Source of the DNA: Novosphingobium sp. B 225
GTDB taxonomy: Bacteria > Pseudomonadota > Alphaproteobacteria > Sphingomonadales > Sphingomonadaceae
Assembly: GCF_002198665.1 (NCBI RefSeq)
Contig: NZ_MWLM01000072.1
Coordinates: forward strand, 119,748-183,747
Reading direction: 5' to 3'
DNA length: 64,000 bases
The notes beneath the pieces were generated by a model. The model made no database searches, had not been told where the DNA came from, and saw nothing but the letters and a program-made list of their open reading frames with translations. Each line of letters starts with the position of its first letter. Position 1 is the stretch's first letter. Below, one piece after another: positions 1 to 64,000 of this stretch. The position numbers and the translations under genes were made by a program.

Positions 1-54
1 CCATAGGGTACCATCAGCGGGTGGTCGGGCCGGGGGAGCGGGCCGGCCAGGCCA

Positions 55-76
55 GGGAATGCCGGATGGCATTCCC
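55..76. other. Perfect inverted repeat upstream of ppa
   Basis: Nine-base arms GGGAATGCC and GGCATTCCC flank a GGAT loop and form a perfect hairpin about 60 bases before the pyrophosphatase start. There is no following T-run, so it is not a classical terminator. It could be a read-through attenuator or the 3' end of an upstream transcript. Nothing else is recognised in bases 1-137. Confidence 0.4.
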
Positions 77-137
77 GCACCGCCGTGAGGCGGAAAGGAT
101 TGTTGCAGCGCAGCATCATCCCCGCTAAGGGCGCGCC

Positions 138-674
138 ATGCGTATCGACATGATCCCCGTGGGTGACAATCCGCCCGAAAGCCTCAACGTCATCATCGAA
201 GTGCCGGTCGGCGGCGAACCCGTGAAGTACGAGTTCGACAAGGCATCCGGCGCGCTGTTCGTGGACCGGATCCTGCATACGCCGATGCGCTATCCGGCCA
301 ATTACGGCTTCATCCCGCACACCCTGTCGGATGATGGCGATCCGCTGGATGCGCTGGTGATCGCGCGTTCGCCGTTCGTCCCCGGCTGCGTCGTCCGCGC
401 CCGGCCGATCGGCGTGCTGAACCTGGAAGACGAACACGGCGGCGATGAAAAGCTGATCTGCGTGCCGGTCGATTCGACGTTCCCGTACTATTCCGACATC
501 GGTGAGCAGAAAGACCTGCCTTCGATCGTGCTGCAGCAGATCGAGCATTTCTTTACCCACTACAAAGACCTGGAAAAGGAAAAGTGGGTGCGGATCGGCA
601 AGTGGGGCGATGCCGACGATGCCAAGCGCATCGTGCTGGAATGCATTGACCGGTATCAGGCGAGCAAGGACTGA
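138..674 (+). CDS. ppa: Inorganic pyrophosphatase
   Basis: Soluble family I inorganic pyrophosphatase, which hydrolyses PPi to two phosphates and so pulls biosynthetic reactions forward in the cytoplasm. At 178 residues it has the usual length for bacterial family I enzymes. The core signature DGDPLDALV lies near residues 66-74, supplying metal-binding aspartates. The substrate-binding VKYEFDK segment (residues 29-35) and the RYPANYGFIPHT stretch are typical. It is monocistronic here and convergent with the DUF1801 gene 18 bases downstream. Identification is secure from motifs and length. Confidence 0.97.
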   Translation: MRIDMIPVGDNPPESLNVIIEVPVGGEPVKYEFDKASGALFVDRILHTPMRYPANYGFIPHTLSDDGDPLDALVIARSPFVPGCVVRARPIGVLNLEDEHGGDEKLICVPVDSTFPYYSDIGEQKDLPSIVLQQIEHFFTHYKDLEKEKWVRIGKWGDADDAKRIVLECIDRYQASKD

Positions 675-692
675 CCCTAGACCCTGTTGCAC

Positions 693-1151
693 TTAGGTGG
701 ATGCAGGTCGGCGCGGTTTCTGCTTGGCCGAAACCGATTTGATCACCAGGTTGCCGGTGCGATCGGGGCTGTAGGGAACCTTGGCCTGATCCAGTGCGGC
801 TTCGATCAGCGCGCGGACAGCGGGCTGGTCAAGGTCCTCGATCGCGCTCAGCCTGATATGTCGGATCGCGGTGCCGCTGCCTTGCAGCAGCCCGGCATAA
901 TCCTTCAGCCCTTGCGCCTGCAAAAAGAACAGGCTGACCCAGCGCGGATACAACGCGACCGAAACGATGGCGCTACCGGTCTTGCCATCGGGCGAAAAGC
1001 CCACCGCAAGTGCCTGATAATTGTCATAGACCAAGGCATCGCAGCCGGGCAGACGAGCGCGCAAGTGCCGGATCGCGCCGCGCCCCAGCGCCGCCACGGC
1101 GGGTAGGTATCTGGCGAGAAAGCCGTCAAGCCGGGCCTCTGCGTCGTCCAT
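693..1151 (-). CDS. DUF1801 domain protein
   Basis: A 152-residue protein of the DUF1801/YdhG type, a small alpha/beta fold of unknown biochemical role. Recognisable elements are the N-terminal segment ending in LPGCDALVYDNYQALAVGF, then a strand-rich middle (VALYPRWVSLFF) and a C-terminal helical part (AVRALIEAALDQAK). The gene starts 31 bases after the pmbA-like stop on the same strand, so the two are probably co-transcribed. The function is not known. The family assignment rests on overall pattern. Confidence 0.75.
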   Translation of the reverse strand: MDDAEARLDGFLARYLPAVAALGRGAIRHLRARLPGCDALVYDNYQALAVGFSPDGKTGSAIVSVALYPRWVSLFFLQAQGLKDYAGLLQGSGTAIRHIRLSAIEDLDQPAVRALIEAALDQAKVPYSPDRTGNLVIKSVSAKQKPRRPAST

Positions 1152-1182
1152 GTCATTGGGCTGCGCCCAATTGCGGTCCGGG

Positions 1183-2529
1183 TCAATCCCCCGCCACGGT
1201 CATCCCGTCGATCCGGATGGTCGGCACGTTGACGCTGCGATACCATTCAAGGTCGTTGGCAACGCTGAGCTGTTCGAACATCGCGATCAGGTTGCCCGCC
1301 ACGGTGAATTCCGCGACCGGCCCGGCCAGCTCGCCATTGACGATCCGGTAGCCCGAAGCGCCCCGGCTGTAATCGCCGGTCACTCCGTTGACGCCGTGGC
1401 CGATCAGTTCGGTGACATAGATCCCGTCCTTGATGTCGGCCATCAGTTCGGCCGGGCTCTGGCTGCCGGCCGAGAGGTGCAGGTTGGTGGTCCCGACGCC
1501 GGGCGAACCGCCATGGCCGCGCACCGCGTGGCCGGTTGGTTGCAGGCCAAGCTGGCGGGCTGATGCGCTGTCCATCAGCCAGCCGCCCAACCTGCCATCC
1601 GCGACCAGCGTGGTGCGCTGGACCGGCAAACCCTCGCCATCAAACGGGCGTGAGGACAAGCCGCGGCTGCGCAGCGGATCGTCGACAATCTCGATCCCGC
1701 GCGCGAACAGCTGGGCCCCGCCCTTGTCGAGCAGAAAGCTGGCCCGCCGGGCAATCGCGCTGCCCGACATCGCCCCGGTCAGATGCCCGACCAGCGATCC
1801 GCCGACGCGCGGATCGAACACCAGCGGCGCTTGCCCGCTGCTGACCCGGCCGGGGTTCAGCCGCCGGACCGTGCGTTCACCCGCCTGGCTGCCGATCTCG
1901 GCCGGATCGGGCAAGTCCCCAGCGTGGCGCGCGGTACGCCAGGCATAGTCGCGCTGCATGCCCGAACCCTCGCCCGCCACCACCGTGGCCGACAGGCCGT
2001 GCATCGTCCCCTGATAGGCCCCGGCAAACCCGTGGCTGGTGACCAGCGCGAACACCCGCTGCGCCAGGCTGGCATGGCCGCCCTCGCTGTTGGTCACGCC
2101 CGCCACGGCCCGCGCCGCATCCTCTGCCGCCAGCGCGCGTGTCCGCAGTTGCTGGGGGCTGAATTCGGTCTGATCCGCAATATCGAGATCGACGAAGGCG
2201 CCCTTTAGCAGGCGGTCTTCGGGCGCGAGCCCGGCATACTGATCTTCCGGCGTGGCGCGGGCCATGGCAACGGCGCGTTCGGCCAGTTCGCCCAGTGCCG
2301 CGTCTGACAGGTCACTCGATCCGATCGAGGCCGAACAACGCCCGGCGAAGACGCGCAGGTCCAGATGCTCGCTTTCGGACCGGTCGACATCTTCCAGATC
2401 GCCCAACCGGACCGAAACCGACTGCGAAGAGCCGCCCGAATAGATCGCATCGGCGGCATCAGCCCCCGCGCGGCGGGCAAGGTCGATCAGCGCCGCGGCG
2501 CGATCCTGGGCCTGTTGGGGGGTAAGCAT
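1183..2529 (-). CDS. pmbA: TldD/PmbA family protein (PmbA/TldE type)
   Basis: At 448 residues this matches PmbA (TldE), the partner subunit of the TldD metalloprotease. That complex is known from enterobacteria to process microcin B17 and degrade unfolded peptides. Characteristic stretches are the N-terminal helical region with GADAADAIYSGG, the middle GVTNSEGGHAS segment and the C-terminal GVNGVTGDYSRGASGYRIVNGE block shared by TldD and PmbA. No HExxxH zinc motif is present, as expected for the PmbA subunit. No TldD gene is in the window. It heads a probable two-gene transcript with the DUF1801 gene. Confidence 0.9.
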   Translation of the reverse strand: MLTPQQAQDRAAALIDLARRAGADAADAIYSGGSSQSVSVRLGDLEDVDRSESEHLDLRVFAGRCSASIGSSDLSDAALGELAERAVAMARATPEDQYAGLAPEDRLLKGAFVDLDIADQTEFSPQQLRTRALAAEDAARAVAGVTNSEGGHASLAQRVFALVTSHGFAGAYQGTMHGLSATVVAGEGSGMQRDYAWRTARHAGDLPDPAEIGSQAGERTVRRLNPGRVSSGQAPLVFDPRVGGSLVGHLTGAMSGSAIARRASFLLDKGGAQLFARGIEIVDDPLRSRGLSSRPFDGEGLPVQRTTLVADGRLGGWLMDSASARQLGLQPTGHAVRGHGGSPGVGTTNLHLSAGSQSPAELMADIKDGIYVTELIGHGVNGVTGDYSRGASGYRIVNGELAGPVAEFTVAGNLIAMFEQLSVANDLEWYRSVNVPTIRIDGMTVAGD

Positions 2530-2607
2530 GGGTTTGCGGCGACTCCGGCTGGGGGAGCTGCCGATCTAGGGATCACAGCGGCGAAGCGCAATCAGGCTGG
2601 GGCGCAA

Positions 2608-2985
2608 TCAGCCGAACACCAGCGCCAGCAGTTTGAACAGGCCGGTCACTACAAATGGCAGGCCAATCGCCATGGCCCACAGCCACAGCTGGTCACGGCG
2701 GTAGAAGCTGATGAATTCGGGATCGGCCGCCTGGGCATCCGACAGGCGGGCCCAGCGCTTTTCAAACCGACGGCAGGCCGGGATGATCGCCGCGACCAGG
2801 ATCACCAGCCCGAAATAGGGCAGGATCGACCCTCCGTTGCCATTGAGGGCGCCCATGGTGATGAAAATCTGCAACGCGGTATAGACCAGCAGGGCATAGG
2901 CGATATTATCGCTCATCCGCTTGCGCCAGTCGATCGGCTTGGCAGCAGCCCCTGCGGAACCGGCGCCGTCCAACACCTTTACCAT
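2608..2985 (-). CDS. Small three-helix membrane protein
   Basis: A 125-residue predicted inner-membrane protein with three hydrophobic segments, near residues 20-40, 47-66 and 98-122. Between helices 2 and 3 lies a charged loop (RRFEKRWARLSDAQAADP). The chosen ATG at 2985 has an AGGGGA-type ribosome site upstream; a second ATG at 2991 is possible but sits too close to that site. Frames extending further upstream run into the intergenic region and lack membrane character. It is divergent from lptB. The family is not recognised. Confidence 0.65.
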   Translation of the reverse strand: MVKVLDGAGSAGAAAKPIDWRKRMSDNIAYALLVYTALQIFITMGALNGNGGSILPYFGLVILVAAIIPACRRFEKRWARLSDAQAADPEFISFYRRDQLWLWAMAIGLPFVVTGLFKLLALVFG

Positions 2986-3156
2986 CGGCATTCCCCTCTT
3001 CCATCCCCTGGGGACGAGTAGAACACCGAAGGCACCACCTTGCAAGACTCGTTTACCATTCTTGTGCAAAGCCGTTTGCCGCAAGCCATGCACGAATCTT
3101 GCCAAATGCCCATACGGGTGCTTGCCGAGCGGCGCAGGGATCAATAAACGGCGCAA

Positions 3157-3951
3157 GTGATGACCGATACTGTGCAAACCGAGCATCCCGGCGCCAGCGC
3201 CAGCCAGCAGGCCCCGTCCCAGCCCCTGCAGGGCGGGCTTGAAGTGATCTCGATCGCCAAAAGCTATGACAAACGTGCCGTGCTGACCGACATTTCCTTG
3301 TCGGTGGCCAAAGGTGAAGTGCTGGGCCTGCTAGGCCCCAACGGCGCGGGCAAGACCACCTGTTTCTATTCGATCATGGGTCTGGTCCGGCCTGACAGCG
3401 GGCGAATCCTGATGGACGGCGTGGATGTTACCCACCTGCCGATGTACCGCCGCGCGATCCTGGGGCTGGGCTATCTGCCGCAGGAAACCAGCATCTTTCG
3501 CGGGATGACGGTGGAACAGAACATCAATTGCGTGCTGGAACTGGTGGAACCCGATCCGGCGGTGCGGGCGCAGGAACTGGAACGGCTGCTGGGCGAATTC
3601 GGGCTGACCCGGCTGCGCGCCTCTGCGGCCATGGCGCTGTCAGGCGGGGAACGCCGCCGCTGCGAGATTGCCCGCGCGCTGGCCGCCAATCCCTCGATCA
3701 TGCTGCTCGACGAACCTTTCGCCGGGATCGACCCGCTCTCGATCAGCGACATCCGCGATCTGGTCAAAGACCTCAAGCAGCGCGGGATCGGGGTGCTGAT
3801 CACCGATCACAACGTCCGCGAAACGCTGGATATCGTTGACCGTGCCTGCATCATCTATGGCGGGCAAGTGCTGTTCGCGGGCAGCCCGGAAGCGCTGGTA
3901 GCGGATGAGAACGTGCGGCGCCTGTATCTGGGCGAAGGGTTCACGCTCTAG
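3157..3951 (+). CDS. lptB: LPS export ABC transporter ATPase LptB
   Basis: Cytoplasmic ATPase of the LptB2FG transporter that extracts lipopolysaccharide from the inner membrane and drives it along the Lpt bridge. The 264-residue protein shows Walker A GPNGAGKTT, the signature LSGGERRR, Walker B MLLDEPFAGIDP and the switch histidine in ITDHN. The stretch SYDKRAVLTDISLSVAKGE is typical of LptB. The start is a GTG at 3157 or the ATG directly after it at 3160. It sits 26 bases before rpoN, the common lptB-rpoN order in proteobacteria; lptA and lptC are not in this window. Confidence 0.96.
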   Translation: MMTDTVQTEHPGASASQQAPSQPLQGGLEVISIAKSYDKRAVLTDISLSVAKGEVLGLLGPNGAGKTTCFYSIMGLVRPDSGRILMDGVDVTHLPMYRRAILGLGYLPQETSIFRGMTVEQNINCVLELVEPDPAVRAQELERLLGEFGLTRLRASAAMALSGGERRRCEIARALAANPSIMLLDEPFAGIDPLSISDIRDLVKDLKQRGIGVLITDHNVRETLDIVDRACIIYGGQVLFAGSPEALVADENVRRLYLGEGFTL

Positions 3952-3977
3952 GGCGGAACTGGCGGCAACACCTGACC

Positions 3978-5474
3978 ATGGCCCTTGGCCCACGCCTTGA
4001 TCTGAGACAGTCGCAGTCGCTGGTGATGACACCGCAGCTGCAGCAGGCGATCAAGCTGCTGGCGCTGTCAAACCTGGAAATCGAAGCCTTCATTGGCGAG
4101 GCGATTGACAGCAATCCGCTGCTTGAAGTGGGCGATGGTGCGCCCGCCGCCAGCGACCCTGCACCCGATGAGATCGAACTGCGCCGCACCACGCTGGAAA
4201 GCTCGCCGGTTGACCAGCTCGTCTCCGAAGGCCGGGCGGAAGATGATCGCCCGCTCGACATTGATCGCACCGCGCTGGATGTGGAGCGCGATACCGGCGA
4301 TGGGGACCGCGGCGATTGGGGCGCAGAACTGCGCGGTCCGGCTGGCGAGGACGGACCCGGGATCGACGAACGCGGCGCGGGCGAACCCAGCCTGTCCGAA
4401 CACCTAGAAGCGCAGATCGGACCGATGGCGAGCGATCCGGTCCAGGCCTTTATCGCCCGCCATATCGTCGGCCAGCTGGATGACGCTGGCTACCTGCCGA
4501 TCTCCTTGCGCGAAGTGGCGGCCGAACTGGGAGTGGACGAGGACCTGGCCGAGCGCGGCCTGCAGCTGGTCCAGTCGCTCGACCCCACCGGGGTCGGTGC
4601 GCGCAGCCTGGCGGAATGCCTGATCCTGCAGGCCCGGGAAGCTGACCGCTATGACCCGTGCATGGCCCGCCTGCTCGACAATCTGGACTTGCTGGCGCGC
4701 GGCGAACTGCCCCGGCTGAAACGGATGTGCGGGGTGGACGATGAAGACTTTGCCGAAATGCTGGCCGAACTGCGCGGCTATGATCCCAAGCCGGGACTGA
4801 AATTCGGTTCCGGCGGCGGTGAGCCGGTTACTCCGGATATTCTGGTAACTCCGCGAGGGGACGGCGGCTGGGACGTGGCGATCAACCAGGCCACCCTGCC
4901 CCGGCTGATCGTCAACCGCAGCTACTACGTCGAAATGCGCGGAGCCTGCGACGACAAGGCCGCGCGCGGCTGGCTGTCAGACAAGCTGGCCGATGCCAAC
5001 TGGCTGGTGAAAGCGCTCGACCAGCGGCAGAAGACCATCCTTAAGGTTGCGAGCGAACTGGTGACCCAGCAGGACGGCTTCTTCCGGCACGGCGTATCCA
5101 ACCTGAAACCGCTGACCCTGCGCCAGGTGGCCGAAGCCATTTCAATGCACGAAAGCACCGTCAGCCGGGTGACCAGCAACAAGTATCTGCACTGCACCCG
5201 CGGCACGTTTGAACTCAAATACTTCTTCACCAGCGGCGTCGGCGCGGTCGATGGCGAAGGCGGGGCCTCTGCCGAGGCGGTCAAGGCCGCGATCAGGCAG
5301 CTGATCGACGCAGAAGATGCCAAGGCGATCCTGTCTGACGATACGCTGGTCGATCTGCTGAAAGAACGCGGTTTCGAACTGGCCCGGCGGACCGTCGCCA
5401 AATACCGCGAGGCGATTGGCCTGGGCAGCTCGGTCCAGCGGCGGCGGCAAAAGGCGCTGGCCGGGATGCGCTGA
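3978..5474 (+). CDS. rpoN: RNA polymerase sigma-54 factor
   Basis: Sigma-54, which directs polymerase to -24/-12 promoters and needs an AAA+ activator. The 498-residue protein has the Q-rich activator-responsive region I at residues 10-50 (LRQSQSLVMTPQLQQAIKLL), an acidic region II to about residue 135, the core-binding region and the DNA-binding domain with the helix-turn-helix around LRQVAEAISMHESTVSRV. The RpoN box ARRTVAKYRE lies at residues 469-478. Length and order are canonical. No hpf gene follows, unlike in many proteobacteria. Confidence 0.97.
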   Translation: MALGPRLDLRQSQSLVMTPQLQQAIKLLALSNLEIEAFIGEAIDSNPLLEVGDGAPAASDPAPDEIELRRTTLESSPVDQLVSEGRAEDDRPLDIDRTALDVERDTGDGDRGDWGAELRGPAGEDGPGIDERGAGEPSLSEHLEAQIGPMASDPVQAFIARHIVGQLDDAGYLPISLREVAAELGVDEDLAERGLQLVQSLDPTGVGARSLAECLILQAREADRYDPCMARLLDNLDLLARGELPRLKRMCGVDDEDFAEMLAELRGYDPKPGLKFGSGGGEPVTPDILVTPRGDGGWDVAINQATLPRLIVNRSYYVEMRGACDDKAARGWLSDKLADANWLVKALDQRQKTILKVASELVTQQDGFFRHGVSNLKPLTLRQVAEAISMHESTVSRVTSNKYLHCTRGTFELKYFFTSGVGAVDGEGGASAEAVKAAIRQLIDAEDAKAILSDDTLVDLLKERGFELARRTVAKYREAIGLGSSVQRRRQKALAGMR

Positions 5475-5862
5475 ACCTGCCGGATTGGCCGCGGACAGCC
5501 GGGGTGACAAGGTGACACCAGGGTTACACTCTGTCCGGGCATTTATGTGATATACTTCAATGGCTTGTGCCCAAAAAGGTGACACATTGCCCGTTTTCGG
5601 CGAAAAAACCCGCCGCTGGGCAAATTGGGGGACCGACAATGTCAAAGAGCGGCCCGGCTTATGCCAGATTCGGCGCTTGTAGGAAAATCGGTTTTGCCAA
5701 TCCCGCCTGAACCCGCAGTCCGTCGCATAGCGCCGCACCGCCGCTGGCCCCGTCCGCCCGGGACTTGTGATTTTTGTTGCAATCGGTTCGCAACTGTCCG
5801 GTTTCTATTGTATTAGGCAGGCAGGACACTAATCTTGTCCCCATGATCCTCCCTGGGAGTGC
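5475..5862. other. Intergenic region with repeated GGTGACA boxes
   Basis: No gene is supported in these 388 bases. Direct copies of GGTGACA lie at 5503, 5511 and 5579, and a variant GGTTACA lies at 5522. The first three are spaced 8 and 11 bases apart. They could be operator half-sites or part of the rpoN 3' region. The end of the region leads into the SPFH gene, whose ribosome site GGGAG lies just before the ATG. Confidence 0.35.
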
Positions 5863-6873
<1,011 letters not shown>

Positions 6874-6898
6874 CCACAGGCTGGCGGGGGGCAAGCGC

Positions 6899-7567
6899 GT
6901 GGCCGAACTTCCTTGTCCGTCCTGCGGCGCGCCGGTGCCGGTGCGCAGCGCGGCCTTGCCTTATGTCACCTGCGCCTATTGCCAGACCCTGATCCGCCGC
7001 CACGGCGAAGGGCTGGAAGCCATCGGCAAAAGCGCGGTGCTGCCGTTTGACGTTTCGCCGATCCAGCTGGGCACCACCGGCAGCTTTGGCCCGGTCCGCT
7101 TCAGCGTGGCCGGGCGGGTGCGCTGGGGCTGGAACGACGGCTCGTGGAATGAATGGCTGCTCGATTGCAGCGACGGGCATCAGCGCTGGCTGGCCGAAGC
7201 GATGGGCAGCTACATGCTGACCCAGGAACATCCCGAACTGCTACGCCGCAGCGAGCTGGCACCTTTTGCCGCCGGCGGCAGCGTGGCGCGCGGGACCAGC
7301 CTGACGCTGGACGCCGAGGAGTTTGAGGCGAGCGACATCAAGACCGCGCGATGCCTGGGCAGCGAAGGTGATCTGCCCCGCCCCACGCCGGCCGGTGCGG
7401 AAATGCTCAGCATCGATTTTCGCGGCACCAATGGCGGGGCGATCAGCCTGCAACGCGATAGCGACGGGGCAAGCGCCTGGATCGGCGCTGCGCTTGAACT
7501 GTCGCAGCTCAGCCCCAAAAACCTGCGCCAGCTGGATGGCTGGTCGATCCCGGCAGACCTGCGATGA
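6899..7567 (+). CDS. Zinc-ribbon DUF4178 protein (short form)
   Basis: A 222-residue protein beginning with a Cys4 zinc ribbon (CPSC near residues 6-9, CAYC near 25-28). A DUF4178 beta-rich domain follows (GRVRWGWNDGSWNEWLLDC, then LAEAMGSYMLTQE). The GTG at 6899 is 26 bases after the SPFH stop. It overlaps the next gene by four bases (ATGA), which implies translational coupling. DUF4178 has no established activity. No membrane segment is seen, so it is probably a cytoplasmic partner of the SPFH scaffold. Confidence 0.8.
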   Translation: MAELPCPSCGAPVPVRSAALPYVTCAYCQTLIRRHGEGLEAIGKSAVLPFDVSPIQLGTTGSFGPVRFSVAGRVRWGWNDGSWNEWLLDCSDGHQRWLAEAMGSYMLTQEHPELLRRSELAPFAAGGSVARGTSLTLDAEEFEASDIKTARCLGSEGDLPRPTPAGAEMLSIDFRGTNGGAISLQRDSDGASAWIGAALELSQLSPKNLRQLDGWSIPADLR

Positions 7568-8952
7568 GCGCGGCGCGGTCTGTCACCTGCCCCAATTGCG
7601 GGGGCACAATCGCGGTCAAGGCGGCGGGCTATTCGGTCTCGGTCGGCTGCCAGCACTGCGGCGCACTGCTGGACGTGGCGCATCCCGATGTGGCGGTGAT
7701 CGAACAATACGAAGGGACGATGCGCGAACTGCCCGTGCCGCTGGGGCGGCGCGGCGTGCTGTTTGGCACCGAATGGGAAGCGATCGGCGCGCTGGCCCGC
7801 AGCGACGGTGATGTCGATTGGACCGAGACGCTGCTGTTCAATCCCTATGTCGGCTATCGCTGGCTGGTGCTGAGCGAGGGCGAATGGACCTTTGGCACCA
7901 TGCTGATCGACCGGCCCAGCGGCAGCGGCGGTTCGACCCTGTGGCGCGGATCGCGCTACAGCCAGGACTATGACCCGGCGGACACCGTGACCACGCAGGT
8001 GGTCGGTGAGTTCTATTGGCGGGTGCGCGCGGGCGATACGGTGTCCGCCACCACCTATAGCCGTGGACAGGAACTGCTCTCTGCCGAATGGAGCGCGGAT
8101 GAAGTCAACTGGACCCAGCTGATCCCGCTGGGCGCGAACGAGGTGGAGCAGGCGTTCGGTCTGGGCATGCCGTCCAGCGGTGGTCCGCGCCCCAGCTTTG
8201 GCCGCCGGGGTCTGGCCCAGGGCCTTGCCGCGCCGCAAGGAGGCGCAGGCCCGGCAGACGATGAGGGTTTGGCAGGCAAGCTGGGCACATCCTTTGCCCA
8301 GGCCGAGCCAATGGCTCATTCCGACCTGCCCAAAATGTTCGGCCTGGCCTTTGCCACATTGATGCTGTCGATGCTGGTGATGATCGGGTTCGGCATTTCC
8401 ACCGCCACGGTGCGGTCCAGCACTTCGGTTGTGGTCGGCGGGCCGGAAGTGACCGTCACTGTTGGCAAGATCACGGTGGGCCGGTCCTACCAGCCGGTGA
8501 CGATCGAGGCGCGGGCCAGCAATTTCAACAACCGCTGGATCGATATCGACTATACCCTGGTCGATCGCGCCACCCAGCGCGGTTACACCGCCTATGGCGT
8601 GGTCGAATACTATACCGGATACGATAGCGATGGGGCGTGGAGCGAGGGCGATTTCCGCACCACCACCAAGTTTTCCGGCGTGCCGCGCGGAACCTATGAC
8701 ATTGTCGCTGATCTGCAGGCGCACCCATGGGGCAGTGCCAGCTATAGCCGCACCACCAGTTCGGCCAACGCCTGGATGCTGGGCGGCGCGGGTGCCGGGC
8801 CGCAAGCGGGCGATCGGATCGCGGTCGATCTGATTGCCAGCGCGGGCGGGGTGATGTGGGGCAACCTGTGGCTGGAACTCGCCGCCTTGCTGGGCGTGCC
8901 GCTGCTGATCCTGTGGTGGAGACACCAGAACGATGATGACGATGATGATTGA
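7564..8952 (+). CDS. Membrane zinc-ribbon DUF4178 protein (long form)
   Basis: A 462-residue paralogue of the preceding gene. The N-terminal zinc ribbon has CPNC and CQHC pairs (residues 9-35), and DUF4178 covers about residues 45-200. A low-complexity linker leads to a transmembrane helix near 258-280 (LAFATLMLSMLVMIGFGIS), an extracytoplasmic beta-domain, and a second helix near 435-455. The tail is a run of aspartates. The layout suggests a cytoplasmic sensor part tethered to a periplasmic domain. Its start overlaps the previous stop and only three bases separate it from the next small gene. Confidence 0.8.
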   Translation: MSAARSVTCPNCGGTIAVKAAGYSVSVGCQHCGALLDVAHPDVAVIEQYEGTMRELPVPLGRRGVLFGTEWEAIGALARSDGDVDWTETLLFNPYVGYRWLVLSEGEWTFGTMLIDRPSGSGGSTLWRGSRYSQDYDPADTVTTQVVGEFYWRVRAGDTVSATTYSRGQELLSAEWSADEVNWTQLIPLGANEVEQAFGLGMPSSGGPRPSFGRRGLAQGLAAPQGGAGPADDEGLAGKLGTSFAQAEPMAHSDLPKMFGLAFATLMLSMLVMIGFGISTATVRSSTSVVVGGPEVTVTVGKITVGRSYQPVTIEARASNFNNRWIDIDYTLVDRATQRGYTAYGVVEYYTGYDSDGAWSEGDFRTTTKFSGVPRGTYDIVADLQAHPWGSASYSRTTSSANAWMLGGAGAGPQAGDRIAVDLIASAGGVMWGNLWLELAALLGVPLLILWWRHQNDDDDDD

Positions 8953-8955
8953 CGC

Positions 8956-9102
8956 ATGAGCAAACGCCTGTTCCTGTTCGCCGCCTGGTGCCTGATCGTC
9001 TTCGCGGGGTCGGTCTCGGCAACTTATTATGCCTGGTCGCCGTTTTCAGACGAAGATCGCGGCGGCGGCGGCTTCGGCGGGCGCGGCCCCAGCCACAAAT
9101 AG
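8956..9102 (+). CDS. 48-residue single-pass membrane peptide
   Basis: A short frame starting ATG three bases after the long DUF4178 gene and encoding 48 residues. The hydrophobic N-terminus (LFLFAAWCLIVFAGSVSATYYAW shown in part as CLIVFAGSVSATYY) is followed by an acidic turn and a Gly-rich tail (GGGGFGGRGPSHK). It fills the gap before the DUF350 gene with no wasted space, and its composition matches a membrane or exported micropeptide. No family is recognised. Its position inside an otherwise tight operon is the main support. Confidence 0.7.
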   Translation: MSKRLFLFAAWCLIVFAGSVSATYYAWSPFSDEDRGGGGFGGRGPSHK

Positions 9103-9126
9103 CCTAACCCAAAAGGGAGCAATCCG

Positions 9127-9336
9127 ATGCTGACCACCGACACAATCCTGGCCACCCTGCTCTATGCCGGGATCGGCATTCTGATTTTCATCGTCAGCTT
9201 CGTGCTGGTTGACCGGCTGACCCCGGGCGAACTCTGGCGCGAGATCATCGAACGGCAGAACAACGCGGTCGCGATTCTGGCTGGCGCCGTGGCAATCGGC
9301 ATCTCCACCATCATCGCCGCCGCCGTACACGGGTGA
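9127..9336 (+). CDS. DUF350 membrane protein
   Basis: A 69-residue protein with two hydrophobic segments (LLYAGIGILIFIVSFVLVDR and the C-terminal NAVAILAGAVAIGISTIIAA). This is the single-repeat form of DUF350 (YjfL-like). The GELWREIIERQNNAVA stretch between the helices is typical. The ribosome site AAGGGAGC lies just upstream. DUF350 genes often accompany polyamine-modifying or envelope-stress genes, in line with the spermidine synthase next door. Molecular function is unknown. Confidence 0.85.
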   Translation: MLTTDTILATLLYAGIGILIFIVSFVLVDRLTPGELWREIIERQNNAVAILAGAVAIGISTIIAAAVHG

Positions 9337-9341
9337 CCGAT

Positions 9342-9366
9342 CCCCCTTCCCGCTTGCGGGAGGGGG
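9342..9366. repeat. REP-like palindrome
   Basis: Imperfect inverted repeat in the gap before the spermidine synthase gene, with arms around CCCTTCCCGC and GCGGGAGGGG. Short GC-rich hairpins built on TCCCGC-TT-GCGGGA are commonly scattered between genes of sphingomonads. It may modulate read-through between DUF350 and the next gene. Confidence 0.55.
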
Positions 9367-9384
9367 GAGTAGCCCGCCGCTGTC

Positions 9385-10914
9385 ATGACCGCCCCCACCC
9401 CCGACAAGCCGCAAGCCTCGCTTGCCTTTGTCCTGCTGCTGTCCGTGCTGGTGGTGGCAACTTGCGGGCTGATCTATGAATTGCTGGCGGGCACACTGGC
9501 ATCCTATCTGCTGGGAGACAGCGTAACCCAGTTTTCGACCGTGATCGGGGCCTATCTGTTCGCGATGGGCGTGGGATCGTGGCTGTCGCGCTATGTAAAG
9601 GGTGATGAACTCAGCATTTTCGTGCGGGTAGAAGTGCTGATCGCGCTGCTGGGCGGGTGGTCGGCGGCGGCGCTGTTCCTGCTGTTCCCGCTGGTTTCGG
9701 ATTTTCGCCTGGCGCTTTACGGCCTGGTCCTGGCGATCGGCGCGATGGTCGGGCTGGAAATCCCGCTGCTGATCCGCATTCTCCAGCACCGCTTTGCCTT
9801 TCGCGAGCTGGTGTCGAACGTGCTGACGTTTGACTATGTCGGCGCGCTGGTTGCCTCGGTGCTGTTCCCGCTGCTGCTGGTGCCGCAACTCGGCCTGATC
9901 CGCACCGGGTTTGTCTTTGGCCTCGCCAATATCTCGGTCGCGATCGCACTGCTGCTTATCCTGCCCCGCAGCCGCCGCAACGCTGCAGATCTGGCAGCCG
10001 CGCTGCTGGTCACCGCCAGCCTGATCGCGGGCCTGTTCCTGGCCGAACGGCTGCAGCGCTGGTCCGAAGTGGCGTTCTACCAGGAACCGGTGATCTATGC
10101 CCGCTCCACGCCCTATCAACGCATGGTCCTGACCCGCCGCAGCGGCGATATCCGGCTCTACCTCAACGGCAATCTGCAATTCTCCTCGCGCGATGAGTAT
10201 CGCTATCACGAGGCGCTGGTCTGGCCGGTGCTGGGGCGAGTGGCGAACCCGGCGCAAGTGCTGGTGCTGGGCGGCGGCGATGGCCTCGCCGCGCGCGAGA
10301 TTCTGCGGGACCGCCGGGTGCAGCGCGTCACTCTGGTCGATCTCGATCCCGAAATGACCCGGCTGTTCCGCGATACGCCGCAGCTGGCCGCGCTCAATGG
10401 CCATGCGCTCGCCTCTCCGCGCGTGTCGGTGCACAATGCCGATGCCTTTCGCTGGGTGAAGGAAGCGCGCGGGCAGTATGACGCGGTGATCGTCGATTTC
10501 CCTGACCCGACCGAGTTCTCGCTCGGCAAGCTCTATACCGAACATTTCTACCGCGAGGTGGCCCGCCTGCTCGCCCCTGGCGGGGTGATGACCGTGCAAA
10601 GCACCTCGCCGCTGATCGCCCCGCGCAGCTTCTGGACCGTCGCCACCACGCTGGAAGCCGCCGGGCTGTCCGCGCGCGGGTACCACGCCTATGTCCCCAG
10701 CTTTGGTGAATGGGGCTTTACCATGGCCGCGCACGGGGCGATCCCGCCGCTTGCCGCCCTGCCCCCCGGGCTGCGCTTTCTGACCCCGCAAAGCGAACCG
10801 CTGCTCTATCAGTTCCCGCCCGATATGGCCCGCCGCCCCACCCCGGTGAACCGGCTCGACAACCAGGCCCTGGTGCGCAGCTTTGCAGAGGAATGGGGCC
10901 CCTATGAAGGCTGA
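9385..10914 (+). CDS. Membrane-anchored spermidine synthase-like aminopropyltransferase
   Basis: A 509-residue two-part protein. Residues 1-215 form about seven transmembrane helices (for example LVVATCGLIYELLAGTLASY). Residues about 230-509 are a SpeE-type aminopropyltransferase with YQRMVLTRR, the nucleotide-binding LVLGGGDGLAAREIL, the acidic strand-end VTLVDLDPEM and the catalytic loop VIVDFPDP. The known reaction transfers aminopropyl from decarboxylated AdoMet to putrescine. The required donor could come from SpeD two genes downstream. It overlaps the following oxidase gene by 11 bases. The membrane fusion suggests the product is made at or for the membrane, which is inference. Confidence 0.9.
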   Translation: MTAPTPDKPQASLAFVLLLSVLVVATCGLIYELLAGTLASYLLGDSVTQFSTVIGAYLFAMGVGSWLSRYVKGDELSIFVRVEVLIALLGGWSAAALFLLFPLVSDFRLALYGLVLAIGAMVGLEIPLLIRILQHRFAFRELVSNVLTFDYVGALVASVLFPLLLVPQLGLIRTGFVFGLANISVAIALLLILPRSRRNAADLAAALLVTASLIAGLFLAERLQRWSEVAFYQEPVIYARSTPYQRMVLTRRSGDIRLYLNGNLQFSSRDEYRYHEALVWPVLGRVANPAQVLVLGGGDGLAAREILRDRRVQRVTLVDLDPEMTRLFRDTPQLAALNGHALASPRVSVHNADAFRWVKEARGQYDAVIVDFPDPTEFSLGKLYTEHFYREVARLLAPGGVMTVQSTSPLIAPRSFWTVATTLEAAGLSARGYHAYVPSFGEWGFTMAAHGAIPPLAALPPGLRFLTPQSEPLLYQFPPDMARRPTPVNRLDNQALVRSFAEEWGPYEG

Positions 10915-12523
10915 CCGCCGCGGCGTGCTGGCGGGTGGTTCGGCGCTGGCGGCTGCCGCGCTGCTGCCGCCGGGCTGCGCGTCGTCGCCGCCTTTCCCAG
11001 GCGCCCTGTCCGGCCCCGATATGGCGCGCGGCCACCGGCTGCGCGATGGCCGGTTTCCCGCGCCAGATGGCCCGGCAGAGGAGCGCGTCGGCATCGCTAT
11101 CGCCGGGGGCGGCATTGCCGGCCTTGCCGCCGGGTGGCGGCTGCTCGAAGCCGGCTTTACCGACTGGGTGCTGTACGAGCTGGAGGACGAGGCAGGCGGC
11201 AATGCCCGATCAGGCCGCAACGCCGTTTCCGCCTATCCGCTCGGCGCGCATTACCTGCCGGTTCCCAACCGCGAAGCGCGCGCGCTGCACCAGATGCTCG
11301 ATCAGTTCGGAATGGTCACCGGGCGTGACGCTGCGGGGGCACCGCGGTTCGATCCCACCCAGCTTTGCGCCGATCTGGAGGAACGCCTGCTGTGGCGCGG
11401 CAAGTGGCAGGAAGGGCTCTATCCCGCTGCCGGGCTTTCCGCTGATGATCAGCGCCAGCGCGACCGGTTCTTTGCCGAAATGGCCCATTTCCGCACTCTC
11501 ACCGGGGCCGATGGCCGCCCCGCCTTTGCCAGCCCCATGGCCTATTCCAGCCGCGACCCGGCGCTGATTGCGCTCGACCGGCAAAGCTTCGCCGCTTGGC
11601 TGGCGCAGCAAGGCTATACCTCGCCGCCGCTGCTGGCCCATCTGCGCTATGCCAGCCGCGACGATTACGGCAGCGAGCTCGACGCCATCTCGGCCTGGGC
11701 CGGCCTCCACTATTTTGCGGCCCGGCGCGGCTGGGCCGCCGATGGCCAGGGCGACAGCGAACTGACCTGGCCAGAGGGCAACGGGCGGCTGGCGGCGCTG
11801 CTGCGTAATTCGGTCAAGGGCCACATCCGCACCGCCAGCCCGGTCTTTGCCGCCCGGGCCGATGGCGCGGGTGCCGTGCTGGATCGCTGGGACCAGCAAG
11901 CGGGCCGCGCGATCCGCACCCGCGCCGATCTGGCAGTGCTGGCCATGCCGCATTTCGTAGCCCGCCGGATCGCCCCGGCGCTCGGCGCGGCGCCCGCGTT
12001 CAGCTATTCCCCCTGGGTCGTTGCCAATGTCACGGTCAATCGCCTGCCACGCGGCCCCGGCGTGCCGCTGGCCTGGGACAATGTTTCGGCCGGCAGCGAA
12101 TCGCTGGGTTATGTCGTCGCCACCCACCAGACCAGCAGCGCGGGCAATGGCCCCAGCGTTTTGACCTGGTACCTCCCGCTTTCGCGTGAGACGCCCAAGG
12201 CCGCACGCGAACTGCTACAAAGCCGCAGCCTGTCCGAATGGCAGGGCATCGTGCGCAACGATCTGCTGACCATGAACCCCGATCTGGACGGCGCGATTGA
12301 CCGGATCGATCTGTGGCGCTGGGGCCATGCGATGATCCGGCCCACTCCTGGATTCCTGAACGATCCCGCACGCCGCGCCGCGCAGTCGCTCAAACCGCCG
12401 CTGCTGCTGGCCCATTCGGACCTGTCGGGCCTCTCGCTGTTCGAGGAAGCCCACTATCGCGGGGTCGCCGCCGCCGAAGCCGCCTTGCGCGCGCTCGGCC
12501 ATTCGTTCACCAGCCTGCTCTGA
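10904..12523 (+). CDS. Exported flavin-dependent amine oxidase-like protein
   Basis: A 539-residue FAD protein. It opens with a twin-arginine-like DRRGVLAGG, a hydrophobic stretch and a lipobox-like LPPGC, so export as a lipoprotein is likely. The dinucleotide fold GIAIAGGGIAGLAAGWRLLE is followed by an amine-oxidoreductase body, and the C-terminal substrate/FAD part has DLSGLSLFEEAHYRG. The ATG at 10904 lies inside the end of the spermidine synthase gene. A frame opening at 10883 is longer but lacks a ribosome site. In this cluster a polyamine is a plausible substrate, though the sequence does not prove it. Confidence 0.82.
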   Translation: MKADRRGVLAGGSALAAAALLPPGCASSPPFPGALSGPDMARGHRLRDGRFPAPDGPAEERVGIAIAGGGIAGLAAGWRLLEAGFTDWVLYELEDEAGGNARSGRNAVSAYPLGAHYLPVPNREARALHQMLDQFGMVTGRDAAGAPRFDPTQLCADLEERLLWRGKWQEGLYPAAGLSADDQRQRDRFFAEMAHFRTLTGADGRPAFASPMAYSSRDPALIALDRQSFAAWLAQQGYTSPPLLAHLRYASRDDYGSELDAISAWAGLHYFAARRGWAADGQGDSELTWPEGNGRLAALLRNSVKGHIRTASPVFAARADGAGAVLDRWDQQAGRAIRTRADLAVLAMPHFVARRIAPALGAAPAFSYSPWVVANVTVNRLPRGPGVPLAWDNVSAGSESLGYVVATHQTSSAGNGPSVLTWYLPLSRETPKAARELLQSRSLSEWQGIVRNDLLTMNPDLDGAIDRIDLWRWGHAMIRPTPGFLNDPARRAAQSLKPPLLLAHSDLSGLSLFEEAHYRGVAAAEAALRALGHSFTSLL

Positions 12524-12525
12524 CG

Positions 12526-12879
12526 ATGACCACGCCGCCCCGCCCTCACGGAATCCACCTGATCGCCGATCTGGCCGCCACCAAGGGGCTGGACGATCCC
12601 GCTTTCGTCGAAGCCGTACTGCGCGAAGCCGCAGCCGCAGCGCGGGTGACGCTGATTGACCTGCGCCTGCATCACTTTGGCGAACACAGCGGGGTAACCG
12701 GGGTGGCGCTGCTGGCCGAATCGCACATTTCGATCCACACTTGGCCCGAACATGCCCTGGCGGCGGTCGATATCTTCACTTGCGGCGGCGAAGCCCGCCC
12801 CCAGGCCGCACTGGACCACATGATCCACCGCTTTGCCGCACATCTGCTGCGCATGGAACGGATTGACCGCCTGGCCTGA
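12526..12879 (+). CDS. speD: S-adenosylmethionine decarboxylase proenzyme
   Basis: A 117-residue prokaryotic AdoMet decarboxylase, which supplies the aminopropyl donor for spermidine synthesis. The self-processing site is AESHISIHTWPE: cleavage before Ser66 creates the pyruvoyl group. The catalytic cysteine is in DIFTCGG (residues 82-88). The length matches the short class 1B enzymes. The start ATG is two bases after the oxidase stop, so it is the last gene of the SPFH-to-speD operon. A frame open further upstream is only the shadow of the oxidase gene. Confidence 0.94.
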   Translation: MTTPPRPHGIHLIADLAATKGLDDPAFVEAVLREAAAAARVTLIDLRLHHFGEHSGVTGVALLAESHISIHTWPEHALAAVDIFTCGGEARPQAALDHMIHRFAAHLLRMERIDRLA

Positions 12880-12990
12880 TCGGCCCTGCCCCCACCTTTT
12901 CCGCACAAAGTGCCCGGCCCTGCCGCTTCCAGATTGACGAAGCCCCATGCTTGGTGGCAAGGGCGCAACGCCGATCAGCCATGCTGAATC

Positions 12991-13064
12991 GCGGGTGTAG
13001 CTCAATGGTAGAGCAGAAGCTTCCCAAGCTTACGACGAGGGTTCGATTCCCTTCACCCGCTCCA
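12991..13064 (+). tRNA. tRNA-Gly (CCC anticodon)
   Basis: A 74-base tRNA with acceptor stem GCGGGTG paired to CACCCGC, D-arm GCTCAATGGTAGAGC, anticodon loop TTCCCAA (anticodon CCC) and T-arm with GTTCGATTC. The CCA is encoded. The 3' end is reused as the attachment site of island 1, and the integrase begins about 200 bases downstream, the usual arrangement for DUF4102 integrases. Confidence 0.96.
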
Positions 13065-13067
13065 GCG
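13047..13067 (+). other. Island 1 left attachment site
   Basis: The tRNA-Gly 3' segment TTCCCTTCACCCGCTCCA plus GCG. It recurs at 26347 with one C missing. This copy rebuilds a functional tRNA end. Confidence 0.8.
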
Positions 13068-13174
13068 CTCCCTTCCCAAAACATCCCGGAAATGCTACAA
13101 AACCCTTGGAAATCCTAGGGTTTTCATAACGCATTTGTCCCGCTTACGCCCGCCTTTTCTCGCCAAATCTCGCG

Positions 13175-13242
13175 AATCTGGGGGCCATTTTGGGGGCCAC
13201 ATGGGTTTGGTCAATTCGAGTGGCCCCCCGTCTGGGGGCCAC
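13175..13242. repeat. Putative integrase arm sites, island 1 left
   Basis: Two tandem copies of TGGGGGCCA start at 13179 and 13191 (12-base period). A perfect inverted repeat with arms GTGGCCCCC and GGGGGCCAC follows at 13220-13242. The tandem pair recurs at the right end of the island. The position between att and the int gene suggests arm-type binding sites and autoregulation of int. Confidence 0.6.
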
Positions 13243-13265
13243 TTGGGATGGAAGAGATTGAAATT

Positions 13266-14474
13266 ATGGCACTTACTGATGTCGCCGTCCGCAATGCTAG
13301 GCCGGGACCGAAGCCCTACAAAATGGGCGATTCCCACGGCCTGTTCCTGCTCGTTCAGCCAACCGGCGGAAAACTCTGGCGGTTCAAGTACCGGGCCGAC
13401 GGGCGCGAGAAGAAGCTGGCGATTGGACCTTACCCTGAAATCGGTCTGGGCGAGGCTCGCAGGCGGCGCGATGAGGCCCGCGAGGCGATGACCTTTGGCA
13501 AAGATCCGGCACGCGAAAAGCAGCGTGAAAAGATTAGGTCGAAGATAGAGGCCGAAAACACATTTGCCGCGATCACTGCCGAATTCTGCGAGAAGCGAAG
13601 GAGGGACGGCCAACGCGCCTGGGCACCGGCCACCGCCAAGCGTTGCGAATACCTTCTGTCGATCCTGTGCGGTTCAATCGGTACCATGTCGATCGCCGAG
13701 ATTGAGCCGGCTGATGTGCTGGTCGCGGTTCGTCGGATCGAAGTCAAAGGCAAACTCGAAAGCGCCCGGCGCACGCTCCAGCTGGCAGGCTCTGTGTTCC
13801 GCTATGCGGTCGCCACGGCACGCCTCAAGTCCGACCCAACGCGTGACCTCAAGGGGGCGCTGACAAGCCCCACTGTCACGCATTACGGGGCGGTTATCGA
13901 CCCCGCGGGGGTGGGCGAGCTGCTCAGGTCAATCGATGGCTACGAGGGGCAGCCGATCACCAAATTCGCCATGCAGCTTGCGCCGCATGTGTTCGTCCGA
14001 CCTGGTGAACTTCGGCATGCGGAATGGTCGGAAATCGATCTGGAAGGGGCGCTGTGGACGATCCCGGCGAGCAAGACCAAGATGCGCAAGGAACATGTCG
14101 TCCCACTCTCGCGCCAGGCCATTGCGATCCTGAAGAGCGCACATTCGCTGACCGGCCCAAGCGGCTATGTCTTCCCCTCCGTCCGCACCCGCCGACGCCC
14201 CATGAGCGACAACACGATCAACGCCGGGCTGCGCCGCCTGGGCTATGCGACCGACGAAATGACCGCCCACGGCTTCCGTGCAATGGCATCCACACTGCTC
14301 AACGAAAGCGGCAAATGGAACCCCGATGCCATCGAACGCGCATTGGCTCACGGCGACACCGACAAGGTACGCGCGGCGTACCATCGTGGCGCTCATTGGA
14401 AGGAGCGCGTGGCCATGGCGCAGTGGTGGAGTGACTACCTCGATCAGCTGAGATTGGGTGCAAAATCTGCCTGA
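13266..14474 (+). CDS. int: Tyrosine integrase, DUF4102/P4 family
   Basis: A 402-residue integrase. The N-terminal DUF4102 arm-binding domain is at residues 1-90 (MALTDVAVRNARPGPKPYKM), the core-binding domain about 100-190, and the catalytic domain after that. The catalytic set appears complete: R245 in FVRPGE, the lysine region IPASKTKMRKEH, H335 and R338 in AHGFR, H362, and nucleophile Y372 in RAAYHRG. The start at 13266 aligns with the family N-terminus. A longer reading begins at 13248. It is the site-specific recombinase of island 1 and should act on the tRNA-Gly 3' end. Confidence 0.93.
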   Translation: MALTDVAVRNARPGPKPYKMGDSHGLFLLVQPTGGKLWRFKYRADGREKKLAIGPYPEIGLGEARRRRDEAREAMTFGKDPAREKQREKIRSKIEAENTFAAITAEFCEKRRRDGQRAWAPATAKRCEYLLSILCGSIGTMSIAEIEPADVLVAVRRIEVKGKLESARRTLQLAGSVFRYAVATARLKSDPTRDLKGALTSPTVTHYGAVIDPAGVGELLRSIDGYEGQPITKFAMQLAPHVFVRPGELRHAEWSEIDLEGALWTIPASKTKMRKEHVVPLSRQAIAILKSAHSLTGPSGYVFPSVRTRRRPMSDNTINAGLRRLGYATDEMTAHGFRAMASTLLNESGKWNPDAIERALAHGDTDKVRAAYHRGAHWKERVAMAQWWSDYLDQLRLGAKSA

Positions 14475-14972
14475 CATGCGCTTCGGTGGGTTGCAGGTAT
14501 AAGATCTGACCGCAAATCGCTGGCCAGGCGTTCCCTCTCCAGCCATCCTATTGGTTTAATTGAAGTTTATTACACATCTCGCCGAAATGTGATTTGCGAT
14601 TTGCGGGTGAATTGCATTGACACTTACTCAAAATTGGCCATAATATGTTGTAATAACAATACGTTACTTATAGCAGTCCACTGCGTACGGTGTGCTTGTA
14701 AACCAACTCGGAATTTGGGCTCGGCGCATTGTCTCTAAGTTTGTGGAAGGGATGAAAGTTCGACCTAGTGGAGCCACAGCCCAGCGGCGTTTGAGACTGT
14801 CCTATCGCGCGAACATTGCAGCCGTTCGCTGTGCCGAACCCGGTCACCAAAACCGGTCGTTCGTTCAGCAGGTTAGTAAACTCCAGAATTGAGCGGTCTT
14901 AGCGGCGTCCAGCGCCAGCCTGTTCGCCCACTATGTTGGGGAAAGCGGTCGAAAATTCTCTGATCTGGCCAT
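14475..14972. other. AT-rich gap downstream of int
   Basis: About 500 bases with no convincing gene. Bases 14560-14680 are noticeably AT-rich against the GC-rich surroundings and hold a strong promoter match, listed separately. A 66-codon frame at 14692-14892 lies downstream of it but shows no recognisable protein features. Confidence 0.5.
14617..14646 (+). promoter_or_regulatory. Near-consensus sigma-70 promoter without clear gene
   Basis: TTGACA at 14617-14622 and TAATAT at 14641-14646 are separated by 18 bases, very close to the housekeeping consensus. Transcription would run rightward into a region with no recognised gene and toward the 3' end of the oppositely oriented iron alcohol dehydrogenase gene. 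It may drive a small RNA or an antisense transcript. Confidence 0.6.
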
Positions 14973-16205
14973 TCAAACCAAAGGCGCAGAATAGGTACTT
15001 TCAGCCAGGCGCAGCACCGCGCGGAGATCATCCGTCGATGTGATAGGCCGGAGGTTGTTCCGGGTGACTTGGGGATGATCAAGGGCCGGCTGGATGAAGG
15101 ACTCAACCTGCTCAGCGCTCAATCCCAGGTCCTGCAGACTGCGCGGCAAGCCCAGATCGGCCAGCAAACCATCCAACACATCGGCAAACGAACCAGAGCG
15201 CCCCAGCAGACGCAGCATATTACCGTGCTGGACTGCGGCGTGATGTTCAGACCAGCGGGCCTGGGCCAGCATCAGGACGCAGGCGGCTTCGCTGTGCGGC
15301 ACGTTCGCCAGCGGGCCGACGATATGGACCATCCAGTGGCTGAAGCCGTGCGGTACGGACAACTGCCCCATCCCTGTGTACCAAGTTGCCAGCTGGCAGT
15401 TCGAAAAGGCTTCCAGGTCTGCGCTGTCTCTAAGCCGCGGCAGGTTCTCGATGAAGAGCTGAATGGCCTTTTCCGCCATCAGACTGGCAAAGGGATGCGG
15501 CTGGGTGGAGCAGGCCGTGTTGATGGCATGGTCCAGCCCGCGAATGCCTGTCGCAAACAGCAGCGACAGCGGCGTGCGCGCCAGCAATTCCGGGTCATAG
15601 ACAATTCCGCGCGGAGACCCGTCCGTCGTCAGAAACCGTGCCTTCAGGTGGGATTGTTCGTCCACCGGCGTAGAGACCGGCGTCCATTCCGAAGTGGCAA
15701 GAGTCGTCGGGATCGCGATCTGACGGATCCGGGGCGCAGTGCGCGTGGCAGCAATCACTTCGGTTCCATCGGCCGACATCTTCATTTGCAGCTGGAGCAA
15801 GTCGCTGCGGTCAAACACCTGTTCGGAGATGCACAGCTGCATGGTCTTGACCATGTCCATCACCGACCCGCCACCCACCGAGACGATCACATCGGCACCA
15901 AGAGCCTGCGCCTCAACCGCGGCGGCCAGGACATTGGACAACGGCGAATGCTCGCCAACCGCATCGGTGATGCCAACGCAGCGCTCGCCGAGCGCGGATG
16001 CAAGCCCGCTGATCACATCCGTTCGGGTGTTGAGTGTCCGAGAACAGACAATGTAGGCGCGGCGGTAGCCGAACCGGTCCATTAGGTCAGGTACACCCTC
16101 ATGCGCTGGCGTACGGTGCAGGATCTGTTCATGGCCCGAGAAGCGATAGCGCGTGCCTTCCCGGTGGGCATCGCTGGCCTTCCCGGCAACAGGCAGGTCG
16201 GACAT
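14973..16205 (-). CDS. Iron-containing alcohol dehydrogenase / maleylacetate reductase-like
   Basis: A 410-residue group III dehydrogenase. The NAD-binding GGGSVMDMVKT is near residue 110. The iron-binding region follows, with LDHAINTACSTQPHP and SVPHGFSHWMVHIVG, which supply the conserved histidines. The family covers alcohol dehydrogenases and maleylacetate reductases of ring-cleavage pathways. The latter would fit the dioxygenase-like neighbours. Its ATG at 16205 overlaps the stop of the membrane-protein gene upstream, so it is the last gene of the TetR-headed operon. The substrate is not deducible. Confidence 0.87.
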   Translation of the reverse strand: MSDLPVAGKASDAHREGTRYRFSGHEQILHRTPAHEGVPDLMDRFGYRRAYIVCSRTLNTRTDVISGLASALGERCVGITDAVGEHSPLSNVLAAAVEAQALGADVIVSVGGGSVMDMVKTMQLCISEQVFDRSDLLQLQMKMSADGTEVIAATRTAPRIRQIAIPTTLATSEWTPVSTPVDEQSHLKARFLTTDGSPRGIVYDPELLARTPLSLLFATGIRGLDHAINTACSTQPHPFASLMAEKAIQLFIENLPRLRDSADLEAFSNCQLATWYTGMGQLSVPHGFSHWMVHIVGPLANVPHSEAACVLMLAQARWSEHHAAVQHGNMLRLLGRSGSFADVLDGLLADLGLPRSLQDLGLSAEQVESFIQPALDHPQVTRNNLRPITSTDDLRAVLRLAESTYSAPLV

Positions 16206-16528
16206 CACTTGGTATCGCGCCAGGCATACTTGCCGAAGTGGAGTGCAACGAACACGCCGGTCGACAGCGCGCCGAGGATGGCGGCAACGAAGCCCCCGTT
16301 CATGCCGATGGCGATCGGTGCCTTCTCGACCAGGACCAGGCCCGCGACGACATTGAACAGGCCCCAGAACACATTCACCAGCGCCGAGGAATGACCGATG
16401 GTGGGCGGGCTGGCGAAGGGCGAGGGGAGCGTACGGCCCTGCAGGCCGGCCGCGAGGTGCGGGATGGCGTTGCAGAGGAACATGCCGGCGAAATACTGCA
16501 TGACGAGAATCTGGGTGCTGGCTTCCAT
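16205..16528 (-). CDS. Small membrane protein, copy 1
   Basis: A 107-residue protein with three hydrophobic helices. It is a paralogue of the gene at 18190-18510: both share FAGxFLCNxxPHLxAGLQGR near the N-terminus and NVFWGLFN in the middle. An AAGGA ribosome site precedes the ATG. Each copy lies directly downstream of a homogentisate-dioxygenase-like gene, so a dioxygenase/membrane-protein pair was duplicated. The conserved CN-PHL motif in a membrane setting could be functional. No named family is recognised. Confidence 0.75.
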   Translation of the reverse strand: MEASTQILVMQYFAGMFLCNAIPHLAAGLQGRTLPSPFASPPTIGHSSALVNVFWGLFNVVAGLVLVEKAPIAIGMNGGFVAAILGALSTGVFVALHFGKYAWRDTK

Positions 16529-16576
16529 GGGATAAATCCTTCTTGAGCGGTTTGAGTCTTAAAGAGAACGTGCGGA

Positions 16577-18163
16577 TCAGGTGACCCCGGCGACGGCGAG
16601 TGCGGCCTGGGCGACCTCCATATCCTGGCTGTAATGGCCGCCGCTGATGCCAATGGCGCCAACCAAGGCGTCATCGACCGTCACCGGATAGCCGCCACCA
16701 AACACCACCATGCGCGGGGTGTGGACAAAGCCCGCCGCCAATGGCGGGTCGTTCTTGATGAACTCGTGCAACCCGTGGGTGGGCATGCCGGTGGCCGCCG
16801 AAGTGTACGCCTTGTCCTGGGCGATACCGACGCTGAGCAGTGAGGCATGGTCCATGCGCTGGAACAGCACCATGTTGCCCGCGCTGTCGCAGATCGAGAT
16901 CGACATCGGAACGCCCATGTCCCGCGCCTTGGCGACGGCACCGGCCATCAGCCTAGTGGCCAGTTCAGCGGAGAGGTTCTGCTTGTTGAGCAGCAGCTCT
17001 GCAGTGGCAGGGGCTGCCACTTCGCCTTCCTCTGCCGGAACGCTGGCGGCCATTGCCGGCTGGCTTTCGCCATCCTGCGGGACCGTCAAAGGATCGCGCA
17101 CGTTGAGCATGATTAGGCTGCATTGGTGGACTGCGCCGCTGGCGGCCCCGTCCTGGAACAGGTGCAGCAACTGCGGTCCCGGGCCGTGGGTCACGCCGCG
17201 CGGGTCCAGGGTCAGCAGGCCGGTTTCGAGGCCGAGCGGCTGTGCGTCCGGGTGCCCATCGTGCACGAACAGCACCTGGTCGAACTCCACGCTGTCGCGG
17301 AACGAGGGCATTTTCAGGGCGCCGGCATCGGTCGGGCCGGGCGTCGGCATGGCCGTGCAGATATGGAACCGGTCGCTCAGAAAGGTGATGTGGCCGCTGG
17401 GCACCACTTCGGCGCGGTGCGATGAGATCGAGCGAATATCGCGAACATTCAGGCGGATGGGGTAGAGATCGCCCTGCCAACCCTCGGCATCGAGGGGGTT
17501 GAACGGGTATTCCATGCTCGACAGCTTGCCGCCGTGCTTGATGCGCACCTTGGTCGGGCGATCGGACTTCTGGGCAACGAACGCCTCATCGATAGCGGGT
17601 ACGTCGAACACTCCGGCGTCAAACGGCAGGTGGCGGCCGAGCATCGAATCTTCTGGCAGCCGGTAGGGCGCGTCGGTGGATTCGATCAGCAGGACTTCCA
17701 CGCCCTTACCCACTTCGATCCGCCACAGTGTGCCGCGCGGCAGGATGAAGTAATCGCCCTTGGCCAGGCTGATATGTCCGAAGTCGCAAAACAGTTCGCA
17801 TTCGCCCGCATGGACGAAAAGCAGTTCATCGCCATCGGCATTGCGCACCAGATGATCCATCTCGCTGCTGCACTTCCAGAAGCGGATGCGCACGCTGGCG
17901 TTGCTCGCGAGCTCGCGGGCATCCCACGGTGAGGTGCTGCTGGGGATGCCATTGCGGGTATCGAAACGGTGTGGTTGGGGCCCCTGCGCGTCGATGCTGC
18001 TCCAGGCAGTTGGCGGGTTGCGATGATAGAAATTGGTGGAGGCGCCGAAAAAGGCGTTGCGGGCCAGCTCGCGCTCCCACAGGCCTTCGGGAACGTCGGC
18101 GTGAGCCTGGCGCGGTGCGATACCGCGCGACAGCGGGGCCTTGAAATTCCACTTCTTGCTCAC
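16577..18163 (-). CDS. Homogentisate-dioxygenase-like cupin fused to GlcG/HbpS domain
   Basis: A 528-residue fusion. Residues 1-365 match the homogentisate 1,2-dioxygenase fold, with DHLVRNADGDELLFVHAG and GDYFILPRGTLWRIE in the first cupin. Residues 366-390 are a linker. Residues 392-528 are a GlcG/HbpS/PduO-C type domain (LATRLMAGAVAKARDMG, SICDSAGNMVLFQRMDHA, GGYPVTVDDALVGAIGISGG). Against the paralogue at 18555, the metal-site His is Arg289 and the Glu is Gln296; only H326 (THGP) remains. Iron catalysis is therefore doubtful. The GTG start at 18163 has an AGGAGG site seven bases upstream. The GlcG-type domain may bind haem or a cofactor. Confidence 0.85.
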   Translation of the reverse strand: MSKKWNFKAPLSRGIAPRQAHADVPEGLWERELARNAFFGASTNFYHRNPPTAWSSIDAQGPQPHRFDTRNGIPSSTSPWDARELASNASVRIRFWKCSSEMDHLVRNADGDELLFVHAGECELFCDFGHISLAKGDYFILPRGTLWRIEVGKGVEVLLIESTDAPYRLPEDSMLGRHLPFDAGVFDVPAIDEAFVAQKSDRPTKVRIKHGGKLSSMEYPFNPLDAEGWQGDLYPIRLNVRDIRSISSHRAEVVPSGHITFLSDRFHICTAMPTPGPTDAGALKMPSFRDSVEFDQVLFVHDGHPDAQPLGLETGLLTLDPRGVTHGPGPQLLHLFQDGAASGAVHQCSLIMLNVRDPLTVPQDGESQPAMAASVPAEEGEVAAPATAELLLNKQNLSAELATRLMAGAVAKARDMGVPMSISICDSAGNMVLFQRMDHASLLSVGIAQDKAYTSAATGMPTHGLHEFIKNDPPLAAGFVHTPRMVVFGGGYPVTVDDALVGAIGISGGHYSQDMEVAQAALAVAGVT

Positions 18164-18189
18164 TTGCGTCCTCCTGTTTTCGCGCCTGT

Positions 18190-18510
18190 TCAGCGACCGC
18201 CCGCAGTGACCCTGCCGAAGTGCCTGGCAATGAAGATTCCTGTACCGACAGCACCAAGCAGGGCGCTGATGCAGCCGACATTGAGGCCAACCGTAAGCGG
18301 GGCCGCGCTGACGAGGAGTAGGCCGACCACGGCGTTGAACAGACCCCAGAAGACGTTGGTCAGTGCCGAGGAGTAGCCGATGGTCGCGGGGATGGAGAAA
18401 GGCGTGGGGAACTTGCGGCCCTGCAGTCCTGCCACCAGGTGCGGAACGCTGTTGCACAGGAAAGCGCCGGCAAAGAACTGCTGCACCAGATTGAGGTATT
18501 GGGTATCCAT
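18190..18510 (-). CDS. Small membrane protein, copy 2
   Basis: A 106-residue three-helix membrane protein, paralogous to the gene at 16205-16528. Shared blocks are FAGAFLCNSVPHLVAGLQGR (residues about 13-32) and SSALTNVFWGLFNAVVGLLL. It lies between the two dioxygenase-like genes in the same operon. Function is unknown. Strict pairing with the cupin genes suggests a membrane partner, for example for uptake of the hydrophobic substrate, which is inference. Confidence 0.75.
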   Translation of the reverse strand: MDTQYLNLVQQFFAGAFLCNSVPHLVAGLQGRKFPTPFSIPATIGYSSALTNVFWGLFNAVVGLLLVSAAPLTVGLNVGCISALLGAVGTGIFIARHFGRVTAGGR

Positions 18511-18554
18511 GAATTGCTTCCCGTTAGGATAATGGATCACAAGGCGCGGACGGC

Positions 18555-19811
18555 TCAGTAACAAGCCATTCGAATGCGGTGGCGCAGCTGCACGTAGAGG
18601 AAGCGGGCGATGGCACCCGCCTTGGCCAGCTGGCGGAGCGGGCGGAATTTGCGCACCGCATCGGGCGCATTCTTGATGCCGTCGGCCAGCATCCATTCCA
18701 CCGCGGGTAGCTCATAGTGACGGGCATGCTTGCCCAGCTTCAGTGGATCGCGGGTATCGAACATCAGCACGGTGAACCGGTTGTCCATTTCCGCCGCAGG
18801 CTTGTGAAAATACTGCTGCTGGTCCGGCAAAGGGCCGTGGGTCAGGCCTCGCGGATCGAGCGTCATCAGGCCCGGTTCGAAGGCTTCGGTCAGAGCCGAA
18901 GGCTCACCGTCATGAAGGAACAGTACTTCGTCGCACTCGACATTTTCATGAAACGCTGGGAGTTGCAGCGCGCCTGGATCAGTCGGCGACGGGTAGGGCA
19001 GGAACGTGCACACCAGAAAGCGATCGCTCAGGAAGGTGGCGTGACCGCTGGGCACCACGTGCGCGCGGCTGCAGGAAATCGGGCGGATGTCTTTCACGTT
19101 CAGGCGGATCGGATAGAGATCGCCCTTCCACCCTTCCGCATCCAGCGGGTTGAAAGGGAAGGTGATGTCAGAAGTCCGGTTCTGCAGCTTCACGCGGATC
19201 TGCCATTCGGCATCCCGTTTCTGCGACCGGAAGCGTTCGTTGAGCTGGGGGACGTCGAGGACACCCGGATCAAACGGCAGGTGGCGGCCCAGGATCGATT
19301 CCTCGGGCAGGTGGTAGGGTGCGTCGGTCGATTCAACCAACAGCATGTCGACGTCGCTGTCGGCCTCGATCCGCCACATGGTGCCGCGCGGCAGGATGAA
19401 GTAGTCGCCCTTGACCAGCGTTATGTGACCAAAGTCACAGAACAGCTCGCAGGTGCCGCGGTGCATGAAGATCAATTCGTCGCCATCGGCGTTGCGAACC
19501 AGATGATCCATGCTGCCGCTGGTCTTCCAGTAACGGATGCGGATGCTGTCGTTGACCAGCATCTCTGCCGCATGCCAGGGCGAACGGGTAATGTGCACAA
19601 TGTGCCGCGTGTCGAACACATGCGGGCGCGGGCCGTTCCTGTCGATGGCGCTAAAGGCATTGGGCGGATTGCGGTGATAGAAGTCGGTGGCTGGGCCGAA
19701 AAATGTATCGCGCCCCAGTTCGCGCTCCCACAGGCCTGACGGAATATCGGCGTGCGCCTGACGCGGCACTTCGCCTTGAACCATCGGCGCCGAGAAATTC
19801 CACTTGCCCAT
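18555..19811 (-). CDS. Homogentisate 1,2-dioxygenase-like protein
   Basis: A 418-residue cupin protein related to homogentisate dioxygenase, which opens an aromatic ring at a non-haem iron. Likely iron ligands are H288 and E295 in FHENVECDEVLF and H325 in LTHGP. The N-terminal cupin has MDHLVRNADGDELIFMHRG. The C-terminal 55 residues are basic and unlike the family. The ATG at 19811 is 70 bases after the TetR gene. Unlike its fused paralogue, it keeps the full metal triad, so it is probably the catalytic copy. Whether the substrate is homogentisate or another hydroquinone acid is open. Confidence 0.83.
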   Translation of the reverse strand: MGKWNFSAPMVQGEVPRQAHADIPSGLWERELGRDTFFGPATDFYHRNPPNAFSAIDRNGPRPHVFDTRHIVHITRSPWHAAEMLVNDSIRIRYWKTSGSMDHLVRNADGDELIFMHRGTCELFCDFGHITLVKGDYFILPRGTMWRIEADSDVDMLLVESTDAPYHLPEESILGRHLPFDPGVLDVPQLNERFRSQKRDAEWQIRVKLQNRTSDITFPFNPLDAEGWKGDLYPIRLNVKDIRPISCSRAHVVPSGHATFLSDRFLVCTFLPYPSPTDPGALQLPAFHENVECDEVLFLHDGEPSALTEAFEPGLMTLDPRGLTHGPLPDQQQYFHKPAAEMDNRFTVLMFDTRDPLKLGKHARHYELPAVEWMLADGIKNAPDAVRKFRPLRQLAKAGAIARFLYVQLRHRIRMACY

Positions 19812-19881
19812 TGGCCTCTCCAGGGTTCTCGCGGCTCCGAGTCTTGCTCGCCGCACAGTCAGGGTAATGATCGGGCGGCGG

Positions 19882-20526
19882 TCACCCGCTCTTTGCAGGC
19901 CCAGCCAGGTCGCCCAGCGTGAGCCGGGTGAAATCGTGCAACATCTGGCGGAATTCGCTGCGGGTGAGCCGCTTGCCCTCAAGCCGTTGCTCGGCCCGCA
20001 CCCCCACCATCATGGAGAGCAAGGCCGCCGCCGCGACATAGGCGCGCCGCTCATCCGCGCCGGTCTCGGCGACCAGCTTGGCTGCGATCAGTTGGCGCAC
20101 ATGCTCGTGAAAATCGGCGTAAACCGTTCGGACGGCCTTATCGCCATCGAATTCCCACAGCGTGCGCGCAAAGAAATTGGCGATCGAGGAATTGTCGAAC
20201 GCGCGGTCCAGTCGCTGGACCAGATCCAGCGTGTCCGAACTTGTGGCGGGTACAAGATTGGCCTTGGCCTGTTCCAGTGCGCTATCGAGACAGGCCTGCA
20301 GCAAGCCGGCCTTGGTCTTGAAATGAAAGAACACGGCGGCCTGACCATAGCCCGCGTGCTCGGCCACCTCTTCGGTCTTGGTTCGGGCGAAGCCGTGCTT
20401 GCCAAAAATGTGGATCGCGGATTCGATCAGTTTGCGCCGCGCCAAGGCGGTGTTTTTGGAGACACCGCGAACCCGGCGCGGGGCCGGTTCGAGCGTTTCC
20501 GGTTCGAGTTTTGCGGAATTTGCCAT
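19882..20526 (-). CDS. TetR family regulator
   Basis: A 214-residue one-component repressor. The helix-turn-helix lies near residues 28-75 (ARRKLIESAIHIFGKHGF, then TEEVAEHAGYGQAAVFFHFK). The C-terminal helical ligand domain diverges. It is the first gene of the minus-strand operon running through both cupin genes to the iron dehydrogenase, so it probably autoregulates and responds to the pathway substrate or an intermediate. Palindromes upstream of it are candidate operators. Confidence 0.9.
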   Translation of the reverse strand: MANSAKLEPETLEPAPRRVRGVSKNTALARRKLIESAIHIFGKHGFARTKTEEVAEHAGYGQAAVFFHFKTKAGLLQACLDSALEQAKANLVPATSSDTLDLVQRLDRAFDNSSIANFFARTLWEFDGDKAVRTVYADFHEHVRQLIAAKLVAETGADERRAYVAAAALLSMMVGVRAEQRLEGKRLTRSEFRQMLHDFTRLTLGDLAGPAKSG

Positions 20527-20571
20527 GGCGCCGTTATGTCACCCGGCTCAATTGCGAGCAAGAGATTAATT

Positions 20572-20608
20572 AAGTCGTGACTTGGATTTGATGTCCCATG
20601 ACGTCATG
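20572..20608. promoter_or_regulatory. Candidate TetR operator palindromes
   Basis: A perfect 12-base palindrome CATGACGTCATG spans 20597-20608. A second inverted repeat with arms AAGTC and GACTT spans 20572-20583. Both lie 45-80 bases upstream of the TetR start, a typical place for autorepression. The rest of the gap to the LysR gene (20609-20781) shows nothing else clear. Confidence 0.5.
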
Positions 20609-20781
20609 TTAGTACAATAAATCAGTATTTTAACTATGGCTATGGCGTGCCAAATTGGCTCGGTTAAAGTTTGCTGATCGCGCGATTCAAGGGGTGCTCC
20701 CCCGGCCCCGTGGCGATGTTCGGCCGCGCAATCCTGTCGAGTCGGAGGGGCAAGAACGGTCGGCGAAGCGCGCGAATGGCT

Positions 20782-21663
20782 TCAATCAGCCTCCGACAGT
20801 AGCCACTCCCGAAACAGCTTCACCGGCTGCGCGTCCGCCTTCGCCGGATCGCATAGAAGGTAGTAACCAAACTCGGTGGGGACCTCCTGCTCCAGCGGGT
20901 GCACCAGGCGCCCGCTGGCCAGGTCGTCGCGCACGTAGGCCTTTTGCGCGATGGCCACGCCCAGACCATTTACAGCGGCTTGAACACAGAGGGCGGCATT
21001 GGCCAGGGTAACATTGCGCGTCGGCTGCGCGGTGCCGAGCCCCGCTGCGCTAAGCCACGTCGGCCAGCCCTCCGGACGCATCATCGAATGCAGCAATTGG
21101 GCTTCGAGCAAATCTTCCGGCGCAGCGATGGTCTCCGCCATGGCGGGCGAGCAGACCGGCACGAAGACTTCGTCAAACAGGTGATCCACGTGCAGACCGG
21201 GCCACTCGCCGGTGCCATGACGCACGACGAAATCCGCATTATCCAGTTGCAGTTCCTGGGCCTTGGAAACGGTGGCGATCTCGATATCGATATCGCTGTG
21301 TGCCGCATAGAAACTCGCCAGGCGCGGCACCAGCCATTTGATGGCGAAGGTTGGCAAGACCTTCAATCGCAGCCTTTTCGGGTTGCCGGCCTCGGTCACT
21401 TCATCGAGCACGGCGTCGATCCGATCGAAGAGGTCGGACAGACTTTTCGCCAGAATCAAGCCAGCTTCGGTCAGCTCAATTTCCCGGCCCGCCTTGCGGA
21501 CCAGAAGCACCCCCAACATCGCCTCGAGCTGCTTGATCTGCTGGCTTACCGCGCCGGGCGTGACATGCAGGGCCTCCGCCCCGCGGCTGATACCGCCGGA
21601 CCGGTATACCGCATCGAACACCCTGAGCGGGCCCAGAAGATGGCGCAGTCTGTGCATCGGCAA
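20782..21663 (-). CDS. LysR family regulator (GcvA-like)
   Basis: A 293-residue LysR-type regulator. The winged helix-turn-helix is at residues about 10-65 (VFDAVYRSGGISRGAEALHV, TPGAVSQQIKQLEAML). A periplasmic-binding-fold effector domain follows, with GEWPGLHVDHLFDEVFVPVC typical of the GcvA/AmpR branch. It is divergent from the OB-fold/thiolase operon with only 38 bases between coding starts as drawn, so it probably controls that operon and itself from the shared promoter region. Confidence 0.9.
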   Translation of the reverse strand: MPMHRLRHLLGPLRVFDAVYRSGGISRGAEALHVTPGAVSQQIKQLEAMLGVLLVRKAGREIELTEAGLILAKSLSDLFDRIDAVLDEVTEAGNPKRLRLKVLPTFAIKWLVPRLASFYAAHSDIDIEIATVSKAQELQLDNADFVVRHGTGEWPGLHVDHLFDEVFVPVCSPAMAETIAAPEDLLEAQLLHSMMRPEGWPTWLSAAGLGTAQPTRNVTLANAALCVQAAVNGLGVAIAQKAYVRDDLASGRLVHPLEQEVPTEFGYYLLCDPAKADAQPVKLFREWLLSEAD

Positions 21664-21665
21664 CT

Positions 21666-21682
21666 CTTTAGCTCAACTAAAG
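21666..21682. promoter_or_regulatory. LysR-type box
   Basis: Inverted repeat CTTTAG-N5-CTAAAG, of the T-N11-A type bound by LysR proteins, directly in front of the LysR start and upstream of the divergent operon. It is very close to the annotated start at 21702, which favours a later start for that gene. Confidence 0.6.
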
Positions 21683-21701
21683 GATCATTAAAAGATATCG
21701 A

Positions 21702-22142
21702 ATGACATCGGCGGATTTGTCTGGGAACTGGGGCAAGAACCCAAGCTCCGGAGCGCTCCCCGTGAAACTAAGCAAACGCACCGAACCGCATTTTCGCATG
21801 ACTGAGAGCGGCATGCTGCTCATCGCGACCCGCACCGCCGGTCATCCCCAGTTGCAGTTTCCGCCTTTGGAGTTCGTCCATGGCGACGAGCCCGTGGAGC
21901 AGGTTCCGATCGGCCCCTTCGGGCAGCTCTACACCTACACGCTGGTCCATCCCGGCAAGGACAGCGAGCCTTACGCTCTGGCCATGGTCGACTTCGAACC
22001 TGGCGTGCGCGCCTTCGGTCGCCTGATCTGCAAGGACGGCAAGGCCCCGGCCATCGACAGCACAATGCGCATCGTTCCGTCTGAACTGCCTGACGGCAGT
22101 CCGGACTATGCCTTTGAAGCCGTATCCGGAGAAAGCGCATGA
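21702..22142 (+). CDS. OB-fold acyl-CoA-associated protein (DUF35-like)
   Basis: Up to 146 residues, resembling the OB-fold half of DUF35 proteins that partner SCP2-type thiolases (PPLEFVHGDEPVEQVPIG, then LYTYTLVHPG and YALAMVDFEPGVRAFGRL). The usual N-terminal Cys4 rubredoxin-like ribbon is missing. An in-frame GTG at 21762 with a GGAG site is an attractive alternative start that leaves room for a promoter. It overlaps the thiolase start by four bases, the classic arrangement for these heteromeric thiolase or aldolase pairs. Confidence 0.75.
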   Translation: MTSADLSGNWGKNPSSGALPVKLSKRTEPHFRMTESGMLLIATRTAGHPQLQFPPLEFVHGDEPVEQVPIGPFGQLYTYTLVHPGKDSEPYALAMVDFEPGVRAFGRLICKDGKAPAIDSTMRIVPSELPDGSPDYAFEAVSGESA

Positions 22143-23275
22143 ACGAGCCCAAGATCGTCGGCGTCGGCATCACCGACTTCGGCCGCTTTCCCGAACTGAC
22201 CGAAGAAGCGCTGGCTCAGTCCGCCATTCTCGAAGCTCTGAGCGACTCCGGTCTTCACATCCGCGACATCGAAGCCTTCTACTGCGGAAATGCCATCGGC
22301 GCCTCACTGCCGGGCCAACGCGCACTGCGCGAACTGCACACGGGCGGTGGCGCCGTCTACAATATCGACAACGCCTGCTCCAGCGGCGCCACTGCCATAA
22401 ATGCCGCGCTCAGCGCCCTGCGATCCGGGCAGTACGAAACGGTGCTGGTGTTCGGCATGGATCAGCTCAGCAGTCTGGGCGGCGGCCCGCTGCCGCTGAG
22501 CCGCAATGACTGGAACAACAAACGCGGCATGATCATGCCGGCGCTCTACGCCATGCGCGCCACCCGTTACATGCACGAGCACGGCATGGAGGCTGCGACG
22601 CTGGCCGACATCGCTGTGAAGAACCGCCAGCACGGCCTGCTCAATCCGATCGCCACCTTCTGCAAGGCCACCACCCGCGAAGAAGTGCTGGCCTCGCGCC
22701 AAATCGCTGAGCCCTTGACCCTGCTGCAGTGTTGCCCGGCGGTGGTCGATGGCGCGGCCGCAGTGGTGCTCAGCACCAAGCCGTCCAAGGGCCTCGCCGC
22801 GCCGGTCAGAGTGCTCGCCTCGGTGGTTCAGTCCGGCCTGTTCGAGACCGGCCCCGAAGACATGACCGAAGCCGAAATCACCGCACGCACCGCGCGCTTG
22901 GCCTATGAGCAGGCCGGCGTGGGCCCGCAGGACCTGAGCCTGATCGAGTGCCACGATGCCTTCACCATCAGCGAGCTGCTCTATTACGAAGCCCTGGGCC
23001 TGTGCGATCGCGGTGAAGCGCCGCAGCTGCTCGCCAGCGGTGCCACCGCGCTGGGCGGCCGCATCCCGGTCAACCCCAGTGGCGGCCTGATCGCCAAGGG
23101 TCATCCGCCGGGCGCCACCGGCGTTGCGCAGATCGTTGAGGTTTGCGAGCATCTGCAGGGTCGCGCTGGCAAACGCCAGGTAGAGGGTGCCCGCCTTGGC
23201 CTGACCCAAGTCACCGGCGGCGGCATCTGGGGCGTCGATCACGCCGCTTGCTCCATCCACATCCTGTCCCTGTGA
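22139..23275 (+). CDS. SCP2-type thiolase family protein
   Basis: A 378-residue thiolase-fold enzyme. It has the nucleophilic Cys80 in NIDNACSSGA, the ECHDAF block typical of lipid-transfer-protein thiolases, and GGLIAKGHPPGATG near the C-terminus carrying the catalytic histidine. With its OB-fold partner it could cleave or condense a beta-ketoacyl-CoA, or act as a retro-aldolase on a branched acyl-CoA. It is the second gene of the LysR-divergent operon. Confidence 0.88.
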   Translation: MNEPKIVGVGITDFGRFPELTEEALAQSAILEALSDSGLHIRDIEAFYCGNAIGASLPGQRALRELHTGGGAVYNIDNACSSGATAINAALSALRSGQYETVLVFGMDQLSSLGGGPLPLSRNDWNNKRGMIMPALYAMRATRYMHEHGMEAATLADIAVKNRQHGLLNPIATFCKATTREEVLASRQIAEPLTLLQCCPAVVDGAAAVVLSTKPSKGLAAPVRVLASVVQSGLFETGPEDMTEAEITARTARLAYEQAGVGPQDLSLIECHDAFTISELLYYEALGLCDRGEAPQLLASGATALGGRIPVNPSGGLIAKGHPPGATGVAQIVEVCEHLQGRAGKRQVEGARLGLTQVTGGGIWGVDHAACSIHILSL

Positions 23276-23289
23276 ACCGGGAGTCCATC

Positions 23290-24069
23290 ATGACCACTGA
23301 CCTTACCGCAATCCCCGGCTCGTTGCGCGAGATGACCGCCGTCGTCACCGGCGGCGCCAAAGGTATCGGCCTGGGCATTGCCAAGGAACTGGCCCGCCAG
23401 GGTTGCCGCATTGCCCTATGGGACATGGATCAGGACGCCCTTTGCGCTGCCACCGAAGAAGTTGCCGCCCTGGGGGTCGAGGTGCAGGCGTTTCAGGTCA
23501 ACGTTGCCGCGCAGGATCAGGTCGAGGCCGCCGTGGCGCAACTGCAGTCCAGCTTTGGTCGCATCGATGTTCTCGTCAACAATGCCGGTATCGGCGGCGA
23601 CAGGCTGGTCACCAAGATGGACCTCGATTTCTGGAAGCGTGTCATCGACATCAACCTGACCTCGCAGTTCATCTGCAGCAAGGCCGTAATTCCGGGCATG
23701 GTCGAGCGCAATTTCGGCCGTATCATCAACATCGGCTCGCGGGCCTGGCTGGGCAATCGCGGGCAGGCCAGCTATTCGGCGTCCAAGGGCGGCGTGGTCA
23801 GCTTCACCCGGTCGCTGGCGCTGGAGTTCGCCCGCAATGGCATCACCGCCAATGCCATTGCTCCCGGTATCGTCGAAACCCCGCTGTTCGCCACCCTCAA
23901 GGACGAGGTCGTCGACGGCCTCAAAAAGAGCGTGCCAATGCAGCGCATTGGCCAACCGGATGATATCGCCCAGGCCGTCCGCTTCTTCGCCGAGCCGGCC
24001 TCCAATTACATCACCGGCCAACTGCTCTACGTCTGCGGTGGACGCAGCCTGAGCAGCCCCTCGGTCTGA
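23290..24069 (+). CDS. Short-chain dehydrogenase/reductase
   Basis: A 259-residue classical SDR. The NAD(P)-binding TGGAKGIGLGIAKEL is near residue 18, NNAGIGG near residue 97, and the catalytic Ser, Tyr and Lys lie in NIGSRAWLGNRGQASYSASK. It probably oxidises a 3-hydroxyacyl-CoA in the pathway of this operon. The ATG at 23290 is preferred because upstream codons overlap the thiolase gene. Spacing to the next gene is 13 bases. Confidence 0.9.
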   Translation: MTTDLTAIPGSLREMTAVVTGGAKGIGLGIAKELARQGCRIALWDMDQDALCAATEEVAALGVEVQAFQVNVAAQDQVEAAVAQLQSSFGRIDVLVNNAGIGGDRLVTKMDLDFWKRVIDINLTSQFICSKAVIPGMVERNFGRIINIGSRAWLGNRGQASYSASKGGVVSFTRSLALEFARNGITANAIAPGIVETPLFATLKDEVVDGLKKSVPMQRIGQPDDIAQAVRFFAEPASNYITGQLLYVCGGRSLSSPSV

Positions 24070-24082
24070 TGGAGCTGCGGCC

Positions 24083-25222
24083 ATGCTTTCAAACGCTCTA
24101 AAAGGCATCAAGGTCGTCGATCTCACCCAGGTGGTGGCCGGCCCGGCCTGCACCCAGACGCTCGCCGACATGGGCGCCGAGGTGATCAAGATCGAAGCTC
24201 CTGGCGGCGACCTGTGCCGCGCCCTGCCGCCCTTTGTGGGCGGCGAGAGCCTGCCGTTCATGGTCATGAACCGCGACAAGCAAAGTGTTGTCCTCGACCT
24301 CAAGGACCCAGCCCAGGTTGCCCAGGCGATCGCGCTGATCGACCAGGCCGACGTTCTGGTCGAATCCTTCCGCCCCGGCGTAATGGAACGCCTCGGGCTG
24401 GGATATGAGACGCTGCGCGCGCGCAACCCCGGGCTGATCTACTGCTCGATCTCGGCCTATGGTCAGCAGAGCCCGGACAAAGGCCTGCCCGGTGTCGATG
24501 GCGTGATCCAGGCCGTGTCCGGGCTGATGAGCGTGAACGGCCTGCCCGACAGCGAACCGTGCAAGCTGCAGGTGCCGGTGGTCGACATGGTCACCGGATA
24601 TCTGGCCAGCATTTCTGTGTTGGGGGCCCTGGCCCTGCGCCAGCGCGAAGGCGTTGGACAGCACCTCGACGTGAGCATGTACGGCAGCGCCATCAACCTG
24701 CAGCAAATGGGCCTCGCCACCTATCTGCATGACCGTGAAGTGCCTGCGCGCACCGGCAGCGCGGCACCCTATTCGACGCCCAACGAAGCCCTGCGCTGCG
24801 CCGACGGCTGGATCATGGTGGCCGCCTATCACCCGGCCCGCTGGCAGGCCTTCTGCCGCGTTCTGGGCGTGCCGGAACTGGCCGACGATCCTCGCTTCGC
24901 GGAGGCTGGCATTCGCCTGCACAATCGCGCCGAGCTGATCACGCTGCTCGAGCAGGCGCTGATGACGCGGTCCAAACATGAATGGCTGCCGTTGTTCTAC
25001 CAGGCCGACATCATCTGCGGCGCGATCAACGATTACCGTGAAGTGACTGAATCCGCCGCCTTCCAGGCTGCGGCGCTGGCTGAAACCTGCCTACACCCGA
25101 GCGCGGGCGAACTGACCCTGCCGCGCAGTCCGTTTCGTCACCCCGGGAGCATGCGCCGCCCCGCGCCGCGCCTGGGCGAAAACACCCGCGACGTGCTCGG
25201 CGCGCCGCAAGCCGCCGACTGA
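24083..25222 (+). CDS. CaiB/BaiF family CoA-transferase
   Basis: A 379-residue family III CoA-transferase. N-terminal features are VVDLTQVVAGPACTQTLADM and GAEVIKIEAPGGD. The catalytic aspartate is expected in LPGVDGVIQAVSG near residue 145. These enzymes move CoA between acids without a ping-pong anhydride on a glutamate. Here it would activate the acid that the thiolase, SDR and crotonase process. It lies between the SDR and the crotonase gene in one operon. Confidence 0.9.
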   Translation: MLSNALKGIKVVDLTQVVAGPACTQTLADMGAEVIKIEAPGGDLCRALPPFVGGESLPFMVMNRDKQSVVLDLKDPAQVAQAIALIDQADVLVESFRPGVMERLGLGYETLRARNPGLIYCSISAYGQQSPDKGLPGVDGVIQAVSGLMSVNGLPDSEPCKLQVPVVDMVTGYLASISVLGALALRQREGVGQHLDVSMYGSAINLQQMGLATYLHDREVPARTGSAAPYSTPNEALRCADGWIMVAAYHPARWQAFCRVLGVPELADDPRFAEAGIRLHNRAELITLLEQALMTRSKHEWLPLFYQADIICGAINDYREVTESAAFQAAALAETCLHPSAGELTLPRSPFRHPGSMRRPAPRLGENTRDVLGAPQAAD

Positions 25223-25254
25223 CGAACCATTCCTGCGCCCACGAGGAAACCAGC

Positions 25255-26040
25255 ATGCCCGTTACCCTACAGATCAAGGACTATGTCGCCACTGTCACGC
25301 TCGACCGCCCGGAAGCGATGAACTCGCTCGACCCGGAATCGATCGAACAGCTCAAGGACATCTGGGCGGAAATTTCCTGCAATCCGGATATCCGCGTCGC
25401 CATCCTCACCGCTGCCGGTACGCGCGCCTTTTGCACAGGCGCCGACCTGAAAAAGACAATGCCGCCGAAGGAAAGTTTCGCCGAGCTGCACTATGGGCCG
25501 GCGGGCGCTGAATCCTTCGCATCGGTGCTTTCGAAACTGCACACCGACAAGCCGGTGATCGCTGCGATCAACGGCTATGCCTTGGGCGGCGGATTGGAAC
25601 TGGCCCTGCTGTGCGATGTGCGCATCGCCTCCAGTCAGGCCATCTTCTCGCTCCCCGAAGTCTGCATCGGCAGCATTCCGGGTGCAGGCGGCACCCAGCG
25701 CCTGATCCGCGCCGTAGGTCGATCGGATGCCATGCTGATGCTGCTTACCGGAGAACGCATCGATGCCGCCGAAGCCCTGCGCATCGGGCTGGTCAGCCGC
25801 GTGGTCGAGCCTGAGCAACTGCAAGCGAGCGCCGAGCAGCTGGCGCAGAAGATCGCCGGTAATGCACCGATGGCCGTGACTGCGGTCAAGCGCCTGGCCC
25901 AGATCGGCATCGAGATGCCCCTGGCAGCCGGTCTGGAACTGGAGCAGCACGCGTTCGGTGTGCTGCGCGACAGCGAGGACCGCATCGAAGGCCGCAAGGC
26001 CTTTGCCGAGAAGCGTAAGCCCGAGTTCCAGGGGCGCTGA
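25255..26040 (+). CDS. Enoyl-CoA hydratase/isomerase family protein
   Basis: A 261-residue crotonase. The oxyanion-hole segments are FCTGADLKK and NGYALGGGLELALLCDVRIA. Glu135 in LPEVCIGSIPGAGGTQRL corresponds to the first catalytic glutamate of rat enoyl-CoA hydratase. The second catalytic position is Leu161 (DAMLMLLTG) instead of Glu, so simple hydration may not be its reaction; isomerase or lyase activity is possible. The ribosome site GAGGAAAC precedes the ATG. It is the last intact gene of the operon. Confidence 0.9.
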   Translation: MPVTLQIKDYVATVTLDRPEAMNSLDPESIEQLKDIWAEISCNPDIRVAILTAAGTRAFCTGADLKKTMPPKESFAELHYGPAGAESFASVLSKLHTDKPVIAAINGYALGGGLELALLCDVRIASSQAIFSLPEVCIGSIPGAGGTQRLIRAVGRSDAMLMLLTGERIDAAEALRIGLVSRVVEPEQLQASAEQLAQKIAGNAPMAVTAVKRLAQIGIEMPLAAGLELEQHAFGVLRDSEDRIEGRKAFAEKRKPEFQGR

Positions 26041-26044
26041 TCCG

Positions 26045-26137
26045 ATGACCCATCAATGGATTGCTGTGTCATACTCCCTCATGCGTGGCGGCACGAGCAA
26101 GGCCGTTTTTACCGTCGAGCCGACACTGGCCTCCTAG
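26045..26137 (+). pseudogene. Truncated PrpF-like isomerase start
   Basis: Thirty codons, ATG to TAG, reading LMRGGTSKAVFTVEPT. The MRGGTSK signature opens PrpF/4-oxalomesaconate tautomerase (DUF453) proteins of about 390 residues. The gene begins four bases after the crotonase stop, as expected for the next operon member, but only the first 30 codons survive before the island end. A deletion at the island boundary is the likely cause. Confidence 0.75.
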
Positions 26138-26263
26138 TGGAGCCAATGTCCGCTTCCGTGAAATTGCATCCGAACAGCTGCCGTTCCGGTTTGTCCGACA
26201 TAGCGGACAATCTTGCCTGATATTGCCTTTGCAAATCTCAGGATTTCCACAGGCATCTTGCGC

Positions 26264-26288
26264 ATCTGGGGGCCATATTGGGGGCCAC
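26264..26288. repeat. Putative integrase arm sites, island 1 right
   Basis: Tandem TGGGGGCCA copies at 26267 and 26279, 12 bases apart, match the left-end pair at 13179 and 13191 almost base for base. The repeat ends 58 bases before the right attachment site. Confidence 0.6.
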
Positions 26289-26346
26289 CGTTCCAGTGGG
26301 GCGTTAAGAACCACATACAAATCAATTGACTACGCTGATTTTTGGC

Positions 26347-26366
26347 TTCCCTTCACCGCTCCAGCG
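26347..26366 (+). other. Island 1 right attachment site
   Basis: TTCCCTTCACCGCTCCAGCG, a copy of the tRNA-Gly 3' end lacking one C of the CCC. No tRNA body precedes it. It overlaps the end of the AraC gene, whose TGA stop is created inside this sequence. Confidence 0.75.
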
Positions 26367-27360
26367 GCACTCCCATCAAACCAGAACGCCCGCGCCGCTG
26401 CCTGCGCCAGCGAGACAGGGCGCTGAGGCTGGAAAATCCGGCCTGTTCGGCAATTTCGGTCAGCGAATTTGTCTGGCTGGCCAGTTGGCGCTCGACCAGC
26501 CGGGTCCGGACACGGTCGACCAATTCGGTGAATGTGGTGCCTTCGCGGCGCAGGCGGCGGTGCACGGTGCGGCGGTCTGCGGACAGGGTTCGGGCAATGT
26601 TGTCAATCCGGCAGGTGCCGCGCGGCAGGCTCTGTTCGATCAGCGCTTCGACCCGGTCCGCCATTTTGCGGCAGCGCGGCCCGGCAACCAGGCCAAGATA
26701 GCGTTCCAGTTCGCGCGCTGCACCCGGATCTGCGCCGGCGATCGGGTGATCCAGATCGGATGATCGCAAGACCAGCGCGTCGCGGTCTGCACCGAACACC
26801 GGAGCCTGCCCGAAATGGCGCAGATATGGCAACACGGAACGCGGCCGGGCGTGGCTGCACAAGACCATTTCGGGCTGCCAGCCGGGGCCGAGCAGAGCGC
26901 GGATCAATCGCGCAATCGAAGCCAGCGACAGCTCGATCGATTGCGGCGCGGAATTGGGCAAACCCGGCGCCAGGGTCAGGTCGAGGATCGTCACTTCGGC
27001 CCCCGCTTCAAGCCGCGGCACCACGCTTTCAGTCTGGACCCAGCCATAGTCTATCAACCAGCCCAGCGCACTGCGCAGATCACGCTGTTCCCGCATCACC
27101 AGGCCAACCGCGCCCAATGTGGCAAACCCGCGTACATCAGCCATGGCCAGGCCAAAATCCGGCATGTCTGCAGCCTGGGCGGCCCGTTCGAACAATGCGA
27201 TGACACTGCTGGCCGGGATCCGTTGTTCGGGATCCGTCAGGCAGCCGGCGGGAAGGCGTTGTTCTGCCAGCAACGCCAGCGGATCAAGCCCCGCCGCCTG
27301 CGCTACCGCGGCAAATCCATCGAGCACCGCAGCACGCGAAAGGGGCGAGGTTTGGGTCAT
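26353..27360 (-). CDS. AraC family regulator
   Basis: A 335-residue regulator. The N-terminal effector domain is of the arabinose-binding-like type seen in OruR/ArgR-like AraC proteins (about residues 20-210). The C-terminal double helix-turn-helix is at about 225-325 (IDNIARTLSADRRTVHRRLR, LTEIAEQAGFSSLSALSRW). The last residues (GLMGVPLER) and the stop lie in the island 1 attachment site. With an unaltered att sequence the frame would continue for another eight codons, so the tail may have been changed by the integration. It is divergent from the dioxygenase gene and probably its activator. Confidence 0.88.
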   Translation of the reverse strand: MTQTSPLSRAAVLDGFAAVAQAAGLDPLALLAEQRLPAGCLTDPEQRIPASSVIALFERAAQAADMPDFGLAMADVRGFATLGAVGLVMREQRDLRSALGWLIDYGWVQTESVVPRLEAGAEVTILDLTLAPGLPNSAPQSIELSLASIARLIRALLGPGWQPEMVLCSHARPRSVLPYLRHFGQAPVFGADRDALVLRSSDLDHPIAGADPGAARELERYLGLVAGPRCRKMADRVEALIEQSLPRGTCRIDNIARTLSADRRTVHRRLRREGTTFTELVDRVRTRLVERQLASQTNSLTEIAEQAGFSSLSALSRWRRQRRGRSGLMGVPLER

Positions 27361-27364
27361 TTCC

Positions 27365-27401
27365 GTCCCGATATGTCAATTATCTGTCCCGATATGTCAA
27401 T
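27365..27401. promoter_or_regulatory. Direct-repeat operator between AraC and TauD-like genes
   Basis: Two copies of GTCCCGATATGTCAAT begin at 27365 and 27386, a 21-base spacing equal to two helical turns. They touch the AraC start and lie 60-100 bases upstream of the dioxygenase start, the layout expected for an AraC dimer site that both autoregulates and activates the divergent gene. Confidence 0.7.
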
Positions 27402-27462
27402 CATCCCTTCCAATACCGCCTATCATCGCGAATCGAAAAAGACGGCAAGTGGGAGACAATCG

Positions 27463-28368
27463 ATGGCCGAACTGCTGCAAACGCGCGATTTTCGTCAGTT
27501 TCGGGTGGTGCCCCGGACACCGGTAATCGGCGGCTGGATCGAGGGCTGCAACCTGGCCGAACTGGACGAGGCCGGATTGGCCGACCTGCGCGAGGCGCTG
27601 TGGCAGTATGGTGTGCTGTTCGGCCGCCGCCAGCACCTGTCGTTCGATGCCATGAAGCGTGTCGCCTATGGGTTTGGCGAGCATCTGGAGGAGCACACCT
27701 TTGCCCCGACCAAGGCGGACGAGGGGCACCCCGAAGTGGTGGTGATCGAGCGTCTGCCTTCAACCAGCGCCAAATCGACCACCGACCTGTGGCATCACGA
27801 CGTCACCTCGCGCAAGCATCCCAACATCATGTCGTTGCTTCAGGCAGAGCAAGTGCCGTTCGGCGCGGATACGATGTGGGCCAGCATGACCTCTGCCTAT
27901 GAACGCATGCCGCACGCGCTCAAGCTGCTGTTCGAGAACGTCGAGATGGAGCACGATTCGCTCTACCTGGCCTTGCGGCACGGGTTCGGAACCCCCGAAA
28001 TGGTCGCGCGGATCGTGCAATCGGGCGAAAAGGCTACTCACCCAGCGGTGGTGCGCCACCATGCCACGGGGCGGCCCTGTCTGTTCGTGGGCAATGCCTA
28101 TATCAAGCGCATCAAGGGGTTCGAAACCGATATCAGCGAAGCACTGATCAAGATCGCCAACGATTATTCCAAGGTTCCCGAACTGCAGGTGCGGCATGAA
28201 TGGGAACCGGGTGACGTGGCGCTGTGGGACAATGTCGGCACGTCGCACTATGGTGTATCGGCCGATATCGGCGATCAGCTGCGGCGGTTGCACCGGGTCG
28301 CGGCCTGGTCTGAAAACATGAAGCCGGAACCCTATGTAGCAGGGCCTCAGCTGTCGGCTGCGGCCTGA
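27463..28368 (+). CDS. TauD/TfdA family 2-oxoglutarate dioxygenase
   Basis: A 301-residue Fe(II)/2-oxoglutarate dioxygenase. The iron triad is H111 and D113 in LWHHDVT and H277 in RRLHRVAAW. WDNVGTSHYGV (residues 255-265) is a typical strand. Members hydroxylate sulfonates, aryloxy acids or similar small acids. The ATG at 27463 follows a GGGAGA site. It is followed after seven bases by a hydrolase gene, and is likely induced by the divergent AraC protein. The substrate is unknown. Confidence 0.9.
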   Translation: MAELLQTRDFRQFRVVPRTPVIGGWIEGCNLAELDEAGLADLREALWQYGVLFGRRQHLSFDAMKRVAYGFGEHLEEHTFAPTKADEGHPEVVVIERLPSTSAKSTTDLWHHDVTSRKHPNIMSLLQAEQVPFGADTMWASMTSAYERMPHALKLLFENVEMEHDSLYLALRHGFGTPEMVARIVQSGEKATHPAVVRHHATGRPCLFVGNAYIKRIKGFETDISEALIKIANDYSKVPELQVRHEWEPGDVALWDNVGTSHYGVSADIGDQLRRLHRVAAWSENMKPEPYVAGPQLSAAA

Positions 28369-28375
28369 ACCGGTG

Positions 28376-29362
28376 ATGGCCAGCCCCTTCGACGATCCCG
28401 CCGCCTTTACCCACCATACGGTTACGCTGGACGGGCTGACGGTTCACTATGTCGAGCAGGGTAGCGGGCCATTGGTGATCCTGCTGCACGGGTTTCCCTA
28501 TACCTGGTTCGAATGGCGCCACCAGATCGCCGCGCTGGCCGGGGCCGGCTACCGCGTGGTCGCCCCCGATATCCGCGGCTTTGGTGAAAGCGGCAAGCCG
28601 CAGGACACCGCGCAGTACACCATGTTGCACAGCGCCGGTGACGTGGTCGGCCTGCTTGGCGCGCTGGGTGAAACGCGGGCCGTGCTGGTTGGACACGATC
28701 TGGGGGCCTGGATCGCCGCCGCGGCGGCCCGGCTTCGTCCGGACCTGTTCCGGGCCTTGGCTCTGCTTTCAACCCCGGTTGGCCCGCGTGAGGCGGAGCG
28801 GCCAAGCATTCAGTGGCAGCGCCTGGAACAACAGCTGGGCGGGCGCCTGCACCACCACTATTTCCAGGAACCCGGGGTGGCCGAAGCCCTGCTGGATCCC
28901 GATATCGCCTCATCGCTGCGCGGGATCTATTTCGCCATCTCGGGTGAGGCCGAAGGCGCGGCGCGGTGGCGCCCGATAACCCGGAGCGGTGAAACCATCC
29001 GCGATACCTTGCCCGATAGCGGGCGCTTGCCAAAGCTGCTGTCGGGACCAGCCTTTGCCGAATATGTCCGTCAATATGGCAAGGCGGGCTTCGCCGCGCC
29101 GCTGGCCCACTATCGCTGCCGCGACCTGACCTGGGAATTGACCGCCGCCTGGGCCGGCCAGATGGTGCTGCAGCCAAGCCTGTTCCTGGGCGGCGCAGCA
29201 GATCCGGCCCTACCCTTGATGCAAGCGACCTATGACACGCTGGAAGCCACCTACCCCAACCTCACCCACAAAACCCTGCTCCCCGGCATCGGCCACGGCG
29301 CGCCCGAAGAAGCCCCCGAAACAGTAAACACCACACTGATCGCCTGGCTCAACACGCTTTGA
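28376..29362 (+). CDS. Alpha/beta hydrolase (epoxide hydrolase/dehalogenase-like)
   Basis: A 328-residue alpha/beta hydrolase. The oxyanion segment is HGFPYTWFEW (39-48). The nucleophile elbow VGHDLGAW gives Asp108, the type found in epoxide hydrolases, haloalkane and fluoroacetate dehalogenases. The catalytic base is H307 in GIGHGAP. It is co-transcribed with the TauD-like gene and may process its product. A GTG three bases upstream of the ATG is an alternative start. A hairpin follows the stop directly. Confidence 0.88.
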   Translation: MASPFDDPAAFTHHTVTLDGLTVHYVEQGSGPLVILLHGFPYTWFEWRHQIAALAGAGYRVVAPDIRGFGESGKPQDTAQYTMLHSAGDVVGLLGALGETRAVLVGHDLGAWIAAAAARLRPDLFRALALLSTPVGPREAERPSIQWQRLEQQLGGRLHHHYFQEPGVAEALLDPDIASSLRGIYFAISGEAEGAARWRPITRSGETIRDTLPDSGRLPKLLSGPAFAEYVRQYGKAGFAAPLAHYRCRDLTWELTAAWAGQMVLQPSLFLGGAADPALPLMQATYDTLEATYPNLTHKTLLPGIGHGAPEEAPETVNTTLIAWLNTL

Positions 29363-29397
29363 CCACCCCGACGGGGTGGCCAGCTGCCTGATTTTTC
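29363..29397 (+). terminator. Probable terminator after hydrolase gene
   Basis: Hairpin with arms CCACCCC and GGGGTGG around a three-base loop, directly after the stop codon, with a five-T run about 14 bases further on. Its position fits; the spacing to the T-run is looser than ideal. Confidence 0.5.
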
Positions 29398-29405
29398 TGA
29401 AAGAA

Positions 29406-29425
29406 TGGTGCCAGAAGAGGACTCG
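29406..29425 (-). other. Island 2 distal attachment site
   Basis: TGGTGCCAGAAGAGGACTCG. The reverse complement ends in CCA and resembles the T-arm and acceptor end of a tRNA. It differs from the copy at 46560 by one missing base in the acceptor-stem portion. No tRNA body adjoins it. Confidence 0.65.
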
Positions 29426-29480
29426 ATTTTAACAACTTTATACTAGCTTTATCAATGCATTAGTTTGTTCGGGTTTTGCC

Positions 29481-29500
29481 AAAGGCCCGCAAAAGGCCCG
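29481..29500. repeat. Putative integrase arm sites, island 2 left
   Basis: AAAGGCCCGC followed by AAAAGGCCCG, an 11-base period, 55 bases inside the attachment site. The same pair lies next to the integrase at 46423-46443. Confidence 0.6.
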
Positions 29501-29525
29501 AAATCGCCAAATAAGGTATTGGTTC

Positions 29526-29611
29526 GATGCCTTTTTCGGAACTCGAGCACTCTTAGAGCCCCGGCATTCCGCCATTTGTTTTCTACGAGAGAGCAAAAAG
29601 CGGGCCTTTGA
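29526..29611 (-). repeat. Diverged interspersed repeat, copy A
   Basis: Read on the minus strand, this segment parallels 38246-38331: both run from a GCCC-TTTT stretch through a GGGG box to C-TCGAGT-CC and AAAAAG. The similarity is partial. Neither copy is clearly coding, although each can be read as a short RVPKK-ending peptide. Confidence 0.3.
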
Positions 29612-29812
29612 GTCGCCATCTCGCTGCGTACTAACTGAACTACCTTGTCTGCCGTACGGCGTGCTTCGACTGGGTGATTGACCCATTTGGGTAGGCCGCT
29701 CGTCAATCCCAGGCGTCAACCAATCTGAGCTCCCATTGAGCGAGCAGGAGCCTTTCAAGAAGTGAACCGCCCCGAGTTTTCCGGAGGCTCCCAATTGTGA
29801 GAAGGAGCCACG

Positions 29813-29944
29813 ATGAGCGCTACAAGGAACAAGTTTTCACATGAGTTTCGCGACCGTGCCGTGCGTTTGGTGGAGGAGCAGCGAGGAGATTACCCCTCGC
29901 AGCGGACGGCGATGAGTTCGATTGCTGCCAAGGTTGGGTGGTAG
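29813..29944 (+). pseudogene. IS3-family OrfA fragment
   Basis: Forty-three codons then TAG, reading [21 protein letters not shown] and SSIAAKVGW. This is the N-terminal helix-turn-helix start of an IS3-family transposase OrfA, normally about 100 residues. An AGGAG-type site and ATG remain. The rest of OrfA and all of OrfB are missing. Bases 29945-30280 that follow hold no gene I can support. Confidence 0.8.
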
Positions 29945-30280
29945 CGCAGAGGCATTTGGCGGCAAAAATGGCTGTATTTGGTAACTCGGTTGCCAACCGA
30001 ACCTGTGTCAACGGTAAAGCGCTCCATGAATATCGTGCTAGTCCTCGCTCCATTCTCATGTTAGCACTCGAGAATCGTTGCGGAGTGCGGGTGAAAGGTA
30101 GTTCTCCAATTGTCCTTGCTCTGCCTTTAAGCATGAAAGGGCATTCGCAGAGTCTCTATAAGAATAATCGATTAGGTCGCCAAAACGTTCTAATTCCCGC
30201 TCCACCAGAAATATCGGTGGCTGCGGCTGCCAGTTTGCGAACTTCTGCAATGTCGCGTCGCATCGGAACAGGAGATCATA

Positions 30281-31339
30281 GTGGCGCAAAGAAATCCCCA
30301 ACGTCTCGCGCAAGCCGGACCGCTTGATGCGGTAAGCGGGTTTCCCAATTGGTACGGGGATGCAAACGGCCTGGAGCTTGAGCTTGTCGCCGCGCCCGAT
30401 GTCATGGCCCCGGCCATGGGAGATCTGCAAACGCCCGCCCTCCCGGTTGCCTTTCCAACAAACTATCCGGAAGAAGCCTTCTATTACATGGCCGAAGCCC
30501 GTCTGGAAGTTGGCGGGACTGGAACGGTTGGCCGTGCGCGGGTGATTATGGCCTTGGAAGCCGCCTTCGGTGGTGATGGTACGCCGGAATTCGGCAGCAA
30601 GAGTGCCAAGCCAAATCAATCAAAACAATTTGGTGTGGTATTTGCGCGACTTAGGGTGCGGATAGACGACGTAATTCCTGGCGCGAAGTATGTTGTTCGC
30701 CATCCTTACGGTGAAACCGAACCGCTGGAAGCCGACGATGGTGGCCGGGTTTTCTACACGGCCGATACCGGCATCGCGGAAGGCAACATGGCGCGGGTGC
30801 TTGAAACGGGTGAAATTGCACCTTTTCTGCAATGGACCGGCGTTCCGCCCGCAGGCTATATTGGCGATGGCGTGACCGAACACACCGTAACCGGCAGCGC
30901 AATTCGCAATTTTGTCGAAATCGCAGGCCCCCGCATCGGTCAAGGCAGCGCCAATGCTGTTGGCATCGATCTGGTAAGGACAGACCTTTTCACCGTTCAG
31001 GGCCGCAAGCGGGGCACAGTGCCCAATCAGCCGGTTCCCGGCCCGCCAGTCTTTGACGTGTTGAGCGCGGAATATCGCACCTCGCGCGCGCAATACCGGA
31101 TCCGGGGTGAAATAAGGCCGGTTACCATTCCAGATCCGGCAGGGGGGTTCCGATCGGAAAGAGTGGACGTGACGCTGCATGGCCAGGTTTTCAGCGCTTT
31201 TCCTGACATCACGGGGGCGTGGGAAATCCGCCATACATTCGCGGGCGCTCCGCCGCCGGCCCCGGCACCAAACGCTGACGTTGTGGTGACGGCCGCATCA
31301 GGCCCAAGCCGGGTTCGCAGGTTGACAGTCAGGAACTGA
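30281..31339 (+). CDS. Unknown 352-residue protein of the metal-protein operon
   Basis: No family is recognised. The protein starts at GTG with an AGGAG site seven bases upstream. The N-terminal part (GFPNWYGDANGLELELVAAP, then FPTNYPEEAFYYMAEARLEV) looks like a beta-rich domain. The middle has a 'parallel strand' feel with VRIDDVIPGAKYVVRHPYG. A Pro-Ala stretch (APPPAPAPNAD) precedes a short C-terminal strand pair. No signal peptide or membrane helix is seen. It is first in a four-gene operon with DUF1326, DUF2182 and a multicopper-oxidase-like gene, spaced 12, 3 and 15 bases apart. Confidence 0.7.
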   Translation: MAQRNPQRLAQAGPLDAVSGFPNWYGDANGLELELVAAPDVMAPAMGDLQTPALPVAFPTNYPEEAFYYMAEARLEVGGTGTVGRARVIMALEAAFGGDGTPEFGSKSAKPNQSKQFGVVFARLRVRIDDVIPGAKYVVRHPYGETEPLEADDGGRVFYTADTGIAEGNMARVLETGEIAPFLQWTGVPPAGYIGDGVTEHTVTGSAIRNFVEIAGPRIGQGSANAVGIDLVRTDLFTVQGRKRGTVPNQPVPGPPVFDVLSAEYRTSRAQYRIRGEIRPVTIPDPAGGFRSERVDVTLHGQVFSAFPDITGAWEIRHTFAGAPPPAPAPNADVVVTAASGPSRVRRLTVRN

Positions 31340-31351
31340 AGGGGATCAACA

Positions 31352-32089
31352 ATGCCGCAGGCCTATCTGCTCAAGGGCGATTTCGTCGAATGTTGCGATT
31401 GCTTCACCGTTTGCCCATGCTGGGTAAGCGATCTTCCCGATGAAGATCATTGCAGCGGCCTCTATGTCTGGTCCTTCGCGGAAGGTTCCTACATCGGAAA
31501 CCAGGACAACAGCGTCGCGGGAATGAAGGTGGCCGCCGCAACCTATCATGCGGTTCGTCAGGGCGGGCAGGCCTTTTTCTATATCGACGTCAACGGCGGC
31601 GATCCATCGATGGTGGATACCCTGTATCAGATTTTTTCCGACCAGAGCGCGGACCATGACCTCAAGGGACTGGCAAATCTCCTGGGTCTTTACCTAGGCC
31701 ACAAACCGGCACGAATTGACGCAAACTTCGGTGCCAAGGACTTCGACGTTTCGGTCGATACCGAAGGCGGGCATATCGCGACAGCCAAAGGTGAGGAAAA
31801 AGTTTTCACAAACCAGCAAGAACCAATGACCCTGCGGGACACGGCGCTAGATACTAAGCTTGGAATCCGCGAAAATGCGGTGGTTGTGCAAAAGATGGGC
31901 GCCCTGACAGTGGACGTTGCCGCCCTTCCGGGTGGGCCGCTCAATTTTTTGGGGCGCTCAGGCATGCGCAGCAAATTTCGCTACGAATTCACAGCAGCTG
32001 CGCTGGCAAAGGCGGAACGCAGGGCTGATAAGGCCAGCCAGGAAAGCAAGGCGGCAGCCAAGGCGGATCGGGCGATCAAAGGGCGCTGA
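31352..32089 (+). CDS. DUF1326 protein, Cys-rich
   Basis: A 245-residue DUF1326 protein. The N-terminal cysteine cluster FVECCDCFTVCPCWVSD (residues 12-28) plus another Cys in DEDHC looks like a metal or redox site and defines the family. The body has AGMKVAAATYHAVRQGGQAF and a Lys-rich C-terminal helix. DUF1326 genes are known to co-occur with DUF2182, exactly as here. The activity is unestablished; the neighbours suggest copper or other metal handling. Confidence 0.87.
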   Translation: MPQAYLLKGDFVECCDCFTVCPCWVSDLPDEDHCSGLYVWSFAEGSYIGNQDNSVAGMKVAAATYHAVRQGGQAFFYIDVNGGDPSMVDTLYQIFSDQSADHDLKGLANLLGLYLGHKPARIDANFGAKDFDVSVDTEGGHIATAKGEEKVFTNQQEPMTLRDTALDTKLGIRENAVVVQKMGALTVDVAALPGGPLNFLGRSGMRSKFRYEFTAAALAKAERRADKASQESKAAAKADRAIKGR

Positions 32090-32092
32090 AAC

Positions 32093-32929
32093 ATGTCGCA
32101 CGATGCCGCGCACAATCCGGCAAACCCCGTCTTGCCGATCATCGGCGTGCTGGGCGTGGCGGCCTTGGGCTGGGCCGGAGTCATCGCTTTCCATGCGGTG
32201 CTTTTGTCTGATCCCCCAAATGCCGCTCTTTCAGCGCTGCCGGCCGAATTGCGAGGGCTTGTCAAACTTTGCGGCAGCCAGCCTGATGTTGGCCAGACCG
32301 GATTCGGAAACTGGATAGTTGGCTGGATGCTGATGGTGGTAGCGATGATGCTTCCCCCCACGCTGCCACTGGTTCGCGCAGCAGATCAATTGTTCCGCTT
32401 GCGCAGCGATCGGGTGCAGCTGTTCGTATCGATGCTGGCGGCGTTCATCGGTGTCTGGGCTATGGCTGGCGCGATGCTGTTCGCCTTTGGCAGCCTTGCG
32501 CGCATCGGACTGAATGCCTTGGCGGGATTTGGACCGGAGTTGGGTTCGCGCAGCACAATCGCCGCCGGGGTGGCGGCGATTTCTGTCGGCCTGTTCCAGT
32601 TCACCCAGCTCAAAATGGCCTGCATGGACGCCTGCCGCAGCCCCAGGAGCATCATGATCACCAAGTGGCGCAGCGCCGCGCCCGCCCGGTCCGCTTTCCA
32701 CATCGGGATGCTTTATGGGATGATTTGCTTCGGATGCTGCTGGGCAATGATGGTGCTGGGGGTGCTGGTTGGCGCGCTGATGCTGCCGATTATGGTTATC
32801 TGCGCGGTGATGATGGCCCTTGAGCGCCTGCTCCCCGCTTCCCGCCCACTCATACCCATCCAGGCAGGCTTCGCGATCCTGATCGGTGCCTTGCTGCTGG
32901 CGGGCTCAATTCCAACGGCATTCAACTAG
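32093..32929 (+). CDS. DUF2182 integral membrane metal-binding protein
   Basis: A 278-residue protein with six or more membrane helices. It carries the family's cysteine motifs, MACMDACRSP near residue 178 and FGCCWAMM near residue 213, and the Met/Pro-rich MVVAMMLPPTLPLV in an early helix. It is described in databases as a predicted metal-binding membrane protein. It lies three bases after DUF1326 and is probably the membrane part of the same system. Confidence 0.87.
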   Translation: MSHDAAHNPANPVLPIIGVLGVAALGWAGVIAFHAVLLSDPPNAALSALPAELRGLVKLCGSQPDVGQTGFGNWIVGWMLMVVAMMLPPTLPLVRAADQLFRLRSDRVQLFVSMLAAFIGVWAMAGAMLFAFGSLARIGLNALAGFGPELGSRSTIAAGVAAISVGLFQFTQLKMACMDACRSPRSIMITKWRSAAPARSAFHIGMLYGMICFGCCWAMMVLGVLVGALMLPIMVICAVMMALERLLPASRPLIPIQAGFAILIGALLLAGSIPTAFN

Positions 32930-32944
32930 AACAAGGAGAGCTTT

Positions 32945-35900
32945 ATGGCGACGTTACGTGAGTTCGACATAACCGCTTTCTCCATTCCCGTCGTCTATAC
33001 GCCCGAGGGCGATTACGATCCGAATGGCATGGTTTTCATTCCCTCCGCCATGCGAAACCTGCTCGATTGGTGCAGGAAACTTTGGTTCGATCAGAATGAA
33101 CGCCTGCCGCGATTGCATCATCGCGCGCAGCGGGCTCGCCTGGTCATTGACGGACTGGAACGGCTGGAGGCGATGATCGCCCGACTGCGCGATGGCGGCT
33201 CGCATGACCAGGCGCTTCTGGCGCGCTGGATCGCGCGGGAGATGGGCGAATCGTGGGATGATTGCGATCACTACGAAAGCGATCCCCATCACGAACGCGA
33301 CGATCATCGCCGCTATCATGAATCAGACAGAAATCGCGCCGTCCGGATGAATTTTGAACGGGCGATCACGGATTTGCGGATTGCCCTGATCGACCTCAAC
33401 CGCACGCAGGGACTGGTGCAATGGGCGGCGACTGACGCGAACCTTGATTCTCGGGATGCGCGCGGCCTGCAAAGCGCATTGGCCGATGCTCCCGATCCGC
33501 TGGCAGAGCCGATCATCCGGCTCGTCAGCCTGACGCCGCGCCAGCGCGAGCAATTGCGCCAACACTGGATCGTGCAGGAAAGCATGATCACGGAAGCCAT
33601 TGCCCAGTGGTTTCGCGATCATGATACCACAGCGACGAATGCGGAATTGCAGGAAGCCGCACCACGCCTTCCTGGCAGCGGAAATTGGCTCGCCAGGCTA
33701 GTGTTCAACGATCACAGCGGCGCTGCGCGCGGACAATGCGACCGTTTCAACCCGTTGAAGCCCATTCCTTTTCTGCGGCCATTGGTGCTGCGCGCCTGTG
33801 TTGGCGAACGCGTGAAGATCAGGCTGGAAAATGAACTTTCAGCCCGGTCGGTCGAACTGTTCGTGCAAGGCCATGTCTATGACAATAGCCCGCGCTACGC
33901 CAACGGCAGGGTGATCACGGAAGCAAGCAAATTTCCTTGCCCGCCCAATGATTACCGCACGATCGAGTTCACAGTGGATACCGAAGGCGTCTGGCCCATC
34001 AACGATATCGCTGACGTGCGCGGCAATGAAAACGGCACCAATGTCCATGGCCTGTTCGGCGCGCTTACCGTGGAGCCTGCGGGAACCCGCTGGCTGGATC
34101 AGGAAACCGGGCTGGATCTGACCGACAGGAAATGGGCCAGCATGCTGGACGTTATCCTCAAACCGGCAAACCCCACACCAGAACCGCCAGCCTATGTCGA
34201 TCACCAGACCGACGTGCAGCAAGGCGTGCAGCGTTATTTCCGCGAATTCACGGTTTTCATCCATGATGAGCCAGAAATCCATTCGGGGTTGCATACGGTA
34301 GGTGACCATTCGCTGATGCCGCTGTCCTATCGCGCGGCGCCAATGCACAACCGCCTGCCGCACCGGATGCGCGAACTTGTTCGTGAAACGGAACGCCATC
34401 CGCTGCCACCGCCGGGAACAGTTGACCTGAAGGCCTTCGGCTGGGAACTTTCCGACGAACTGGACGAATGCTTCCTCACCGCCCGCGATTCCCACGGCAA
34501 CTGGCTGGAATATGTCGCCGGGGAAGAACAGCATCACAGCAGCTGGCTGTTCGGCGATCCACTGACACACATCCAGCGGGCCTATGCCGGCGATCCATGC
34601 CGGGTTCGGCTGGTCCATGCCGGGGTCAAGGAAACGCATGTCTATCACTTGCATGTCCACGAATGGCATGCCGTGCGCACGCACAACGCAGAGCCTTCGT
34701 CCTGGGGCGACAAGACATACGACCAGGGGAATGGCACCCCCAAGGTGGGAAAGGGTTCCCATCTGCTCGATTCCATCACGATCAGCCCGCAAACCGGGAT
34801 GACGATAGATCCGCTGTTCGGTTCCGGCAGCCGCCAGCACGCCATCGGCGACATCATCTGGCATTGCCATCTTTATCCCCATTTCCACCACGGGATGTGG
34901 GGCCTGTGGCGCAGCCATGATCGCCTGGTTGATGGCACGCGCCTTTATCCTGATGGATCCTACTGCCCGCCGCTGAAGGCGCTGCCGGATCACAGGCCGA
35001 AGCGGGCGACGCTGAAGCAGCCCGGCTTCCCTTGGTTCATTGACGGGGTCTGTTCCGCCAAATCGCCACCACCACCGGCGGCAAGACCCGATCAGCGCAA
35101 TGGCAGGCGGATCATTCTGGAGATGCCGGATGCATCGCCCCTGGAAATTGCCGCCATGGCACCGGGCTGCCGCACCGGAAAATCGCCGGGTGCCCTTTTC
35201 GTCGATCTTGATGGGCTGGCGGCAAAGTGGAACGCCGAAGCCGGGCTGCCTGCTCCGCGCAAGATCAGCTATGATATCGAAGTCCGCAGTGACCGGATCG
35301 ATTACAACGTCGATGGCTGGTTCGATCCGAACGGCCACCATTACCGCCTGATGGGCGTCAAGATTTCCGAGCAGGACAAGGCGGGCCGATACCAGGTCGT
35401 GGAGGAGAAAACATTTCCGCATGATCTGGCGGCAAACCCTGAGCCGTGCTTTCCGCGCGCCAATCACGGCGATATCGTCGAATGGCGCCAGCACAATGTG
35501 CTGCCCAGCTTCGTCGCGGATCAATATGATTTTGGCCAGTTGCCGGTTGAATGCGGCCTTCATGTCCATTTGGTGAAGTTCGATGTTCTGGCAGCGGACG
35601 GATCGGCTACCGGCTGGAACTATCTCTCTGGCGCCAGTGCCCCCGAAGCGGTCGGTGCGAACGGACCGGGCGAAATGCGCAATGTCAGCCTGCATCGCTG
35701 GGTGGTAGACGAGGAGTTTGGCCCCTGCTTCTTCCACGATCATCTGCTGGCCAATTTCCGCCAGAAGCGCGGCCTGTTTTCCGCCCTTATGGTGCAACCC
35801 CACGGTTCCGCTTGGCAAAGGCACGACGATCAAAGCGTTGCGGCCTGGGGGGAGCAGCAGGCGGTGATCGTCCCGCCCGAAGACAGCAACCTGCCACCTT

Positions 35901-37882
35901 ATCGCGAAGCATGCCTTGCCGTTGCCGATTACGTGCCGATGTTGAATCGCCAGCACAGGGCGCTGAACCCGCCTTCAGTTCTATCGGGCATGAGCGACCC
36001 CGGCGTCATGGGGGTAAACTATCGATGTGCCCCGATGCGCTTCCGCGGGCAGGATCCATCCGCGTGGTTCAGTTCGGCAGTGCGCACGGACAAGAACTTC
36101 GCGGGTGACAAGGGCGATCCCGATACACCGATCATCAGGACCTACCCGGGTGAGCGGCTGCGTATCCGCCTGATCCAGGGTTCCCACGAAGAACAGCACA
36201 GCTTTACCGCCCACGGATTGCGCTGGCGGCGCGACTGGGGACATCCGCAGGCAACCCTTGTCAACCAGCAGACACTTGGCATTTCAGAGGCCTTCACGCT
36301 GGACATAAACCCGCTTGATGCCTCGGCCTACGGCGTGGGAGATCATCTGTGGCATTTCGGCAACCTTGACGATATTTGGCTTGGCAACTGGGGGCTGGTG
36401 CGGGTCTTGCCGCCAACCAGGCAATCGCGCGATGTCCTTGCCCCGCTGCCGTCGCGAACAAATTCAGGCACAGACGCGATCAAAGCGATGCAAGATGACG
36501 CTGGGGCCCTGTCGCCCGCCAATCGCACTGCCGATCGGACATATGTAGTGGTCGCCCAGCGCCACGAACACCAGTATGTCGGCAACATCCTGACCGACCC
36601 TTGGGGGCTGACCTATCGCGCGGTGCCTTTCGCCGAAGGTGAGTTGGAAAAGGCCATCGAAGAAGAACGGGAAATCGAAGCGTCCGGTTTGCGTTCCGCG
36701 AAGCGGGGACCGAGGGAAGGCCTCGACAAGCTCTTGCGCTCTCAAAAGCTGCCCAAAACGAACCAACCGCTGGTCTTGCGTGCCAAGGCCGGAGAATGGG
36801 TGCGTGTCATCCTTATCAACGATCTGCTGGAAGCGGACGAGGATGTGCGCAATCGCCGCAGGGATGGCCGCCAACGCTTTGGCCCGGAACCAGCACCGGC
36901 GCGATTACCGGTCGAACATCGTGATTGGCAAGGCAATCCGGATCGCCGCACGGTCAGCACGCGCGTTTCGCTGCATCCTTCACTGCTGAGATACAATGTT
37001 TCCAGCAACGATGGTAGTTTTGTCGGTCTGAACCCCGATACAACCGTCGACGCCCGCCGACAGTTCGGGGATGGACACGGGATGCACAGCGCCAACGCCG
37101 ATGGAGGCTTGGGCAGCGATGTCGTTTCGCGGGCTGATCACTCGGGCAAGCGCAACTGGCGTGAATATTGGTGGTGGGCCGACCCGCAGTTGGCTCCGAA
37201 GTCTGCCGCAGACGGCGGCATGGGGCAAGTGTGCTATCTGCATGACTTGGGCGACATCCGCAATCACCGCCACCATGGGCTGATCGGCGCGCTGGTCGTC
37301 TTGCCGGAAGACGTCGAACCTTACGCACCAGGTTCAGAGGCTTCAGACAAGCCGGATGGCTGGACCAGCTTTGCCGCCGATATTCGCAGCTCGAACGACA
37401 AGAGCCTGGTGGCGCGCGAAACCTTCTGGTTCATGCAGGATGGCTTGCGGTTCTTTGTCAATGGCAGCGAGCATGCCCCGATGCACGATGCCGATCCTGA
37501 GCTGGATCCGGTCGATTGCGGCCAGAAAGCCGTCAATTATCGCAGCCACCCTGTGCATGAAGGTCGCGTCGCGCAGAACGGAGAGCCGCTGGTGCCAGAC
37601 CCGATTTTGGAGACAAAGAAGGGCCATACGGTGTGGCTGCGCGTTATTGGCGCGAACGACAAACCGCGCCAGCAGGGAATCGTCGTGCATGGCGCCAAGC
37701 TGCAGCAAGCGCTCTGGATGGGGGATAACAGCCCGATGATCGGAGCGATGGCGGGCATATCGCCCTGCCGAGTCGAGAATTTCAGCTTTTCGATCAATGG
37801 AAAAGGGGATTTCGCCGTGCGGTCTGGCAGTTTCCTCTGGTCAACACAGCAGGGCATGTGGGCACGGATCCGGACCAAGTGA
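32945..37882 (+). CDS. Giant multicopper-oxidase-like protein (1645 aa)
   Basis: A very large cupredoxin-type protein, two to three times the usual multicopper oxidase length. Residues 565-575 (HVYHLHVHEWH) and 640-651 (HCHLYPHFHHGM) give the HxH and the full HCH-x3-H-x4-M type-1/type-3 copper signature. The second half holds further His-rich repeats: LHVHLVKF, FFHDHLLANF, GDHLWHFGN and YLHDLGDIRNHRHHG. These lack the cysteine, so only one complete copper centre is visible. The first 200 residues are helical, and no signal peptide is present, which is odd for this class. It is last in the DUF1326/DUF2182 operon. Confidence 0.82.
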   Translation: MATLREFDITAFSIPVVYTPEGDYDPNGMVFIPSAMRNLLDWCRKLWFDQNERLPRLHHRAQRARLVIDGLERLEAMIARLRDGGSHDQALLARWIAREMGESWDDCDHYESDPHHERDDHRRYHESDRNRAVRMNFERAITDLRIALIDLNRTQGLVQWAATDANLDSRDARGLQSALADAPDPLAEPIIRLVSLTPRQREQLRQHWIVQESMITEAIAQWFRDHDTTATNAELQEAAPRLPGSGNWLARLVFNDHSGAARGQCDRFNPLKPIPFLRPLVLRACVGERVKIRLENELSARSVELFVQGHVYDNSPRYANGRVITEASKFPCPPNDYRTIEFTVDTEGVWPINDIADVRGNENGTNVHGLFGALTVEPAGTRWLDQETGLDLTDRKWASMLDVILKPANPTPEPPAYVDHQTDVQQGVQRYFREFTVFIHDEPEIHSGLHTVGDHSLMPLSYRAAPMHNRLPHRMRELVRETERHPLPPPGTVDLKAFGWELSDELDECFLTARDSHGNWLEYVAGEEQHHSSWLFGDPLTHIQRAYAGDPCRVRLVHAGVKETHVYHLHVHEWHAVRTHNAEPSSWGDKTYDQGNGTPKVGKGSHLLDSITISPQTGMTIDPLFGSGSRQHAIGDIIWHCHLYPHFHHGMWGLWRSHDRLVDGTRLYPDGSYCPPLKALPDHRPKRATLKQPGFPWFIDGVCSAKSPPPPAARPDQRNGRRIILEMPDASPLEIAAMAPGCRTGKSPGALFVDLDGLAAKWNAEAGLPAPRKISYDIEVRSDRIDYNVDGWFDPNGHHYRLMGVKISEQDKAGRYQVVEEKTFPHDLAANPEPCFPRANHGDIVEWRQHNVLPSFVADQYDFGQLPVECGLHVHLVKFDVLAADGSATGWNYLSGASAPEAVGANGPGEMRNVSLHRWVVDEEFGPCFFHDHLLANFRQKRGLFSALMVQPHGSAWQRHDDQSVAAWGEQQAVIVPPEDSNLPPYREACLAVADYVPMLNRQHRALNPPSVLSGMSDPGVMGVNYRCAPMRFRGQDPSAWFSSAVRTDKNFAGDKGDPDTPIIRTYPGERLRIRLIQGSHEEQHSFTAHGLRWRRDWGHPQATLVNQQTLGISEAFTLDINPLDASAYGVGDHLWHFGNLDDIWLGNWGLVRVLPPTRQSRDVLAPLPSRTNSGTDAIKAMQDDAGALSPANRTADRTYVVVAQRHEHQYVGNILTDPWGLTYRAVPFAEGELEKAIEEEREIEASGLRSAKRGPREGLDKLLRSQKLPKTNQPLVLRAKAGEWVRVILINDLLEADEDVRNRRRDGRQRFGPEPAPARLPVEHRDWQGNPDRRTVSTRVSLHPSLLRYNVSSNDGSFVGLNPDTTVDARRQFGDGHGMHSANADGGLGSDVVSRADHSGKRNWREYWWWADPQLAPKSAADGGMGQVCYLHDLGDIRNHRHHGLIGALVVLPEDVEPYAPGSEASDKPDGWTSFAADIRSSNDKSLVARETFWFMQDGLRFFVNGSEHAPMHDADPELDPVDCGQKAVNYRSHPVHEGRVAQNGEPLVPDPILETKKGHTVWLRVIGANDKPRQQGIVVHGAKLQQALWMGDNSPMIGAMAGISPCRVENFSFSINGKGDFAVRSGSFLWSTQQGMWARIRTK

Positions 37883-38794
37883 CTCCGCATAGGTATCAGC
37901 GATCAGAGCAGGCCCGTTAGACCCCAAGCTCCGCGTCCGGTTGGCCGAGCTTCCTGCGCCGCAGCATAAGCTGATTAACATCCGAAAATTTCGGCAGGAA
38001 CAGCCGGATCGGCATGCCGCAAGTCTGAAAGCACTTGACAGCTATTAGCTCGTTCCGGTTGGATCGATCTCGTGAAGCGGCGGCAATGAGAACCCCGATC
38101 TCTACAAATCCTTGAGCGTTGAAGTCTAGATGTGCAGCACTTGGTCGAGCTTGGCCAACTCACACAGCGGGCTCAATTGCGGGCAAAGTCGATAGAAGCG
38201 GCCCGAAAGATCATTCTAAAACAACGGAATCGCACTGCATCGCGATAGCTTTTTAGGGACTCGAACGATTTCAAAACCCCAGATTCCCGCGATTTTCGAT
38301 GTGTGAACAAAAGCAGAAAATGGGCTCCTGATTCTCCCAGTTTGGTTCACCGAAATCGCCCTTGTCACAGGCCTCCTTGTAGCAAGATGCCGTGGCTTTT
38401 TCGAGAGGTTGGAACTGCCCACACTGAGCGTATATCTCAGGTTACTGATTGGCCCGGCTCAAGATGAGCAGCCTAACAGCGGAGGTTCTATCGGGTGGTC
38501 AATGGCCCTTACGGAGCTAACCATTCCGCTCCTCAACTCGCGGCGCTTAGCCGCGTGAGACAGGCATGATCATCGTTCCTGATGATCCGTGCCCTGCAGG
38601 TCCGACCTACATCATCACATGCCCAACGAAGCGGTTACGCGGTGCATGCATCGCCAATGGCGATATGACATTGTCTGTGAATGGTTTTGCCATAAAGTCC
38701 GTGAACAATCTGTATGGTCCAGTTGCCAACTAAGGGTCGCGATCAACCGATGGGCGAACCGTGATTTATTCGAGAAGGCGCAGTAACAGAGCTG
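37883..38794. other. Non-coding stretch between metal operon and helicase remnant
   Basis: About 900 bases with only short frames of no recognisable family. Codon use and base composition look mixed. It contains the diverged repeat copy B (38246-38331) and no clear promoter. It is probably a junction between two acquired segments. Confidence 0.5.
38246..38331 (-). repeat. Diverged interspersed repeat, copy B
   Basis: Counterpart of 29526-29611 in the same orientation. It reads AGCCCATTTTCTGC, a GGGGTTTTG box and GTTCGAGTCCCTAAAAAG on the minus strand. Confidence 0.3.
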
Positions 38795-40519
38795 ATGATC
38801 GGTCGTAATAGAATCTTCAAACCTAATTTTTGGGCCCGCCTCTTCCGTCTGCAAAACTGGAAGCTGGTAATGAACAGCTCTGTGCGCGATCGCATTTCGT
38901 GTTTTTCCGATGGCGCCTTCGATTTGCCGTGCATTGAGATTAGCGCAGTTTCGACTACCAAAGGGCTACTCTGGCATACCGTCGAAATCCGGACGAATGA
39001 ACAGACCCATCGCTTCTCAGGTCTCGGAGCAACCGTAGCTTCGGAAATCGCCCAAGAAGCACTGGCGTTTATCAATCGCCATCTCTCGATCCTCATCGAG
39101 CAGAACAAAGGCCAGCTATTCTCGGTCGATGAGCGAATTCGCGCAATCACGGAAGACAGCAGGCAATACTTGGCGCATGCTGACATTGCGAAGGCGATAT
39201 CGCAGGTTCCAGGCGACGCCTCGAAGGCCCTTTCGCACCCGCTATTCAATCCTGCCCTCATGCCAGGATCTCTGCAGAAGGATCTCCCGAAATCGTTTGA
39301 AATCCTGACCGATCCGCGCGTCAGGCACCGGTACAACGAGATCTTCGTCGTGACTGAGTTGGAGAGATTCAGCTCGTTCTTTGACGATCTGGGAGGCTTC
39401 TGCCTGTCCAAGGAGCAACGCGAAGCCTGCATACGCCTTGAAGACAATAATCTTCTGGTGGCTTCTGCAGGATCAGGAAAATCGGCGACGATGGTCGGCA
39501 AGGTCTCCTACGCCCTGGAGAAAAACCTTTACGAACCGAACCAAATTCTGGTGCTGGCATTCAACCGCAGCGCCGCTGATGAACTTAAGGAACGTATTTC
39601 TCGGCAGCTACAGGTCGAAGAGGAGGATCTGCAATGTCGAGTGACCACCTTTCACGCACTTGGCCGGGGCATCATTGAGGAGACGGAAGGGAGACCTCCC
39701 CAGCTGGCAAATTGGGTCGAGCACCCCGCCGGCGAAGCTCGTGTCATCGATCAACTGATCAAAGACCTGATGGTGAACGATGCGGATTATCGTTTCGCAG
39801 GCTCAGACATCACCATTTTCACGCAATTTGAATCAAATTTCGGAGCTTGCTGGCAAGGCCGGCTCGAACAAACCTATCGCTGCAATCAGCTAATCGCCGA
39901 GACCGCAGCGAAATTCGTTCAGCGAAACCCGGAGCAGATCAAGAAGACTGTTCGTTCGACACGTCCTGCAATCGCTCGCTCGATCCGGATCGTTCCCGTC
40001 AGTGTCGAGTGGAAGAAGCCCAGTTTTGATGAAGCCTGCCACATCCTGCTGTCGCGTCTCGACGCGTTCTTGGAGGGTGTCTGCGAGCAATGGCGGACTG
40101 ATCCAGGGCAAAAGCTCAAAGTCCTGGTGCTCTGGCGATATAACCACCTTGACCCCTTCAAGGCCCACAAGCCCGACTATGCAAATATCGAGGTCAGCGG
40201 ACTGTCCTTCCATCGCGCCAAGGGCTTGGAAGCGGATTACACGATCCTCCTTGATGTGAGTGAAGGGGATTATGGTGTCCCAAGCCGCATCGAAGACGAC
40301 GAACTTCTGAATCTGGTGATCCCGCGACCGGAGACTTATTCGTATGCTGAGGAGCGACGACTGTTCTACGTCGCGCTGACGCGCGCGAGCCGCGGGACAT
40401 TCCTCTTGGCGAATGATCGCAAGCCCTCCCGCTACATTCGCGAGCTTTGCGAAATCGCAGGCGAGAACGTCCGGTTCGAAACGGTTGAGGGAGGCCCGCA
40501 AGCACCCTGTTTGCACTGA
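38795..40519 (+). pseudogene. UvrD/HelD-like helicase with internal deletion
   Basis: Reads as one 574-codon frame, but key parts are missing. Present are the HelD-like N-terminal region, motif I ASAGSGKSA (223-231), Ia (QILVLAFNRSAADEL), TFHALG, motif IV (TYRCNQL), V (GLEADYTILLD, 477-487) and VI (EERRLFYVALTRAS, 519-532). Between residues 328 and 331 the sequence jumps from MVNDA to DYRFAGSDI. The Walker B DExQ motif and surrounding subdomain are lost in frame, and relatives are much longer. The C-terminal end runs into a UDG-like remnant on the other strand. ATPase activity is unlikely. It could be a pseudogene or a dominant-negative relic. Confidence 0.8.
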
Positions 40520-40772
40520 TCGAACCGTTCGCTGCTAAATGCGCCATCGCCGCTGAGACCTTTGGACCGAGGGGAACAATCAGAGCCTTGTCCAGCTGGG
40601 CCAACTCCTTGCCAGTGTAATCCTCCAAGGTCGTTCGCAACACAGGCGTCCGAATTATATCGGGCGTCCCGGACCAATTTTTGCCGTCTACGAATACCGG
40701 ATAGCGAAGCGCAGATGTGAAGTGCACGAGATGGGCCTTGTCACTCCAAAGACTTGCCGTTGATACCTTCAT
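40488..40772 (-). pseudogene. UDG-like protein fragment
   Basis: An open frame of about 95 codons (SDKAHLVHFTSALRYPVFVD, LDKALIVPLGPKVSAAMAHL, ending RVLAGLP) that looks like part of a uracil-DNA-glycosylase-superfamily-like protein. The expected continuation after the GLP motif is replaced by the antisense of the helicase 3' end. Its ATG overlaps the stop of the VWA fragment by ATGA, so the two were neighbours in an operon before truncation. Family naming is tentative. Confidence 0.5.
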
Positions 40773-41119
40773 GCAGCACGTATCAGGTTGATCCCTTGTC
40801 CTGCCGCCCAGGCCACTGTGTCTTGTTTGGCCAAGGCAGTTGCCATTAGATCAGGGAATTGGTCCGGCGTGCTGGCGAAGACAGGACACCCCATAGAAGC
40901 AAGGGCCTGTGCGTGGGCTTGTTCGTAAGCCGGACGACCATCATCCGAAAAAGCCAGCAGGACGATGAGATTGACGCCGCACGACACGAGTTCAGCCGCG
41001 CGTGCAAGCATCTCCTTAGCATTGCCTCCTTCATAGAGGTCGCTGATCAGAATCAGGTTGGTCTTGGCCGGATGACTGACCAGGCCTTGGCAATAGGTGA
41101 GTGCTGCGTTGATGTCTGA
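40769..41119 (-). pseudogene. VWA-domain protein, C-terminal fragment
   Basis: In-frame codons read INAALTYCQGLVSHPAKTNL, ILISDLYEGGNAKEML, VNLIVLLAFSDDGRPAYEQA and MGCPVFASTPDQFPDLM. This is the C-terminal part of the MoxR-associated type of von Willebrand A protein. The frame closes upstream at a TGA at 41120-41122 and the N-terminal bulk is missing. It is a remnant of a larger operon with the UDG-like fragment. Confidence 0.7.
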
Positions 41120-41156
41120 TCAGGGGCGAAGCGCTCGATCGCTTCAAGTAATAAGG

Positions 41157-42944
41157 TCAAGCACCGCTCGATCGGAAATCGGACGAAGGGGCCAGTATCA
41201 AACCTTCATCGCCAACAAGATGGAATACATCCTCTAGACCAGAAAGCGAGACATTGTCTCGACCGTCTCGGAATGCCTCGCCAATGGAACGACCATCGCC
41301 AATCGCGAGATAGAACCCCGCCGTGAATTTTAGAGCTGCTTCATCATCCAATTCATTAGTCGTTCCCACCACCGTAGACACAGATCTTAGTAAATGCAGG
41401 GCTTGATCACCCGTGAAGCAAGCATTTAGGACTACAAGTTTAACCCCGCGACCAGCTAAGAACGCAGCCAATGCATCAGACTCAACCAATTTTGTCCCCC
41501 CGGCTCCATCGCGTAGAGCAATTCCGGATGGATCCGCATGTCCGGAAAAGTGAATCACGTTTGGAGCTTCTCGACGCACCAGACGCACCAAATCATCTGG
41601 CTGCACTGCGTGCCCGGCAACAACTTCTATCGAGTCGCGATTCAAGCTTGATTGAAGTTGGATAAGCAGCGTCCGGAACTCATCTTCCAGATCGAGTGGG
41701 GCAGTGTCTCGCGGATTTGCAGCAAGAAAAAGGATCTTTGTCGATCGTTTCGGCCGATCTAGGCCCTGCGAGTAAGGGCCCGAATCTCCGTTACGCATCA
41801 ATGCAAATTCATTAGAATATTTAAGTATAAATTCACGCAAATCGCCATTCTTGACGGCATTTGCGTATGGTTGTTGCAGATTCTTTGCAAGCACATTTAA
41901 ATGATCATCTTCAAGCGCGCTGATCGGCTCAATCAGAGACATACTTGAAAGTTGTGATATCACAGCCGCCCAGCCTGAGGCGGTGTTCCGAGAAAGGGTC
42001 TCGGGGTCCAGGAGCATTGATTTATAGCCACTAAATTCGGCACTTGCAATACTCGGGCATTTTTCCAAATGCTCTGAAAGATACATCCAGTTTGCGGTTG
42101 TAGAAACGCTTGGCTCTCTATAAAACTCTGATATTGGCAAAAATCCATTGTATGACTTGAAAACAGAATGCATCATGCTTTGTAATCTCTCAAGGTGAGA
42201 AACTCCATTCTGCAATCTAATGCAGGCAGGCACAATAGATGAAGCAATTCCCATTGTGTATCTGTATGCATTCTTTTTATTTCTATCTAATTCATCTTTA
42301 TTTCTAAATCGATATACCCACATTCCCTCATCTGTAATATATGATTCGTTGAATATATAGCCCAAGCCCCTCAGGACAGCTGCCTCCGCATTCTGAATGA
42401 GATCGCAGTTGGATGGCCCTGATGCAGCGCGTGACGCGTATGAGTTGCAACACTCCACTATGGCCGCGATCGTCACTGGGTCGACGCGTTCATCCAATCG
42501 TTCACCGAAATCGACCCATAGGCCTTTCTCGGTTTGATTTTCCTCGTTTAGGAGGAAGCCAAGCGCTTCGGTCACAAACGGATGGCCGTGCCCGTCAAAG
42601 TGAGAAAAGAAGTTTATTGCGCCGGCGGTGTGTCTCGAATGTGCGAGAATTTCAGCTTCCGGGTAATCGGCTGACCCGAGCGATCTCATCATACCAAAGG
42701 CGCCATTCGCTCTCCTGCGTGTCGCCAAGTAATCCCTAAAACGCCCAACTGAAAATGGATTCGATCTTCCAACGTAAGCTGATATTGCCAATGCACAATT
42801 CACACTAACCGATATACTTCCTAGGTCATGCTTCAGACCATACAATAAATCGGAATTATCGATCGACCTTCCCCAAACACCATTTTCGTGCTGGTCCAGC
42901 AATAGCAGCCAATAAGCAAACGCGGCATAAGTTTGAGAATCCAT
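41157..42944 (-). CDS. Alpha-toroid repeat protein with C-terminal CHAT protease
   Basis: A 595-residue protein. Residues 1-390 contain helical repeats with QW-like turns (HENGVWG, RRANGAFG, TEKGLWVDF, TDEGMWVYRF), as in squalene-cyclase/prenyltransferase toroids. Residues 402-590 are a CHAT caspase-like domain opening with KILFLAANPRDTAPLDLEDE. The catalytic dyad is H469 in VIHFSGHA and C509 in VLNACFTG. Base composition is clearly more AT-rich than the flanks. It is third in an operon after the kinase-fold and ferritin-like genes, 33 bases behind the latter. A protease triggered through the toroid is a reasonable guess, with an abortive-infection role possible. Confidence 0.85.
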   Translation of the reverse strand: MDSQTYAAFAYWLLLLDQHENGVWGRSIDNSDLLYGLKHDLGSISVSVNCALAISAYVGRSNPFSVGRFRDYLATRRRANGAFGMMRSLGSADYPEAEILAHSRHTAGAINFFSHFDGHGHPFVTEALGFLLNEENQTEKGLWVDFGERLDERVDPVTIAAIVECCNSYASRAASGPSNCDLIQNAEAAVLRGLGYIFNESYITDEGMWVYRFRNKDELDRNKKNAYRYTMGIASSIVPACIRLQNGVSHLERLQSMMHSVFKSYNGFLPISEFYREPSVSTTANWMYLSEHLEKCPSIASAEFSGYKSMLLDPETLSRNTASGWAAVISQLSSMSLIEPISALEDDHLNVLAKNLQQPYANAVKNGDLREFILKYSNEFALMRNGDSGPYSQGLDRPKRSTKILFLAANPRDTAPLDLEDEFRTLLIQLQSSLNRDSIEVVAGHAVQPDDLVRLVRREAPNVIHFSGHADPSGIALRDGAGGTKLVESDALAAFLAGRGVKLVVLNACFTGDQALHLLRSVSTVVGTTNELDDEAALKFTAGFYLAIGDGRSIGEAFRDGRDNVSLSGLEDVFHLVGDEGLILAPSSDFRSSGA

Positions 42945-42977
42945 ATCTATTTCATGACCCTCAATAGCTCAATGGGT

Positions 42978-44108
42978 TTATAATGAGAGCGACTGACTAA
43001 ACAATTTCTGTTGCCTTATCTCGCTCTCAGTGAAGCCAACAGATCGCCGTAAGTCTGCACCGAACCAAGGTTCCGGTGGTGGAGGGACCGCCACTTGTTG
43101 TTCAAGCCGAGCGATCAGGTACTGCGCATCCTCTCCTGCCAATCTCCTGAACCAATCAAGTCCGTTCTTCACATGCAAAATTTCATCGGCCTGCAGCGAT
43201 AGGAAAATCGCCTCGAGATCGTATCGCCCGAGTCCATGTTGCTGATCGGCCATCATGTAGTCGCCTCCGAGTGCGTATCCTTCCCCCAAAAAATGTTCGA
43301 TGCATAGGGTCTCTGCGAGGGATTTGCCGATCAGAAAATTATCCCAGATATCAAAGCAAGGATCGAAATCTTCAATGGAGCCGCCAAGCCGTTCGAACGC
43401 GCCTTTGACAAGCATCGCATGCCGCCCCTCCTCATATGTCTGCTGGCCGAGCAACAGATCCAATTCGATTGGCAGTTCCTCCTGAAATTTCAAACACATC
43501 GCCGCACACACTTCGCTTGCGGGAAATTCGATAGTGAACATTTGAGAGAAGAGTTGGGAGAGAAGGTCCCCCTCTTGGCAATTCAGTTTAGCAACTGGCT
43601 TGGAAGCATGGCGACCAGGTCGTATTGGGACTGGAGGGAGTTGAACAAGCGTGAATTGAGGCTCACTTCCGCTGCCTACCTGAACGATGTCCATATTCGG
43701 AGCTGGGTAAGCTAAGCCCAAGAGTTGTGCACAAGCTTCGATTGCCCGACGCGCCAGCGTTGTCGCACGCGCGTCATGTGTTTGGAGCGCGGTGGTCACT
43801 CCATCAATGAGTGCGATCAGATTCGCGAACGAGATGGTGTCACTTCCGTTCTGCCCAACAGCGATCTTCCTAAGACGTTGCACGTCATCGGACGGGCAAT
43901 AGGCGAACATTCTCGGATCTGGCCCACAAAGGCCTTCTACAAGCGCTTCGAGAGCAGTCACGCATGCTCCTATTACCCCGCAAATATCGATCTTGCGTTC
44001 CGGCTGCTTGGCATGCAGAAGCTCAGTTCGAAGGGCATTGAGCAAGGAAAACAGCAAAAAAGACGTATTGTGTCTCAAGATATGCGGATCATAATTAGAA
44101 CTATGCAT
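42978..44108 (-). CDS. Ferritin-like di-metal protein
   Basis: A 376-residue protein with a helical N-terminal third. A ferritin-like four-helix region follows from about residue 200 to 350. The metal-binding pattern is visible: Glu in FQEELPIELD, EExRH in TYEEGRHAMLV, Glu in IEHFLGEGYALGG, and DEILH in LQADEILHVKNG. It resembles DUF455-like ferritin-fold proteins but no exact family is named. Its ATG at 44108 overlaps the stop of the PfkB-like gene by eight bases, so the two are translationally coupled. Confidence 0.78.
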   Translation of the reverse strand: MHSSNYDPHILRHNTSFLLFSLLNALRTELLHAKQPERKIDICGVIGACVTALEALVEGLCGPDPRMFAYCPSDDVQRLRKIAVGQNGSDTISFANLIALIDGVTTALQTHDARATTLARRAIEACAQLLGLAYPAPNMDIVQVGSGSEPQFTLVQLPPVPIRPGRHASKPVAKLNCQEGDLLSQLFSQMFTIEFPASEVCAAMCLKFQEELPIELDLLLGQQTYEEGRHAMLVKGAFERLGGSIEDFDPCFDIWDNFLIGKSLAETLCIEHFLGEGYALGGDYMMADQQHGLGRYDLEAIFLSLQADEILHVKNGLDWFRRLAGEDAQYLIARLEQQVAVPPPPEPWFGADLRRSVGFTESEIRQQKLFSQSLSL

Positions 44109-45060
44109 TGGGCAAATTCCTGTCCAATTCCGTGACCCATTCAATATATTCTGAGGCTGGCAGAGCTCCGGTGACGCGGCATTGAGCTGTACCATGTTCG
44201 GTTAGTTTGGCCGCCAAAGCGCCACGCTCTAGACGCTCACCTCTCAGGATGTGATCTAAATACTTTGCACTCACCGCCGCCCCGGCACCGGCTGAATCCA
44301 CAAAATGCTCGTTGGATATGCTTGAGCTTTGCGAAAAAGACACGTCCCCCGCCTCCGCAATCGCAAGCCCTTTCTCGCTGGATGTTATAACAAAAATTCC
44401 AGGCCGTTCCCGCGAAATAGATCTTGAAAATTCAACAATTTCCTGCACGGAGTAGTTCAACATTCCAATAGATATTTGATATACGCGTTCTCCATCACAC
44501 AGTGCCGCCCAATAATCTATGGTATCTTTCGCCATATTTGGATGAACGGTCCCCAAATTCATGAAAGATCCTTCGATTACCTGGGGAGCATGATTCTTTT
44601 GAAAACATCCTTTCATCCATGGAAAACAGTCAATATACAGCCACCTGCAGCTGTTTGCTGCGAGATCGATCATTTCGATTGAGGCTAGACCAACTCGAGG
44701 GTCCGAAAACCAGCGAAGCTCTCGAGATCGAGTCGAGATTTGCACTTCAAACGGTACGCCATTGTCAGGCCCAAGCACCAATTTGAGCAACCTTCGATTG
44801 AACAAATTCAAGAGGGCTGGAGTATGCACTGACGTGCCCGGGTGATTAAAAGCTCCACAAACGCGAAAACCCCTTCTGGCTAAAGATAGAGCCACAATTG
44901 GTGCGTCGCATTTGATTGTAGGACGTTGCCGTTCTCCGGACGCCCCTTCCATTGGTGGGATTGGGAGGCGCTCCACAGTAAGCCGAGTTACCTCGGCGAG
45001 GTAACCCCACGCGATTACGTCTATAGTTTGAGGACTCACTGCTGCGTGTCGTGCTTGCAT
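44101..45060 (-). CDS. PfkB-fold carbohydrate kinase-like protein, catalytic Asp replaced
   Basis: A 319-residue ribokinase-like protein. It has the N-terminal strand DVIAWGYLAEVT and FVITSSEKGLAIAEAG before the signature. The signature-2 region reads HFVDSAGAGAAVSA. In active members this is DTxGAGD with the last Asp as catalytic base; here that position is Ala261. It may bind a nucleotide-like ligand without phosphorylating it. It is first in the operon with the ferritin-like and CHAT genes. The most upstream ATG is used. Confidence 0.75.
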   Translation of the reverse strand: MQARHAAVSPQTIDVIAWGYLAEVTRLTVERLPIPPMEGASGERQRPTIKCDAPIVALSLARRGFRVCGAFNHPGTSVHTPALLNLFNRRLLKLVLGPDNGVPFEVQISTRSRELRWFSDPRVGLASIEMIDLAANSCRWLYIDCFPWMKGCFQKNHAPQVIEGSFMNLGTVHPNMAKDTIDYWAALCDGERVYQISIGMLNYSVQEIVEFSRSISRERPGIFVITSSEKGLAIAEAGDVSFSQSSSISNEHFVDSAGAGAAVSAKYLDHILRGERLERGALAAKLTEHGTAQCRVTGALPASEYIEWVTELDRNLPNA

Positions 45061-45190
45061 TTCGCTGAGTTAAAGAACTTTTTCGCGTTGGGGAAGGTTT
45101 GATCTGCCACGGAACGCAGCTGAAGAAACCCAAGTGACGGCTATGATGCCAGGAGGACAATTCGCGTATCGCCTGATTGCCCTGATCCAT

Positions 45191-45409
45191 TTATGTATCA
45201 AGGTGAGCTGCGATCCAGCTCACAATTTCATTCTCTGACCAAGCAACCGCATACCCGCCCAACTGCACCGGCTTCGGAAACTTGCCCTCCGCCATCCAGC
45301 GGTAGATCGTAGAGCGGCCGAGCCCAACGCGGTGCTGGACTTCCTTGAGGCGAATGAGCCGGGTCACGCGCTTCGGCTCGGGTGCGACGTCCAGGTCGGC
45401 ATCAGCCAT
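45191..45409 (-). CDS. AlpA family excisionase/regulator
   Basis: A 72-residue MerR-like winged helix protein: LIRLKEVQHRVGLGRSTIYR, WMAEGKFPKPVQLGGYAVAW, then SENEIVSWI. AlpA proteins regulate int or act as directionality factors for P4-type integrases. Its ATG lies inside the end of the integrase-derived frame, so it is read from the same transcript. It is the expected excision factor of island 2. Confidence 0.88.
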   Translation of the reverse strand: MADADLDVAPEPKRVTRLIRLKEVQHRVGLGRSTIYRWMAEGKFPKPVQLGGYAVAWSENEIVSWIAAHLDT

Positions 45410-46394
45410 GACGCCCTCCCACTCCGATGCCATGGCTATCACCAAGCTGCGCATCCTTGCGCTCCAACTCGTCGATATGATCGGCGAGCAGCCGCGCCAC
45501 GCGGTGCGCAGTGCCTTTAGCCCAGCGGGGTTTGACGTCGTGGACCTGGTTGCCGAGTAGCGGTACCGCATGCGCCCTGCGCGCTTTCATCTTGCCTGCC
45601 GGGATTTTCCAAATTCCCTCTACAAGATCGATCTCGCGCCATTCGGCATGACGCAGTTCGCCAGGCCGGACGAAAACATGCGGCGCGATTTGCAGAGCGA
45701 ACCTCGTGACAGGGTAGCCAGTGTAGTCGTCGATTGCTCGCAGCAGACCGCCCAGTTCCTTGGGTTCAAGGATCGCTGCATAGTGCTTGGCACGGGGAGT
45801 GACGAGAGCGCCCTTGAGCATACTGGTCGGATCGGCCGTGCAGCGGGTTGTGGCGACGGCGTAACGAAAAACCCTTCCAGCGAACGAACGACACTTCTTG
45901 GCCGTTTCGTGCTTGCCGGTCGCTTCGAGCCGTTTGAGCGGCGCCAGGACTTCGAACGGCTCGATATCCTGGATGGGCCGGTCGCCAATCGCGGGAACCA
46001 GTTGATCGAGGAAGTAATTGGCCTTGATGAGGGTAGCATCGGCCCGGCCGTTCTGGACCATCATCTGCTCGATGTATTCGCGCGCGACGGCCTCGAAGGT
46101 CTGGGCTGAGAGGAACTCCTCTCGAATCTTCTGCTTACGCTTCTCGAACGCAGGGTCACCGCCCGAAGCCACCGAATGGCGTGCCTCGTATGTCGCTTCT
46201 CGCGCCTGTTTCAGACTGATGTCGGGATAGCTTCCGATCGCCAGCTTCTTTTCAACCTTGCCGATCCGATACCGAAATCGCCAGAGTTTGCCGCCCGATG
46301 GAGTGACCTCGATATAGAGGCCGCGTTGGTCGGCAACCTTGTATGGTTTGTCCTTCACCTTGAGTGCGCGGAGCCGAGTCTCGGTCAAAGCCAT
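45402..46394 (-). pseudogene. Tyrosine integrase (DUF4102) lacking catalytic C-terminus
   Basis: 330 codons. The DUF4102 arm-binding domain (MALTETRLRALKVKDKPYKV), the core-binding domain and the start of the catalytic domain are intact up to HVFVRPGELRHAEW and MKARRAHAVPL. After that the sequence changes to unrelated VHDVKPRWAKGTAHRVARLL. The HxxR, H/W and Tyr motifs are absent. The foreign tail itself looks frameshifted against the start of the AlpA reading. The island 1 integrase shows what is missing, about 100 residues. Recombination activity should be lost. Confidence 0.85.
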
Positions 46395-46395
46395 G

Positions 46396-46449
46396 TGCGG
46401 GCCTTTTCTTAGCCGTTTTTGCAAAAGGCCCGCAAAAGGCCCGCAAAAA
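46396..46449. repeat. Putative integrase arm sites, island 2 right
   Basis: AAAAGGCCCGC occurs twice in tandem from 46423 (11-base period), and an inverted copy GCGGGCCTTTT lies at 46397-46407 just upstream of the integrase start. The set ends 116 bases from the attachment core, matching 114 bases in island 1. Confidence 0.6.
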
Positions 46450-46559
46450 TGTCAGGAACCCCCGGGAACAGCCGGGACGATCCGGAACCATCCGAGGGCC
46501 AATTCCCCCGGATTTCTGCGGTTTTTATAGACTTTTTGGGATGTTCTGAAAAGAACAAA

Positions 46560-46580
46560 TGGTGCCCAGAAGAGGACTCG
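46560..46580 (-). other. Shared attachment site of islands 2 and 3
   Basis: TGGTGCCCAGAAGAGGACTC plus G. The reverse complement has a T-arm-like CGAGTCC and ends in GGGCACCA, like a tRNA 3' end. No tRNA body follows at higher coordinates. The spacing of repeats on both sides suggests this is the junction of two tandem islands. Confidence 0.65.
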
Positions 46581-46635
46581 CTCTAAAAATATATCATTGT
46601 AACAAAATGATTTAATGCCGTCCGGGGCCCCAATT

Positions 46636-46656
46636 GGAGCCCCCAGCGGAGCCCCC
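46636..46656. repeat. Putative integrase arm sites, island 3 left
   Basis: GGAGCCCCC at 46636 and 46648, a 12-base period, next to GGGGCCCC at 46624. They start 55 bases from the attachment core. Confidence 0.5.
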
Positions 46657-47079
46657 AAAATTTATTTCTGCATAGGTTCGAGTCCCCGAAGGTGCAAAAA
46701 TCATGGAAACCAATCGGGGCAATTTCTACGACAAATTGATGTGCGGACATAGCCATTTTGCGGAACTATGAGCTGCCAATCTGCCCTTCTTTGCGCAAGG
46801 TCTACACTGTGATCCATGGCCGATGTGAGAGGCAGTCGTGGCACCCCGAAACAAAAATCAGCATACTCTGCCCGAGCGCACCATCCTACAGACCGAACGA
46901 GATTTCTGCCTAGTCGGACGTCGGCGAATTTTCGGGATCGAAAGCAGAATCTAGCTGCCCATCGTTCAGCCGCGAATGTGGGCCGGGCGCTTGGCCATCT
47001 GGCGCCATAAGGACCGCAGGCATTGAACCGGATTATCCAATACCGCTGGATCTACAGCCCAATGCCGCAGATCAGGGTC
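46657..47079. other. Gap left of IS630 remnant
   Basis: No gene is supported. A 38-codon frame from GTG 46838 reads TLPERTILQTERDFCLVGRR and could be a protein fragment, but I cannot assign it. No promoter stands out. Confidence 0.35.
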
Positions 47080-47166
47080 CGCCTCGCTCCGATTACCGCC
47101 GTCGTAAATTTCGGCCACGATTAACAGCCGCCGCGCCTGATACGCGCCATTCGTCGTTTGCGGCAA
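47080..47166 (-). pseudogene. IS630-family transposase fragment
   Basis: Minus-strand codons read ARRLLIVAEIYDGGNRSEA, the N-terminal helix-turn-helix hallmark of one IS630 transposase group (RRLLALAEIYDGGSRSEA). The downstream part is unrelated and the rest is missing. Confidence 0.65.
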
Positions 47167-47308
47167 TTCTCACAACGCCGCCCAGTCAAAATCTTCCCGC
47201 ATGCCGGACGAAGAAACCATTGTGCCGCACTCCAAACTCAGAGCGCCGTAGACTTAGATTTTCACCGCCTAGGGAATCCCCGTGAGTCAGAAACCGCGCG
47301 GATTGGTA

Positions 47309-48493
47309 TCAGGCTGGCTCTGCAAATTCTATTTGCAACGGTTCACTCGCTGGTTCGCTAAGCGTCTTATCTAGCGCCATAGAAGCTGATCTGGCGGCTG
47401 GGCCATCTTTCGTTTGCTCGACAAAATCGAATTGCGCTCGCAGATGCTCGAGAAGCATTCGTCCCAATACAATTGGCACGGCATTACCGATCTGGCTTCC
47501 CGCAGCCATCAGCCCGCCTTCAAAGCGGAAGCTATCGGGAAAGGTCTGAATTCGAGCGGCTTGTCGCAAGGTTATTCCGTGGTTGAGTACGGGGTGGACG
47601 AAACGCCCTTTCGAAGGGTTGATGCAGGCGGTCGTCATTGTCGGTGCAGGCTTGCCGGGATCTATGCGCCCATAGACGTCGTTATGTCCGTCGTGCTCCT
47701 CGTGGCATGCGAGCGTTCGACCGGAGTCTCGTCTACTGCCTCCGTTTGCAGGCGTGCGGGCGAAGGCGGCGACCAGCTCGTCGCTGTGATTCATATGAAC
47801 GTCGTTAGGATCGCCGCGCTGAGCTGGCAGAAATGCCGGACTACAGTTCAACCACGGAAGAAGTCCGCCGCTTCCATCGGCATTGTAGGCAGGCGTCGGC
47901 GGCCAGGCAAAATCGTCCCGCATTGTGCCCGGCTGGACACCTAGAATGAACACTCGTCGCCGGCGCTGCGGAACGCCATAGTTGCGGGAGTCAAGTACGA
48001 CCGGCCTGAACAGCCTGTAGCCTGCGGACCGCCCCTCATCATAAAACCGCGCTAGTGCCGCGCTATGCCGAGGCCAGAGCATCCCGGGAACGTTCTCCAT
48101 CAGGAAAGCGTGCGGCTTGAAGGCCCGGACGAAATCGAAGTAGACGTGGATGAGGTCGTTGCGACGATCGCTGACCCCGGTGTCGTTGAGCCGATGGGTC
48201 GAAAAACCCTGGCAGGGCGGTCCACCCAACATGAGGTGGATTTGGCCCCGCCTGCGCAAGGTCTCGTCAGCCAGCCTGACGGGATCAAGTTGCCGGATAT
48301 CTGCCTCGAGCAGCCGCGTCGGCCGCCTGCCGCGGACGAGGTTCTGCCGATAAGTCGCAGCAGCGTGGCAGTCCTGCTCGACCGCGAGCGACACCTCGAA
48401 ACCCGCTTGCCGGGCCGCAAGGGATAACCCGCCGGCACCGGCAAACAGGTCCACGCACCTCAGTGCTGGAAGGTCTCGCTTGCCGATGGCCAT
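47309..48493 (-). CDS. C5-cytosine DNA methyltransferase
   Basis: A 394-residue Dcm-type enzyme with all core motifs. Motif I is DLFAGAGGLSLAA, IV is GGPPCQGFSTH with the catalytic Cys, VI is MENVPG, VIII is NYGVPQRRRRVF, and IX-X is RQAARIQTFPDSF and GSQIGNAVP. The target-recognition region lies at about residues 200-300, and the recognition site cannot be read from sequence. It is last in a minus-strand run after the dioxygenase, Nudix and kinase genes, 76 bases behind the kinase gene. No restriction enzyme is adjacent, so it may be an orphan or part of the module. Confidence 0.93.
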   Translation of the reverse strand: MAIGKRDLPALRCVDLFAGAGGLSLAARQAGFEVSLAVEQDCHAAATYRQNLVRGRRPTRLLEADIRQLDPVRLADETLRRRGQIHLMLGGPPCQGFSTHRLNDTGVSDRRNDLIHVYFDFVRAFKPHAFLMENVPGMLWPRHSAALARFYDEGRSAGYRLFRPVVLDSRNYGVPQRRRRVFILGVQPGTMRDDFAWPPTPAYNADGSGGLLPWLNCSPAFLPAQRGDPNDVHMNHSDELVAAFARTPANGGSRRDSGRTLACHEEHDGHNDVYGRIDPGKPAPTMTTACINPSKGRFVHPVLNHGITLRQAARIQTFPDSFRFEGGLMAAGSQIGNAVPIVLGRMLLEHLRAQFDFVEQTKDGPAARSASMALDKTLSEPASEPLQIEFAEPA

Positions 48494-48569
48494 TTACCCC
48501 CGTGCCTGTCTTTGAGACTTGCTGCAAAGCACAAAAGAGTACCGGAGCGCATGCCGGCTTGTCGAGTGC

Positions 48570-51500
48570 CTATTGGTTGCGATGGTCGGCCCGGCCGCAT
48601 GCGACGCTGAAATAGCGCGATCGGGTGACGCCGCGGGTGAACCTCGGCTGGTCGAAGGTCTCTGGCTTGACATACCAAACTTGGCTGACCGGCAGTGCCG
48701 CAGCGACGATCGCAGCCGCGGCCGCTTGCATCTTGTTGCCCGTGAGACCGATCTCGAAGTCGAGGCCGCTGCGGATGAACCAGCGCTCGTGCTGCCGGGC
48801 GAGGCTGTTGACGAGCTCGCCGAGATTTCCGGCGTCTGCGGATGCAATGACGCCGCCCGGCGTATCCTCAAGCGCGACCCGGGCTGCGATCCCGCCGACC
48901 CGTGCCCTCGAGGTTTCGGCAATGTCGGTAATAATCTGGACAGCGTCATATTCGCGCGCTGCCGCCAAGTGCAACAATCGTTCATGGCGCGGCGAGGCGA
49001 AGGCAGAAAGCGCGCGCAGCCTGGTCCCATCAGTCTCGGCGGCGAGAAGGGGAAGCAATTGATAGGGGCCTCTCTCGCCCGTCAGCACGCCTCGCAGCGC
49101 GGTCAGCAGCTGATGGGGATCCGAAGCGCCGTAGGCTTCGAGAACCTTGCGAAGGTCCTCTTCGAGCGGATAGTATTCGTCCGCGCCGGTGTAGGCGATG
49201 ACGAGATCCCTTTCCGCGCGAAGGCCCGCGCGAACCGCAGTAAACAGGGCGGGCTTTGCCAAGCCGGTGATGTCGACCATCGTGCGACCCTCGAGCGCCG
49301 GGCCGGAACTGTCGGAAAAGTCCGAATAGGCAACCTCCTCCAGAGAAATGCCCCGGTCAGTGATAGCCTTGCGCATGTCGTCACCGTGCCCTGGATTGTC
49401 GTACCGGATGGCAATCACCCGTCGAGGTCTCAACCTAGTCAATGTCCTCATCAAGGATTCCGGAGTTCTGTCCTCGAATCCTAACCCGATGATGAGGTCG
49501 TCTACGGCTGTTTTTGCCAGGTCCTCAGAAGCCACTTCATGCACGGTCGGCGCCGACGGAAAGACCATCTGCAGGCTATCCTGGTCAGAAGGTCCGGAGG
49601 AACTGTCGAGCTGGGCCAGCAGGTCCATCTGCGTCGCCTGGCTCTCCGGCGTCGCCCTTAGGGCATGTTCGATTGGCCGTTCCGCTATGTCATCTGAGGA
49701 AGGTTCGTCCTCACTCTCGGGCGCAGCAGTGGAAAGGTTGCGCAGGAGAATTTCCCGTCCCGCCGTCGGCTCCTTGAGCCATCGCTGCAAATCTTCGCCC
49801 GACAGCTCGAACCGGTCACGATCGGACAGTCCGATGAAGTTTGCCAGGCCGTAGATTTTTCGAAACGTCAGCTTGAACTGCTGGACCGGATCGGAATCGT
49901 GCGTCTTAGTCCGGGCGGTGCCTCCTGTGAACACGAACACGCCAGCATCGACCAGCTCGCGTAGCCTCGTCATCTGTTCCTGCAATTCGCCTGCGGTCAC
50001 TCGCACATAGAGTGAGGTGTACTGCCTGATCCTGCCCGTCGGCTTCTCCCGCCCGGACTCGATCAGCAGCTGATGCGAAGCCTCCGCGAACTGAAGCGCT
50101 ACCAGCTTGAGATCGCTGCCTCTGCGGTCGAGGCTGTAAAGGTGGCGCGCGCAGAAATCCTGAAACACCTCATGCTGTCGTTCCGGCTGCACCGGCAGCG
50201 TGATTCCGCTACCGGTGAGGATTTCCTGATATATTTGGATCACCGCGCCGATGTCTCCGACGCAGACGCCCGCCAGCGCCCGAAGTCCATGGTAAAGCCG
50301 TTTGCGCTCTCGCGAGCGTGTACGCGTCTCGGCTATAGCGCGGGCTATGGACTCGAGATCCTTATCTCCGAGCACGTTTGCGGAGCTTTGCCCGGGATGC
50401 CCAGGAAACAGCCGGGCGCGTGCATCGAGAATCTCGGTGACGAAGGTCTTGCCGCTTCGATCTTTCAGCCGGGTCTGCACTTCGGCGCCCAGATCGAACG
50501 TCGTGAAATCGCGGCCGGCAGCAGCCGGGTGAACCTGCCCAGGAGACTTGAGGCTGAGGAAGATCGTCTGCGCTTCCGAGGTTAGCTTGAATGCGCAATG
50601 AGAGTGCTGAAACAGCAGCGCCGAGAGCAGTTCCTCGATGCGATCGGCATCGAGGTAGCGTGTCGAGACGTCATCGAGGAGGAAGAGGATCTGCGCATCG
50701 TGCCAGATCGGGGCCGCTTTGCGGATCGCGTCTGCGAGCAGAGGAAACGCGGTGTTAGGATTGGTTGCCAACCGCAAACCAGAATCGCTGCGGCTGACCC
50801 TGATCAGCAGGTCGCTTAGACATCGCTCGAGATGCTCGATCGTGGATGGCTGTTCGAGTTCAGGTCGCGGTGCGAGTGATTCGCAGACTGCATGGAGAAG
50901 TCCGGCGCCCGCGTCGAACGCCATGGCATCCTTGGCAAGATCCTCGAGATGAGCCATCGCTCTCGCCGCCTGGGCCGCGTAGGCGACCAGCAGGCGAGCG
51001 AAAAGTTCCTCGGTCGAAGGCCGGTCGGCTCGAGGATCGACAGGGATCAGCCGTTGGGCTGAGACAAAGAGGCCGACGTACCCGTCCTCTTTCACCCGCT
51101 TCAGGGCGGCCGCATCTTCCTCCTTCGGAAGGACAGCGGCGCGGGCATGAAACTGCAACGAATGGAGCAGCATGGTCTTTCCGCAACCACGCATTCCCGT
51201 CATAACGAGAGGGCCTGGCGAACTGACTTTCCTCAACCAAGCTCCGTCGGGATCGACGATCAGCTGCGGCACATACCAAGCATCGAGCGTCTGTGCGTTG
51301 TAGGATTGGTCGAAAGTGCGCAGGACGGTTTGATTTCGCCACGGACGCCATGCTTCCGCGGTACGATGGTATTGCTCGCGGATGCCGGTAATCATGTCGG
51401 AGGCCACAGGTGTCCGCTGGTTCTCGGTCGCGGTAGCCAGGCCTTGAGCGATCCCGTGCAGCTTCAGCCCGATGCGCTTGTCCAGATCAGGTGCGGTATC

Positions 51501-52241
51501 GCCGCCGGACAGGAGCCGGTCGGCCATCGCGAGAATATGATGTCCGATCCAGTGCAGGTCACCCGTGTAGCCGCCCCCGGACCGCCGATCGCCGGCGACC
51601 GAACCTAGGTCTATCGCTACGGCCCGGATAGCGGGCTCGATTGCATCGGCACGTCTTCGCCCGGGTGGAAGCTCCTCGACGATGATATTGCCCGCGTGCA
51701 GGTCGTTGTGGTTGACCAGAAGGCGCTCAAACTCCTCCTTCATCCGGAACAGGTCGCAGGCGATCTGCGCGGCCTCCGGCGCCGTTAGCGGTCGCGCGCC
51801 CGACAGATATTTTGCAAGGGTGTCGCCATCAACGAACTGAAGCACCGCGACATGGCAGCGCAGGACGAGGCCCGCAAAGTCGATGTCCGCGTCGAAGATG
51901 TCGTCAACGGCCACGACATGATCCGCGCCATCGGCAACCTCCGAGTGGCGCGCGGACTCAGCTGCAAAGTCCTTGTCGAACTTTTCGTACATGGCGACCG
52001 GCGCGACCTTGAGGACCCGCAAGGCGCGGTTGAGGCCGGTCCTCGGCCGGGCGACGAAGGTCGCGGCGTAGAAACCGCGCCCGAGCGGCCGTTCGACGTC
52101 GAAATCGCCGATCGATGTCGGCGTCGAGGTCAGCGGAAAGTCGTATTCGCGGCCGCAGTCAGGACACCGGTCGCTCAGCCGCTTCAATTCCTGACCGTTG
52201 TCAGGACAGTTGAAACAGCAGAACTTGCCAGTTTCGGACAT
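48570..52241 (-). CDS. Zinc ribbon-protein kinase-P-loop ATPase-CARF-like multidomain protein
   Basis: A 1223-residue protein. A Cys4 ribbon (C9, C12, C26, C29) comes first. A Ser/Thr kinase domain (45-300) has the glycine loop PLGRGFYAATF, catalytic NHNDLHAGN (177-185) and DLG (211-213). An ORC/Cdc6-like P-loop ATPase has Walker A GMRGCGKT (349-356) and Walker B ILFLLDDVS (518-525), with a winged-helix-like region near 740-825. After an acidic linker, residues 915-1215 form a Rossmann-like region with two TG-x-K motifs, VDITGLAK (989-996) and GLTGNK (1165-1170), as in CARF/SAVED-type sensors. It reads as a sensor-switch protein. The CARF link is inference. Confidence 0.8.
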   Translation of the reverse strand: MSETGKFCCFNCPDNGQELKRLSDRCPDCGREYDFPLTSTPTSIGDFDVERPLGRGFYAATFVARPRTGLNRALRVLKVAPVAMYEKFDKDFAAESARHSEVADGADHVVAVDDIFDADIDFAGLVLRCHVAVLQFVDGDTLAKYLSGARPLTAPEAAQIACDLFRMKEEFERLLVNHNDLHAGNIIVEELPPGRRRADAIEPAIRAVAIDLGSVAGDRRSGGGYTGDLHWIGHHILAMADRLLSGGDTAPDLDKRIGLKLHGIAQGLATATENQRTPVASDMITGIREQYHRTAEAWRPWRNQTVLRTFDQSYNAQTLDAWYVPQLIVDPDGAWLRKVSSPGPLVMTGMRGCGKTMLLHSLQFHARAAVLPKEEDAAALKRVKEDGYVGLFVSAQRLIPVDPRADRPSTEELFARLLVAYAAQAARAMAHLEDLAKDAMAFDAGAGLLHAVCESLAPRPELEQPSTIEHLERCLSDLLIRVSRSDSGLRLATNPNTAFPLLADAIRKAAPIWHDAQILFLLDDVSTRYLDADRIEELLSALLFQHSHCAFKLTSEAQTIFLSLKSPGQVHPAAAGRDFTTFDLGAEVQTRLKDRSGKTFVTEILDARARLFPGHPGQSSANVLGDKDLESIARAIAETRTRSRERKRLYHGLRALAGVCVGDIGAVIQIYQEILTGSGITLPVQPERQHEVFQDFCARHLYSLDRRGSDLKLVALQFAEASHQLLIESGREKPTGRIRQYTSLYVRVTAGELQEQMTRLRELVDAGVFVFTGGTARTKTHDSDPVQQFKLTFRKIYGLANFIGLSDRDRFELSGEDLQRWLKEPTAGREILLRNLSTAAPESEDEPSSDDIAERPIEHALRATPESQATQMDLLAQLDSSSGPSDQDSLQMVFPSAPTVHEVASEDLAKTAVDDLIIGLGFEDRTPESLMRTLTRLRPRRVIAIRYDNPGHGDDMRKAITDRGISLEEVAYSDFSDSSGPALEGRTMVDITGLAKPALFTAVRAGLRAERDLVIAYTGADEYYPLEEDLRKVLEAYGASDPHQLLTALRGVLTGERGPYQLLPLLAAETDGTRLRALSAFASPRHERLLHLAAAREYDAVQIITDIAETSRARVGGIAARVALEDTPGGVIASADAGNLGELVNSLARQHERWFIRSGLDFEIGLTGNKMQAAAAAIVAAALPVSQVWYVKPETFDQPRFTRGVTRSRYFSVACGRADHRNQ

Positions 52242-52293
52242 AGATTTTCTCTTTCTCGAAATTTCACACGATGTGGTTTTAAGGCATTGTCAT

Positions 52294-52800
52294 TCACAGA
52301 TTATTCGTACCGCGACGAATTGGGAGTGTGCTGGCACGAATTACGTCGATTCGTTCAAATACCTCCGCCGCCATTTGCTTGATGGGAAACGCAGTGTCGA
52401 GACGGGTCAGTGCTGCATAGTCAAACCAGTTAGCTTCCATCACCTCGCTTTTGAGCCTCGGCGTCGTCTCGCGACTGACACCGACGAAGACGAAGTCGAC
52501 GTACATCGCGCAGCCATCGGAGGTCGTTTCCTGGATGATCGCCAGTGGTTGCGGCAAACGGACATTTCCTTCGTGTTCCCAGAGGGGAAGGTCCGAGAAA
52601 TCCGACAAAACGATCGACAGGCCGACCTCTTCGGCTATCTCGCGCAGCACGGCATCATGAGGCGACTCGCCAGCTTCGACCTTGCCCCCCGGAAACATCC
52701 ATTTCTTGAAGGTAGGATGGAGAACGCATAGCAGCTTCGGAGACGATCGATGTAGCACGATAAGGCTAGCGGACTGTATTCGTGGCAGGGGATCGTTCAT
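52294..52800 (-). CDS. Nudix hydrolase
   Basis: A 168-residue Nudix protein with a perfect box GKVEAGESPHDAVLREIAEE-VGL (residues about 36-58). The MutT-like opening LIVLHRSSPKLLCVLHPTFK fits pyrophosphohydrolases of nucleoside diphosphate derivatives. It sits one base after the dioxygenase gene and 52 bases before the kinase gene. In this company it may degrade or make a nucleotide signal, or sanitise a modified nucleotide. The substrate is unknown. Confidence 0.92.
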   Translation of the reverse strand: MNDPLPRIQSASLIVLHRSSPKLLCVLHPTFKKWMFPGGKVEAGESPHDAVLREIAEEVGLSIVLSDFSDLPLWEHEGNVRLPQPLAIIQETTSDGCAMYVDFVFVGVSRETTPRLKSEVMEANWFDYAALTRLDTAFPIKQMAAEVFERIDVIRASTLPIRRGTNNL

Positions 52801-52801
52801 C

Positions 52802-53467
52802 TTACGTACCCACCTGTCGCACCGATTGAAATCGCCGCTTCATCAGATCGCCTGCACGAACATCCTGGCGAACGACGAGGTCCGGGTCGGCGTTCACGAA
52901 CAGTGAAACAGACATCCGCTGTTGGCCGCTCCCTAGGACGCGGTGTTCAATCGCTGGCGCAACGCCAAGCTCTTGCAGGATCTCGCCCGTCATCACGGCA
53001 ACCTCATCTTTGCCGATCGCAATGGGAAGCCATTGATCGCCCGCGCGTCTCTGCAGTCCCGGTTGCGTGGCGGCCGGCAAGATCGTGAATAGGTCGATGT
53101 CGGTGTGGGGTTGATTCACTTCTCCCACATATCCCGGTGGGTACCATGTCATCCGCAATACTGGACCATCGCAACGATCCATCATGAGAGCGAGAGGGCC
53201 AGTCAACCCGGTGGTCGTAACTTCCTCAAGCGCGCGCGCGCAGACGTCCAGCCTGGCGATCAATACCCGCCGCAGTTCCACCAGTGCAAGCGGAACATCC
53301 GTCGCACGCTCCGCGAATTCCAAGTAGCGTTTCGGGTCGGGTTGCAAAGCACCAGGCGGTGTTTCCGGAGGGCCCGGCAGCACGTCGTCGCTATGCACCA
53401 TCTCTCCAAATTCGGCGTAGGCCGCCTGCAGCGGGCCGGCGAGGCCAGGGCAGGCTAGGATCAACAT
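52802..53467 (-). CDS. Isopenicillin N synthase-like 2OG/Fe(II) dioxygenase
   Basis: A 221-residue dioxygenase with the iron triad H121 and D123 in NQPHTDIDLFTIL and H175 in AIEHRVLGSGQQRMSVSLF. R184 is the expected 2-oxoglutarate-binding arginine. It is shorter than typical IPNS-like enzymes (about 300-330), mainly at the N-terminus. It is the first gene of the minus-strand run, divergent with 51 bases to the unknown gene. It could modify a nucleotide, base or protein; the neighbours favour a nucleotide-linked role. Confidence 0.85.
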   Translation of the reverse strand: MLILACPGLAGPLQAAYAEFGEMVHSDDVLPGPPETPPGALQPDPKRYLEFAERATDVPLALVELRRVLIARLDVCARALEEVTTTGLTGPLALMMDRCDGPVLRMTWYPPGYVGEVNQPHTDIDLFTILPAATQPGLQRRAGDQWLPIAIGKDEVAVMTGEILQELGVAPAIEHRVLGSGQQRMSVSLFVNADPDLVVRQDVRAGDLMKRRFQSVRQVGT

Positions 53468-53518
53468 GATGGTAGCAGAGTGTGACGGCCAAGATGGCGG
53501 ATGACTTGAAACGGAGCT

Positions 53519-54028
53519 ATGCTACAGACCGCTACGAAAGGACTTCGAAAATTGTTGAACGACGCCATTGATCGCATCGCTGAATCAGACGCAAGTTCGC
53601 CATCGGCCGACGCCGTCGCGTCGAGCATGACGGCGCAGGAGATCCGCGAGGCCGCAATAATCCATCTTTCAGCTCTGCTGGAAGGCGCGCCGGACAGCGT
53701 TGGTGAGGAAGACATTCTCATCAATGGCCTGAAACTGAAATTCGTTGCGACTGACAAATCGGACACCCCTATTCATTATGACGACGTTGCCGTCGGCTTT
53801 GCGGTAGAAGGGGCGTCATTGGCGCGACGCGATGGGCCCACTTCGCTGGCAGCTCTGCTCCGCATCTTCCTTTATGCACGAGATTGCAGCGATAGTCTTC
53901 TGTTCCTCCCGGCGGCGATGAGATCGGAGCGGATCGTTGCACTGGCTAAAGCGACGGATGCGAGCGAGCGCTTCGTGCGCTTTGTGTTGGCGGGCTATCA
54001 CAACCTGTCTGCGCGGGCCGCAGCATGA
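53519..54028 (+). CDS. Unknown 169-residue protein
   Basis: No family is recognised. The protein is mostly helical and acidic, with no membrane segment. A central strand-like GLKLKFVATDKSDTPIHYDD is followed by AVGFAVEGASLARRDGPTSL. The ATG follows an ACGGAG ribosome site. It overlaps the dTMP-kinase-like gene by four bases (ATGA) and is divergent from the dioxygenase, so it belongs to the module. Confidence 0.75.
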   Translation: MLQTATKGLRKLLNDAIDRIAESDASSPSADAVASSMTAQEIREAAIIHLSALLEGAPDSVGEEDILINGLKLKFVATDKSDTPIHYDDVAVGFAVEGASLARRDGPTSLAALLRIFLYARDCSDSLLFLPAAMRSERIVALAKATDASERFVRFVLAGYHNLSARAAA

Positions 54029-54741
54029 GCCTGCTCGTTGCAATCGAAGGTGCTGACGGGGCGGGAAAGGCGACAGCGGCCGAGAATGTCAAGGCAGCGC
54101 TGCTGGCGCGAGGTCTGTCGGCAACGGTTATCTCGTTTCCTCGATACAAGGACACAGTCGGCGGCGTGACGTTGGGCGAATTCCTGTCAGGGCGCATGCC
54201 GGTACCAGTTACGCCGCAGGCTGCGGCCGTGCTCTACGGACTCGATCGTTTTGAGTCCGTCGCGGTGATAGCCGAGGCGGCGAAAGCCCACGATGTCGTG
54301 GTCTTCGATCGGTACATACCCTCAAACATGGTTTATCAGGCCTCGAAGGTGAAGCCGGAGGAAAGCGTTGCGCTCATGCGGTGGATCTACGCGCTCGAGA
54401 CCGAGGCATTCGCTGTTCCTGCCCCTGACCTGTCGATCTATCTGGATACGCCCTTGGATGCGGCGCAGCGTCTGATGAAACTGAAGGACAAGCGCTCTTA
54501 CACCGATCGTCAATACGATGAGCATGAAGCGGACATGGCGCTTCAGCGTGCGGTTCGTCTGAACTATTCGGCGATCGCCGAACTGGGATTGTCGGGACCT
54601 TGGCGAACTGTCCAGACCATCAAGGACGATCAGCTCCGCGCTCCACTCGAGATTGCCTCCGAGATCGTAGATTTGGTCATTCACAGGCTCTGCGAGCTTC
54701 GCGACCACAAAAGCGCCAGCCAGATAGCTTCGCGCGCCTGA
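54025..54741 (+). CDS. dTMP kinase-like P-loop nucleotide kinase
   Basis: A 238-residue thymidylate-kinase-family protein. It has the P-loop EGADGAGKAT (residues 8-17), the DRYIPSNMVYQ motif equivalent to DRY/H, and the LID-region DKRSYTDRQYDEHEAD. The family phosphorylates dTMP or related nucleoside monophosphates. A housekeeping tmk is expected elsewhere, so this copy may act on a modified or signalling nucleotide. Its 3' end overlaps the convergent P-loop gene by 61 bases. Confidence 0.88.
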   Translation: MSLLVAIEGADGAGKATAAENVKAALLARGLSATVISFPRYKDTVGGVTLGEFLSGRMPVPVTPQAAAVLYGLDRFESVAVIAEAAKAHDVVVFDRYIPSNMVYQASKVKPEESVALMRWIYALETEAFAVPAPDLSIYLDTPLDAAQRLMKLKDKRSYTDRQYDEHEADMALQRAVRLNYSAIAELGLSGPWRTVQTIKDDQLRAPLEIASEIVDLVIHRLCELRDHKSASQIASRA

Positions 54742-55256
54742 TGAACGCGTTCCGCAGGGTCGTGCGCGAGGACGACGGCATCGGCTCGGGTCGAGAGAAC
54801 CTCTGTTGCACGCGCGCCTAGCAGTCGTCTGTAGGACGGATCTTCTGATCGCAGGCCATCAACGGCGATGGGGATATTCTCGTCTACCTGCGAGAACAGG
54901 ACGACATCGTAGGTTGAAATCCATCGTTCCGAAAGCGGGCTCACGGAGGTGAACCACGGATCATCCTCATATTGAACGTGCTCGCCATAATGTGCGAGGA
55001 TGTCGGGCACGCCGCGGTCGCACAGCATGATTGTCTCGGTACCGCGTGACGCTTCGATTTCCCGGGAAATCTGCGTGGTCAACAGCCATAAACTCGCGGA
55101 ATGGGTCTGCGCCTCGTTGAGGGGGAAAGGACAAGACCGGGCGAGGTCGGGGAGTTCGACGATCTTCAGCCCATCTTTGCGCAATTCGGTGCCAAGGGCG
55201 CGGATCAGGGTGGATTTTCCGGTAGAATAGGCTCCGGTGACGATCGCCTTCAGCAT
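54681..55256 (-). CDS. Small P-loop ATPase/kinase (AAA_28, NadR-like)
   Basis: A 191-residue protein with P-loop TGAYSTGKST (residues 7-16), as in NadR-type nicotinamide riboside kinases and AAA_28 proteins. MLCDRGVPDILAHYG carries the Walker B-type acidic residues. It lies four bases after the phosphoribosyltransferase gene on the same strand. Its tail overlaps the convergent dTMP-kinase-like gene. A nucleoside or nucleotide kinase function is likely; the substrate is unknown. Confidence 0.82.
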   Translation of the reverse strand: MLKAIVTGAYSTGKSTLIRALGTELRKDGLKIVELPDLARSCPFPLNEAQTHSASLWLLTTQISREIEASRGTETIMLCDRGVPDILAHYGEHVQYEDDPWFTSVSPLSERWISTYDVVLFSQVDENIPIAVDGLRSEDPSYRRLLGARATEVLSTRADAVVLAHDPAERVHQAREAIWLALLWSRSSQSL

Positions 55257-55260
55257 CGGC

Positions 55261-56127
55261 TCACGTCGTCACGATTGAATGAAGCGTGACCCCCTTAGGA
55301 GCGAGGCGAGCCGCGGCATTGTCGCCCGTTTTCACCTTCAGTTGCGGCTCGAACACGACCAGAAAATCACTGACTTCCCATCCGCATGCTCGCAGATCGT
55401 CGATGAGGCGTAAGGCCTTTCCTCCGCCCGTGCTGCTGTCGTCCACTATCAGCCCTTTGCTTCCTAACGCAGGCAGCTCGGCGAAATCGAACATCGCGCG
55501 AGGATCGGTCGGGTCGGACCTGAACTTATGGTCCGGGTTGTGAAGCAGCAGGGGTTTCTTGAGCAATTCCGCGAAGCACGCTCCCAGGAGTGGTGAACCA
55601 CTCTTGGGCGTGACCACGAAATCGAATTCACTGTTCGCGATCGTACCCCCTACGCCGGTCAGAGTCCGCCACAGCGCAGAAAGGTCGCGTGCGAACACGC
55701 GCGCCAGGCTCAGGTCCGCCGTCGCGCCCATCAGGTCGAAATAGTGCTCTCCCTTTACCGCAACCTGCGATCCCACCACGACCTTGTGTCCGATCTTCGT
55801 CGTCGCCAGCCGTTTGTGCACGCGCTCGGCAAGATTGTCGCCAGCGATCTGTTCCAGTCGTGCCGCTTGGTTGGCTCGTTTCGGCGTGTCGACGTCCACT
55901 CCGAATTCTCTAAGAATACGCATAGTCTCGCGAAGTCTATTCCGGTTTATCCATTTTGATGCCCAAGCCGGAAGGAACCCGACCATCTCGAGAACTTGGA
56001 ACAACGTCGCGAGAACGAGAACCCAAAGTATCACAGTGTTGACACCACTTTGAAACAATTGATCGACCCAGCTAAAATCAAGATTAGCCGGCTGAACATG
56101 ACTAGCGGCGCCAGCAGAACTGTTCAT
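55261..56127 (-). CDS. Membrane-anchored phosphoribosyltransferase-like protein
   Basis: A 288-residue protein. An N-terminal hydrophobic helix (TVILWVLVLATLFQVLEMVG) anchors a type I PRTase fold. The PRPP-binding motif is LIVDDSSTGGGKALRL near residue 234, resembling orotate PRTase. The ATG at 56127 follows a GGGGGAG site; a TTG 15 bases upstream is an alternative. Type I PRTases make or break N-glycosidic nucleotides with PRPP. Membrane anchoring is unusual and suggests an effector or sensor role. It is co-transcribed with the small P-loop kinase. Confidence 0.83.
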   Translation of the reverse strand: MNSSAGAASHVQPANLDFSWVDQLFQSGVNTVILWVLVLATLFQVLEMVGFLPAWASKWINRNRLRETMRILREFGVDVDTPKRANQAARLEQIAGDNLAERVHKRLATTKIGHKVVVGSQVAVKGEHYFDLMGATADLSLARVFARDLSALWRTLTGVGGTIANSEFDFVVTPKSGSPLLGACFAELLKKPLLLHNPDHKFRSDPTDPRAMFDFAELPALGSKGLIVDDSSTGGGKALRLIDDLRACGWEVSDFLVVFEPQLKVKTGDNAAARLAPKGVTLHSIVTT

Positions 56128-56520
56128 GTTGCTCCCCCTCAATCTGAAGTTCGTGACGGAGCGGAACTGCCGGTGAGAGTCAAGCTTCTCGTAATCGCGA
56201 TGACCCTCTCAAAGGGGTTGCACCGGATTGGCGCAGCGCGATAGGTGAGTAGAGCCAATGGCACGTGGTCTTGAGCCACATAATCCGTTTCGCGATTTTC
56301 ATCCGTGGCCGAGGTAATCCGCCTTGTGGTCATGATGTACGTTCGCTTCCCGCTGCGCCTGCGGAATGTTTAAAATCTACTCTTCGAGCGCGGCATCGAT
56401 CTATGCCATGAGATGGTAAAGCTTTGGTGGACCCAGTTCGGTCTACTGATCGCCGCCGACATCCGCTGCTAGCGGGTAAGCCATATGCGAGGCTAGCGGC
56501 AGTGGCGCTGGCACTCGAAC

Positions 56521-56760
56521 GAGATTTACTTCAGGCTCAATGGCGAGATGACCTCCTTGTGGCGGGCTGTCTATCACAAGGGTCAAAGCCTTGAGAGCTT
56601 CGTGACGACGAAGCGGGAGATGCATTGCTTGTGGATGAAGACAGCGCATTAATTCGCCTCGGTCCACTACGAGCGCAACCTCGTCGATCGGCAGACTTAC
56701 CGAGAACGCCGCTCGGCCACGTTGGCCAAGTGGCAGTCGCTTGCCAGTCGACAATGCGCA
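56521..56760 (+). pseudogene. IS6/IS26-family transposase remnant
   Basis: One frame reads EIYFRLNGEMTSLWRAVYHK, then SLESFVTTKRE, an in-frame TAA at 56650-56652, then HYERNLVDRQTYRERRSATL and AKWQSLAS. These match the catalytic-core and C-terminal blocks of IS6-family DDE transposases with a large internal deletion. It is an old insertion scar at the edge of the module. Confidence 0.8.
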
Positions 56761-57139
56761 CCCAAGGTGAATTTCTGCCGTTTAGAGAGCAGTTCATCGG
56801 GCTGACAGCTCCGGATAATCCCTTGGGAACGACATGAACGAACTTGAGCTTCCAGGCGGCCTAAAATTTCCCTCGAGCGGCGACCGGCGAAATGGAGATT
56901 GCATAGGATTTTTCGCCGCACTCGGTGAAGAGTTTGCCAACGAGGCCTGGTTCAATCGAAAACACGCCCAATTGACGTGATTCGGCGCAAAGGGTGCGCG
57001 AAGGAGCGTAAATGTAGCGCACAGCAGCGGATTCGTAACCAACTGGAGCCCCCTCTCAAAAATTTCTCTGGTCCATTTGCGTTCCCATTCGTCCGCATGC
57101 GTTCCCATGTCGTCTCGAAGGCATTGCGCAACGCGTTTT

Positions 57140-57154
57140 GTTCTATTTTTGTTC
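57140..57154. promoter_or_regulatory. Possible alphaproteobacterial LexA box
   Basis: GTTC-TATTTTT-GTTC matches the GTTC-N7-GTTC SOS box of alphaproteobacteria. It lies about 177 bases upstream of the AlpA gene. About two chance matches are expected in a window this size, so support is weak. Confidence 0.3.
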
Positions 57155-57330
57155 TTTCCTACAGAACGAATCGGATTTAGCCATCAACTCGTCACAGGGA
57201 ACGGGGTGTTCCTGTTTCGAGGAAAGTCGCTTTCCCGCCTTCAGGATCGGCGGGATCGCGCCGCCCGCAAGCTTCCTCGTGACCGGGCAAACCGGTCCCT
57301 GTGACACCCCTCCCTCCCAAGGAACGTGAC

Positions 57331-57522
57331 ATGAATACCCCCGAATTGCTGACCTGCCAGGAGGTGCTTCGCCTCACTGGCATACGGAGCCGCTCGACCA
57401 TCTGGCGGCGGGTCCAGAAGGGCCGTTTCCCGGCCCCGGTTGACCTTGGCGCTGGCCGCATCCGCTGGCGCGCATCCGACATCACCGCATGGATCAGCGC
57501 CCTGCCGCTGGTCCGCTACTGA
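57331..57522 (+). CDS. AlpA family regulator
   Basis: A 63-residue AlpA-like winged helix protein: LLTCQEVLRLTGIRSRSTIW, RRVQKGRFPAPVDLGAGRIR and SDITAWISAL. The ATG at 57331 has AAGGAA upstream. It begins the mobilisation block of island 3 and may control excision or the transfer genes. It is only loosely similar to the AlpA of island 2. Confidence 0.88.
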   Translation: MNTPELLTCQEVLRLTGIRSRSTIWRRVQKGRFPAPVDLGAGRIRWRASDITAWISALPLVRY

Positions 57523-57563
57523 GCCTTATTACGCGGGCAGTGGCCCGCAGAAAGCTCCTTCCC

Positions 57564-58061
57564 ATGTCCGACAAATCCGCTCCCGAAGAGGGAGTCATCT
57601 TCTCAAGAGAAACCTGCGATAGCTTCGTTCAGCTCATGATCGACGAGTTCGTCCGGCGGCTAAGCCGCCCCGGCCTCGATGGTGCCTGGTACCGGCATTT
57701 CATTCTCGACTGGCTTTACTTCGACCGCCCCATGTTCGACCGGTTCAGAGGTGCCGAATTCAACATTCAGTTTGAAGGACCGCCGGTCGGAATTGATGGC
57801 CTGCATTACCCTCTCGGAGGGTTCATCGAGCGCCAGATTGAATGGACCCGGATCAGTCCGGCGGAAGCCTTCGATCTGCGCGAAAAGCTGCGCGAGGCAG
57901 TCGACGAAACAGTCCATACCTGGATGGCCGGACGGGACTTCGAATTCGTCCCCGCGCACCCCGAAAAGTCGTTCACCGACCGGGCCGCTGCGGACGCAGC
58001 AGTGGTCGATGAAATTCGCGCGTTCGCGGGCGCTCTCCCGGACATCGGGGAGTTCGGCTGA
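57564..58061 (+). CDS. Unknown 165-residue protein of transfer region
   Basis: No named family. The protein has an acidic C-terminal half and aromatic-rich segments (GAWYRHFILDWLYFDRPMFD, GIDGLHYPLGGFIERQIEW). The ATG at 57564 avoids overlap with the AlpA gene; a longer reading starts at 57489. It lies between AlpA and the relaxosome genes and probably belongs to the mobilisation unit. Confidence 0.65.
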   Translation: MSDKSAPEEGVIFSRETCDSFVQLMIDEFVRRLSRPGLDGAWYRHFILDWLYFDRPMFDRFRGAEFNIQFEGPPVGIDGLHYPLGGFIERQIEWTRISPAEAFDLREKLREAVDETVHTWMAGRDFEFVPAHPEKSFTDRAAADAAVVDEIRAFAGALPDIGEFG

Positions 58062-58143
58062 TGACTTTTCTGGCCCATCAACCGGAAAGAAATGATGCCT
58101 GCGATGCTGCGCATCGAGGCGGCATTTCAGTTACACACCCCAC

Positions 58144-58259
58144 GCACGCGTGCAGCGAGCAAAACCGCCGGTCGCCGGGCGTGCCAATGGCGCGCCCGGC
58201 AATGGTCTCAGCCGGACGTGACGCGACTGCGCCGATCCGGGAGCGCGCCCGGAGCGCGC
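58144..58259. other. Candidate oriT region
   Basis: The gap before the relaxosome gene contains a 10-base palindrome GCACGCGTGC (58144-58153), an inverted repeat with arms GCCGGGCG and CGCCCGGC (58174-58181, 58193-58200), and a direct repeat GGAGCGCGC (58240, 58251). Origins of transfer next to MobF relaxase operons typically have such structure. No nic site can be named. Confidence 0.35.
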
Positions 58260-58272
58260 TCAGGAAGTGGCC

Positions 58273-58647
58273 ATGCTGACCGCGAGCAAGCGCACCGTCC
58301 GCCTCAATCCATCCCAAGCCCGGACCCTGTCCGGCATCGCCGGGCGGCGCAGCCTCAGCGAATATGCGATGCTTCAGCGGATCATCGAGGCGGGCTTCCT
58401 GGCGGTGCTGCACGGCACCGATCGGGAGGCTGACACCCGCGAGATCGCCAACGAGGTCGGGGCGATTTCTGGCCGCATTGCCGACCTGGAAAGGGTGCTC
58501 GACCGCGCCCTGTTCACCGCTTGCGCGGCCTATGCCTACGCCCGCCACGCTGCCCTTCAATCTCGCAAGCCGGACGAGGTGATCGCTGCGGAAGCCCGCG
58601 CCGCGTTCGAGCGCCAGCGCTCGCTCGCCCAGGAGCAAGAACCATGA
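58273..58647 (+). CDS. Probable relaxosome accessory protein
   Basis: A 124-residue, mostly helical protein. Its start (ASKRTVRLNPSQARTLSGIA, GRRSLSEYAMLQRIIEAG) resembles a ribbon-helix-helix DNA-binding segment as in MobC/TraY accessory proteins. The rest is a charged coiled region. It precedes the coupling-protein gene with a four-base overlap. The role is inferred from position and from the short N-terminal pattern. Confidence 0.6.
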   Translation: MLTASKRTVRLNPSQARTLSGIAGRRSLSEYAMLQRIIEAGFLAVLHGTDREADTREIANEVGAISGRIADLERVLDRALFTACAAYAYARHAALQSRKPDEVIAAEARAAFERQRSLAQEQEP

Positions 58648-60464
58648 CCCACAATCTCGATTTCAGCGCCCGCGCTCACGCGCTCTGGCGTGTTCGCCTC
58701 GCCCGTTTGCAGGAGCGCTGGCGCTTCTACTGGCAGCTCATTCTGGGTTGTACCGCAGCCGGTTCCCTGATCGCAGCGCAGTTCGTTCTGGACCCCGCCG
58801 AGATCAAAATCTCGCTCCAATATCTGCTCGGCAAGGTGCTGGTGCTGCTGGGTGATCTAGCCAGCCGCGACATCAAGATGAACGTCTCGCTGGACGGTCA
58901 GACCTGGACTGTTTCCTCCCATGCCTTTGTCAACGAGCCGTTCAATGCCGCAATCTTTGCGAGGACCGAATGGACCCTGCTTGGCGGTGCTTTCCTGGGC
59001 CTGTTGCTCGGCCTGCTGGTCGTCGAGCTGATCAAGGACAGCATGGCGAAACAGGGAGAGGATACGCTCGCTGATCGGGTCATTGGCGGAACCCGTGTTG
59101 TGAACGAGGCCGAGGCGGTTGCGCTGCTAACTCCGCTCGCCGGCAAGAGTGCGATATGTATCGGCCGGGTCCCCATCCCGCGCCGCAACGAGACCCGGCA
59201 CTTCGCCATGATCGGCACCACCGGCAGCGGCAAGACCACTGCCCTGCGCCAGATGCTTGACGACATCGAACAGCGCGGTGATCCGGCACTGGTCTATGAC
59301 ACCAGTGGCGAGTTCATCGCCAACTACTACTGCCGCGCACGCGGCGACATCATCCTTAATCCCTTCGATGGTCGCTGCTCGTTCTGGTCGCCGTTCGACG
59401 AGATATCGCACCCCGCTGACGCCGACCGGATCGCCCGCCAGCTTGTCTCCGAAACCAGCAGCCAGGACGATGATGTCTGGCTTGAGACGAGCCGCATCCT
59501 GGTCGCCAACATGCTGCGCAAGCTGTGGGCAGAGAAGAATTGCAGTCTTGAGGCATTGCTCGAGGCCCTGCAGGTCAAGAGCAAGGATCAGCTCAAGCAA
59601 TGGTTGGGCCATACCTCATCGGCCCGGACCTTTGCCGACGATGCCGACCGCGCCACTGGCTCTGTGCTGTTCATGCTCACCAAGGCCGCGAACCTGATCC
59701 AGTTTCTCAAGGCCCACGACAAGGGTTGCGAGCGGTTCTCCTTTCGCAACTACATCGCCGGGCTCGACAAGAATCCCGGTGCGAAGCCCTGGATCTTCGT
59801 CCCCCGAAAGGAGGACTTCTTCGAGGCGGCCAAGCCTCTCATGTCCTGCTGGCTCGAATGCGCGGCCAGCGCGGTTCTTGGTCTCCCGCCATCACCTGAG
59901 CGGCGCATCTGGTTCGTGCTGGACGAGCTTGCCGACCTGCCGCGCGTCGATACTCTCGCACGGCTGCTGCCCGAAGGTCGCAAGTTCGGGTCGGCGATCG
60001 TGCTCACCTTTCAGGCGCTCGGACAGATGCGCCACCGCTACGGCGACAATATTGCCGAGGCCATGCTCGCCTGCTGCAACAACAAGCTGTTCCTCCAGAC
60101 TGTCGATCGCGAAACCCGCGAGTGGGCGAGCGAAACGATCGGCCAGTGCGAGATCGAGCTGCGCAGCGCGACCGACACGTTGTCCATGGGCAACGAACGT
60201 CCGCGCATTTCCATCGCGACGCAGCGTCAGTTCCGTCCCGCCGTGCTCGAAAGCGAACTGCGGCTGCCGCCTTACCAGGGCTATCTTCTGCTCCCCGATG
60301 GCCTGCCGGTTGCGCGGATCAGTCTGACCGACGATCACATCAAACGGCGCGGTCCGCCCCGCGAGCCCGCCTTCGTGCCGGGCGATCTTGCCGACACATT
60401 GTGGAGCAAGGTCAGCGAGATCACCGAGGCGGCAGCACCCGACACCAAGCCCGGACCGGTGTGA
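58644..60464 (+). CDS. traD: TraD/VirD4-type conjugative coupling protein
   Basis: A 606-residue type IV coupling protein. Two membrane helices lie near residues 31-50 and 110-130. Walker A is GTTGSGKTT (191-199) and Walker B is WFVLDELADLP. GRKFGSAIVLTFQALGQMRH and MLACCNNKLFLQTVDRET are typical TraD-like stretches. It should pump the relaxase-bound strand into a mating channel. Mating-pair genes are not in the window, so the element may be mobilisable only. It overlaps the relaxase start (TGATG). Confidence 0.93.
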   Translation: MTHNLDFSARAHALWRVRLARLQERWRFYWQLILGCTAAGSLIAAQFVLDPAEIKISLQYLLGKVLVLLGDLASRDIKMNVSLDGQTWTVSSHAFVNEPFNAAIFARTEWTLLGGAFLGLLLGLLVVELIKDSMAKQGEDTLADRVIGGTRVVNEAEAVALLTPLAGKSAICIGRVPIPRRNETRHFAMIGTTGSGKTTALRQMLDDIEQRGDPALVYDTSGEFIANYYCRARGDIILNPFDGRCSFWSPFDEISHPADADRIARQLVSETSSQDDDVWLETSRILVANMLRKLWAEKNCSLEALLEALQVKSKDQLKQWLGHTSSARTFADDADRATGSVLFMLTKAANLIQFLKAHDKGCERFSFRNYIAGLDKNPGAKPWIFVPRKEDFFEAAKPLMSCWLECAASAVLGLPPSPERRIWFVLDELADLPRVDTLARLLPEGRKFGSAIVLTFQALGQMRHRYGDNIAEAMLACCNNKLFLQTVDRETREWASETIGQCEIELRSATDTLSMGNERPRISIATQRQFRPAVLESELRLPPYQGYLLLPDGLPVARISLTDDHIKRRGPPREPAFVPGDLADTLWSKVSEITEAAAPDTKPGPV

Positions 60465-63211
60465 TGGTTGCATCGGTCTCGGCTTTGATCAGTGCAGGCC
60501 AAGCCGCCAGCTACTACGAGGCTGACGACTACTATGCCGAGGGCGGCCTTGCCCCATCCGAATGGTTCGGCGAGGCCGCCAGTGCCCTTGGGCTGGAAGG
60601 CGAAGTCGACCGCGAACAGTTTGCGGCGCTGCTGGAAGGGCAGGTTGGCGGTAGACAGCTGGGCACGACGCGTGATGGGAAGACCGAGCACCGCCCCGGT
60701 TGGGACATTACATTGTCCGCACCCAAGTCGGTATCGATCATGGCCGAAGTCGCAGGCGACAAGCGGCTAATCGCGGCCCACGGCGCTGCGGTGAAAGCGA
60801 CACTGGCCCATGTCGAAAAGCACATGTCTGCGACCCGCATTCGCGACAGCGGCACAGTCCGGCGTGAGACCACCGGCAATCTTGCCATTGCCACTTTCCG
60901 GCACGCAACAAGCCGGGCACAGGATCCCCAGCTCCACACCCATGCCGTCGTGATCAACGCCACCCAGGACAAGGACGGCAAATGGCGGAGTCTTGAGCCG
61001 CGCGCCTTCTATCAGCTTCAGAAGGAGATCGGCGCGATCTACCGGCAGGAACTGGCGCATGGGGTTGCGAAATTGGGCTACCGCATCGAGCCTGGCAAGG
61101 ATGCGATGTTCGAAATCGCAGGCGTGCCAGACAAGGTCATTGAGGCGCTGAGCCAGCGGACCGCGGCGATCGATGCCCGGCTTGCCGAACGCGGTACAAG
61201 CCGGGAGGAGGCGAGCGCTGCCGAGAAGCAGATTGCCGCACTCGATACCCGCGAGGCCAAGACCCATGCCGATATCCGCGAATTGCGCGCCGACTGGCTG
61301 GCCACAGCCGATGCAAACGGACTCGATGCCGGAGCCCGAGACAAGCTAGTTTCCGGTGCAAGGGAACGCGCAGCGCAGAGCGAGGCAACAGCCAGTCCCG
61401 AAATCCTGGCGCGTCAGGCGGTAGCATTCGCCGCAGCCAAGCTCTCCGAACGCGAAGCCGTGTTCTCGGCGAGCACGCTGGCCCGCGAGGCCGGGGATTT
61501 TGCCTTCGGCAAGGTCGGGCACGCTGAGATCAGCGCGGCGATTGCCAATGCCGGGGAACGCGGCGACCTTATTCCTCGCGCATTTCTTGACCGGCGCGGC
61601 GCGGAGCTCGCTGGCTTTACCACCCCGCAGGCCATCGCCACCGAGCGCACCATGTTGCAGCTTGAAATGGCGGGGCGCGGCATGGCCGAATCCTTGGCCA
61701 GTCCGATGGCGGCTGCGCGAGCGGTTGAGCGCGCTGCTAGGCAGTCGGGACGATCCGGCTATGTCTGGACCGAGGACCAGAAGCGCGCGACCGCTGATCT
61801 GCTGACTTCCAGGGACCGGGTTGTTGCCGTTCAGGGCTATGCAGGGACGGCCAAGACAACGACCGTGCTGGCCACCTATGCCCGCGAAGCAGAGCGCGCA
61901 GGCCTGTCAGTGAAAGCACTTGCGCCAACCGCATCGGCGGCAACAGTGCTTGGAGATGCGCTCTCCCTGCGCGGCGATACCGTTGCCCGGCACCTTTTGA
62001 CACCCGAGGGGCGCATGTCCGGCAAGGTCGCTGTCTGGATTGTCGATGAGGCGTCGATGCTTTCGGCCAGCGACATGGCGAAGTTGATGACCAGCGCCGA
62101 CAAGGCCGGAGCCCGGCTTGTTCTCGTCGGGGACGTGAAACAGCTCGGATCGGTCGGTGCAGGTGCTGCCTTCGCCCAGTTGCAGGCGGCAGGCATGACC
62201 ACCACCAAACTGGCCGAGGTCGTCCGGCAGACCAATGCCGACACCCGCGAAGCCGTCATGGCATCAATCGAAGGACATGCCGCGAAGGCACTTGCCGCGC
62301 TGGATCGCGGCGGCGGGAAAGTGCTGGAGGCAGCCAATGCTCATGACCGCTTTGAGGTCATGGCGCGTCACTACCTGTCCTTGTCATCCACCGAGCGGGC
62401 GAAGACGCTGGTTATCGAGCCTTCGCGTGACGGGCGGGACACCCTCACCGGGATGATCCGCGATCAACTGGCATCGCGCGGTGAACTCTCCGCACAGAAG
62501 CTGCAATTTGCCGCTCTGGAGGCCAAAGGCATGACCCGCGCCGAGGCGCGCGAAGCGGCCAGCTATGGCATCGGCGATGTCGTCCGGTTCAGCCGTGACT
62601 ATGCTGCGAAGACGGTGCGCCGGGGCGAGGCCCTGTCAATTGTGAGCATCGATCCGGAGCGAGGCCGTATCGCCCTCGCGAGCCGGGACGGACGGTCGAT
62701 TGACTGGCATCCCAGGCAATGGGGTGCCGGCAAGGCCGAGGTGTTCGAGGCCAAACCCATGGAATTGCGCACGGGTGACCGTGTACAGTTTACGCGCAAC
62801 GATCGCGATGCGGGACGGATCAACGGGCTTGGCGGGACCGTGACCGGCATCGATCCTGCCGCCAGTCAGGCGACCGTGAAGCTGGCCAATGGGCGCGAGC
62901 AGCGGCTCGACCTATCCGACCCTCGCGACACCAATTTGCGCCACGCCTATGTCCAGACCGCACATGCGGCTCAAGGCCAGACCGCCGACCGCGTTCTGAT
63001 CCACGCCGACAGCCGCTCGACCAATCTGGTCGACCAGAAGATGCTCTACGTCGCGCTGTCGCGGGCAAGGAACGAGGCGATCGTGGTTACCGACGACCGG
63101 GAGCGGCTTGTCCGGGCGATCACCGAGCGGGCGGGTGAGAAGCAGGCGGCCAGCAGTTTGGACGCTCGCGAGACCGGCAAGTCGAGGGCGATGGGAGCAA
63201 GTCTCGGTTGA
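60464..63211 (+). CDS. traI: MobF/TraI-type conjugative relaxase-helicase
   Basis: A 915-residue relaxase. The N-terminal TrwC domain has tyrosine pairs at 17-18 and 23-24 and the three-histidine metal motif H147...H158-T-H160 (RAQDPQLHTHAVV). The helicase domain has Walker A GYAGTAKTT (458-466), Walker B VWIVDEASML, and the C-terminal MLYVALSRARNEAIVV of RecD-like helicases. It nicks oriT, stays bound to the strand and unwinds it. The ATG overlaps the traD stop. The length is at the short end for MobF proteins. Confidence 0.94.
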   Translation: MVASVSALISAGQAASYYEADDYYAEGGLAPSEWFGEAASALGLEGEVDREQFAALLEGQVGGRQLGTTRDGKTEHRPGWDITLSAPKSVSIMAEVAGDKRLIAAHGAAVKATLAHVEKHMSATRIRDSGTVRRETTGNLAIATFRHATSRAQDPQLHTHAVVINATQDKDGKWRSLEPRAFYQLQKEIGAIYRQELAHGVAKLGYRIEPGKDAMFEIAGVPDKVIEALSQRTAAIDARLAERGTSREEASAAEKQIAALDTREAKTHADIRELRADWLATADANGLDAGARDKLVSGARERAAQSEATASPEILARQAVAFAAAKLSEREAVFSASTLAREAGDFAFGKVGHAEISAAIANAGERGDLIPRAFLDRRGAELAGFTTPQAIATERTMLQLEMAGRGMAESLASPMAAARAVERAARQSGRSGYVWTEDQKRATADLLTSRDRVVAVQGYAGTAKTTTVLATYAREAERAGLSVKALAPTASAATVLGDALSLRGDTVARHLLTPEGRMSGKVAVWIVDEASMLSASDMAKLMTSADKAGARLVLVGDVKQLGSVGAGAAFAQLQAAGMTTTKLAEVVRQTNADTREAVMASIEGHAAKALAALDRGGGKVLEAANAHDRFEVMARHYLSLSSTERAKTLVIEPSRDGRDTLTGMIRDQLASRGELSAQKLQFAALEAKGMTRAEAREAASYGIGDVVRFSRDYAAKTVRRGEALSIVSIDPERGRIALASRDGRSIDWHPRQWGAGKAEVFEAKPMELRTGDRVQFTRNDRDAGRINGLGGTVTGIDPAASQATVKLANGREQRLDLSDPRDTNLRHAYVQTAHAAQGQTADRVLIHADSRSTNLVDQKMLYVALSRARNEAIVVTDDRERLVRAITERAGEKQAASSLDARETGKSRAMGASLG

Positions 63212-63231
63212 TCCGCAATGTCGCTGGCGTT

Positions 63232-64000
63232 CTACAAGCGGACAGTTTCAGACCGTCGATAGAGTTTCTTCAGATCGCCATGCGCCACGCGAAACTGGCT
63301 CCGGCGCTTGATCTCAGGTGTTGCTGAAGAGGCATTTTCCACCTTAACCGCCGGGTCATAGTACACCTGGCCGGTAGCAAACGCCTGAAGGAACAGCAGG
63401 AAATCTGTTTCCTCGCACAACAGGACTTCGGGTCCGTAACTGTACTCGGGGGGCGGAGTCTGAAACAACGATGGCACATAAGCTGCCTGCGCATGCTTGC
63501 GGTTCCAGTGCGCCATCATCCCCTTGAAGCTCCAGGTCGCGGCAACTTCATCCCTGTCGCTGATGAGGAACAGCCCCCCATCAAGGTCTGAGATTTTGCC
63601 ACTGGCTTCATCGTATCCGGAAAGCGTCATGCGCAGCCCGGTCAGCAAATGGTGCTGGCGCACACAGTCATAGCGCCCGCCGAAATTGATCCGGTCCGGA
63701 ATCCCCGACTGATCGGGATATCCGAAGCGCCGCATGAAAGCGCCAACGCCCTCAGTCCGGTAGATTCCTCCGGTTGGCTCTGGCGTCATGAGCGTGACCG
63801 GCGACTTGGGCCTGAACGACACGAAATCACGCACTCCGAACTGCTTGACTTCCCAGCCGAGGAAATCCGGCTCCGCATACCCGTTGGGGGTGATCCCCAG
63901 TTCGGCTTCGAGGGTGTAACCGCCGCCATTGCGGGCTGCGTAGGGTGCATTTGTGCCGTCAGCCGCCAGCTTCTGGGATGCAATCCAGTGCATCCGGGAA
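63232..64000 (-). CDS. MvaI/BcnI-family restriction endonuclease (partial)
   Basis: At least 253 residues, with the frame open to the window edge, so the true start lies outside. GGGYTLEAELGITPNGYAEP followed by DFLGWEVKQFG is the hallmark of MvaI/BcnI-type nucleases, with D, E and K in the D-x(n)-ExK-type metal site (FLGWEVKQ). Known members cut CCWGG or CCSGG. It is convergent with the relaxase, 20 bases apart. Its methyltransferase partner would be expected to the right; the C5-methyltransferase 15 kb away is a less likely partner. Confidence 0.75.
   Translation of the reverse strand, partial: SRMHWIASQKLAADGTNAPYAARNGGGYTLEAELGITPNGYAEPDFLGWEVKQFGVRDFVSFRPKSPVTLMTPEPTGGIYRTEGVGAFMRRFGYPDQSGIPDRINFGGRYDCVRQHHLLTGLRMTLSGYDEASGKISDLDGGLFLISDRDEVAATWSFKGMMAHWNRKHAQAAYVPSLFQTPPPEYSYGPEVLLCEETDFLLFLQAFATGQVYYDPAVKVENASSATPEIKRRSQFRVAHGDLKKLYRRSETVRL

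What the first reader, a model, noticed from the sequence alone, without database searches (positions are those of the whole stretch)
41157..45060. Kinase-fold, ferritin-like and CHAT protease operon
Three coupled genes pair a CHAT caspase-like protease carrying an alpha-toroid repeat region with a ferritin-like di-metal protein and a PfkB-fold protein. CHAT proteases are established effectors in several bacterial immune systems. This partner set is not one I can match to a described system. The operon is AT-rich and sits in an integrated island.
Basis: partly seen in the sequence, partly recalled or inferred. Interest (0 to 1): 0.75.

Follow-up and report, generated by a model that had tools for sequence, protein, structure and literature searches.

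The report
Orphan three-gene CHAT protease operon
A bacterium carries a foreign, mobile-looking set of three coupled genes, a caspase-like protease with a ring-shaped sensor region, a probable two-iron protein and a kinase-like protein that has lost its catalytic residue, which looks like an undescribed kind of bacterial immune or stress switch, although no second copy was found and nothing has been tested.

Summary
Window 41157-45060 (- strand) carries three intact, tightly packed genes: a PfkB-like protein, a DUF455 ferritin-like protein whose start codon overlaps the stop of the first gene, and a CHAT protease with dyad H469/C509. The N-terminal half of the CHAT protein has about five 60-residue GxW repeats and aligns weakly but in register with squalene-hopene cyclase repeats, so the alpha-toroid reading is supported, not proven. 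Two refinements: the PfkB-like protein has GAGA where active kinases have GAGD, so it is probably a pseudokinase, and the ferritin-like protein keeps six residues that I take as di-iron ligands. Composition is foreign. The operon follows an AlpA gene; in congeners the same block is followed by other genes, including an oligonucleotide cyclase plus HNH-SAVED effector (CBASS-like) in one of 11. PADLOC and the held papers gave no matching system. No orthologue was found in six overlapping same-phylum genome searches, plasmids, viral contigs or one insensitive GTDB scan, so co-conservation is not shown. Best reading: a rare mobile conflict module with the CHAT protease as executioner. Function is inferred.

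The parts
44101..45060 (-). PfkB/ribokinase-fold protein, 319 aa; the GAG(D) motif reads GAGA (residues 258-261, 44278-44289), so probably a pseudokinase
42978..44108 (-). DUF455 ferritin-like protein, 376 aa from the ATG that overlaps the previous stop; E194, E227, H230, E276, E309, H312 kept; residues 1-179 modelled only below pLDDT 50
41157..42944 (-). CHAT protease with an N-terminal alpha-toroid-like region, 595 aa
42045..42944 (-). about five 60-residue repeats with GxW/F motifs (residues 1-300); four motifs found by pattern, the fifth (YNGF, residue 265) placed by eye
41214..41738 (-). CHAT domain (residues about 403-577); H469 at 41538-41540, C509 at 41418-41420
45191..45415 (-). AlpA-type regulator immediately upstream; lies in the recurring AlpA block (45210-45557)
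45402..46424 (-). tyrosine integrase that lacks most of its C-terminal catalytic part (Pfam matches positions 3-80 of 172)
40769..41101 (-). remnant of a CoxE-type VWA gene just downstream, which probably marks the other edge of the insert

Best explanation
A horizontally acquired three-gene conflict (probably anti-phage or anti-plasmid) module. SHOWN by sequence: three tightly packed genes, the first two overlapping; intact CHAT dyad; GxW repeats fused to the protease; ferritin-like protein with six candidate di-iron ligands; PfkB-like protein without the catalytic aspartate; foreign composition; position as cargo behind an AlpA block. INFERRED: the PfkB-like protein no longer phosphorylates but binds a nucleoside, sugar or nucleotide and reports on it; the DUF455 protein oxidises a small molecule or a partner, or senses oxygen or iron; the toroid holds the CHAT protease inactive and reads that signal, or a partner protein, directly; once released, the protease cleaves one or a few host or partner proteins and stops growth.
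For: Packed, intact genes and dyad. The only convincing solved relative of the CHAT protein is 8tl0, E 6e-13 over the CHAT part, which PMC11417357 names as the SAVED-CHAT protein of type III CRISPR immunity (passages). CHAT lies behind an N-terminal repeat region, as in TPR-CHAT and SAVED-CHAT. Foreign codon composition. AlpA slot: of 11 congener loci fetched, one has an oligonucleotide cyclase (E 5e-174) plus an HNH-SAVED effector (E 3e-142) within 5 kb, on the opposite strand, and one a HipA-family protein. Nearby CARF_STK_AAA-type protein and DNA methyltransferase.
Against: No second copy of the trio and no orthologue of any of its genes was found, so there is no co-conservation. PADLOC has no match for any of the three. 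CHAT domains also occur in non-immune settings (general knowledge). Most of the other genes behind the AlpA block in congeners were read only by eye, and several look like metal-resistance or unassigned genes. The toroid call rests on weak scores. No functional data.
Confidence: 0.45

Rival explanations
1. A redox or metabolic stress switch rather than an immune module: the di-iron protein senses oxygen or iron, the pseudokinase senses a nucleoside or sugar, and the CHAT protease adjusts a regulator by limited cleavage.
For: Candidate di-iron ligands kept; PfkB relatives act on carbohydrates (Pfam description) and nucleosides (general knowledge); no PADLOC defence model matches any of the three proteins.
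Against: Foreign composition, mobile slot and absence from the other same-genus genomes searched are unusual for a housekeeping regulator.
Confidence: 0.22
2. A small biosynthetic or protein-modification cluster: a toroid related to cyclases and prenyltransferases, a kinase-like protein and a di-iron oxygenase modify a substrate that the CHAT protease trims.
For: Toroid aligns weakly with squalene-hopene cyclases; a generic DUF455 pair in L015 lies near genes that read by eye as a kinase, a signal peptidase-like protein and an asparagine synthase.
Against: The toroid is fused to the protease and has no DxDD or DDxxD motif; the kinase-like protein has lost its catalytic residue; no precursor peptide or transporter was noticed by eye among ORFs of 60 aa or more around the genes (shorter ORFs not examined).
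Confidence: 0.13
3. A one-off assemblage: three unrelated foreign genes brought together by recombination in a decaying region, with little joint function.
For: Not found together elsewhere in the searches made, nor singly; flanked by remnants and a truncated integrase.
Against: Overlapping start and stop, a short second gap and similar composition across all three intact genes point to one transferred operon.
Confidence: 0.15

Closest known systems
SAVED-CHAT (type III CRISPR-associated protein; PDB 8tl0)
   Same: CHAT domain at the C-terminus behind an N-terminal region; closest solved relative of the CHAT domain (E 6e-13)
   Different: N-terminus here is GxW repeats, not SAVED (recalled architecture); no CRISPR genes noticed next to the operon (not searched for); partners are a PfkB-like and a DUF455 protein
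Craspase / TPR-CHAT (type III-E CRISPR)
   Same: CHAT protease joined to a repeat region
   Different: Toroid-type GxW repeats instead of TPR; no gRAMP noticed (start of the abstract of PMC9729208 seen)
Caspase-superfamily ternary conflict systems (VMAP/iSTAND, Kaur et al. 2020, PMC7159879)
   Same: Caspase-like peptidase in a multigene foreign module; a CoxE-type VWA remnant lies next door
   Different: No MoxR, VMAP or iSTAND component in the trio; the held text has no occurrence of ferritin, PfkB, prenyltransferase or terpene (passages only); the VWA is a fragment of a neighbouring gene
DUF455 ferritin-like proteins
   Same: Pfam DUF455 domain and six candidate ligand residues
   Different: Long N-terminal region (about 160 residues before the Pfam match), which the Geobacillus protein also has, and coupling to CHAT; best plasmid hit is that lone Geobacillus gene, 31% over 154 residues
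PfkB / adenosine-kinase-like family
   Same: C-terminal ATP-site region aligns, residues 206-278
   Different: GAGA instead of GAGD; the N-terminal glycine pair is not apparent

Membership tests
CHAT proteases (PF12770) | CHAT domain above the curated cut-off | tested here: met
   37.1 bits, cut-off 24
CHAT proteases (PF12770) | His-Cys dyad | tested here: met
   H469 in HFSGH, C509 in LNAC; aligned with HFIGH and LNAC of 8tl0
CHAT proteases (PF12770) | proteolytic activity | not testable with these tools
   needs an assay
Alpha-toroid (squalene-hopene cyclase / prenyltransferase type) | repeats of about 60 residues with GxW motifs | tested here: met
   repeat limits and pattern chosen after inspection
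Alpha-toroid (squalene-hopene cyclase / prenyltransferase type) | profile match to a toroid family | tested here: inconclusive
   no Pfam match at E 10; hhalign 28.4 against a shuffle maximum of 25.5, probability 4.5%
Class II terpenoid cyclases | DxDD catalytic motif | tested here: not met
   no DxDD in residues 1-395
DUF455 | domain above the curated cut-off | tested here: met
   40.8 bits, cut-off 34.3
DUF455 | six carboxylate/histidine ligand candidates | tested here: met
   invariant in 5 aligned proteins; that they bind iron is inferred
PfkB kinases | family profile above the cut-off | tested here: not met
   13.8 bits, cut-off 25.8; kinship supported by other means
PfkB kinases | catalytic Asp of GAGD | tested here: not met
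   GAGA
Known anti-phage system | PADLOC models for the components | tested here: not met
   0 families for each of the three at E up to 1 (library of 2023)
VMAP / MoxR-VWA ternary system | MoxR, VWA and VMAP genes in the operon | tested here: not met
   only a VWA_CoxE fragment outside the trio

The most novel reading that the evidence does not exclude
A new type of immune switch in which a pseudokinase of the PfkB fold senses a nucleoside, sugar or nucleotide disturbed by infection, a di-iron oxidase converts or licenses the signal, and a toroid receptor unleashes the caspase-like protease fused to it: to my knowledge the first CHAT system gated through metabolic pseudo-enzymes instead of an RNA guide or a dedicated cyclic-oligonucleotide messenger.
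Probability: 0.15. Interest if true: 0.85.

Novelty: new variant of a known kind. Interest (0 to 1): 0.5.

Why it matters
In the examples that I saw, CHAT immune proteases are switched on by an RNA-guided complex (TPR-CHAT, start of abstract) or belong to cyclic-oligoadenylate-linked proteins (SAVED-CHAT, passages). A CHAT protease fused to a cyclase-like toroid and coupled to a pseudokinase and a di-iron protein would add a metabolic or redox input, with three simple gene removals to test it. The AlpA-linked cargo slot, which carries a CBASS-like pair in one congener, is also worth mining for unknown defence genes.

Tried and rejected
Relatives of the trio: plasmids (P0002 one hit; P0003 none at 1e-3 and three chance-level hits at E 10; P0001 72 records, of which I saw 40 rows, all matching from residue 308 onward, nearly all only from about 359; its N-terminal 395 residues none at E 10), phages (P0002 only, none), viral contigs (three scans, none), one GTDB genome scan with a two-sequence DUF455 alignment (75 stretches, 2 generic DUF455 loci). 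That scan used only two peptide patterns and was not sensitive; other phyla are largely untested because the whole-genome searches stay within the window's phylum.

Rejected: the VWA gene as a fourth member (a fragment with stops upstream, whose relative in congener G056 lies in another gene setting). Rejected: the 114-aa ORF at 44846-45190 as a gene (overlaps the PfkB-like gene in another frame; inference). Promoter-like sites: 1 found, 4.4 expected, so nothing to report. AlphaFold of the CHAT protein alone gave pLDDT 35 and was not used. The DUF455 model (5 sequences) reached mean pLDDT 51, mostly 60-81 over residues 181-340 with dips to 41, and its best 50 fold matches are ferritin-like and di-iron proteins, none with E below 0.04. 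Two of its four helper sequences were translated from codons that I chose and that are not proven starts (L014:7917, L015:7806). An alignment of the five repeats by MAFFT was out of register and not used.

A mistake and its repair: 20 PfkB loci and 12 cyclase loci were selected, 9 and 4 were dropped because the framed stretch was 200 residues or shorter. Of the 11 and 8 rows left, 4 PfkB rows and 3 cyclase rows were in a wrong frame. With those sets the kinase did not beat its shuffles (9 of 100 reached it) and the toroid did so barely (24.2 against 23.5). I dropped the wrong-frame rows by requiring GAGD for PfkB and at least two QxxxGxW motifs for cyclases (7 and 5 kept) and repeated the test; that is the result used.
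Full report
What is there. Three ORFs lie head to tail on the - strand: 45060-44101, 44108-42978 and 42944-41157. The second starts inside the stop of the first (ATGCATAG), and 33 bases separate the second and third. Their third-position GC is 0.456, 0.525 and 0.440, against 0.65-0.77 for four other genes of the window. Per-kilobase GC is 0.45-0.53 over 41-45 kb against about 0.60-0.68 in much of the window; 38-41 kb and 46-47 kb (0.52-0.57) are also low.

CHAT protein. Pfam CHAT over residues 406-561 at 3.2e-9. The N-terminal 300 residues hold four GxW/F motifs at 18, 77, 137 and 203, spaced 59-66 residues, and by eye a fifth at 265. A chain of four such motifs appeared in 1 of 20,000 shuffles; the best self-alignment scored 55 against a maximum of 48 in 200 shuffles; five repeats aligned better than in any of 300 shuffles (pattern and repeat limits were set after looking). 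hhalign against five squalene-hopene cyclases scored 28.4 against a maximum of 25.5 in 150 shuffles, with two repeats in register (score; alignment shown with the uncleaned set). Against this: hhalign's own probability is 4.5%, Pfam gives no family at E 10, and no structure model is usable. There is no DxDD or DDxxD motif, so a cyclase activity is unlikely. The N-terminal half is found nowhere on plasmids even at E 10.

Ferritin-like protein. DUF455 at 2.5e-10. Aligned with four DUF455 proteins from two other genomes, the candidate ligands E194, E227, H230, E276, E309 and H312 are invariant; that these bind metal is inferred from the ferritin pattern (two ExxH plus two Glu). A low-to-moderate model shows a four-helix part whose best 50 fold matches are ferritin-like and di-iron proteins, none with E below 0.04. 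The first 179 residues are modelled only below pLDDT 50. The one plasmid relative is a lone gene on Geobacillus plasmid pGS18 flanked by transposases.

PfkB-like protein. Pfam reaches only 0.036, but in co-linear position. Two genome searches hit PfkB proteins at the same C-terminal part (G365, 3.1e-4; G482, 3.6e-4). Pairwise scores with these two, which were picked because they were hits, are 102 and 99; the best of 11 other rows is 83, against a maximum of 54 for 100 shuffles compared with the same 11 (4 of the 11 were wrong-frame rows). hhalign with the cleaned set of 7: 34.2 against a maximum of 24.9 in 150 shuffles, probability 32.5%. In the alignments DSAGAGAA faces DxTGAGDx: the aspartate is alanine. 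That this Asp is the catalytic base is recalled knowledge of the family. The protein is therefore more likely a ligand-binding pseudokinase than a kinase.

Surroundings. Upstream lie an AlpA regulator (7e-21) and a tyrosine integrase whose catalytic domain matches only profile positions 3-80 of 172. Downstream lie a VWA_CoxE fragment, whose relative in congener G056 sits in another gene setting, and a remnant related to a 351-aa gene of congener G046. In G046 that gene follows the AlpA block directly; in the window the operon and the VWA fragment stand between the two. A query of AlpA plus the integrase end matched 104 of 195 same-genus genomes, own included; most of the listed matches cover only the integrase part, and the list was cut. 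The 11 congener loci with about 300-350 bases of the AlpA block at 71-81% were fetched; shorter and weaker AlpA-block matches were not. Behind the block the genes differ: one locus (G011) has an oligonucleotide cyclase and an HNH-SAVED effector, together CBASS-like, within 5 kb on the opposite strand; one (G985) has a HipA-family protein about 2 kb on; one (G975) ends at its contig edge after about 330 bases; the others carry genes that I read only by eye (nuclease-like, metal-resistance-like, unassigned). In the window itself a CARF_STK_AAA-type protein (1661.6 bits) and a cytosine methyltransferase lie 2-7 kb away.

How rare. Searches in the window's phylum, which overlap one another and include the own genome: CHAT protein in 98 relatives (one further hit, CHAT part only); PfkB-like protein in 299 (one ordinary PfkB) and in 195 same-genus genomes (none); DUF455 protein in 289 (nine weak hits in the DUF455 region); all three joined in 346 (four weak DUF455-region hits) and 398 (eleven weak DUF455-region hits and one PfkB). 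Not every protein was run in every set. No orthologue of any of the three, and no trio, appeared outside the own genome. The own genome has one other CHAT protein on another contig.

Literature. Nine searches of the held open-access library gave no title or abstract opening that describes this set: 20 of 176 papers listed; 0; 15 of 903; 15 of 19; 15 of 15; 10 of 16; 2 of 2; 15 of 26; 10 of 28. Most subscription papers are not held. I saw passages of PMC8195603, PMC7159879 and PMC11417357, and otherwise listings and abstract openings only.

Interpretation. Intact dyad, fused sensor-like region, foreign composition and a slot that in one congener carries a CBASS-like pair make a conflict module with the CHAT protease as executioner the best single reading (0.45). 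How the partners act is inference: a pseudokinase that binds a ligand, a di-iron protein that oxidises or senses, a toroid that restrains the protease. The absence of any second copy keeps a stress switch, a modification cluster and a chance assemblage open. Novelty lies in the partner set and the toroid-CHAT fusion, not in the parts.

Noticed in passing
window 48570-52241 (-): 1223-aa protein that matches PADLOC CARF6--CARF_STK_AAA over nearly its full length (1661.6 bits); neighbouring genes read as a NUDIX protein (by eye), a 2OG-Fe(II) oxygenase and an AAA_28 protein and a phosphoribosyltransferase-like protein (weak). CRISPR genes were not looked for.
   Followed up: partly
window 47309-48493 (-) and 63232-63993 (-): C-5 cytosine methyltransferase, and some 15 kb away an MvaI/BcnI-family restriction enzyme; whether they form one system was not tested.
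   Followed up: no
L111 (G011:C27:1-7000): Oligonucleotide cyclase and HNH-SAVED effector (CBASS-like) near the same AlpA block in a same-genus genome; next to them a DUF2235-like protein (named by eye).
   Followed up: partly
window 58521-63211 (+): TraD-like and MobF-like conjugation genes (by eye) with about 72% DNA identity over 450-600 bases to Blastomonas and Novosphingobium plasmids, so the region may be an integrated conjugative element or a plasmid.
   Followed up: no
window 38795-40519 (+): UvrD-type helicase ORF that keeps N- and C-terminal parts but seems to lack the middle.
   Followed up: no
L014 and L015: Tandem DUF455 genes in a betaproteobacterium and an acidobacterium, in L015 near genes that read by eye as a kinase, a signal peptidase-like protein and an asparagine synthase.
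   Followed up: no
window 32945-37882 (+): 1645-aa ORF with repeated His-rich motifs of multicopper-oxidase appearance (by eye).
   Followed up: no
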